DNA of 32,552 nt. Origin: Dehalococcoidia bacterium (lineage in GTDB: Bacteria > Chloroflexota > Dehalococcoidia > GIF9 > AB-539-J10). The position numbers were made by a program, and so were the translations under genes. This document shows positions 1 through 32,552 of this stretch, piece after piece; the first letter of the stretch is position 1, and each line of letters begins with the position of its first letter. The stretch is taken from the NCBI GenBank assembly GCA_030606165.1, contig JAUWGZ010000004.1:1-32552 (forward strand), in the 5' to 3' direction. The notes beneath the pieces were generated by a model. That model did not search any database and was not told the DNA's origin. It was given only the letters and a program-made list of their open reading frames with translations.

Positions 1-1
1 A

Positions 2-181
2 TTCGCGGTAAGGAGCTTCTACATTCTGGCACCGGAGATCTCTTACGGCATTCTCTCCGCCGTTATCTTCCAGGGAATCTACTACTACGAAGACTGGTAC
101 CGAATCATAAAAAGGAAAAACGTTCTGCCAACTTTGGCACAACAGATGTCATTAGCTGCCGGGAATGACCAAGGATTTTGA
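2..181 (+). CDS. C-terminal end of an upstream gene, unidentified, possibly a membrane glycosyltransferase
   Basis: An open frame runs in from the left edge and ends at TGA 179-181, giving 59 residues. The segment has a hydrophobic aromatic stretch (YGILSAVIFQGIYYYEDWYR) followed by a basic IKRK and a polar tail. A final amphipathic or membrane helix followed by a short cytosolic tail is typical of polytopic membrane enzymes such as family-2 glycosyltransferases. That assignment is a guess, because no catalytic motif lies in the window. It is the only plus-strand gene on this side and converges with the long minus-strand operon. Coding is supported by the absence of stops and the natural amino-acid composition, not by homology. 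Confidence 0.45.
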   Translation, partial: FAVRSFYILAPEISYGILSAVIFQGIYYYEDWYRIIKRKNVLPTLAQQMSLAAGNDQGF

Positions 182-184
182 ACG

Positions 185-219
185 GTTATGATAGAAGAGA
201 TTCGTGACAATGGTGTACA
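185..219 (+). repeat. 35-base intergenic element, copy 1 of 2
   Basis: 31 of 35 bases match positions 27822-27856. The invariant core is AGAGATTCGTGACAAT. A GGGAATGAC block sits a short way upstream of both copies (161-169 and 27790-27798). This copy follows directly after the stop codon of the truncated gene. Its function is unknown; it may be a dispersed repeat or a shared regulatory site. Confidence 0.6.
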
Positions 220-254
220 ATTATGTAATTGTGCTTCTTTAGGTTCTGTTTCAT

Positions 255-299
255 GTCCTGCGCCTCCTTATTTCTGTGTATTATTTTAGGGAGCAGGAC
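255..299. terminator. Inverted repeat between converging genes, possible terminator
   Basis: Arms GTCCTGC (255-261) and GCAGGAC (293-299) pair perfectly. The inner bases CTCC and GGGA can extend the stem after a small bulge around an AT-rich loop. It lies between the 3' ends of the truncated plus-strand gene and the minus-strand MFS gene, where a bidirectional terminator would be expected. No clear T-run follows on either strand, so the call is weak. Confidence 0.3.
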
Positions 300-336
300 C
301 CGACCTTAACAAGCTGTCCAAATTTCAGGGACCATC

Positions 337-1620
337 TCAATGTCTCACCTTCCTTGGTACTTTGATAAAGGTGAGAAGTATCAGTGCAATGATGGTGCAC
401 ATGCCGCTGACCAGGAAAGCAAGGTTATATGTACCCGTTACATCAAACACATATCCTCCGAGGAACGGCCCAATTGCTCCACCGATTGCTACCCCTAACA
501 TTTGAAAACCAACAATTTCGCCTATCGACTTCAGCTCGAAGATTTCCCCGGCTATCACCGGGAGTTGGGGGACACAACCGCCATAGGCAAACCCAAAGAC
601 TGCGGCAAACAGATAGAGCATCCATATATCTGTCGCCCTGAGGAGCCAGAACATCGCCAGGGCCTGAAGGATTAAACAGATAAAGAGTGTGCGCTTTCCC
701 CCCAGTCTGTCAGACACGGCACCCATGGCCAGCCGGCCGATAATGCTGGAAATGCCAATCACAGACATGAAGCTGGCAGCCACTCCCCAAGGTATGCCGA
801 GGACGGTTGCATGGGGATATATGTACATCATTGTCATTTGGACGCATATAGACCAAAAGATAATTATCGCCAGCAACAGCCAGAATGCTCTGGTACGCGC
901 TGCTTCTTTTAATGAGAATCCTGCGCTTTCTGAAGTAAGGCTGTCCTCTCTTTTTGCTATATTTGAATTCTCCTCATCACCCGCTGTCGCTTCAGCCTTA
1001 CCCAGTGGCAGCAGCCCTTTCTCATCAGGACTACGCCTTAGCAGAAATGCCCCAGGGATAATGATAATCAAGGCCAGGAGACCGATGATAATATAGGACA
1101 AGCGCCACCCATACGTAGCGACGAGATGTGCGGCTAACGGAGACATGACCGCTGTGCCCGCCCCTATTCCGGCAGCAACGATACCTATTGCCAGACCCCG
1201 CTTGGACACGAACCACCTTGACACTGTTGCCATTAAAGGAGCATAGGCCACACTTAGGCCGAACCCTCCCATTAGACCGTAGAATAAATATAATTGCCAG
1301 GCAGTGCTGCTTTGGCTGGTCAATATGAGGCCCAGACCCAGGAAAAGGCCACTGATGGCGACTATTATTCTGGGTCCGTGCCTATCGGTGATTCGTCCGG
1401 TGAGGATGGCCAGGGCGCCACGCGAAAACATGAAAAGTGAAGCAGCTCCTCCTACCAATGCTCCACTCCAGCCAAAATCTGCTTTTAGAGGATCGATGAA
1501 TATGCCGAAGGAGTATTGGATCCCATATGCGACCAGAGCCACGCAGAAGGCTGCGGCCACCACTACCCAGCCATAGAAAAAGCGTGAAGCTTTCGCCTGG
1601 TCAACTCCGCCAGATTTCAT
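337..1620 (-). CDS. MFS transporter, OFA/monocarboxylate type
   Basis: This 427-residue protein has the size and about twelve hydrophobic helices of a major facilitator superfamily permease. Helix 1 begins with FFYGWVVVAAAF, and PLKADFGWSGALVGGAASLF follows helix 1. The loop after helix 2 carries the MFS signature region (GRITDRHGPRI), and a matching GRLAMGAVSDRLGGKRT appears after helix 8. A polar central loop at about residues 205-235 separates the two six-helix halves. The FGW-plus-GWVVV pattern is typical of the oxalate/formate antiporter (OFA) and monocarboxylate groups, so a small carboxylate is the likely substrate. It is the last gene of the long operon, 9 bases after the AMP-ligase gene. 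It may import the acid that the ligase activates or export the pathway product. The family call is firm; the substrate is inferred. Confidence 0.85.
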   Translation of the reverse strand: MKSGGVDQAKASRFFYGWVVVAAAFCVALVAYGIQYSFGIFIDPLKADFGWSGALVGGAASLFMFSRGALAILTGRITDRHGPRIIVAISGLFLGLGLILTSQSSTAWQLYLFYGLMGGFGLSVAYAPLMATVSRWFVSKRGLAIGIVAAGIGAGTAVMSPLAAHLVATYGWRLSYIIIGLLALIIIIPGAFLLRRSPDEKGLLPLGKAEATAGDEENSNIAKREDSLTSESAGFSLKEAARTRAFWLLLAIIIFWSICVQMTMMYIYPHATVLGIPWGVAASFMSVIGISSIIGRLAMGAVSDRLGGKRTLFICLILQALAMFWLLRATDIWMLYLFAAVFGFAYGGCVPQLPVIAGEIFELKSIGEIVGFQMLGVAIGGAIGPFLGGYVFDVTGTYNLAFLVSGMCTIIALILLTFIKVPRKVRH

Positions 1621-1629
1621 TCAGACCTC

Positions 1630-3012
1630 CTAGCGCATATCTTTTATCAATTTTTTGGCTCGAGTGCTTTTTCGCAATGAGCCCGGGGTTACCAGTTGTA
1701 TCTCAGGTATGGTCATTTTTCCCATTTTGACATTTTTTTGAACCGGCGGGATTTTTAATATCACTTTCCTTACCAGTTCTTCGACCGCTGCTCCTTTTCT
1801 GGCTATCTCCACCTGAAAAGTCAGACTATCTTTGACGCCATCATTGCCGATGCTCACTTCATAACCAACGATGTCGGGAATCGTATAAAGTGCCTCGTCA
1901 AACATCGCTGGATATATCTCATCACCCTCTCCTATTTTTACTGCTGACTCCAGCCTTCGTGTTGTCCTGTCCAATTTCTTGAGAGTGGTTATGCCACACT
2001 CACAGGGTTTAACACTCAGTCTGGATATATCGTGCGTTCTGTATCTGATTAACGGCATTGCTTCTCTAGTTAAGGTGGTAAAGACTAATTCTCCTTCCTC
2101 CCCGTCAGGCAAAACCTCCCCGGTTTCTGGGTCTATAATCTCGGCCAGAAGGTCAGCCTCGTTAAAGTGGTAGCCATTATGGGCTGGGCACTCCACAGCT
2201 ACCCCTAATCCCATCTCAGTTAACCCGTAGTGGGTGAAGACTTCACAGTTCCACGCAGACTGGAGGTTAACCCTCATCGAGTCAGATAGATAGTTGGAAG
2301 TAAGGTATAGGGCTTTGACCCCCATTTTTGTTAAATCACGATTGTTTTTAGCTTCCACCGTAATTCGATTAAAACGGAGTGTCTCACAGAACACAACAGT
2401 TGAGCCATGTCTCTCAATCGCCTGAATTTGCTCCTCAGGGGTTGGCTCAGTACCAGTGATGACTGGCGTAGCGCCCATTTTCTCTACACCTCGTGCCAGC
2501 AGGTCAGACTGCCCTAAAACCGGACCCCTTGGCAGCATTATCTGAACGACATCATTGCTGGTAGCCACCACGCTCATGCCAGCCCCCATAAAATCGGTCA
2601 TTACCTCAACATCCTTTTCACTAAAAAAAATCCTCTTCTGCGGGCCAGTAGTACCTGAGCTAGTAAAGGTAATCACCCGGCTCACCTCTCCTAGGGGAAC
2701 ACATAAGAATCTAAGGGGTTTCTCGGCCAATTCCTCGGGCGCAGTTAAAGGTAGCTTGGCCAAATCAGCCAGTGATTGGACTTCACCCGGCTCTATCCCC
2801 TTTTTGCTGAATAGTTCTCGGTAAAACAGGCTCTTGTTATAAACATAGTGCAGTGTATTCTGAAGCTGGAAAAGCTGAAAATCCTCAAAATCGCCTCTGG
2901 TTATTTTCTCCAGGCTTTCCTTAGCAATATGTTTTCGGTATTCCGGAGTCTCCCTTATCCTTTGTTTAAGTATCTTGCTGAGTGACTCCTGTAGGGAAAT
3001 CCGCTCTGCCAT
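1630..3012 (-). CDS. AMP-dependent CoA ligase, phenylacetate-CoA ligase-like (DVU_1553-type)
   Basis: This 460-residue protein belongs to the ANL adenylate-forming superfamily, closest in layout to PaaK (about 430-460 residues). It has the P-loop-like ATP motif TFTSSGTTGPQKRIFF (115-130), HYGLTEMG near the middle (the family's Y-x-x-T-E motif), the DGEEGELVFTTL segment and IRYRTHDIS (the R-Y-x-T-x-D motif). A C-terminal ACT-like lid follows. The family forms an acyl-AMP from a carboxylate and ATP, then an acyl-CoA or other thioester. Aryl or acyl specificity cannot be read from sequence. It sits 16 bases after a radical-SAM gene. I recall an AMP ligase, a methyltransferase, a redox mini-protein and a TrsS-like radical-SAM protein co-occurring in Desulfovibrio (the DVU_1553 to DVU_1557 families). 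This is from memory and not checked here. Confidence 0.85.
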   Translation of the reverse strand: MAERISLQESLSKILKQRIRETPEYRKHIAKESLEKITRGDFEDFQLFQLQNTLHYVYNKSLFYRELFSKKGIEPGEVQSLADLAKLPLTAPEELAEKPLRFLCVPLGEVSRVITFTSSGTTGPQKRIFFSEKDVEVMTDFMGAGMSVVATSNDVVQIMLPRGPVLGQSDLLARGVEKMGATPVITGTEPTPEEQIQAIERHGSTVVFCETLRFNRITVEAKNNRDLTKMGVKALYLTSNYLSDSMRVNLQSAWNCEVFTHYGLTEMGLGVAVECPAHNGYHFNEADLLAEIIDPETGEVLPDGEEGELVFTTLTREAMPLIRYRTHDISRLSVKPCECGITTLKKLDRTTRRLESAVKIGEGDEIYPAMFDEALYTIPDIVGYEVSIGNDGVKDSLTFQVEIARKGAAVEELVRKVILKIPPVQKNVKMGKMTIPEIQLVTPGSLRKSTRAKKLIKDMR

Positions 3013-3028
3013 TTGATTTGTCTCCTAG

Positions 3029-4381
3029 CTATGCTATTCCCGGGTAAAGCTGCTGCCCGTCGACACTGGTCAAGTATTTGGCGCATAAAGGTACCATCTT
3101 CCCTGTAGAAGTAACGATATGAATACAGCATCTCTTCAGTCTTTCAAGGTCGATATTCCACACATCTTGAAAGGCCATGCCTGAAATGTATAAATACTTC
3201 CTTTGAAGGTGCTGGAAAAAACTATAAAAGGGAGTCGGCTCATATTGAGACGTTGGGTAGAGTTGTACATCATCTTCCTCAACAAATCTCCAATATCGCT
3301 TGGCAAATCGTCTTGAATGTTCAGCCCCGTCTTCAGTGATTTGTCTCGGTTGCAAGTGGGTGGTTGATAATAACCTCCCATCGTCCATCAATATGAAGAA
3401 GCCTGAAAAAGAGCAGTGAGGATGCTCACAGACAGGAGGTACAAAGTTGCTCTCCTTCAACTCTCCCTGTGTTTGTTCCTCAAGAGCCCTAAGTATATCT
3501 GGTATAGTTAGCCTATCCCTGTCATCGGGTGTTCCTGGGTATCTACCAAAGTAACTGATTGGCTGGAAGAAAACTCCTTTTACCGTGGGCACCCATCTCT
3601 TGGCAAACCGGATGATGTCTCCTATTTGCTCAAAATTAACATTGGGGATGACTGTTGGCACTAGGGTAACTCCTATCTTCACCTCAGCGCAATTCTTTAT
3701 GGCTTGGACTTTGAGGTCAAAGAGATTTGCGCCTCGGGTATAACGATATACTTCATCAGTTACACCATCAAACTGAAGATAGATGGTGGTAGCCCCCGCC
3801 TCCTTTAATCTACTCAGATATTCCTTGTCTTCAGCCAATCTGATGCCATTCGTATTTATTTGGATATGATTAAAGCCCATCTCCTTACCGATAGCAATAA
3901 CTTGAGGCAGGTCATCCCGGACAGTTGGTTCCCCGCCACACAGTTCCATAGGATATGTCCCGCAAGTATCCAACACGACTTGGTACATCCTTTTAATGCT
4001 GTCCAGGGAAGGCTCATAGACAGGCCCTTCGTCGCCATAGGTAAAACAAATAGGACAGTGAAGGTTACACCTATTGGTAGTCATAATAGCTGCGGAAGAG
4101 GTGTCTTGTACATGGTCTGGACAAATACCACAGTCGTAGGGGCAACCCCTATTATGCTCGGTAAGCCTTTTCTTGGGACCTTTAGGAATTCTATCACCAC
4201 CAAACTCAGCCCATTTAAGGTAATGTTCAGCGTCATTCCTCCAAATGATAACTTTATAATCGCCGTGTTGGGGGCAACTTTTCTCCAGATAAACCTTGTT
4301 ATTTTCAGTGATTATCCTCGCTGGTATCCTGCTCAGGCAAACTGGACATAGGCTCTCTGTTTCTTTCAGTATCTCTTTCAT
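3029..4381 (-). CDS. trsS: Radical-SAM protein of the Tes/MJ0619/TrsS type, copy 1
   Basis: This 450-residue enzyme has several metal sites. An N-terminal rubredoxin- or zinc-like site is formed by C12-x2-C15 and C36-P-x-H39. An extra CX3CX2C motif lies at C80/C84/C87 (GCPYDCGICPDH). The AdoMet-cluster motif is C105/C109/C112 (CNLHCPICF), followed by the GGEPTVRDD AdoMet-binding strand and INTNGIR. More cysteines occur near the C-terminus (CEHPHCSF, LKRCC, PLCAKY). Two CX3CX2C motifs are a hallmark of tetraether synthase (Tes) and the methanopterin methylase MJ0619, which bind several [4Fe-4S] clusters and act on unactivated carbons. The N-terminal signature CPVCLSRIPA matches my memory of the bacterial 'radical SAM (seleno)protein TrsS' family. 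No in-frame UGA replaces a cysteine. A close paralogue lies immediately upstream. Substrate unknown. Confidence 0.85.
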   Translation of the reverse strand: MKEILKETESLCPVCLSRIPARIITENNKVYLEKSCPQHGDYKVIIWRNDAEHYLKWAEFGGDRIPKGPKKRLTEHNRGCPYDCGICPDHVQDTSSAAIMTTNRCNLHCPICFTYGDEGPVYEPSLDSIKRMYQVVLDTCGTYPMELCGGEPTVRDDLPQVIAIGKEMGFNHIQINTNGIRLAEDKEYLSRLKEAGATTIYLQFDGVTDEVYRYTRGANLFDLKVQAIKNCAEVKIGVTLVPTVIPNVNFEQIGDIIRFAKRWVPTVKGVFFQPISYFGRYPGTPDDRDRLTIPDILRALEEQTQGELKESNFVPPVCEHPHCSFSGFFILMDDGRLLSTTHLQPRQITEDGAEHSRRFAKRYWRFVEEDDVQLYPTSQYEPTPFYSFFQHLQRKYLYISGMAFQDVWNIDLERLKRCCIHIVTSTGKMVPLCAKYLTSVDGQQLYPGIA

Positions 4382-4408
4382 CCAATTACCATTATCCGGA
4401 TGAATTCC

Positions 4409-5809
4409 CTAATCTGTGAGAGACAGTGCAGTTTCTGTGGGAAGGTTCTGGTATAGCCTTTCCCCAGTAATACTGGTGACATAAAAGGCACATAGGGGTA
4501 TTAATCGCTTACTGTTGGTGACTACATGGACACAGCATCTCTTTAGCCTTTGTAAATCGAGGGTCCATACATCCTGGAAGGGCATGCCAGTAATCGTCAG
4601 GTAGTACAGGCCTTCTCTTTTTCTGAAACGTAGCCAAGAGTCTTGATTTTGTCCACAGCCCTGACCACACCCTTTCTCAGCTTGTTCTGCCTCTTCATTA
4701 ACCAATCTCCAGCGTCTATTGATAAACCTTCTCGCTGCTACCGCAGGGGGGTCTTTCTTATAGCCGAATCCGCTTACCGATTCCCGGGCGATGTCTGTCC
4801 TTGCTTGTAATTTACCATCTTCCATCAATACAAAAAAACTACTAAACGAACAATGCGAGTCCTCACATCTGCGAGGCACAAAATTCGCTTTCTTAAGTTC
4901 GCCCCTGGTCTGGACTACTAGCCCATCCAGAACATCTGATAAGGTTACCCTATCTTCGTCTTTCGGTGACTGGGGATATCTGCCAAAATAGCTAACCGGT
5001 TGGAAATGGATACCCTTCACCGTAGGTATCCATTTTTTAGCAAATTGGACAACCTCGCCTAACTGGTGAAGATTAACATTGGGGACCACTGTTGGCACCA
5101 AGACGACCCCTATCTTCACCTCAGCGCAATTACTTATGGCTCGAACCTTGAGGTCAAATAGGTTTCTACCTCGGATGGTACGATAAACGTCGTCGGATAC
5201 GCCATCGAACTGGAGATATATCAAGTCAGCACCACTCTCTTTTAGCCTCATAAGATATTCCTTATCTTGAGCTATTCTGATGCCATTGGTATTTATCTGA
5301 ATATGATAAAACCCCAATTTCTTTCCTAGCGCTACAATGGTGGGCAGGTCATCCCTGATGGTAGGTTCTCCACCACTTATTTGCACCGGGTAAGGTCCTC
5401 CAGCTTCTATGATGGTTTGATACATTCCTTGAATTGCATGGCTATCCGGTTCGAAGTGGAGACCTTCGTTGCCAGAAGCAAAGCAGATGGGACAATTGAG
5501 GTTACAGTTGTGGGTGACTTCCATTACAGTGGTGCAGGTATCTGCCTCGTGGCTGGGACATAGACCACAATCATAAGGACAGCCTCGAGCAATATCAGTA
5601 AACCTTTTTTCGGGACCAACAGCCTGCTGGCTGTACTGACTCCAATTACGGTAAAGCTCAGCATTTCGCCAAATCAGAGCCTTGAAGTTACCGTGCTCAG
5701 GACAATCTTTTTCCAGATAGACATCTCCCCCCTCCACTACCCTTTTGGCTGGTATCCGGCTTAAGCAAACCGGGCACAGGCTCTCTGTCTTAGTTAGCAC
5801 CTCCTTCAT
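4409..5809 (-). CDS. trsS: Radical-SAM protein of the Tes/MJ0619/TrsS type, copy 2
   Basis: This 466-residue tandem paralogue of the next gene (27-base gap) has the same architecture: C12-x2-C15 with C36-P-x-H39, an auxiliary CX3CX2C at C77/C81/C84 (GCPYDCGLCPSH), and the AdoMet motif at C102/C106/C109 (CNLNCPICF). GGEPTIRDD, QINTNGIRIA, the DVYR-x-I/T-RG region and the C-terminal FQDVW...LKRCC...PLCA block follow. It differs in an inserted segment near residues 380-400 carrying CGQGCGQ, which adds a cysteine pair that copy 1 lacks, and in C92 just before the AdoMet motif. Divergence after duplication suggests two successive radical steps or a heteromeric enzyme. The 86-base gap upstream of it is the widest inside the operon and could hold an internal promoter, although I saw no strong one. 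Substrate unknown. Confidence 0.85.
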   Translation of the reverse strand: MKEVLTKTESLCPVCLSRIPAKRVVEGGDVYLEKDCPEHGNFKALIWRNAELYRNWSQYSQQAVGPEKRFTDIARGCPYDCGLCPSHEADTCTTVMEVTHNCNLNCPICFASGNEGLHFEPDSHAIQGMYQTIIEAGGPYPVQISGGEPTIRDDLPTIVALGKKLGFYHIQINTNGIRIAQDKEYLMRLKESGADLIYLQFDGVSDDVYRTIRGRNLFDLKVRAISNCAEVKIGVVLVPTVVPNVNLHQLGEVVQFAKKWIPTVKGIHFQPVSYFGRYPQSPKDEDRVTLSDVLDGLVVQTRGELKKANFVPRRCEDSHCSFSSFFVLMEDGKLQARTDIARESVSGFGYKKDPPAVAARRFINRRWRLVNEEAEQAEKGCGQGCGQNQDSWLRFRKREGLYYLTITGMPFQDVWTLDLQRLKRCCVHVVTNSKRLIPLCAFYVTSITGERLYQNLPTETALSLTD

Positions 5810-5895
5810 CTTGCCAAACCCTCTATTACATAAACTAGAAGCTATATAAATATAAAACTACACTCCTTTTAGAAGGTGGTAGGAAATTGCTTGCT

Positions 5896-6663
5896 CTATG
5901 GCTTGGTCAGAGCTATCAAAGCATACCCAAGCTCCGCTTCCTTAGAAAACCTTTGACAGGTCTCAATAAGTGAATCAACATCTAATATCTCTTTACTACC
6001 GCAGTCGGACTGTGCTGATGGGTTAGCAAACAACTTAACCCAAGAACCAGAGGTATAAGCTATCCACCAGCCTGTCCTTTTCACTTCCTGTGGGTAGTCT
6101 TCAATGTAGGAATTTTGAAAGCCCACTTGTTCAAAGAGCCTGATATATCCCTCCAAGTGTCTTGTTCTGGCTAAACAAGGAAGGAAAGATACTTGGCTCT
6201 GGAGTTCCTTTTTTATTTCCTTTCGAAGTACAAAGTCTAGTATCAATAATTTCCCACCAGACCTTAAGACACGCCTGAACTCTTTAGCAGCCCTTTCTTT
6301 ATCTACAATAGTGGAGAAGACAGCTTCACATATTATGGTATCAAATATAGAATCTGGAAATGGTAAATTCGCTGCGTCTGCCACCAAAAACTTCACGTTG
6401 TAAGCTAACTTCTCAGCTTCGGCTTGTCTTGCCGCTAAAGCAATCATCCTTTCCGATGAATCGATGCCAACGACATTGCAGCCATATTCTTGAGATAAAA
6501 AGACGGCTGCAACTCCACTGCCACAGCCGACCTCTAAAAGCGTATGGGTGTCGCTAAGTCCAGCAATTCTTACTGCGTCAGCAATAAGTTTAAGTCTACT
6601 GGGACGCATTCCAAAAACTTGGGTAAGTGACATTAGCTTGGAATCGTCTAACTCCGACTTCAT
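5896..6663 (-). CDS. trsM: Class I SAM-dependent methyltransferase (DVU_1556/TrsM-like)
   Basis: This 255-residue Rossmann-fold methyltransferase shows motif I at LLEVGCGSGVAAVF (about residues 42-55), an acidic ribose-binding residue in VVGIDSSERM, motif II/III as VKFLVADAANLPFPD, and RVLRSGGKLLILDFVLR after the catalytic core, as in ubiquinone/menaquinone C-methyltransferase relatives. A C-terminal half with CLARTRHLEGYIRLFEQVGF and EDYPQEVKRTGWW resembles what I recall of the DVU_1556 family, often named TrsM next to TrsS radical-SAM genes. It probably methylates a small molecule or a pathway intermediate. It lies between a four-cysteine mini-protein and the radical-SAM pair, so action in the same pathway is likely. 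The fold is certain; the family name is from memory. Confidence 0.8.
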   Translation of the reverse strand: MKSELDDSKLMSLTQVFGMRPSRLKLIADAVRIAGLSDTHTLLEVGCGSGVAAVFLSQEYGCNVVGIDSSERMIALAARQAEAEKLAYNVKFLVADAANLPFPDSIFDTIICEAVFSTIVDKERAAKEFRRVLRSGGKLLILDFVLRKEIKKELQSQVSFLPCLARTRHLEGYIRLFEQVGFQNSYIEDYPQEVKRTGWWIAYTSGSWVKLFANPSAQSDCGSKEILDVDSLIETCQRFSKEAELGYALIALTKP

Positions 6664-6700
6664 AATCGCTTTAACTCGCTACAAAGCATATCTTTACCTC

Positions 6701-6889
6701 TTACTTCGCCTCCAGCATTTTCTCACCTTCATTTACTTGCGTGAGCACGAATTCCTCCAGCAGGTATTCCGCCCCACATTTAGGACATTTAACTCCAAAA
6801 GCTCCTGGTAACGCCATATCCCCGTAGGTTAGGGATACCTCTCCCTCTTCCATTTTCTCTTTACATTTAAAGCAATACCATTGCTCCAT
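6701..6889 (-). CDS. Four-cysteine redox or zinc-ribbon mini-protein (DVU_1557-like)
   Basis: This 62-residue protein has two CxxC knuckles: C6-x2-C9 (WYCFKCKEKM) and a second in VKCPKCGAEYLLEEFV. About 26 residues between them contain a conserved-looking GDMALPGAFG turn. Such pairs bind zinc or a single iron as in rubredoxin. It starts 4 bases after the preceding gene, so translational coupling is likely. I recall a small 'DVU_1557 family redox protein' encoded beside TrsM and TrsS genes, and this one fits in size, motif and position. A plausible role is an electron shuttle or scaffold for the methyltransferase/radical-SAM steps. That role is inference. Confidence 0.75.
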   Translation of the reverse strand: MEQWYCFKCKEKMEEGEVSLTYGDMALPGAFGVKCPKCGAEYLLEEFVLTQVNEGEKMLEAK

Positions 6890-6893
6890 TGCT

Positions 6894-7157
6894 CTACTCC
6901 TTGCCTATCTTCGACCTATGTGAATAAGCCGTATGGATTATATAGCCCTTTTCATCAGTAGAATATTCGACGTAGATTGTCACCTCGCCAAGCCTGCTTT
7001 TAGCCAGGTATCTGTTTGCCTCCGGCTGGTATAGCTTCTCACCCTCGGTCTCGGCAAAGTCTATTACCCTCTTTACCTCCTCCTCTGATATATGCCTTTC
7101 CTCCAGCAGTTTCTTTACCTCATCGCTCACCTGCAGCTTTATCTCTTCCCAAGACAT
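6894..7157 (-). CDS. Conserved-looking 87-aa protein of unknown function
   Basis: I do not recognise a confident family. The sequence has an amphipathic helical first half (DEVKKLLEERHISEEEVKRV), then a beta-rich second half (RYLAKSRLGEVTIYVEYS, GYIIHTAYSHRSKI). A helix pair followed by strands ending in H-T-A-Y-S-H-R recalls the small DUF4258/RelE-like fold, but no toxin catalytic set can be defended. It is acidic and soluble, without cysteines or signal peptide. It lies 16 bases after the HdrBC-fusion gene and 4 bases before the four-cysteine mini-protein, inside the operon. It may be an accessory subunit linking the electron-transfer part with the biosynthetic part. Confidence 0.65.
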   Translation of the reverse strand: MSWEEIKLQVSDEVKKLLEERHISEEEVKRVIDFAETEGEKLYQPEANRYLAKSRLGEVTIYVEYSTDEKGYIIHTAYSHRSKIGKE

Positions 7158-7173
7158 ATTGACACCTCCATTC

Positions 7174-8340
7174 TTAAGATGTTTTTAATCTTTCCGTCAA
7201 TAATGATTTAAGGAGTGATTGGTTCTCTCTTCTTACCGCTACTTTATTGATAGGTTTGGCTTTATCCTTTTCCCAATTAGGGTTAAACATGAGGTCAAGA
7301 ATGTGCGAAGTGGGCTTGTGCATAGCGAAAGTCTCACGGCAAGCAGCACAGTAGGTGAGCATGTCAAAATGAGACTCAGCTATTCTTGATTTCGTTAAGC
7401 TAAACACCAGGAAAGGATTAAGCCCAACAATTAACCCCCCTTGTCCACAGCAGCGGGTTAATTCCCTGGAATATCTCATCTCTTCTATCTGATAGCCCAT
7501 AAGAGCTACCAAATCTCTAACGCTATCCTGTAATCCCTTTTCCCATCTCGTTTTGCAAGAATCGTGAAGAGTGAAAGTTTGACCGCTCCCTTTAGGCACC
7601 TCAGGGATACCTGTTTCTGCCATCACCTCATATAAACTTCTTAGTTGATAGCGAGGTGCCACTCGCTTAATGGTGTCATAGCATTCGGGGCAGCCAGTAA
7701 TTAGCTCGGATGCTCCTAATTTGTGCACCTCGTTCTCCAACTCCTGTGATATCTTTTGGAACTGGGAGTACAGTCCCAGGTCATAGGAAAGAGCCCCACA
7801 GCATCTCAGGATAATTCCTGTGCCTGGCAGCTTCGCTCTAAGATAGTCCCAGGTAGCGATAACAACGGAAGGAGAATATGCAGACAAGTTACAGCCAGGG
7901 AAGAAGACCCTTTTACATTCAGTGCTATCAGGGTCGGGAAGAGACAGGGTGAAAGAGGGGGTGGTGACGAATTCCTGCTCCTCTTCCATAAATTTATGTT
8001 TAGGAAGTGGACCTATCCCATCCTCTACCAATTGCTCGCGAAGTGCTAAACACAGATCACCGATATTCAGTCCATAAGGGCAAGTCTCTTGACATAACCC
8101 ACAAAGGTTGCATAGATAGGGAATTTCAGGGTTTTCCTTGAAGTAGTCTTTTGCTCCCAGCAAGACCATATGACATATCTTTCGGGGATTAAATCTCTTA
8201 TCAATCTCTCTAACGGAGCAGCCAGCACTGCATGTTCCACACCCCAGGCAATGCTTTAAATTTTCTCCCCCAACTTGCGCTATAATCTTGTCCCTAAATT
8301 TGAAATCTAATTGGTTTACCAGTATTGGACTCAATTTCAA
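7174..8340 (-). CDS. HdrC-HdrB fusion-type Fe-S/CCG oxidoreductase
   Basis: This 388-residue protein joins an HdrC-like N-terminus with two [4Fe-4S] motifs (C31/C34/C37/C41 in CLGCGTCSAGC; C77/C80/C83/C87 in CNLCGLCQETCP) to an HdrB-like part. The latter has two CCG domains: FPGCN...RCCGALSYD...GCPECYDT, and HDSCK...RCCGQGG...YCAACRETF. In heterodisulfide reductase, HdrC passes electrons to HdrB, whose CCG cysteines hold two non-cubane [4Fe-4S] clusters that reduce a disulfide. Here both are on one chain, as in GlpC and many HdrD-like proteins. It follows flxA by 30 bases, so it is the expected terminal acceptor module of the Flx-Hdr complex. The physiological disulfide or other acceptor is unknown; its place next to radical-SAM genes suggests it may supply their reductant. 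Confidence 0.85.
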   Translation of the reverse strand: MKLSPILVNQLDFKFRDKIIAQVGGENLKHCLGCGTCSAGCSVREIDKRFNPRKICHMVLLGAKDYFKENPEIPYLCNLCGLCQETCPYGLNIGDLCLALREQLVEDGIGPLPKHKFMEEEQEFVTTPSFTLSLPDPDSTECKRVFFPGCNLSAYSPSVVIATWDYLRAKLPGTGIILRCCGALSYDLGLYSQFQKISQELENEVHKLGASELITGCPECYDTIKRVAPRYQLRSLYEVMAETGIPEVPKGSGQTFTLHDSCKTRWEKGLQDSVRDLVALMGYQIEEMRYSRELTRCCGQGGLIVGLNPFLVFSLTKSRIAESHFDMLTYCAACRETFAMHKPTSHILDLMFNPNWEKDKAKPINKVAVRRENQSLLKSLLTERLKTS

Positions 8341-8370
8341 TCACCACCTTTAAAAGTTTTCCGTCAATTT

Positions 8371-9210
8371 TTAGTACTCGCTGGGTAACTCATTTAACTG
8401 GGCTAAGGTAAATATGGGACCGTCTTTACAAACATACTGGTTTCCTATGTTGCACCTTCCACACATTCCTATCCCGCATTTCATTTTCATCTCCAGCGAC
8501 AGGACAATCCTTTCCGGTGGAAAACCAAGGTCCCTGAGAACTGGCAGGGTAAACTTTATCATGATTGGTGGTCCGCAGACCACAGCATAGGCATTCTCCG
8601 GGCTAGGAGCAATCTCCTTGACAATATTGGGGACGACTCCCACCTTTCTTTGCCAATCCTCCTCTGCCCTATCAACAGTAAGATGTAGGTCAAGGTCAGT
8701 CCTTACTTCCCACTTCTCAAGTTCATCTCTATAAAGCAACAAGCCGGGGCTTCTGGCCCCATAGATTACTACAACATTGCCGAAGCGGCTTCTATTCTCC
8801 TGGTATAAAATGTAGTTGGTAAGCGAGCGTAAGGTAGTAAAGGCAAAACCACCCCCGATAATAATCGTATCCTTGCTTTCAAGCGCCTCTATTGGGAAAC
8901 AATTTCCGAGGGGACCTCTTACCCCGATTATTTCCCCTTCTTCCAGGTTGTGGAGTGCTGTGGTTAACACCCCCGCCTTGTTGACGGTAAATTGAAGCTC
9001 CCCTGGCTCTGTTGGAGACGAGGCTATTCCGAAGGGCGCTTCCCCTTCGCCTAGAACAGATAGCTGGGCAAACTGACCTGGCAGATAGTTGAAATTAGCT
9101 GCATCCTCATCATTGAGGAACTTGACGCTGAACGTCTTTATATTCTTGTCCTCGGTTTCGATGACAATCTTTTCTACCCTCATCGGTAATGGTAAATATG
9201 GGTTCTTCAT
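8371..9210 (-). CDS. flxA: FlxA-like NAD(P)H:flavin oxidoreductase subunit
   Basis: This 279-residue protein belongs to the ferredoxin-NADP reductase superfamily, of the HydG/AsrB/PyrK branch. The FAD-binding barrel lies at about residues 10-105 (YLPGQFAQLSV; GIASSP in place of the usual R-x-Y-S), and the NAD-binding domain begins at TIIIGGGFAFTTLRS (115-129). A C-terminal [2Fe-2S] site is formed by C245/C250/C253/C261 (KCGIGMCGRCN). In the FlxABCD-HdrABC complexes of anaerobes, FlxA oxidises NADH and feeds electrons through FlxB, FlxC and FlxD to HdrA. The order HdrA, FlxD, FlxC, FlxB, FlxA seen here matches that arrangement. Soluble and cytoplasmic. Confidence 0.85.
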   Translation of the reverse strand: MKNPYLPLPMRVEKIVIETEDKNIKTFSVKFLNDEDAANFNYLPGQFAQLSVLGEGEAPFGIASSPTEPGELQFTVNKAGVLTTALHNLEEGEIIGVRGPLGNCFPIEALESKDTIIIGGGFAFTTLRSLTNYILYQENRSRFGNVVVIYGARSPGLLLYRDELEKWEVRTDLDLHLTVDRAEEDWQRKVGVVPNIVKEIAPSPENAYAVVCGPPIMIKFTLPVLRDLGFPPERIVLSLEMKMKCGIGMCGRCNIGNQYVCKDGPIFTLAQLNELPSEY

Positions 9211-9224
9211 CTTTACCCTATGTC

Positions 9225-10250
9225 CTAACGATTTAATATGCTATTTAGTACTACCTGAATATCCAGATTCACGGGACACTCTTTAATGCACCGGCCACAC
9301 CCCACGCAGGCTGCCATACCATGATTAGCTACGAAATAGTTAAACTTGTGCATTATCCTTTGCCTGAGTCTTTCCTTGCTGCTGGGTCTGGGATTAACTC
9401 CTGAGGCCTGCAGGGTGAAATTGGGAAAGGCACAAGAATCCCAGGTACGAACCCTTTCCCCCCTTTGGCCTGTAACCTCATCAGTTATATCGAAGCAATA
9501 GCAGGTGGGACAAAGATAAGTACAAACGGCACAACCGAGGCATTTCTCAGACACCAGGTCCCAGAAGGGGTCATCAAACATACTATCCAATTTCTCCGTT
9601 ACCTTCTGCACCTCTATCTTGGATTTTATCAAAGCTTCTGCTGTCTCTATGGTGTCTCGCATTAAAGACAAACTATTGTCTTCTGCTTCCTTGAATTCGT
9701 TATGTTTTTTTGCAAGCTTCTTGCCCTTCTCAGTAACTACCTGAACGATATACTTCTGACCGATATCTACCAGAATCAGGTCTGAGCCGTCCTGGGAAAA
9801 AGGGCCCCCTCCGAGGGATGTGCAAAAACAGGTGCTGCTTGGCTGGTTACAACCTATGGCAATAATGGTTGTGTTTTTTCTCTTACCTGAGTAGTACGGG
9901 TCTTTATATAGTTGCCCATCAAATACATTATCCAGAAGGACGAGACTTCTGGCATCACAAGGGCGGATGCCGAAGATTATCCTTTGCTTCTTTTCCGATG
10001 CAGGTTCCTCTACACTCCAACCTTCTCCTTTACTCAAATCATAGCTGAACAATCTTTCTGACTGAGGGAAAAATATCTCCTTGGGAGGTTTCTTGGAGTT
10101 AATATAATCGAGGAACGCCTCGCTACCTGAGTGAATTTCTTGGAATGTAATAAAGCCGTTTTGCCCTACTGGAGCAAATACCTTATACTCCTTGATTAAG
10201 GTGTTCAGGAGACTAACTACCTCAGTTTTAGCAATTTCCAATTCTTTCAT
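9225..10250 (-). CDS. flxB: FlxB-like 4Fe-4S dicluster subunit (HydB/AsrA-like)
   Basis: This 341-residue protein resembles sulfhydrogenase beta and anaerobic sulfite reductase A subunits. An N-terminal domain carries FGIRPCDARSLVLLD and a cysteine pair in CNQPSSTCFCTSLGG. Two C-terminal [4Fe-4S] motifs follow: CLGCAVCTYLCPTCYCFDI and CVGCGRCIKECPVNLDI. It should relay electrons between the flavin of FlxA and FlxC/FlxD. The gene is separated from flxA by 14 bases and from flxC by 26 bases. Soluble, no signal peptide. The alternative name AsrA is unlikely, because no siroheme sulfite reductase subunit is nearby. Confidence 0.85.
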   Translation of the reverse strand: MKELEIAKTEVVSLLNTLIKEYKVFAPVGQNGFITFQEIHSGSEAFLDYINSKKPPKEIFFPQSERLFSYDLSKGEGWSVEEPASEKKQRIIFGIRPCDARSLVLLDNVFDGQLYKDPYYSGKRKNTTIIAIGCNQPSSTCFCTSLGGGPFSQDGSDLILVDIGQKYIVQVVTEKGKKLAKKHNEFKEAEDNSLSLMRDTIETAEALIKSKIEVQKVTEKLDSMFDDPFWDLVSEKCLGCAVCTYLCPTCYCFDITDEVTGQRGERVRTWDSCAFPNFTLQASGVNPRPSSKERLRQRIMHKFNYFVANHGMAACVGCGRCIKECPVNLDIQVVLNSILNR

Positions 10251-10276
10251 CAGCTACCTTCAGTGGTTCACCATGC

Positions 10277-11230
10277 TTACACCATCATGAATTCTTGAGG
10301 GTCATCTGGATTAAAGGTTGCCAGGGGCGGCATGTCCTCAAGACTTATTCCGGCTTCGTAATGAAATAGGTCTTTAACATCCATTTCCATCTTTTTGGTA
10401 AGCCTTCTAAGGTCAATCCCCATCGGACAGGCTCTGTCACAGCTACCACAATCAACACAACGCCCGGCAATGTGGAAGGCGCGAACGATATGAAAGATCG
10501 CGGTATCGCTGAGGTTAGTGGTCTTTCCAATCCATTGAGGCTGGGAGCTATCTACAAAGCACTCCTGGCAATAGCAGAAAGGGCAGGCATTTCTGCAGGC
10601 ATAGCATCTAATACATTTACTAACTTCATCGCTGAAACTCCGCCATCTCTCATCGTGAGATTGAGCTTCAAACTCCTTCACCTCTCTATATTCATCAACT
10701 GCTTGGTCTTCCACCACCTTGTCTCCTATCAGGACATCGTAGATTACTGGATTCCTGTGGGTACAGGTCTTGCAGGAGTTATGAAGAAATTCCTCTTTTT
10801 TGATAATCTCCCTGAGGTTGTTACCTGTAAGGATAATCGTGTCATCCTTCTCCTCGGCTTCTATTATTTCCTTCCCGTCCAGTTTGGCTTCTATCTTTCT
10901 TCTATCAATCATCCCTTTACAGGGAATACCGATGATAAATACTTGTTCTCTGGTAACCTGATTTTCCTTGATGAGGCCGATGATTGAGCGGACATCGCAG
11001 CCTTTGGCAACAATGGCAACCCTCTCTTTTGTCTTCGGTAGATACTTGGCGAGATTATTCTCACAATTTACATTCCAGATAAGCCTGTCTGCTTCCGAGG
11101 TGCTCCTGACAAAACAAGGAGTGCTCCGCAGAGGGACGCTGCCTTTTTCAAATCCAATTATGAGGTCAACCCTCTTCTCGTCAAGCAGTTTCTTGGCTAT
11201 ATCTCTTATGGCAACGGATGTATTCAACAT
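10277..11230 (-). CDS. flxC: FlxC-like 4Fe-4S dicluster subunit
   Basis: This 317-residue protein has an N-terminal part (KGCDVRSIIGLIKENQ, GIPCKGMI) resembling F420-hydrogenase beta/FrhB-like and HydB-type domains, a central cysteine pair SCKTCTHR, and two C-terminal [4Fe-4S] motifs: CIRCYACRNACPFCYCQECF and CVDCGSCDRACPMGIDL. It fits FlxC of Flx-Hdr clusters, an iron-sulfur relay. It lies 9 bases after flxD and 26 before flxB, so co-translation is likely. The FrhB resemblance alone could suggest an F420-linked enzyme, but no F420-specific partner gene is present. Confidence 0.8.
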   Translation of the reverse strand: MLNTSVAIRDIAKKLLDEKRVDLIIGFEKGSVPLRSTPCFVRSTSEADRLIWNVNCENNLAKYLPKTKERVAIVAKGCDVRSIIGLIKENQVTREQVFIIGIPCKGMIDRRKIEAKLDGKEIIEAEEKDDTIILTGNNLREIIKKEEFLHNSCKTCTHRNPVIYDVLIGDKVVEDQAVDEYREVKEFEAQSHDERWRSFSDEVSKCIRCYACRNACPFCYCQECFVDSSQPQWIGKTTNLSDTAIFHIVRAFHIAGRCVDCGSCDRACPMGIDLRRLTKKMEMDVKDLFHYEAGISLEDMPPLATFNPDDPQEFMMV

Positions 11231-11239
11231 AAACCTGCC

Positions 11240-11710
11240 TTAACCCTGTTTTCGAACCAATCTCGTTGCTGGTCCCAAGGTCCTTACATCTTCGGTAACC
11301 TTTTGGACAAGCTCGGCAAACCTTTTCCCTTCAGCTGCAGATATCCAGGCAAATTGCACTCGCCCTTTCTCAATACCTAAATATTCAAGAAAATTATTTA
11401 GAATAGCGAACTTTCTTCTAGCTACGTAGTTACCGCTGATATAATGACAATCGCCAGGGTGACACCCTGAAACAAGAACACCGTCAGCCCCATGCTGCAG
11501 GCATCTTAGAATTAGTAACGGGCTGATCCTGCCTGAACAGGGAACACGGATAATCCGGGTATTGGGAGGGTATTGAAGGCGGCTTACCCCGGCCAAGTCT
11601 GCCCCGGCATAACTACACCAGTTACAAAGAAATGCGATTATCTTGGGTTCCCATTCGTCTACTTTTTCCCTAGGTTGTTGGATTTGATTTTCCATTATGT
11701 TGAGTTCCAT
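11240..11710 (-). CDS. flxD: FlxD/MvhD-like iron-sulfur electron-transfer subunit
   Basis: This 156-residue protein is a standard MvhD/FlxD. The motifs are IIAFLCNWCSYAGADLAG near the N-terminus, IIRVPCSGRISPLLIL, GADGVLVSGCHPGDCHY, and the R-x-K-FAILNNFLEYLGIE helix. The cysteines hold a [2Fe-2S] cluster that links an electron-input module to HdrA. In methanogens that module is the [NiFe] hydrogenase MvhAG; here the following genes are FlxC, FlxB and FlxA, so NADH is the expected donor. It lies 21 bases after the HdrA fusion gene. High certainty on family and role. Confidence 0.9.
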   Translation of the reverse strand: MELNIMENQIQQPREKVDEWEPKIIAFLCNWCSYAGADLAGVSRLQYPPNTRIIRVPCSGRISPLLILRCLQHGADGVLVSGCHPGDCHYISGNYVARRKFAILNNFLEYLGIEKGRVQFAWISAAEGKRFAELVQKVTEDVRTLGPATRLVRKQG

Positions 11711-11731
11711 TTCTTAAGCTCATTGTAATTA

Positions 11732-14700
11732 CTAAGAGGCATCAATCGCAGCCAAAATCTGAGTATCGCTAAATCCCTTTATGTTTATAGCACCACATAT
11801 ACAGGAGGAAACACATGCTCCACATCCCTTGCATAGAGCCTCATTAATCACCGCTACCTTCTCCTCATCATCAATCTCTATTGCCTGGAAGGGACAGATC
11901 AATTGGCAAACACCGCAACCACTGCACTTGTTCTTATTGACAAACGAGACTAATCCGCCTACTTCAATTACGTCTTTAGATAAGATAGTACCAGCCCGGG
12001 ATGCAGCAGCCTTAGCCTGGGCAATACTTTCATCAGTAAACTTGGGGCTATGAGCGAGACCACACATAAACACACCTTCGGTAGCGAAGTCCACAGGGCG
12101 TAGTTTCACATGGGCTTCTAACAAAAAGCCATCCTCGTTTAATGGCACTTTGAATAATTGGGACAGTCTTTTGTTGTCGGCGGCAGGAATAGTAGCCACT
12201 CCCAGGGCCAGTATGTCCGTATCTATGATTAAATCCTCACCGGATAGTGGGTCTTTCGCGGTAACCCTCAGCAGATTCTGATTGTCTTCTGTTACAGTTT
12301 CTACCCTGGGCTTATCATCTACTTCATAACGAACGAATATCACCCCACGCTCCCTGGCTTCGCGGTAGTAATCTTCCTTAAATCCGTAAGTTCTCATATC
12401 CCGATAGAGGATAAAGACATTCATCTCAGGGTTCACATTTTTTAGTTTCAAGGCACATTTTATCGACTCACTGCAGCACACCCTGCTGCAATAGGGTCGT
12501 CCATCTTCTCTGGAACCCACGCATTGAATGACCACCAGGTTATTACAGCTCGTAATCCTACCGTTGCCTTTAGCGATCTCACCCTCTAATTCCAGTAAGG
12601 TCATCACCCTGGGGTCTTTGCCATAAAGGTATTCACTAGGTTTATGCTCCTCGCCACCACTGGCAATAATGACTACTCCATGCTTGAGTTCGTGGGAATC
12701 CTGGTTAGGACCAACCGCTATCTTGGTGGTGAAATTCCCTACATAGCCGGTGGCTTCAACGATATCCGAATTGGTATACACTTGGATTAAGCGATTTTCA
12801 GAAACCCTGGTGATAAGGTCTCGAAGATAGGTCTGGACATCGTTACCCTCAAGAGTATGTTGTATTCTTCTGGCTATTCCACCCAGTTGGTCGCTTTTCT
12901 CAACCAGGTAGACCTCAAATCCCTGTTCAGCCAGGTTCAAGGCAGCCACCATCCCAGCTATTCCACCGCCAATGACCAGGCCACTATGAATTACCTCCAG
13001 AGGCGTCTGCTCGACAGGCTGGAGCAGCCTGGCTTTGGCTATTGCCATACTTACTAACTCCTTAGCTTTCTCAGTAGCTTCCACCGGATACTCTTTATGC
13101 ACCCAAGAGCATTGGTCTCGAATGTTAGCCATCTCAAATAAATATCTGCTTAACCCTGCCTCCCTAATTGTCTCTTGAAATAGAGGTTCGTGGGTCCGGG
13201 GAGTACAAGAAGCAACTACCACTCGATTGAGGTTATGCTCTCTAATCTTCTCCTTTATCCTTTCTTGGGTATCCTCGGAGCAGGAGTATAGATTGTCCTC
13301 GGCATAGACTACGTTAGGAAGTAAACTCACATACTCTTTAACCTGGGGTACATCCACTACTCCACCAATATTGATGCCACAGTGGCAAATAAAAACACCA
13401 ATCCTCGGTGGCTCTCCCTTTATATCTCTTTCTGGGGGGTATTCCTTTCTTTTTATCAAGCTATTACGCACTGGGGAAAGAGAAGCAGCGGCAGAAGCTG
13501 CGGCGGCACTCGCCTGCGTCACCGTCTCAGGAATGTCCTTGGGACCCTGGAAAGCTCCGCAAATGAATATGTCTGGCTTAGAGCTCTCAACTGGAGAAAA
13601 ATTGTCAGTTTGGCAAAATCCATATTTATTAAGCTCAATACCCAGTATATTCGCCAGCTTCTCAGCTTCTTTGGGTGGCTCAAGCCCAACTGAGAGAACG
13701 ACCAGGTCAAACTCCTCCTTTATTAGCTTGCCATCCTCAGTTTCATACTTTATTGTCAGATTCTTTGTCTCTGCTATCTCCTCTATTACTGATGGCCTGC
13801 ACCTGATAAACCTCACCCCGTATTCGGTCATGGCCCTGTCATAATAGGCCTCAAACCCTTTGCCGAAAGTCCGTATATCTATAAAGAAGATAGTAGCCTC
13901 AACCGAATCATTATGTTCCTTAGCTACTACTGCTTCTTTGATAGCGTAGGTACAGCAGACTGAGGAGCAATAGCCACGCTCTGGAGCCGTTCCTCGTGAG
14001 CCGACGCATTGAATCCAGGCAATCTTTTGTGCCTTTTGCCTGTCAGAAGGTCTTAGTAACTCACCCTCATACGGTCCAGAGGCACTTAGAATCCGCTCAA
14101 ACTCAATACTAGTGATGACATTGGGGAAATTACCATACCCGTATTGCGAGACAGGGCGAGGATCAAATTCATTAAAGCCGGGGCATGCGACAATAGACCC
14201 TACCTTCAGCTCAATTAACTGATCGGTCTGCGTGAAATCAATAGCGTCCGCTTCGCAGAATTCTTCGCAGATTTTGCATTTCCCGGTAGCAAAATGAACA
14301 CATTTGTCACGATCCACTGTGGCAACATTAGGAATTGCCTGAGGAAATGGAATATAGATAGGAGCTCTTGAGTCCAAACCCATCTCAAATTCAGAGAGGA
14401 TCGGGATTGGCTTCTTCGGTGTAATATCTTCGAGCTTGATTGCCCCCGTAGGACAAACGAAAGCACAAGCCCCGCATGCTATGCAAGCATCAAAGTCTAC
14501 GTCCAGGGTTCCTTGAAAAGGAGTTTGTACTTTACGCTCAACCCCCCGGCCAACAAAATTGATCGCGCTTACTCCAATCCTTTCTTCGCAAACTCGGGCA
14601 CACAAGCCGCAGAGAATGCAGAGGTTTTCTGGGTCTTTTATTTTGAACCTCGTTTTTTCAACACCATATTCTTTAGCTAAATCCTGAATTACCTTAGCCT

Positions 14701-14998
14701 GGGGGGCACGAGCAAGCATAAGCTCAATGAGCATCTTGCGGTCTCTTATCACAGTGTCACTCTTGGTCTTAACTACCAGTCCCTCTTCCACAGGGTAAAC
14801 GCAGGAAGTGACTATCCTCGACCTCCGCCCTCGAAAAATCTCCACGATGCAAAGCCGACAACCTCCATAGGGAGTCAGAGCCCGATGATAGCAAAGTGTA
14901 GGTATATTAATACCAACACTTCTAGCTGCCTCTAGTATTGTCGTCCCTTCCTTAGCCCTGACTTCCTTGCCGTCAATCTCTAAAGTTATTTCAGCCAT
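11732..14998 (-). CDS. hdrA: Giant NuoG-like/HdrA fusion flavoprotein lacking the first HdrA Rossmann segment
   Basis: This 1088-residue multidomain protein starts with a NuoG-like [2Fe-2S] domain (C36/C47/C50/C66) and ferredoxin motifs at C127-C137 (CILCGLCARVC) and C172-C182 (CIACGACAFVCP). HdrA sequence starts near residue 205 at the GLDSRAPIYIPFPQA block and continues through CKICEEFCEADAIDF, IQCVGSR...YCSSVCC and GPKDIPETVTQASAAAA. A second HdrA-like unit follows: RIGVFICHCGINIGG (about 532-546), CTPRTHEPLFQE, the FAD motif VIGGGIAGMVAALNLA (675-690) and IQCVGSR...YCSRVCC. Two C-terminal ferredoxin motifs end the protein (CSGCGVCQLICP, CKGCGACVSSC). HdrA normally holds the bifurcating FAD. 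The first HdrA unit here lacks its own GxGxxG and DCSMC segment, which is encoded separately at 17374-17814. Confidence 0.9.
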   Translation of the reverse strand: MAEITLEIDGKEVRAKEGTTILEAARSVGINIPTLCYHRALTPYGGCRLCIVEIFRGRRSRIVTSCVYPVEEGLVVKTKSDTVIRDRKMLIELMLARAPQAKVIQDLAKEYGVEKTRFKIKDPENLCILCGLCARVCEERIGVSAINFVGRGVERKVQTPFQGTLDVDFDACIACGACAFVCPTGAIKLEDITPKKPIPILSEFEMGLDSRAPIYIPFPQAIPNVATVDRDKCVHFATGKCKICEEFCEADAIDFTQTDQLIELKVGSIVACPGFNEFDPRPVSQYGYGNFPNVITSIEFERILSASGPYEGELLRPSDRQKAQKIAWIQCVGSRGTAPERGYCSSVCCTYAIKEAVVAKEHNDSVEATIFFIDIRTFGKGFEAYYDRAMTEYGVRFIRCRPSVIEEIAETKNLTIKYETEDGKLIKEEFDLVVLSVGLEPPKEAEKLANILGIELNKYGFCQTDNFSPVESSKPDIFICGAFQGPKDIPETVTQASAAAASAAASLSPVRNSLIKRKEYPPERDIKGEPPRIGVFICHCGINIGGVVDVPQVKEYVSLLPNVVYAEDNLYSCSEDTQERIKEKIREHNLNRVVVASCTPRTHEPLFQETIREAGLSRYLFEMANIRDQCSWVHKEYPVEATEKAKELVSMAIAKARLLQPVEQTPLEVIHSGLVIGGGIAGMVAALNLAEQGFEVYLVEKSDQLGGIARRIQHTLEGNDVQTYLRDLITRVSENRLIQVYTNSDIVEATGYVGNFTTKIAVGPNQDSHELKHGVVIIASGGEEHKPSEYLYGKDPRVMTLLELEGEIAKGNGRITSCNNLVVIQCVGSREDGRPYCSRVCCSESIKCALKLKNVNPEMNVFILYRDMRTYGFKEDYYREARERGVIFVRYEVDDKPRVETVTEDNQNLLRVTAKDPLSGEDLIIDTDILALGVATIPAADNKRLSQLFKVPLNEDGFLLEAHVKLRPVDFATEGVFMCGLAHSPKFTDESIAQAKAAASRAGTILSKDVIEVGGLVSFVNKNKCSGCGVCQLICPFQAIEIDDEEKVAVINEALCKGCGACVSSCICGAINIKGFSDTQILAAIDAS

Positions 14999-15008
14999 TC
15001 TGGTCTCC

Positions 15009-16931
15009 CTATTCCTTGCCCCTTACCAGGACCCTTTCATCCTCCGGCAGGGATGGTGGCACAGGCTCACCCGAAATCCTTTTAACCGCATCGAAGCGAG
15101 GTGGACAGAGGTCAAAGCAGTTGCCACACTTAGTACACTTAGACTGATCAATGACATGAATCTGGTTCTTACCACCGCTTATAGCCTCCGCGGGGCAGCT
15201 TCTCAGACAAATCATACAAGCTTGGCATTTGGCTGGGTCAATATAATACGACACCAATTCTTTGCAGCCATATGCAGGACATTTTTTCTCTTTGATATGT
15301 GCTTCATACTCATCCCTGAAGTATTGGATAGTGGTCAAAACTGGATTGGGTGCGGTTGCTCCCAAAGCACAGAGAGACGTATCCTTGATTACTTCAGACA
15401 ACTCCTCCAGAAGCTCGATATCTCCTTCCCTACCCCTTCCTCCACAGATATCAGTCAAAATTTCCAGCATCTGTTTGATGCCCTCTCGGCACGGGGTGCA
15501 CTTCCCGCAAGATTCATCAGCGAGGAAATCAAGAAAATACCTGGCCGTGTCAACCATGCACGTATCCTCATCCATGACAATCATGCCCCCCGACCCCATC
15601 ATGGAGCCCAACCTGGCAAGCTCATCAAAATCTACGCGAGAATCAAGAAATTGCTCAGGAATACAACCCCCAGATGGCCCGCCGGTTTGAACCGCCTTGA
15701 ACTTCTTGCCTCCTGGAATACCTCCTCCAATCTTATAGACGATATCCCGCAGAGTAATCCCCATAGGTACTTCAACCAGTCCCGTGTTGTTCACCTTGCC
15801 CACCAGCGAGAAAATCTTGGTCCCTTTGCTTCCCCCGGTGCCGATTGAGGTATACCAGGTAGCTCCATTATTGATTATGAGGGGTATGTTGGCCCACGTC
15901 TCCACATTGTTCAAACAACTGGGCCTGTCCCAAATGCCCTTCTTCGAGGTATGAATATATTTCGGTCTAGGCTCCCCCACGTTGCCTTCTATCGCTGTCA
16001 TCAGTGCGCTAGACTCGCCGGAGACGAAAGCCCCAGCTCCTCGGTGCACCTTAACAGTGAAATCAAAGCCTGAGCCGAGGATATTTTCCCCAAGAAAACC
16101 ATATTCCTCAGCCTGCTTGATAGCGATGGTCACATTCTCTGTTGCTAAGGGGTATTCCTGCCGAACGTAAATAAAACCTTTGCGGGAACCAATAGCATAA
16201 GCTCCGATGCTCAACCCCTCGAGGACTGAATGAGGGTTCCCCTCGAGAAGAGCCCTATCCATAAAAGCTCCAGGGTCTCCCTCATCTGCATTGACAATTA
16301 CATATTTGATCTCCCCTTGAGCATTGCGACATTCTTCCCACTTTCTCCATGCAGGAAACCCACCGCCTCCTCTCCCTCTCAGGTTGGATTTTTTAACTTC
16401 TTCCAATACTTGCTCGGGGGGCATCTGGGAAAGGACTTTCGCTAAAGCAGAATAGCCGCTGAGTGCCAGATAGTCATCGATGCTTTTAGGGTCAAGCTTA
16501 ATATTATTGCCGATGAGGAGCCGCATCTGATTCTTATAGAATGGTATCTCAGATTCGCGGACTGCCTTCTCGCTCGTGGTGGGATCAACATAAAGCAACC
16601 TATTGATGACCTTCTTGGCAAGTATGGTCTGAGAAATGATCTCTCCTGCATCCCCCGGCTGCACTTGAAGATAGCATATCTTCTCAGGGTAAATCACAAC
16701 CACAGTACCCCTCTCACAGAAGCCGGGGCAGCCTGTTTCCTTGATATCTACTTTATCCTCAAGCCCATGCTTTTTAATCTCCTTTTTAAGGGCAGCGACA
16801 ACTTTCTCTGCGCCAAGAGCAAGGCAACCGGTTCCAGTACATACAGCAATGCAAGACTTATTTGGGTCTCTTTTCGATAAAATGCCCTTCCTGAGCTCTT
16901 CCAATTCAGCAGGCGAATTTATCTTTGGCAT
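15009..16931 (-). CDS. nuoF: NuoF-type NADH dehydrogenase subunit with N- and C-terminal Fe-S domains
   Basis: This 640-residue protein has three parts. A thioredoxin-like [2Fe-2S] domain uses C31/C36/C68/C72. The NuoF core has the NADH-binding GRGGGGFPAWRKWE (about 186-199), the FMN-binding NADEGDPGAFMDR, and ESCGKCTPCREG for the [4Fe-4S] N3 cluster. A C-terminal pair of ferredoxin motifs follows (CQACMICLRSCPAEAI, CTKCGNCFDLCPP). This layout is that of HydB/HndC subunits of bifurcating hydrogenases and NuoF of NADH-linked complexes. It oxidises NADH and passes electrons to Fe-S partners. Here no hydrogenase gene follows; the next gene is the NuoG-HdrA fusion (10-base gap), so HdrA is the probable partner. 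Cytoplasmic. Confidence 0.9.
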   Translation of the reverse strand: MPKINSPAELEELRKGILSKRDPNKSCIAVCTGTGCLALGAEKVVAALKKEIKKHGLEDKVDIKETGCPGFCERGTVVVIYPEKICYLQVQPGDAGEIISQTILAKKVINRLLYVDPTTSEKAVRESEIPFYKNQMRLLIGNNIKLDPKSIDDYLALSGYSALAKVLSQMPPEQVLEEVKKSNLRGRGGGGFPAWRKWEECRNAQGEIKYVIVNADEGDPGAFMDRALLEGNPHSVLEGLSIGAYAIGSRKGFIYVRQEYPLATENVTIAIKQAEEYGFLGENILGSGFDFTVKVHRGAGAFVSGESSALMTAIEGNVGEPRPKYIHTSKKGIWDRPSCLNNVETWANIPLIINNGATWYTSIGTGGSKGTKIFSLVGKVNNTGLVEVPMGITLRDIVYKIGGGIPGGKKFKAVQTGGPSGGCIPEQFLDSRVDFDELARLGSMMGSGGMIVMDEDTCMVDTARYFLDFLADESCGKCTPCREGIKQMLEILTDICGGRGREGDIELLEELSEVIKDTSLCALGATAPNPVLTTIQYFRDEYEAHIKEKKCPAYGCKELVSYYIDPAKCQACMICLRSCPAEAISGGKNQIHVIDQSKCTKCGNCFDLCPPRFDAVKRISGEPVPPSLPEDERVLVRGKE

Positions 16932-16940
16932 AACTTTCCC

Positions 16941-17393
16941 TTAATCATAGCTTTTTAGTATCTCCTCTGCCTTGGCTGGCATTATCTTGCCATGGTATTC
17001 ACCATCAACTAGCATCACTGGTCCCAAAGCGCAGCAGCCGAGGCAATTGACCCTTTCCAGGGTGAACTTCATGTCCTGGGTTGTCTCCCCAGGGTTTATG
17101 CCAAGAATGTCTCTTATCCTATCCATGACCCTGGGGCCACCCCGTACCTGGCAGGCAGTACCCAAGCAGACGTTTACTAAATGCCTGCCCCTCGGTTCTA
17201 GGCTCATACTCTTATAGAAGCTAGCTACCCGATATATCTGACTTAGCGGAACCTGGAGTCTCTCGTTTATCCGCTGTACAGCTTCCTTCGGAACCCAGTT
17301 CAATTCCCTCTGCACGTCCAGTAGTAACTGGATCAAAACCCCTTCCTCGCCTGCATATTTATCTATGATTTGGTCAATCTTTTCCTGGTCCAT
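16941..17393 (-). CDS. nuoE: NuoE-type 24 kDa [2Fe-2S] subunit
   Basis: This 150-residue protein is a standard NuoE/HydC thioredoxin-like ferredoxin. The helical N-terminus (LIQLLLDVQRELNWVPKEA) is followed by the [2Fe-2S] ligands C76, C81, C117 and C121 (NVCLGTACQVRG, VNCLGCCALGP). It partners NuoF in NADH oxidation. Its start codon overlaps the end of the HdrA N-terminal gene by 20 bases, and it ends 9 bases before nuoF, so the three are probably translationally coupled. Length and ligand spacing are normal for the family. Confidence 0.9.
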   Translation of the reverse strand: MDQEKIDQIIDKYAGEEGVLIQLLLDVQRELNWVPKEAVQRINERLQVPLSQIYRVASFYKSMSLEPRGRHLVNVCLGTACQVRGGPRVMDRIRDILGINPGETTQDMKFTLERVNCLGCCALGPVMLVDGEYHGKIMPAKAEEILKSYD

Positions 17394-17814
17394 TTCCTCT
17401 TTCTTCTTCTTTTACTTGGGGTATATACCTAACCGGGCAATTCTTGGTACAGTCTCCGCAACCAGTACAAAGGGTCTCATCTACAAATCTTGCTCGCTTC
17501 TTTATCAATACACTGAAGTTCCCTGGCTCCCCCTTGACATCTAAAACGTCGGCACAGGTTATGATCTCGATATTGCGATGCCTTCCACACTCCACCAATT
17601 TTGGGGAAAGGATACACATAGAACAATCATTGGTAGGGAAAGTCTTATCCAGTTGAGCCATCACCCCACCAATAGCCGGGGATTGTTCCACTAAATAGAC
17701 ATAGTACCCAGACTCTGCCAGGTCCAGTGCTGTCTGTATGCCACCTATGCCCCCGCCAATAACGAGTACCGCCCCTGTTTTCTGGCTGGTAGCCTGCTGA
17801 ATATTTGATACCAT
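17374..17814 (-). CDS. hdrA: Stand-alone HdrA N-terminal segment (FAD ADP-binding and Fe-S part)
   Basis: The ATG at 17814 is preferred over an upstream start at 17862 because AAAGGAGAGG lies 5 bases before it. The product has 146 residues, far short of HdrA (about 650 or 1000). It contains the Rossmann FAD motif VIGGGIGGIQTALDLAESG (18-36), the HdrA-specific FPTNDCSMCILSPKLVE with C64 and C67, and a [4Fe-4S] motif C116/C119/C122/C126 (CTGCGDCTKNCPV). It then stops after a short charged tail. The missing remainder of HdrA resumes in the giant fusion gene at 11732-14998. It is therefore best read as half of a split HdrA that assembles in trans, not as a decayed gene: reading frame, Shine-Dalgarno and coupling to nuoE are intact. 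Its TGA stop is followed by another in-frame stop four codons on, so selenocysteine read-through is unlikely. Confidence 0.85.
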   Translation of the reverse strand: MVSNIQQATSQKTGAVLVIGGGIGGIQTALDLAESGYYVYLVEQSPAIGGVMAQLDKTFPTNDCSMCILSPKLVECGRHRNIEIITCADVLDVKGEPGNFSVLIKKRARFVDETLCTGCGDCTKNCPVRYIPQVKEEERGNGPGKD

Positions 17815-17837
17815 GATTACCTCTCCTTTACTAAGCA

Positions 17838-17860
17838 GGAGGAGAGACACGCTCTCCTCC
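17838..17860 (-). promoter_or_regulatory. Leader hairpin upstream of the 16-gene operon
   Basis: A perfect 9-base-pair stem, GGAGGAGAG (17838-17846) and CTCTCCTCC (17852-17860), with a five-base loop, lies between the candidate promoter and the ribosome binding site of the first operon gene. No T-run follows, so it is not a standard terminator. It may stabilise the mRNA, or one arm (rich in GGAGG) may compete with the ribosome binding site. Structure seen; function inferred. Confidence 0.45.
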
Positions 17861-17879
17861 ACTTAGAACCCCAGCTATG

Positions 17880-17921
17880 AGTATACCGAAGACATTGGTC
17901 GACTTTCAGGTAGATTCTACC
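17880..17921 (-). promoter_or_regulatory. Candidate promoter and palindromic operator for the operon
   Basis: On the minus strand a -10 like TATACT (17880-17885) is preceded by an 18-base spacer and a weak -35 CTGAAA (17904-17909). A near-perfect palindrome GGTAGA-N-TCTACC (17909-17921) touches the -35 from upstream and could be a repressor or activator site. It lies about 65 bases before the first start codon and downstream of the tRNA gene. The -35 match is poor, so the promoter call is tentative. Confidence 0.35.
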
Positions 17922-17963
17922 ACAAATGTCTCTTTGGCAAAAATGGCTGCCTGATGAACTCCC

Positions 17964-18035
17964 AGCCAGCGGTCGGATTCGAACCGACGACCGGCGGTTT
18001 ACGAAACCGCTGCTCTACCCCTGAGCTACGCTGGC
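17964..18035 (-). tRNA. tRNA-Thr (anticodon CGT)
   Basis: All arms fold. The acceptor stem is seven pairs (GCCAGCG with CGCTGGC), the D-stem is GCTC/GAGC, and the anticodon stem GCGGT/ACCGC closes the loop TTCGTAA with anticodon CGT, reading ACG (Thr). The variable loop has five bases and the T-arm is GTCGG-TTCGAAT-CCGAC. Total length is 72 bases. The discriminator is U and CCA is not encoded. It lies on the same strand as, and just upstream of, the redox operon. Confidence 0.95.
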
Positions 18036-18092
18036 ATAGAAGCTAAATTTTAGTTCTTACTTGAGCTTATGTCTACCTTCTGGCTTTAAAGT

Positions 18093-18112
18093 GGCGCTAT
18101 TTTTCTAGCGCC
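18093..18112. other. Perfect 7-bp hairpin in the tRNA to HEPN-gene spacer
   Basis: GGCGCTA and TAGCGCC flank a TTTTTC loop. It lies in a 250-base gene-free stretch (18036-18285) that also holds repeat copy 1; I see no gene there. It could be a processing or termination structure for the minus-strand HEPN-like gene upstream, but there is no T-run after the stem on the minus strand. Confidence 0.3.
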
Positions 18113-18158
18113 GTTCCCTTGGCGGTAACACCCCGCCCGGTAACCCTCATAGCATCCC

Positions 18159-18213
18159 AGGGTATGCCTCAAATCGAATAGGGTCGAGGTTAACTCCTCG
18201 ATCCTATCTTTTT
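18159..18213 (+). repeat. Interspersed palindromic repeat, copy 1 (terminator-like)
   Basis: The conserved flank CCTCAAATCGAA precedes a hairpin with 12-base arms (18178-18189 and 18196-18207, one G-T pair), followed by C and five T. The same flank and stem recur at 19871-19939 and 23484-23540. All three copies point the same way on the plus strand although the neighbouring protein genes are mostly minus strand, so they are not simply terminators of those genes. Further similarity to copy 2 continues beyond the T-run (TTTTTGC-x-TCT). Confidence 0.75.
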
Positions 18214-18285
18214 GCCTCTGAAGTAACAACCTAGGCTAATGTGCAACGATGGGTCGTTCGTCTTTGGGCGTGGTGACTATTTTAT

Positions 18286-18915
18286 CTATTCAGGCAGTTC
18301 CTTGGAAGTAAGAGTGCTGAATTCGTGGAGCATTCCCTGCATGCTTCTTATCGCATACCGTGCTGCTGAAGCGTTGAAATCGGCTTTCTCAGGAGTGACA
18401 TGCCCCTGAACATCTGGCCATGGGGAAGGCATTGGGGTACTTGGCATTCCCTTATAATGTAGGATTTTATTGCGTAGCTCAACAAGTTTTTTGAACCCTG
18501 AGAAGGGTTCCTTCCCTTTATTGAACCGTTTGCCACTGATTTTCTCAGTGATCTCAGACCATTTGTCTTCTAGCTTCGGATAGCCTCGCTTCTTAGGAAG
18601 AGCGTTGCCATGCACGTCGATATAACCCTCGTCATATTTTTGGAATTCTTCGCGGAGTATCTGAATGCCTTGCTGATTAATAAATGCCTCCATAAAAGCG
18701 GCCGCCAGCATGATCGCTAGTATAGATTGTTCAAGTTCATCTTTATGGTTACCGCTCGTTCTACAAGTCTCAGCATTAGTTGCATGCTTCAGTGCGAGCT
18801 CATACAGGGGCTTCTCCAGAGGTGTTCGGACGCCGTACCATCCAGTAACTTTGAAGCCGATTCGAGCGGTTCCACTCCTTTTGTAGCAAGACCGAAGCCT
18901 ATCCCATAGTTTCAT
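18286..18915 (-). CDS. Hypothetical protein with a HEPN-like R-x4-H motif
   Basis: This 209-residue soluble protein is mostly helical. A hydrophobic helix around residues 62-80 (LEQSILAIMLAAAFMEAFIN) is followed by a spacer and then ELRNKILHYKG, where R148-N-K-I-L-H153 fits the HEPN active-site pattern R-x4-6-H with a polar residue after the Arg. HEPN proteins are often RNases in toxin-antitoxin and defence systems, although many are non-catalytic. No MNT-type or antitoxin partner lies next to it. The preceding gene is a metallo-hydrolase with a 31-base gap, which may be co-transcribed. Family assignment rests on one motif and the helical context, so treat it as a hypothesis. Confidence 0.6.
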   Translation of the reverse strand: MKLWDRLRSCYKRSGTARIGFKVTGWYGVRTPLEKPLYELALKHATNAETCRTSGNHKDELEQSILAIMLAAAFMEAFINQQGIQILREEFQKYDEGYIDVHGNALPKKRGYPKLEDKWSEITEKISGKRFNKGKEPFSGFKKLVELRNKILHYKGMPSTPMPSPWPDVQGHVTPEKADFNASAARYAIRSMQGMLHEFSTLTSKELPE

Positions 18916-18946
18916 AAGCTATTAGTAATTCCGGGGACACCATACC

Positions 18947-19795
18947 TTAATATTCCCGCCAATTCCAATCAAATCCACCTTTGAACACATTTGCGTTCAT
19001 TTCATTACTGATAAAGAGGTTGGCCTCAGGGAAGCGTTTAACCATAGCGTAATAAAAACCGGCAACATCGTTTGTTCTGGCCAGTTCCTCCTCAGTAGCC
19101 ACAAGATAATCCTTGGTGAAATCGCAGGAACTGGAGTCGAAGGGCATTCTAGGTTTCTGGTGGCCGGGAATAATCACCTCGGCGTTCATTTTTTCCAAGC
19201 GCTCGATATCCCGTATCCATTGCTGGCGTTCTTCCGTGGTAAGCTCGCAGGTAAAGGGATGTGCCTGGTTAAAAAGGACGTCGCTGCCGTATAGAGTCCG
19301 TATTGAGGGGATCCAGACCACCGTGTTGTATTTCATGTCCCCCATCACTTCCGGGATAATCTCGATACGCTGCCCTTCCAGTTCGAAGTAGTTCTCGGTA
19401 AGAGGTTCGATATCGGCTGTTTTTCCGGGTACGTTTATAGCTCCTATTACTTTTTCCCAATGCTCGATTTTGCCGAAAAACTGTTTATTGATGATACGGG
19501 CTTCCGAAGGGAGCGCTATAACTCGAACTTCAGGGAAAGCCTCTGCGATGGTGCCGAGTCCAAAGTAATGGTCGGGATGCGCATGAGTAATATAAATCGT
19601 TTTAAGATATTTGCCTGTTTCCAGTATTTCTGCGATTACCCGGTGGGCATTTGATAACGTCCACTGTGCATCAATGAGAACGGCGTCGGTCTTGCCTGTC
19701 ACGATTACAGAGGCAACTTCGAAACCACTTTCGTCGCTGAAAAAAACTTTCGTCGCCAGTGAGTTCCGCCCGTGTGCGTTTAATCTGATCTCCAT
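18947..19795 (-). CDS. Metallo-beta-lactamase-fold hydrolase
   Basis: This 282-residue protein has the metal-binding signature ITHAHPDHYFGLG (H71, H73, D75, H76), a downstream metal Asp in TLYGSDVLF, and a final His in VIIPGHQKP, so the binuclear site is nearly complete. The usual mid-protein metal His is not in its standard G-H-x-x-G setting; the region reads GDMKYNTVVW. GGGAGGGAGATAGCTC lies just before the ATG. No signal peptide is visible. The family includes lactonases, thioesterases and many uncharacterised hydrolases; the substrate cannot be read. It lies 31 bases upstream of the HEPN-like gene. Confidence 0.85.
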   Translation of the reverse strand: MEIRLNAHGRNSLATKVFFSDESGFEVASVIVTGKTDAVLIDAQWTLSNAHRVIAEILETGKYLKTIYITHAHPDHYFGLGTIAEAFPEVRVIALPSEARIINKQFFGKIEHWEKVIGAINVPGKTADIEPLTENYFELEGQRIEIIPEVMGDMKYNTVVWIPSIRTLYGSDVLFNQAHPFTCELTTEERQQWIRDIERLEKMNAEVIIPGHQKPRMPFDSSSCDFTKDYLVATEEELARTNDVAGFYYAMVKRFPEANLFISNEMNANVFKGGFDWNWREY

Positions 19796-19870
19796 GAGCT
19801 ATCTCCCTCCCGACAAGATTTTATTTAATTTAACAGGCAGTGTTCTAGATTGCAATGAGACCTCAATATC

Positions 19871-19939
19871 TTAAGGCTGGCAAAGGTATTCCTCAAATCG
19901 AATAGGGTCGAGGAATTAACCTCGACCCTGTTTTTTTTT
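19871..19939 (+). repeat. Interspersed palindromic repeat, copy 2 (terminator-like)
   Basis: It starts with TTAAGGCTGG and carries CCTCAAATCGAA, then 10-base arms AGGGTCGAGG (19904-19913) and CCTCGACCCT (19920-19929), followed by G and nine T. From its first base to the end of the stem it is nearly identical to 23484-23540, differing by a few bases and two bases in the loop. It has the form of a plus-strand intrinsic terminator, yet it lies upstream of both flanking genes (minus-strand hydrolase and plus-strand mini-gene). Confidence 0.8.
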
Positions 19940-20053
19940 GCTTCTTAAGCAACATCCCATGTCAAATGTTCAGCATCGGCACCTTAGCTGTAGTGGCTAT
20001 TGACACCGTGGCAGTAAATATCCTACTATCTATCCCAAAAAGAGGAGGGTCAA

Positions 20054-20188
20054 ATGCAAGCATACTGTATGAAGTGCCGTGCCAAAAGAGAAATGAAGGA
20101 CGCTAAGAAGATAATTATGAAGAATGGCAGGCCGGCAACTCAGGGCGTGTGCCCTGTGTGCGGAACCAAGATGTTTAAAATTGGCTAG
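20054..20188 (+). CDS. DUF5679-type four-cysteine mini-protein
   Basis: This 44-residue protein reads MQAYCMKCRAKREMKD at its start and GVCPVCGTKMFKIG at its end, giving two CxxC knuckles for zinc. This matches the small DUF5679 domain as I remember it, widespread in Chloroflexota and some archaea and of unknown function. A strong AGAGGAGGG lies 4 bases before the ATG. It is the only plus-strand gene between 182 and 27911, between divergent neighbours and followed by its own terminator. Confidence 0.85.
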   Translation: MQAYCMKCRAKREMKDAKKIIMKNGRPATQGVCPVCGTKMFKIG

Positions 20189-20228
20189 AGTTAGACTTGC
20201 TCCTTGCAGAGCCTAACGGAACGCAAGA

Positions 20229-20276
20229 GGGCTGGATTTTCCCGACGGAATCTCCAGCCCTTCTATTTTACGAATC
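20229..20276 (+). terminator. Intrinsic terminator of the DUF5679 mini-gene
   Basis: GGGCTGGA (20229-20236) pairs with TCCAGCCC (20253-20260), followed by TTCTATTTTA. It lies 40 bases after the stop codon. The stem is GC-rich with eight perfect pairs and a 16-base loop. Confidence 0.65.
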
Positions 20277-20368
20277 ACTACCGTCCTATCAATAATATTC
20301 CAATCATCATCCCATAAGTCTTCACCTTCTACCTTTTTAGAGAGCGGCAAGCATTACTCCCATTCTTA

Positions 20369-21595
20369 TTATAATCCCAGTTTTGGCTCTATGTCGCCCA
20401 ATTCTTCTAGCACTGCTTCAATAGGACTAAAGACACCGTAACCATTAGGGAGTCCACCCCAAAAAATTCCGCCCAGCGCTGCATACACAGACCCACCGTC
20501 GGCAATGGCTACATAAACAGGCCCTCCACTATCCCCTGTAGCCCACTCGAAGTCCGCGATAACTTGATCGTCCATCCAGCCATGTGCCGGATTGTGAACG
20601 TCCGAGATGTCCACCACATAGCCAAATGTCGTATCAGTCGTACTGCCCGTCTTCCAAACTGGATGACCTTCAGGTGGGAGACCAGTATACCAGGTCTCTA
20701 TGGGTATGCGGGTTCCATAATGTCTAACACCAGGTAAGATACTCCAACGCCATCCACTCTTTACCCGAGAGGCGTCAGCCTCATCGCCACCCACCAACTC
20801 TACGTATCCCAGGGAAGTATCATCATCATCATAGATCTTGGTTTTTATCGGCATAGGTATAGGTTCAGGGTCGCCTGAGCCTGTACAATCAAGGAAGTGT
20901 CCTGCTGTAACAAACCTCTCATCATAAAAAAAGCCAAGCCTCTTAGTACGGAAACAAGCTGACATCCGAAGATAACCACATTCAGTTTCTTGGTAATAAC
21001 CGTAGATGGCATCTCCCCCAGTAACGTCAGTACTTCCCCGAACCACCTCAGTCTCAACTTCCTCGGCATCAAGAGTCTCAACAGCACAGGAAACGGTTCC
21101 GACCCAGAAGGCGATCGGGAAATCTTCTCCTCCAAGCTCCTGCAGTTGTTCTACTGTTCTATCAATGACATCCCAATTACCATTCCACCTATCTCTATCT
21201 AATAAAACAGAATAATAACCATCTGCCCCGTAGCCAAGTGCAACAATAATAGGTCCTCCAGAAGGATCTGCATAGTCTAACAACTCCACAACACGCTGCC
21301 CAAGAACCTCCTCCTGACTCTCATAGAAGCTCTTCACACGATTGAGATCTGGTGTCCCTGTCTGGTAAATATACTCAGGCATTGGGCGCTCTGGAGCTTC
21401 CATTGGCGGGAGCTCAAGGTAAATAGACTGATGAGGCCTTTGGGGATCTGGAGCTATTGGCAGGTCTTCAAGGCAAATATACTCAGGCACTTGGGGATCT
21501 GGACCTTCCATATCTGGTTGTTCTGCCAACACCAAGAATGGAGTCAACACTAAGGCTAACCCTACTACTAACAGACATATAAGTTTCTTTGACAT
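20369..21595 (-). CDS. Secreted trypsin-fold (S1-type) serine protease
   Basis: The start at 21595 (MSKKLICL) is chosen because AAAGGAGG lies 7 bases before it; an upstream ATG has no such site. The product has 408 residues. A signal peptide spans about residues 1-24 (LVVGLALVLTPFLVLA, then E). Three imperfect proline-rich repeats of about 18 residues follow (about 31-83). The catalytic triad candidates are H233 in FVTAGHFLDC, D274 in DEADASRV and S356 in GDSGGPVY. VWKTGSTTDTTFG resembles the strand before the active-site serine in streptogrisin-like enzymes. It is the last gene of an ECF sigma/anti-sigma cassette, mirrored upstream by a cassette ending in a serpin. Probably exported; target unknown. 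Confidence 0.85.
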   Translation of the reverse strand: MSKKLICLLVVGLALVLTPFLVLAEQPDMEGPDPQVPEYICLEDLPIAPDPQRPHQSIYLELPPMEAPERPMPEYIYQTGTPDLNRVKSFYESQEEVLGQRVVELLDYADPSGGPIIVALGYGADGYYSVLLDRDRWNGNWDVIDRTVEQLQELGGEDFPIAFWVGTVSCAVETLDAEEVETEVVRGSTDVTGGDAIYGYYQETECGYLRMSACFRTKRLGFFYDERFVTAGHFLDCTGSGDPEPIPMPIKTKIYDDDDTSLGYVELVGGDEADASRVKSGWRWSILPGVRHYGTRIPIETWYTGLPPEGHPVWKTGSTTDTTFGYVVDISDVHNPAHGWMDDQVIADFEWATGDSGGPVYVAIADGGSVYAALGGIFWGGLPNGYGVFSPIEAVLEELGDIEPKLGL

Positions 21596-21633
21596 CGTAA
21601 TCCTCCTTTCTTTCATATTTAGCAACCTATCAC

Positions 21634-21717
21634 CTACATTTCCATCTTTATATGATTTTCACCTCCTTGTTTTTTCTTTAAGACTTCTTGCGTCCAGTTC
21701 ATTCTTAATATTACCAA
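21634..21717 (-). CDS. Possible 27-codon leader peptide between anti-sigma and protease genes
   Basis: A TTG at 21717 lies just after AAAGGAGGT, and the frame runs 27 codons (core NWTQEVLKKKQGGENHIKM) to a TAG at 21634. An ATG at 21702 would give 22 residues. A second strong Shine-Dalgarno lies inside it and a third belongs to the protease gene. Three such sites within 130 bases are unusual and hint at translated leader elements. No homology is known; it may be coincidental. Confidence 0.2.
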   Translation of the reverse strand: MVILRMNWTQEVLKKKQGGENHIKMEM

Positions 21718-21744
21718 CTCACCTCCTTTGTCTATATAGTAGAC

Positions 21745-22632
21745 TCAGTTCAGAAGGATTTCGGCTTCCATTCCCTTCAGTCCCGTCTCTATGGATGCAA
21801 CAACTCCTGCCGCCAATTCGGGATCCAATATCCTAACAACCTCGCCTTCATCAATGTCAACCAGCCACGTTTGATTATCCACCACTATCACTACCACGGG
21901 CAATATTCTGCCATTCTCTACCGCTATTTCTCCCTCTTCGTCGTCTAGCTTGAAACTTATCGCACCGTCGGCATCACCTATAGCGAGTGGAATTACCTTA
22001 TAAATCGTGCCTCCTTTATCAAGAAGCTCTTGAACCTTGGGGTCTACCTCGGCTATTTCTATGGCTCTAGCCTTCTCCTCATCGCTAAATTCGGGGAATT
22101 TATAAACACGGGTCACTTCCTTGGCTCCCAAGTTCACATCAGCTACGGCATACCTTCCCCATTCTCCCCTAACTAGAACCCTTGCATTGTCCCCGTCTTC
22201 CTCTATTAATTCCACCCTTACTAGCGCCACCGCTACTGAGTGCACATCTACTTGCCCCGCCTCTATGGGCTTCACCACAAGAGCAGCCCAAACCTCAGGG
22301 CTATTACGGACAATGGATGCAGCTAATGCTTCAGGCGATTGCCCGATAAGTAATGGTAATGCTATTGCTAGCCCAGTAATTAGCGCTACCGTTAATACAC
22401 AGACCAGGGAAGTCTTCCACACCGGCTGTTGCGAAACCAAACCTCTCCTTATCGTGTCCATGCCTCTGCTTACCTTGGATTTAGCCAGAGCCAAAGTAGT
22501 AACCCTTGGTTGCTCGTTAAGAAGCTGGTCAGCATTTAGCACCGCTACCCTCAGCCGCCGTCGATGGCTTTCAAGCTCAATCAGGGGAAGCTCGACCTTT
22601 TCTAGCTTTTTGATTAACTCTTCTTCCTTCAT
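21745..22632 (-). CDS. Membrane anti-sigma factor, partner of the downstream-strand ECF sigma (cassette 1)
   Basis: This 295-residue protein has a cytoplasmic N-terminal helix pair (MKEEELIKKLEKVELPLIEL), one membrane segment at about 74-96 (LVCVLTVALITGLAIALPLL) and an outer domain of about 200 acidic residues with repeated beta-strand patterns (VRVELIEEDGDNARVLVRGE, VIPLAIGDADG, VVIVVDNQTWLVDIDEGEVV). It follows an ECF sigma gene by 49 bases, the usual place for an anti-sigma factor. Its first 33 residues share 18 identities with the N-terminus of the beta-propeller protein at 24950-26947, which marks the likely sigma-binding domain. No canonical zinc anti-sigma HxxxCxxC motif is present. 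It has its own promoter motif just upstream. Confidence 0.75.
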   Translation of the reverse strand: MKEEELIKKLEKVELPLIELESHRRRLRVAVLNADQLLNEQPRVTTLALAKSKVSRGMDTIRRGLVSQQPVWKTSLVCVLTVALITGLAIALPLLIGQSPEALAASIVRNSPEVWAALVVKPIEAGQVDVHSVAVALVRVELIEEDGDNARVLVRGEWGRYAVADVNLGAKEVTRVYKFPEFSDEEKARAIEIAEVDPKVQELLDKGGTIYKVIPLAIGDADGAISFKLDDEEGEIAVENGRILPVVVIVVDNQTWLVDIDEGEVVRILDPELAAGVVASIETGLKGMEAEILLN

Positions 22633-22647
22633 AACTCCCCTCTAATT

Positions 22648-22679
22648 ACTATAACCCCGCTTTCGCCAAAAAGGTTGCA
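22648..22679 (-). promoter_or_regulatory. ECF-type promoter motif A (anti-sigma 1)
   Basis: The -35-like TGCAACCTTTTT (22668-22679) is followed after 13 bases by TTATAGT (22648-22654). The ribosome binding site GAGGGGAG comes directly after. The same pattern precedes the three other sigma/anti-sigma genes. It sits right behind the sigma-1 stop codon, giving the anti-sigma gene its own promoter. Confidence 0.65.
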
Positions 22680-22681
22680 CT

Positions 22682-23239
22682 TTATTCCATCAAATTTCCT
22701 AGTTTTTTTAAGGCCCGGTGCAGTAAAGATTTCACCGTCCCCTCTCGCTTTCCTAGGATTTCTGCAATTTCTTTGACTTGTTTATTTTCAAAGAACCTAA
22801 GCGTAATAACTTCCTGGTATTTAATCGGGAGCTTAGATATGTTTGCGTGTAAAGCAAGGTATTCCTCATGCCTTCTCAAATCCGCCTCAGCCTCAAGGAG
22901 CTCGGACTCAGCCGATGAATCGCCGATGCTGATCGAGTCGGAGACTTCTTCCAAAGAAAATTGCCCCGGTTTATTTTTGCTGAAGTAGTTGGCAATCTCA
23001 TGGGTAGCGATGCGGTAAAGCCACGAGGAGAAAGGAACACCCCGCCAGTGGAATTGTCGCAGGTTCTTTAGAGCCTTGAAAACTACTTCTGCAGTTACAT
23101 CCTGGGCGATTTCAATGCTGGCTGTCCTTCTTAGAACATAGCCAAAAAGCTGGGGGTAATAATGGTCATAGAGCTCAGCGAAAGCCTCGGTATTGCTCTT
23201 AGCTCTTTCGACTAATTCTTTTTCCCGCTCTAAATCCAT
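22682..23239 (-). CDS. ECF sigma factor 1
   Basis: The start at 23239 (MDLEREKEL) gives 185 residues, normal for an extracytoplasmic-function sigma factor. A longer reading frame to 23407 would run through the promoter motif at 23275-23305 and adds no sigma-like sequence. Region 2 is FAELYDHYYPQLFGYVLRRT and PFSSWLYRIATHEIANYF. Region 4 is LPIKYQEVITLRFFENKQVK followed by the helix-turn-helix EIAEILGKREGTVKSLLHRA. An acidic linker (about residues 95-125) lies between. It is very similar to ECF sigma factor 2 at 27040. It heads the cassette sigma, anti-sigma, protease. Confidence 0.9.
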   Translation of the reverse strand: MDLEREKELVERAKSNTEAFAELYDHYYPQLFGYVLRRTASIEIAQDVTAEVVFKALKNLRQFHWRGVPFSSWLYRIATHEIANYFSKNKPGQFSLEEVSDSISIGDSSAESELLEAEADLRRHEEYLALHANISKLPIKYQEVITLRFFENKQVKEIAEILGKREGTVKSLLHRALKKLGNLME

Positions 23240-23274
23240 TTCTTGCTGCCTAATTAATGACGCAATACCCCTAT

Positions 23275-23305
23275 AGTATAACCCGCGATTTCTAAAAAGG
23301 TTGCA
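23275..23305 (-). promoter_or_regulatory. ECF-type promoter motif B (sigma 1)
   Basis: TGCAACCTTTTT (23294-23305), then 12 bases, then TTATACT (23275-23281), 36 bases before the preferred sigma-1 start. The stretch AAGTGCAACCTTTTT is shared with motif A, and GGGTTATA is identical around the -10. It suggests autoregulation of the sigma gene. Confidence 0.65.
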
Positions 23306-23483
23306 CTTATTGCTTTGAGAAACAGACAAGGGTCTGTCGGGAGCCGCCAGAGAAAAGGGCGGGTCAAACAGTACTACTTGAGTTTCATGATTGCGGAGGG
23401 ATTGCACAAAAGTCAGAGAAATGCAATCCCCTTTTGGGGATTAGGGCTTCGGAGACAACATTTGGCTTGGCACCAAGCGGTAA

Positions 23484-23540
23484 TTAAGGCTGGTCAAGGT
23501 ATTCCTCAAATCGAACAGGGTCGAGGTTAACCTCGACCCT
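23484..23540 (+). repeat. Interspersed palindromic repeat, copy 3
   Basis: TTAAGGCTGG and CCTCAAATCGAA lead into a perfect palindrome with arms AGGGTCGAGG (23517-23526) and CCTCGACCCT (23531-23540). No T-run follows, unlike copies 1 and 2. It lies in the 336-base gap between the serpin gene's stop and sigma 1. Apart from this repeat and promoter motif B, I see nothing in the gap. Confidence 0.8.
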
Positions 23541-23575
23541 ATTCAATGCCTCTGTGCAGTAAAGGAGGCGTTTGC

Positions 23576-24862
23576 TCAGGCACCGGGATTCATGACGCGC
23601 CCGACAAAGAGAATGGCACCCGTCTCAATGTCGCGAATCAGGAAGATGAAGGGGCGGTCTAGGGTGACTTTCACAGGAGGTTCAGGTACTGCCGTTGTTC
23701 CGACAATCACTGCGGTGGCAGCCGCAGCTTCGGTGCCTGCTTCATCCACGGCAACGAATGCCTTGTGCACAACGTCTGATATGAACAGCTCGGGTTTACC
23801 AGTCATTCCGGAAAAATCCGCGTCATGAGGAGAAAAGGCAATCGGCATGCCCATCCCGGCGAGGGTATCCTTCAGGCTGAATTCTGAGTCAAATTCAAAC
23901 TGGGGCATCGTCAGGGCGACCTCAGTAGGTTGCAGACCGCTTATAATGTCACAGACCTGCTGAGCCTGAAGTCCTTCTTCAAAAGCCTCGAACTCGCCAG
24001 CTTCGGGCAGGAAAATAACCATGGAGAGTTCATCGCCGTCATAGAGCAGCTCGACTGCCTGGTATCCTTCCCCCTCGGTGTAGCCGAATGACTCCGTCTG
24101 CTTCATCATCGGCACAGTTACCTGCCCGCCGTCAAGCAGGTAGAACGGGCCGTCTGCTGTCATGTCCTCATCGAAAGGGTACTCCCAGGCAGCATTGAAG
24201 TAGATAGCATTAGTTAGCACAAGTCGGGTCAGTTCATCAATCGCGCCTTGCGGGATAAGGTCTTCGATGCGGCCTTCTGTCTGGTCACTGACCCAATCAT
24301 TGATGGTGAGGCGGGACTTTTCCGTCTCCGTCATGAAATCAAGTATTCTCAGCCCGGCACCGTAGTTCTCGGCCAGGACATCCAGGAAGTCGGACAGGAA
24401 CTCATAATCCTTTTGCCCCCAGATGGCATTAACAATGTTCAGCCTGAATCCTTCCCCGTCCTTGCCTTCAGCACCTTCACCCCTTTTAGCAAGTTCTGCA
24501 TCGAGCCAGTTAAACGCCGGGTGCAGCTTATCCTGGTCAAGAAGGAGTTGAAGAGTATCGGCCATCTGTTGGGCGGTTTCGCCACTCGCTCCGGCATATG
24601 TCATCGCCAGCGCCAGTGAGATGCTATAAGGAGAGTAGAAAAGATTACCCTCCTCCCCTTTAAGCGCCTGATAAAGCTCGAAGGCGAAGGCGCTGTTTCC
24701 TTCAACCAGCAATGCCTGCTCACTCGTGCTGACATCCGGTGAGGTTATCCGCTCTTTATCTGATTTGAGCACCTCGCCTGCTGCCGGCTGAGCCATCTGA
24801 ATAGAGGCTATCACCGGCAGCAGCAACACTATGACTAATACGGCTATCAATCTCCTATTCAT
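23576..24862 (-). CDS. Secreted serpin (serine protease inhibitor)
   Basis: The ATG at 24862 is preferred to an in-frame GTG three codons earlier, because GGAGG overlaps that GTG and is correctly spaced from the ATG. The product has 428 residues. A signal peptide (about 1-30, LIAVLVIVLLLPVIASIQMA) precedes a full serpin fold: NLFYSPYSISLALAMTYAGA, LVLTNAIYFNAAWEYPF, ISDVVHKAFVAVDEAGTEAA, and the C-terminal DRPFIFLIRD and ILFVGRVMNP. The reactive-loop hinge GTEAAAATAV is small-residue-rich, as needed for loop insertion, so the protein is predicted to be inhibitory. The scissile region is near VGTTAVPE; the P1 residue is probably Thr or a nearby small residue, suggesting elastase-like rather than trypsin-like targets. 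It ends a sigma/anti-sigma cassette parallel to that of the protease. Confidence 0.95.
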   Translation of the reverse strand: MNRRLIAVLVIVLLLPVIASIQMAQPAAGEVLKSDKERITSPDVSTSEQALLVEGNSAFAFELYQALKGEEGNLFYSPYSISLALAMTYAGASGETAQQMADTLQLLLDQDKLHPAFNWLDAELAKRGEGAEGKDGEGFRLNIVNAIWGQKDYEFLSDFLDVLAENYGAGLRILDFMTETEKSRLTINDWVSDQTEGRIEDLIPQGAIDELTRLVLTNAIYFNAAWEYPFDEDMTADGPFYLLDGGQVTVPMMKQTESFGYTEGEGYQAVELLYDGDELSMVIFLPEAGEFEAFEEGLQAQQVCDIISGLQPTEVALTMPQFEFDSEFSLKDTLAGMGMPIAFSPHDADFSGMTGKPELFISDVVHKAFVAVDEAGTEAAAATAVIVGTTAVPEPPVKVTLDRPFIFLIRDIETGAILFVGRVMNPGA

Positions 24863-24949
24863 TTTGTTCACCTCCTACAAGTATTTAAACTGTTTAATTT
24901 TGCCCTTCCGTTCAAATTTGGCCATTTCGAAAACTTTTTACCTCCAGAT

Positions 24950-26947
24950 TTAGTATAAGAGTTGCACCTCATTGATGTAATCCAGATTTTCCAGGTTGTT
25001 CATCTTTATCTTAGCGTCCGAGATAGTGTAGAGAACATCGTCTATGTAAAGAGACCTCGTCACCGAGAAGGGATAGTAAAAATAGTAATAATCTTGCTCC
25101 AGTTCAGCGAGATTCTCAATATGGGTGATTCTGCCTTCCAGCCTGAGGCCTGCATCCGGGGATATATGGAATACATACGCGCCTTGCCAGACAGGCTCGC
25201 CGTAAGCCCACGAGGGAACTCCTCCAGGATGCTTTGACTGATCTACTTCTGCGACCAAAACAGGTATCACCAGCAGGTTCCTGGACTTATCAAATAGAAA
25301 TGCTTTGTGGTTCCGCAAAACCGGCGAATCGGTGCCCCTGTGACCTATTATTTCCTTGTCTATCTCCCTCGGGTTGTTGACATCGCTGACATCAAAGAGT
25401 GATATCTTGACTCCTTGATACCAGGCAAATTCCCCCTCGTCTGTTGTTTCCTTACCTATCCCTATGAGGTGGTTTTCGTCATAGGGGTGGAGATAGTCTG
25501 AGTAGCCAGTTACCTTTAAGTAGCCGAGCTCTTTAGGGTCACGGGGGTTACTGAGGTCTATCACGAATAGCGGGTCAACCTGCTTGAAGGTTACCAGATA
25601 GCCTCTCTCACCCATAAACCTGGCGGAATAGATGGTTTCCCCGGGAGCGAGGTTTTCCAGTGAGCCGGTAATGTTGAGGGCCATATCCAGGATGTATATG
25701 TGATTCCGGGATGTTCCTTCGCGGGTTGTGGTTGCCACCCTGAAGTAGCCATCATACTCATCCATGGAGAACTGATTCAGCACCATGCCGGGGACCTCGC
25801 CGCTGGCAACAGGCTCTATTTCGGCACCTTCTATATGAATCCGGTGGATAGAGGTTTTTCCAAAATCTCCTACATCCCTCCCCCACACCGGGAAGGTCAG
25901 ATAAATGTTATTCAAAGAGACATACAGGTTGCTACTGGCTCCCAGCAGGATTGTTTCATATGTCGGCTCCTGGTTATCGACCTGTGTGTTTATGGCTATA
26001 ATAGTCGTGTACATATAATAGTAGTCAGAAACATCGAAATAGTAGATATCTGTGGCAGGTATTTCCGTCTCGTTGCCGCCAGAATAAATCCTGGGAAGGT
26101 TCAGTTCATCGTCTTGTTCATACACAGGCTCGTTTATCACAACGTAAGTGTAATTGCCTATCATCCGTGAACTGACGTATTGACCATCGGCGGAAATTTC
26201 CCTTTGCAACCGGGGGTTTTCCCTGTTTGAGACATCATATACTTTGATATTGATAGATGTCTCGGGTAATATGTAACCGATGTAAGATTCCCTTACAAAG
26301 GGGGGCGGGGACATGTCATCATAATAAGGATAATAAGGTGGTCCCTCCTCAAACACGACCAGCCTATCTCCGTTGATGAATATTCCTATCGCTGTTCCCT
26401 CTAGCTCTATTTCAGACAAGACTTGAGCCTGTGCAGGAGGATACGCCTTCACGATGATAGTCCTGTTCCCCGAAACGAGATAGATATACTTTCCGTCGGT
26501 CTTAACGATATCTGCCTCGTCCACCCCGGCAACCTGTATATTGGTTGTAGCGTAGTCTGGGGCGGCGGGGGCATATACGAAGCCTTCTCCCTTTACTGCT
26601 CCACTTACGTCCAAAAGGACGACGTCCCTCCAAGGGAATGCTGTATATTGTGCGTTTGCCTTTATGAAATCTTGCAATTCCTCATAAGAAGCGAACCTGC
26701 TGATTTGATTCTCTCCCAGAAGCGCGGGCTGAGGCTCGGGCTCAATCACCGCCGAAAGTCCCAAAACCGCTATTAAAAGCAGAGCAGTAGCGACGGGGGC
26801 TAATATTTTTGCCCAATACATAATAGTCCTTTTCTTAAAATGCCCGGAGTTCAGCAAAGCCATTTTTAGTGCCTGTTTATGGCCAGTAAGTTCGATTTCC
26901 GGAGTTTCAAGGTTTTCCAGTTTCTGGATTAGGTCCTCGTGTTTCAT
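24950..26947 (-). CDS. Membrane-anchored beta-propeller protein with anti-sigma-like N-terminus (cassette 2)
   Basis: This 665-residue protein has a cytoplasmic N-terminus (MKHEDLIQKLENLETPEIEL) matching the anti-sigma factor of cassette 1 (18 of the first 33 residues identical), a membrane segment at about 48-68 (ILAPVATALLLIAVLGLSAV) and about 590 outer residues. These fit the 'secreted C-terminal beta-propeller' (Beta_propel) family: TTNIQVAGVDEADIVKTDGK, DGKYIYLVSGNRTIIVKAYP, VIDLSNPRDPKELGYLKVTG, SLFDVSDVNNPREI. It follows ECF sigma 2, so it is likely an anti-sigma factor with a large sensory propeller. The ligand or stress sensed is unknown. Promoter motif C lies just upstream. Confidence 0.85.
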   Translation of the reverse strand: MKHEDLIQKLENLETPEIELTGHKQALKMALLNSGHFKKRTIMYWAKILAPVATALLLIAVLGLSAVIEPEPQPALLGENQISRFASYEELQDFIKANAQYTAFPWRDVVLLDVSGAVKGEGFVYAPAAPDYATTNIQVAGVDEADIVKTDGKYIYLVSGNRTIIVKAYPPAQAQVLSEIELEGTAIGIFINGDRLVVFEEGPPYYPYYDDMSPPPFVRESYIGYILPETSINIKVYDVSNRENPRLQREISADGQYVSSRMIGNYTYVVINEPVYEQDDELNLPRIYSGGNETEIPATDIYYFDVSDYYYMYTTIIAINTQVDNQEPTYETILLGASSNLYVSLNNIYLTFPVWGRDVGDFGKTSIHRIHIEGAEIEPVASGEVPGMVLNQFSMDEYDGYFRVATTTREGTSRNHIYILDMALNITGSLENLAPGETIYSARFMGERGYLVTFKQVDPLFVIDLSNPRDPKELGYLKVTGYSDYLHPYDENHLIGIGKETTDEGEFAWYQGVKISLFDVSDVNNPREIDKEIIGHRGTDSPVLRNHKAFLFDKSRNLLVIPVLVAEVDQSKHPGGVPSWAYGEPVWQGAYVFHISPDAGLRLEGRITHIENLAELEQDYYYFYYPFSVTRSLYIDDVLYTISDAKIKMNNLENLDYINEVQLLY

Positions 26948-26965
26948 AAACTTTGTCTCCTTCTA

Positions 26966-26999
26966 TTACTGTAAATGCAGGAGGCCGAAAAAGGTTGCA
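26966..26999 (-). promoter_or_regulatory. ECF-type promoter motif C (beta-propeller anti-sigma)
   Basis: TGCAACCTTTTT (26988-26999), then 13 bases, then TTTACAGTAAT, followed directly by the ribosome binding site GAAGGAGA. The -35 block is identical over 12 bases to motifs A and B, and the distance to the gene resembles that of motif A. Confidence 0.65.
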
Positions 27000-27039
27000 T
27001 TGTTTAGCCCAAAAATTCGCAAGATTTTCGTGGGGTGGT

Positions 27040-27612
27040 TTAATCTGCTTCTCTTAATTTTTCCACTGCCCGGTGGAGCAGGGATTTTATCGTTCCCTCT
27101 TTTTTCCCCAGGATTTCGGCGATTTCTTTAATCTGTTTTTGCTCAAAAAATCTGAGAGCAATGACCTCCTGGTATTTAGCAGGGAGCCGAACGATTTTTT
27201 CCTGAATTTCCAGAAAATCCTGATGTTGTTTTAATTTTTCCTGCGCTTCTATTAGTTCGCTTTCGGGGTTATGGGACGATATGGGTTCAAAACCCTGTTC
27301 CTGCAATTCCTCCAGTGATACGGATTTTTTGTATTCGGCTTTTCTAAAGTACTGGTTAATCTCGTTGGTGGCGATTTTATACAGCCACGAGGAAAAAGAG
27401 ATATTGCGCCAGCGAAATTGCCAGAGCTTCCTCAATGCCTTTAAAAATGTCTCTGAAGTAATATCCTGGGCAGCTTCAAGATTGGCAGTTCGCCTCAGGA
27501 CATAGCCAAAGATTTGGGGATAATACTGGTCATAAAGCTTGGCGAAAGCAACAGGGGCTTTTTGTGCCTGTCTGACGAGTTCCTTTTCTTCGCTTAAATC
27601 TATATTAGCCAA
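27040..27612 (-). CDS. ECF sigma factor 2
   Basis: This 190-residue sigma factor starts at TTG (27612); an in-frame stop lies four codons upstream, and no ATG is available before the conserved region. No clear Shine-Dalgarno precedes it. Region 2 is FAKLYDQYYPQIFGYVLRRT and SFSSWLYKIATNEINQYF. Region 4 is LPAKYQEVIALRFFEQKQIK with helix-turn-helix EIAEILGKKEGTIKSLLHRA. It is a close paralogue of ECF sigma 1, so the two probably recognise overlapping promoters. It heads the cassette sigma, beta-propeller anti-sigma, serpin. Confidence 0.9.
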   Translation of the reverse strand: MANIDLSEEKELVRQAQKAPVAFAKLYDQYYPQIFGYVLRRTANLEAAQDITSETFLKALRKLWQFRWRNISFSSWLYKIATNEINQYFRKAEYKKSVSLEELQEQGFEPISSHNPESELIEAQEKLKQHQDFLEIQEKIVRLPAKYQEVIALRFFEQKQIKEIAEILGKKEGTIKSLLHRAVEKLREAD

Positions 27613-27637
27613 TGGAAAAAACTAAGCGTACTTCATT

Positions 27638-27668
27638 AGTGTAATGCACCAGTAACGATTTAGTTGCA
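27638..27668 (-). promoter_or_regulatory. ECF-type promoter motif D (sigma 2), weaker
   Basis: TGCAAC (27663-27668), then 19 bases, then TTACACTAAT on the minus strand. It keeps the hexamer, the spacing and the -10 type of motifs A and C but lacks the CTTTTT extension. It lies about 25 bases before the TTG start. The 299-base gap 27613-27911 otherwise holds only the copy of the 35-base element. Confidence 0.45.
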
Positions 27669-27821
27669 CCAAAATCTTAGTTTATACTGTATCACCCCCC
27701 CACACACTGTCAAGCGTTCTTTTTAGATTTTCGGCGGATTGGTAAAAAGCCGGTAAATTGAGTGATAGGGGCTGAGCCCCACAGTTGCTGGGAATGACTC
27801 AGAACCTTAAGCTATTATAAT

Positions 27822-27856
27822 GTTATAATAAAAGAGATTCGTGACAATAGTGCACA
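27822..27856 (+). repeat. 35-base intergenic element, copy 2 of 2
   Basis: It matches 185-219 at 31 of 35 bases, with GGGAATGAC upstream (27790-27798). Here it lies about 55 bases before the start of the plus-strand glycosyltransferase gene, a possible regulatory position. In copy 1 it follows a gene instead. Confidence 0.6.
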
Positions 27857-27911
27857 TATATAAAAAAAGAAGCTCAAATGAGATTCTGCGCGCATTAGAT
27901 GTGAAGTCTTC

Positions 27912-29066
27912 ATGAAAATCGGTCTTTTCACCGACACATTCCTTCCCGACACAAATGGTGCTGTTACCGTAATCCAGATGATGGAGCAGGAACTTACCAG
28001 GGAAGGGCACGAGGTGCATATCTTCGCTCCAGCCTATCCCGGTTGGAGTGATAATGAGCCGCGTGTCCATCGCTTCTCTTCACTGAGATTCGTCTTTTAC
28101 CAAGGCATGAGGATGGGTATACCCTACAGCCGTAGAGCGTTCCAGGTGATTCCTGGTTTGGACATAATCCATTCCCACACCCCCTTCCCCCTTGGTCTTC
28201 TCGCCTCGTGGGCCTCCAAAAGATATCAAATTCCTCACGTCCACACCTACCACACTTTCTACGCAGAATACTTGCATTACCTTCCTTTACCAATACGTCC
28301 CTCGCAGCGAATGGTCAAACGGCTCAGCCGAGCCTTTTGCGACTCCTGTGATGTGGTCATCGCCCCCTCGGTTCAAATGAAGCGGGAACTCGAAGGCTAC
28401 GGGATAAACCGTCCGATTTATCCTCTCCCCTTCGGTGTAGACGAGGAGGAGTTCTCGCGTGACATTGAGTGGAATGCAAGAGCAGAGTTGGGGCTTCCAA
28501 CCGAAGACTTGTTGCTCTATGCGGGGAGACTGGGGAAAGAAAAAAACCTTCTCTTCCTTCTCCGTGCCTTTAAGCGACTCCTTTCCTACCGTGCCACTGC
28601 GAGATTGATCATCGCTGGTGACGGTCCCCAACGGCAAGCATTGCAAAGATACGCTGCCGAGCTTGGTGTTGCTCCCTACGTCATCTTTACGGGCTTTCTC
28701 GGACGAAGGCAGCTCATTGACCTCTATAAGCAGACCCTGTTCGTTTTTGCTTCCAAGACAGAGACGCAAGGGATGGTTCTGGTTGAAGCCATGATGGCAG
28801 GAAGTCCTGTGGTTGCTATTGGGGAAATGGGAGTGCTGGATATTGTTCATCATCAAGAGACAGGCATTCTGGTCGAGGAAAATGAGGATGAATTTGCGCG
28901 GGCTTGCCATAGACTCCTTGAAGATAAGACAGAGAGGGAGAAGCTGGGAAAAGCTGCTCACAAATGGGCTTGTTCACAAACTGCTCAGGTGTCTACTCGT
29001 AAGCTACTGGAAATTTATCTTGCCCCTACTGCGCGCAAATCAGCCGCTAAAATAACCCCTACGTGA
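27912..29066 (+). CDS. GT4-family glycosyltransferase
   Basis: This 384-residue GT-B fold enzyme shows the N-terminal signature IGLFTDTFLPDTNGAVTVI, VIPGLDIIHSHTPFPLGLLA, a basic LLLYAGRLGKEKNLLFLL at the start of the nucleotide-sugar domain, IIAGDGPQRQ, and the E-x7-E type motif ETQGMVLVEAMMAGSPVVA. The layout matches retaining family-4 enzymes such as diacylglycerol glucosyltransferases and PimB-like mannosyltransferases. The donor sugar and acceptor are not readable. A lipid acceptor is plausible because of the positively charged stretch around RPSQRMVKRLSRA, which suits membrane association. It begins a plus-strand block, 299 bases from the divergently oriented sigma-2 gene. Confidence 0.9.
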   Translation: MKIGLFTDTFLPDTNGAVTVIQMMEQELTREGHEVHIFAPAYPGWSDNEPRVHRFSSLRFVFYQGMRMGIPYSRRAFQVIPGLDIIHSHTPFPLGLLASWASKRYQIPHVHTYHTFYAEYLHYLPLPIRPSQRMVKRLSRAFCDSCDVVIAPSVQMKRELEGYGINRPIYPLPFGVDEEEFSRDIEWNARAELGLPTEDLLLYAGRLGKEKNLLFLLRAFKRLLSYRATARLIIAGDGPQRQALQRYAAELGVAPYVIFTGFLGRRQLIDLYKQTLFVFASKTETQGMVLVEAMMAGSPVVAIGEMGVLDIVHHQETGILVEENEDEFARACHRLLEDKTEREKLGKAAHKWACSQTAQVSTRKLLEIYLAPTARKSAAKITPT

Positions 29067-29157
29067 GTTACTCTCGAAAACCAGCCCAGGCATTCAGGAC
29101 GTCGTACAATCTGGGCGATTGTGCAACCAGCCGAGCTTCTTTCTGTTCTGTTTAATT

Positions 29158-29397
29158 TTATCCCCCCGGGGGCATCTTAACTGCGTGTTCCGCTGGAGGC
29201 TTAACAGTCTCACCCATCATCCACTCGTCACCAAGTTCAGCACGCCATTGGAGCATTTCTCGCCAGAATGTTTCATAATCTTTCTGAATAATATCGTATG
29301 CTCTGAGATTTTCCAAAGCTACGGCACTAAGGCTGGCAATTGTCTCTACAAAATGTATATCCTCGTTAGTGAATCGGTATGGCTTGCAGTGTACATG
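29158..29397 (-). pseudogene. Remnant of a GAF-domain protein C-terminus
   Basis: The minus strand has 79 open codons without a start codon, ending at TAA 29158-29160. The product reads HVHCKPYRFTNEDIHFVET then SLSAVALENLRAYDII, which is the end of a GAF domain, followed by FWREMLQWRAELGDEWMM. An in-frame TAG at 29398-29400 interrupts it just where the GAF strand should begin. The pattern RFTxEDxHxxxxIxxxxxxAxExxRxY also appears in the intact kinase downstream (residues 167-192), but the tail is different, so it is not a simple copy of that kinase. It is probably an eroded sensor gene. Confidence 0.55.
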
Positions 29398-29400
29398 CTA

Positions 29401-29627
29401 GACGCTCCGACGTCGTCGAATTTGTAAACTTGCGGATTTACCGAACTCATTCCTCCGCTATCTTGGGCGAGTTGCTTAATTGGAGTAAATACAAGAGGTT
29501 GCAAATGGTCATGATTTTGTATAGGCTTAGTGGGTTGAGGAATAGCATTTTGTTCGTGGTGGGAAACCTTGTGAGTTTCCTTGCTGGCTCTGGAAAATCC
29601 AGGGCTATTTTGGTGAAGTAACTGACG
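29401..29627. other. Gene-free stretch before the histidine kinase
   Basis: Short open frames exist on both strands (80 codons plus strand, about 90 codons minus strand), but neither shows a recognisable domain, a good ribosome binding site or convincing composition. It may be older debris of the GAF pseudogene locus and should contain the promoter of the kinase gene. I identified no clear promoter. Confidence 0.3.
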
Positions 29628-30932
29628 ATGAAAAAAGGTAAGGAAGTTAAGAAAGCTGCCGGTCCAGCTAGCTCTGATTTAAATCTATCTAATCAGGGCA
29701 GCAAAGCTGAGAAATATTATCAGGGCCTTATGGCTTCGAGCCGAGTCTCGGCGGCAATCAGCGGTCTGCATGAGTTGGATGATATTCTTAGGATTGGCTT
29801 GGATAATGTGCTTAACATCATGAATGGAACCGTTGGAGGGATAATGCTCCTGGATGAGCCGAGTCAGACGCTGTTCTACCGTGTTTACCATGGTCTATCC
29901 GACAAATATGCTGAAGAGATGCGTCTTAAACTTGGGGAAGGAATCGCAGGAAAGGTAGCTCAAAGCGGCAGGGCAGTGCTACTGGAGGACATTACCTCAG
30001 AACCAGATGCCATTCGGATTGACCTGCTAAGCTTAGAGGGTTTAAGGACATTCATTTGCGTTCCCCTCCGAGCGAAGGATAATGTTCTAGGAGTGCTCAA
30101 TGTTGCTAGCCACGTGCCACATCGCTTCACCAAAGAAGACGTGCATCTCTTGCACTCGATCGGGGATCAACTTGGCACAGCCATCGAGCAGGCAAGGCTG
30201 TACGAGCGGCTGAGAAAAGCACGGGAAAGATTACGTAAACTTGCACGACAGAATCTTGTAGCAGAGGAGGAAGAACGGAGGAGGATTGCCCGTGAGCTAC
30301 ACGATGAGACCAGCCAATCGCTCTCCGGGATAGCACTTCAGCTAGAAGCACTGATGGAAATGTTCGCGAAGTCTGGTAATCAAGATGCTGAATTAATTGC
30401 TGGACTGAAGAAAGTCCAATCGCTGACAGTGCAGGTACATAAGGAAGTAAGTAGGGTAATTTCCAATCTCCACCCTGCTGTATTGGATACGCTGGGATTA
30501 GCCGCTGCTGTTCGCCAGCATGCCAACAGTAGCCTTCAGCCCTTAAACATTAACGTAACAGTGGAGGTTAAAGGGACTGAAATGAGGTTTCCTCCTGATG
30601 TAGAAGCTGCTCTTTTCCGCGCTGTTCAGGGGGCCATTGGCAATATTGTCGAGCATTCTAAAGCAAAGAATGCTTCCATAGTGCTGGTGTATCAACCAGA
30701 TGAGTTCTCGCTGAGTATTAGCGATGACGGGCAAGGATTTGATGTTTCCAAAATCACCGATGTGGAGGAAAGTGGGCGAGGCCGTGGATTATTCAGTATG
30801 AGAGAGAGGATCGGCTTCCTTGGCGGCACCAGCGGTATTGAGTCCAAGATTGGAGCTGGAACTACGGTTTGGGCCAAGATTCCAATAGGTCAAGACATTA
30901 GATATGGCGAAAATAAGAGTACTGGTGACTGA
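29628..30932 (+). CDS. GAF-domain sensor histidine kinase (NarL/DesK type)
   Basis: This 434-residue soluble kinase has a GAF sensor at about residues 40-192 (GIMLLDEPSQTLFYRVYHGL, FICVPLRAKDNVLGVLNVAS), a coiled coil at about 190-215, a HisKA_3 dimerisation helix with phospho-accepting H225 in RRRIARELHDETSQSLSG, and an ATPase domain with the N-box-like GAIGNIVEHSKA, ISDDGQGFD and GRGLFSMRERIGFLGG. No membrane helix, so it senses a cytoplasmic signal, possibly redox or a small ligand. It overlaps the next gene by 29 bases, so the two form a two-component system. Confidence 0.9.
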   Translation: MKKGKEVKKAAGPASSDLNLSNQGSKAEKYYQGLMASSRVSAAISGLHELDDILRIGLDNVLNIMNGTVGGIMLLDEPSQTLFYRVYHGLSDKYAEEMRLKLGEGIAGKVAQSGRAVLLEDITSEPDAIRIDLLSLEGLRTFICVPLRAKDNVLGVLNVASHVPHRFTKEDVHLLHSIGDQLGTAIEQARLYERLRKARERLRKLARQNLVAEEEERRRIARELHDETSQSLSGIALQLEALMEMFAKSGNQDAELIAGLKKVQSLTVQVHKEVSRVISNLHPAVLDTLGLAAAVRQHANSSLQPLNINVTVEVKGTEMRFPPDVEAALFRAVQGAIGNIVEHSKAKNASIVLVYQPDEFSLSISDDGQGFDVSKITDVEESGRGRGLFSMRERIGFLGGTSGIESKIGAGTTVWAKIPIGQDIRYGENKSTGD

Positions 30933-31557
30933 TGACCATGCCATCGTACGTGATGGTATTTGTGCCTTGCTTGCTCTTACCGGGGATATAGAAGCAGTAG
31001 GTGTGGCCGCCAATGGAAGGGAAGCATTGGAAATGGTCAGGGAGCTTACGCCTGATGTGGTACTCATGGATATCGCTATGCCTATTATGGGTGGGGTGGA
31101 GGCCACACGAAGGATACGCAAGGAATTTCCCAAGGTAAAAGTATTGGCGCTGACTCAATATGATGACAAAGCTTATGTATTCCCAGTGATCGAAGCCGGA
31201 GCCTGCGGCTTCATCAGTAAGACAGCAGCGTATTCGGAACTTGCCGCTGGTATCCGCTCCGTTCACCGGGGGGATTCCTTCCTGTCTCCTTCCGTAGCCA
31301 GGTTTTTGGTCGAGGATTATCAACAAGTAGCCAGTATGAAGGAGAGTCAAGATCCCTACGAGCAATTAACGAATCGGGAAAGAGAGGTTCTTAAACTGGT
31401 GGCGGAGGGGCATACTACCCAAGAAATAGCGGCTATGTTAGTTCTTAGCCCGAAAACAGTTGAGAGGCATAAGACCAATCTTATGGCCAAGCTTGATATC
31501 CACAATCGTACTGAGTTGGTCAAATATGCCCTGCGTAAGGGCATTATCACCGTCTGA
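30904..31557 (+). CDS. LuxR/NarL-family response regulator
   Basis: This 217-residue regulator has an N-terminal receiver with acidic residues D10/D11, phospho-accepting D56 (VVLMDIAMP) and K106 (GFISKTA). A C-terminal LuxR helix-turn-helix occupies about 148-210 (LTNREREVLKLVAEGHTTQE, SPKTVERHKTNLMAKLDIHN). Its start lies within the end of the kinase gene, in a different frame, so translation is coupled. It probably activates transcription after phosphorylation by that kinase. Targets unknown. Confidence 0.95.
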   Translation: MAKIRVLVTDDHAIVRDGICALLALTGDIEAVGVAANGREALEMVRELTPDVVLMDIAMPIMGGVEATRRIRKEFPKVKVLALTQYDDKAYVFPVIEAGACGFISKTAAYSELAAGIRSVHRGDSFLSPSVARFLVEDYQQVASMKESQDPYEQLTNREREVLKLVAEGHTTQEIAAMLVLSPKTVERHKTNLMAKLDIHNRTELVKYALRKGIITV

Positions 31558-31779
31558 GATTATTAACTCGTAGTCTTCACGGCACTACTTAATTTCCCAC
31601 ACCCCACTAATGGGTAGTGTTATCCACATAAATGAGCGATTAACTGCAGAAAATTGCGGTGATATTTCCCTACCTTCTGGGGTAAACACCTCTATTCCTT
31701 CAGTAGGCTGGGCACTATACTTTATAGTAGCAGGCTAAAATAAACTCCTAAAAACGTGTAGTTGGCAAGGGGGTGAAAG

Positions 31780-32552
31780 ATGGAAAAGAGCACTAAAATT
31801 CTGCTGGTGGATGATGAGCCGGATTTCATTGAGGATATGCAAGCTAAATTACTGGCAAAAGGTTGGCAGGTGCTTACCGCCGGCAACAGATTACAGGCGG
31901 AGGAGGTAGCGCGTCACGAAAAACCTGACCTGGTTATTTTGGGCACAATAATGCCACGTGGAGATGCCTTTCGGCTGCACCAGTGGTTGAAACAGAACCC
32001 CAATTTCAGAGAAGTGCCTCTCATTGTGGTTGATGCCCCACCGGAAAAGCGTCTGATTAAGGGGTGGCGTATGGACGAGGGCTTGAAGCTTGAAGCCGAA
32101 CAATATTTAATCAAGCCAGTCGAGTCAGCTTCAATAGTGGCTTGGGCTGAGAAATTCCTGGATAAGACACTGAGAAGAATCAAGGTACTGGTGGTAGATG
32201 ACCATGCTGTAGTCAGGGAAGGAATTTGCGCCCTGCTGAGTTTGCAAAAAGACATGGAAGTAATAGGTGAAGCTGTTGACGGGCGAGATGCCATTGATAA
32301 AGTGCAGCGTCTCACGCCGAATGTAGCAGTGATGGATATAATCATGCCGGTGATGAGCGGACTTGAAGCAACGAAACGAATAACCAAGGAATGGCCGGAG
32401 ACAAAGGTTTTGATTCTAACCCAATATGACGAAGAAGAGAACATGTTTGTTGCTAAGCAGGTAGGGGCTTACGGCTTTATTGCCAAGAGCGCTGCCAGCT
32501 CCGACCTCTTGACTGGCATAAGGACAGTAGGTGAAGGAAGATACTTCCCTCG
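31780..32552 (+). CDS. Tandem-receiver response regulator, truncated by window end, first receiver degenerate
   Basis: The open frame from ATG 31780 (preceded by AAGGGGGTGAAAG) runs off the right edge after 257 codons. Receiver 1 (about 5-125) keeps D11/D12 and K112 but has Gly at the phospho-acceptor position (LVILGTIMPRGD, G55), so it cannot be phosphorylated in the usual way. Receiver 2 (about 134-255) is intact: D140/D141, D186 in VAVMDIIMP, K236 in GFIAKSA. Receiver 2 resembles the regulator at 30904-31557 closely, so a LuxR DNA-binding domain probably follows beyond the window. It may be regulated by the same kinase. Confidence 0.85.
   Translation, partial: MEKSTKILLVDDEPDFIEDMQAKLLAKGWQVLTAGNRLQAEEVARHEKPDLVILGTIMPRGDAFRLHQWLKQNPNFREVPLIVVDAPPEKRLIKGWRMDEGLKLEAEQYLIKPVESASIVAWAEKFLDKTLRRIKVLVVDDHAVVREGICALLSLQKDMEVIGEAVDGRDAIDKVQRLTPNVAVMDIIMPVMSGLEATKRITKEWPETKVLILTQYDEEENMFVAKQVGAYGFIAKSAASSDLLTGIRTVGEGRYFP

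Follow-up and report, generated by a model that had tools for sequence, protein, structure and literature searches.

The two adjacent radical SAM proteins encoded at positions 3029 to 5809 of the window (the whole 32,552-nt stretch of DNA analyzed here) belong to the TrsS family, distinct from tetraether synthase (Tes), and very little doubt attaches to this assignment. The window comes from an uncultured, anaerobic Dehalococcoidia (Chloroflexota) whose genome is 81% complete. The tandem Tes-like paralogues proposed for this region in an earlier note were found as two full-length open reading frames on the minus strand. Copy 2 lies upstream of copy 1 in the reading direction, with a gap of 27 bp, and the proteins are approximately 56% identical.

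4409 to 5809, minus strand: TrsS copy 2, canonical and upstream in the operon, 466 aa (TrsS model, tree, AlphaFold2 fold)
3029 to 4381, minus strand: TrsS copy 1, derived paralogue, 450 aa (TrsS model, copy-1 clade, AlphaFold2 fold)

Both copies passed the NCBIfam model for TrsS (NF045646; curated cut-off 490 bits) near full length, with 563.9 bits for copy 1 and 584.6 bits for copy 2 over profile positions 2–440 and 2–441 of 441, and both missed the Tes model (NF045702; curated cut-off 450 bits) with 391.3 and 366.9 bits. For copy 2, Tes (7tol/7tom) was the sole PDB sequence match at E <1e-10. The AlphaFold2 models (mean pLDDT 86.8 for copy 2 and 89.7 for copy 1) also had Tes as the top fold match (7tom, E 1.4e-48, and 7tol, E 4.4e-47, respectively), with a TM of about 0.8 over 482–491 columns and 33–37% identity in the structural alignment; MoaA ranked second at E ~1e-11. 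In a tree of 75 rows (IQ-TREE; 50 TrsS plus 25 Tes and Tes-like proteins), TrsS split from the Tes and Tes-like rows with support 100/99. The Tes-like identity of the pair was thus borne out for architecture and fold, but the family is the separately named TrsS, below the Tes cut-off and in its own clade. The placement of a bacterial family outside the archaeal tetraether pathway held good. The tree put neither copy in a family with a known, unrelated reaction, the outcome that had been named in advance as fatal to the proposal; both sat firmly in TrsS, for which no published reaction was found in the literature searched.

Among the 60 genomes searched (the window genome and relatives), TrsS above the cut-off was present in three: the window genome, the congener G015 (93% complete), and G043 of the same order. 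A same-genus genome carries a TrsS 83% identical to that of the window. A TrsS relative was also noticed in a Dehalococcoidia record.

Metal sites and the residues that set TrsS apart from Tes

Every motif named in the earlier note (rubredoxin-like site, auxiliary CX3CX2C, AdoMet CX3CX2C, and C-terminal cysteines) was found in both copies. The positions used below are as follows.

5558 to 5581, minus strand: N-terminal auxiliary CX3CX2C of copy 2 (C77/C81/C84, then H87), aligning with C73/C77/C80 and His of Tes (PMC9433317)
5534 to 5536, minus strand: C92 of copy 2, Cys in 50/50 other TrsS
5483 to 5506, minus strand: AdoMet CX3CX2C of copy 2 (C102/C106/C109), read as a motif and invariant in the alignment
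4649 to 4669, minus strand: CGQGCGQ in the variable linker of copy 2, residues 381–387 (C381, C385), read as a motif
4583 to 4585, minus strand: Met409 of copy 2, aligned equivalent of the labile cluster ligand Met439 of Tes
4121 to 4144, minus strand: N-terminal auxiliary CX3CX2C of copy 1 (C80/C84/C87, then H90), from motif and alignment
4046 to 4069, minus strand: AdoMet CX3CX2C of copy 1 (C105/C109/C112), from motif and alignment
3176 to 3178, minus strand: Met402 of copy 1, aligned equivalent of Tes Met439

The rubredoxin-like site reads C12-X2-C15-X20-C36-X2-H39 in copy 1, and C12/C15/C36/H39 of copy 2 have the same C-X2-C-X20-C-X2-H spacing, which in both copies equals that published for Tes (C9-X2-C12-X20-C33-X2-H36; PMC9433317). 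The C-terminal cysteines are C318, C323, C418, C419, and C433 in copy 1 and C315, C320, C425, C426, and C440 in copy 2. In copy 2 numbering, the N-terminal Cys triplet with its His, the AdoMet triplet, C320, C425, and C440 were invariant in 41 aligned homologues. This invariance, together with the rubredoxin spacing shared with Tes, argues that the motifs are not due to chance. By sequence, the ligand positions of all four Tes metal sites (rubredoxin, N-terminal, AdoMet, and C-terminal cluster) are present in both copies. C320, C425, and C440, invariant in TrsS, line up with the region around the C-terminal cluster of Tes, the place at which a substrate–sulfur intermediate was seen (PMC9433317), and the Met439 equivalent was retained in 50/50 other TrsS and 4/4 proteins of the copy-1 clade. 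From this conservation, we infer that C320, C425, C440, and the Met may be the ligands of the C-terminal cluster.

The likeness to Tes and to MJ0619, previously counted as two, stands for the architecture but amounts to one comparison, as MJ0619 is the Tes (GDGT-MAS; PDB 7TOL, 7TOM) of M. jannaschii, originally annotated as a pterin methylase (PMC9433317). Window TrsS shares with it the fold, the rubredoxin spacing, the N-terminal cluster with His, the AdoMet motif, the C-terminal cysteines, and the labile Met. It differs in the Tyr459 position, in Ala/Pro replacing the His after the Met, in C92, in falling below the Tes cut-off, in its separate clade, and in its gene neighborhood. Tyr459 is strictly conserved in 1,000 archaeal Tes (PMC9433317) and was Tyr in 17/17 Bathyarchaeal and 3/3 Thermoplasmata Tes-like rows; the corresponding residue is Ile in copy 1 and in the copy-1 clade, Val in copy 2, and Val/Ile in 44/50 other TrsS. 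The absence of this Tyr and the different linker suggest that the pocket and the substrate of TrsS probably differ from those of Tes. The same substitution weighs against a bacterial Tes function for TrsS, namely the coupling of fatty-acyl tails into membrane-spanning lipids. Tes is the closest solved relative, and bacterial Tes homologues have been proposed as brGDGT enzymes (PMC8941075), but the missed Tes cut-off, the separate clade, and the lack of a lipid-backbone gene among the five core partner genes (see below) make such a role quite unlikely.

The Chloroflexota Tes-like proteins (e.g., L055-L072, L187) resemble TrsS in architecture and in the metal motifs over the N-terminal three quarters, but have Gln, Arg, Ile, or His at the Met position and fall in the other half of the tree. 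One of them is encoded in G013, a congener of the window genome. The GDGT ring synthases GrsA/GrsB and the GMGT synthase Gms are alike as radical SAM lipid enzymes, but by literature description neither has the TrsS architecture: in Grs the AdoMet cluster is most likely the sole one, and Gms belongs to the SPASM proteins (PMC11186832). The auxiliary motifs in both window copies are at odds with a Grs-type enzyme lacking an auxiliary cluster.

Some members of NF045646 have an optional selenocysteine. No in-frame TGA occurred in either window copy, and none lay clearly inside any TrsS gene of the examined loci; 113 additional genomes were likewise free of internal TrsS stops. Selenocysteine as a marker of the catalytic Cys was rejected, as the TGA codons lay only at the C-terminal ends of TrsS and were read as normal stops.

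Cysteine losses and the age of the tandem pair

C92 and CGQGCGQ were indeed present in copy 2 and absent from copy 1, but their description as additions in copy 2 inverts the direction of change, both being the TrsS norm lost by copy 1. Besides the constancy of C92 in other TrsS, at least one Cys between C320 and the Met was present in 47/50 other TrsS (copy 2 counted in). Of the four copy-1-clade members, the two from Bacillota retained C92 and the two from Dehalococcoidia had Ser in its place, and the linker Cys counts were 0, 0, 0, and 1; all these tallies run over related rows and count non-independent events. On these alignments, C92 and a Cys-bearing linker appear ancestral to TrsS and lost by copy 1, the derived protein, and CGQGCGQ reads as the copy 2 form of a common but variable Cys-bearing linker.

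The tree confirmed a tandem paralogue pair, with the two copies in separate supported clades. The copy-1 clade (100/99) united copy 1 and its congener orthologue (L039_11428) with the second genes of two tandem loci from Bacillota (L042_11331 and L046_3418); copy 2 clustered with its own congener orthologue and three others (97/87). In 4/4 tandem loci, the canonical copy came first and the copy-1-clade gene directly behind it, an order common to two phyla. Since this clade is shared by Chloroflexota and Bacillota tandem loci, either the duplication predates the window lineage or the pair was passed from one phylum to another.

Comparison with the congener gave dN/dS of 0.075/0.41 for copy 1 and 0.087/0.49 for copy 2, about 0.18 each, which demonstrates that both copies are under purifying selection and are kept. 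The loss of C92 and the linker cysteines, joined in the Bacillota members by loss of the Cys after the cluster ligand, could point to copy 1 as a decaying duplicate without a role of its own. We consider this very unlikely in view of the retention of all metal ligands and Met402, a dN/dS equal to that of copy 2, and a pair order conserved across two phyla. Asymmetric Cys loss combined with purifying selection on both copies fits specialization. Most likely the two copies use related substrates or catalyze successive steps; a heterodimer of copies 1 and 2 is possible.

The trs operon core and its accessory modules

The TrsS pair is embedded in an operon with the following partners.

1630 to 3012, minus strand: PaaK-type AMP-forming CoA ligase, DVU_1553 family (NF045666 358.2 bits, cut-off 300; PDB phenylacetate-CoA ligase 4r1l, E 1.5e-49)
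5896 to 6663, minus strand: class I SAM methyltransferase, DVU_1556-like (top NCBIfam match NF045667, 128.1 bits, below the cut-off of 155)
6894 to 7157, minus strand: 87-aa protein, separate version of the NF045663 C-terminal end (NF045663 positions 675–757)
7174 to 8340, minus strand: HdrCB-like protein, Fer4 dicluster with two intact CCG motifs (NF045663 positions 354–665; HdrC in PDB 8rvv_C, E 7e-12; two CX(n)CCX(n)CXXC)

The window methyltransferase clustered with those of other trs loci. The HdrC-like N-terminus (the 8rvv_C match) and the two intact CCG motifs of the dicluster protein indicate an HdrCB-like build, and, judging by the NF045663 coordinates, this protein and the 87-aa protein correspond to two C-terminal pieces of one long dicluster protein. 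The five core trs genes encode the HdrCB-like protein, its small domain, the methyltransferase, the CoA ligase, and TrsS. In the profile census of 51 TrsS loci, some of which end at contig edges and leave absences uncertain, 43 had the methyltransferase, 39 the ligase, and 42 the dicluster protein; among seven Tes-like control loci, the respective numbers were two, none, and one. The operon recurs in Desulfobacterota, Bacillota, Chloroflexota, and, in part, Bathyarchaeota.

The frequency of the methyltransferase speaks for TrsS as a radical SAM methylase adding methyl groups to an inert carbon together with this neighbor, as does a B12-binding protein with the corrinoid activator RACo near two trs loci (L136 and L158). 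Corrinoid genes adjoin very few trs loci, however, and the class D activity first assigned to MJ0619 was not reproduced, the structure also arguing against it (PMC9433317). Such a methylase is unlikely.

On the Desulfobacterota/Bacillota side, the gene order is molybdenum aldehyde oxidoreductase (AOR), a long dicluster protein with a flavin half, the DVU_1557 redox protein, methyltransferase, C-GCAxxG protein, TrsS, and ligase. MocA-type genes often join this arrangement. The 17 window-side loci lack AOR and usually have a short dicluster protein plus a separate small protein. The window shares the TrsS clade, the ligase and dicluster partners, and probably the methyltransferase with the family at large; it differs in the tandem pair with a derived second copy, in having no AOR, redox, or C-GCAxxG partner, and in its split dicluster protein, which has no flavin half and stands beside an HdrA/FlpD/Nuo block. 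AOR was present in 28/34 loci on the Desulfobacterota/Bacillota side, and a MocA-type transferase in 12, which would suit a TrsS that helps to make or mature the adjacent AOR. Against this, AOR occurred in 0/17 window-side loci, and neither the window genome nor G015 had an AOR-family match. AOR maturation is very unlikely, and as a general role of TrsS it was rejected for the window lineage, which lacks AOR.

The flanks of the window operon contain the following genes.

337 to 1620, minus strand: MFS transporter, lactate/oxalate-formate type, immediately following the ligase gene and found in the congener too (profile match)
8371 to 9210, minus strand: FAD/NAD-binding subunit, FlxA/HydG-like, accessory and not conserved in other trs loci (profile match)
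9225 to 10250, minus strand: Fer4_22 subunit, HydB/FlxB-like (profile match)
10277 to 11230, minus strand: Fer4_8 and FrhB_FdhB_C protein (profile match)
11240 to 11710, minus strand: FlpD/MvhD-like subunit (PF02662, E 7.9e-55)
11732 to 14998, minus strand: HdrA-like flavoprotein, NuoG/hydrogenase-like N-terminus (NF040770 845.9 bits)
15009 to 16931, minus strand: NuoF-like subunit (TIGR01959 459.6 bits)
16941 to 17393, minus strand: NuoE-like subunit (profile match)
17374 to 17862, minus strand: separate HdrA piece (NF040770 positions 125–257)

The HdrA/FlpD/Flx/NuoEF block sits upstream of the dicluster gene; G015 has a shorter HdrA-like gene and a second CCG protein in the corresponding place. 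HdrA-type genes near the trs genes of L140 and L141 lie on the strand opposite to TrsS. Other window-side loci are accompanied by a double-cubane HGD-D reductase with a BcrA/D-type activase (L135 by scanning, L156 and L174 by clustering; the reductase alone in L046, by clustering) or by a TRAP transporter with a B12-binding protein and RACo (L136 and L158; in part L137). As the transporter and redox neighbors vary among loci, some on the opposite strand, the HdrA, HGD-D reductase, and TRAP/RACo sets are taken to be redox or uptake modules that plug in around an unchanging core.

The trs operon of G015 lies between two tRNA-Thr genes 93% identical to each other. A genomic island at tRNA-Thr was considered and rejected: other congeners with the neighboring metallo-hydrolase gene have neither the tRNA nor trs there, and no defined site emerged.

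A proposed reaction for TrsS

TrsS is already known as a named NCBIfam family, but the literature searched yielded no function and a single mention, a table entry in a selenoprotein review (PMC13188914). Nothing was found there on the function of DVU1553-1558, genes unmentioned in the text of the D. vulgaris mutant-fitness paper. With no published activity found, the reaction class of TrsS rests on homology to one solved relative (33–37% identity).

In the reading that we favor, to which we give about an even chance, the operon would encode an anaerobic acyl-CoA pathway in which TrsS, capturing a radical on its C-terminal cluster in the manner of Tes, forms a bond at an inert carbon. The adjacent ligase would supply the substrate as a CoA thioester, whether by activation or by linkage, or the substrate would derive from such a thioester. 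The AdoMet cluster would generate the 5'-deoxyadenosyl radical, which would take H from an unactivated substrate carbon; as in Tes, the Met-capped C-terminal [4Fe-4S] cluster would then capture the carbon radical, which would be resolved into a new bond at that carbon. Electrons could reach the enzyme via its rubredoxin and N-terminal cluster domains, with the HdrCB-like protein (coupled here to the HdrA/FlpD/Nuo module) as a possible source; this protein would either be the electron partner of TrsS or act on a product thiol/disulfide. The methyltransferase might cap or tailor the product. For Tes itself, it is established that a sulfide of the C-terminal cluster captures the substrate carbon radical and that the product carries sulfur when AdoMet is low (PMC9433317). 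The low-potential or organic-acid partners in several trs loci (HdrA, HGD-D reductase with activase, TRAP transporter, and corrinoid protein with RACo) were counted in favor of this acyl-CoA pathway.

The sulfur-bearing lipid made by Tes at limiting AdoMet (PMC9433317) and the intact CCG motifs of the partner raise another version, which appears hardly probable. TrsS would place sulfur of its C-terminal cluster on the inert carbon of a CoA-activated acid, giving a coenzyme B-like thiol, and the HdrCB-like protein, with HdrA where present, would cycle thiol and disulfide; the duplicated copies would then make two thiols or use two chain types.

Tes joins two unactivated carbons, among the hardest reactions known, and its discoverers left the role of the bacterial homologues open (PMC9433317). 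TrsS is a coherent sister family of Tes with a Tes-like Met-capped cluster and a recurring operon, and the question posed by its motifs thereby becomes tractable by pathway genetics; the partner families, named after Desulfovibrio vulgaris genes, occur in cultured anaerobes. Nothing in the literature found describes a tandem TrsS pair in which one paralogue is ancient and asymmetric, a dicluster protein that is split and linked to an HdrA module, or the apparent constancy of the Met-capped cluster across TrsS against a varying Tyr459. The window pair offers a natural contrast, its metal sites being identical with or without C92 and the Cys-bearing linker.

Divergence and surroundings of the trs operon

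Comparison of the window with the congener demonstrated uneven divergence within the trs operon, with the methyltransferase (5896-6663) at 53% and the HdrCB-like dicluster protein (7174-8340) at 61%, and with TrsS, the ligase and the small protein much closer, at 83-91%. The far greater divergence of the former pair suggests that the methyltransferase and dicluster genes were replaced. In the loci L136 and L158, the neighbourhood of the trs genes includes a TRAP transporter together with a B12-binding protein and a RACo corrinoid activator.

tRNA-Thr genes were located next to the trs region:

Window 17964-18035, tRNA-Thr (cgt), immediately upstream of the Hdr block
L188 8596-8667 and 19320-19391 (trs locus of the congener G015), two tRNA-Thr genes flanking the entire trs region

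The bracketing pair in G015 is 93% identical to each other. Among the examined congeners sharing the flanking metallo-hydrolase gene, both the tRNA and trs were absent at that site.

Window genes without a family assignment

The NCBIfam search matched no family for the following encoded proteins:

20369-22632, two proteins of 418 and 295 aa
23576-24871 and 24950-26947, two large proteins

The latter two are enclosed by two ECF sigma factor genes, and the whole set (22682-27612) is retained in the congener.

Tes-like proteins with altered metal sites

In the Tes-like subfamilies L055-L072, L180 and L182-L187, the labile Met position (Met439 of Tes, a ligand of the C-terminal cluster) is occupied by Gln, Arg, Ile or His and the C-terminal cysteines are retained; judging from these residues, they may be natural variants of the cluster ligand. 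The Thermoplasmata Tes-like proteins L049, L050 and L053 retained the Met and Tyr459 and missed the cysteines of the N-terminal auxiliary cluster.
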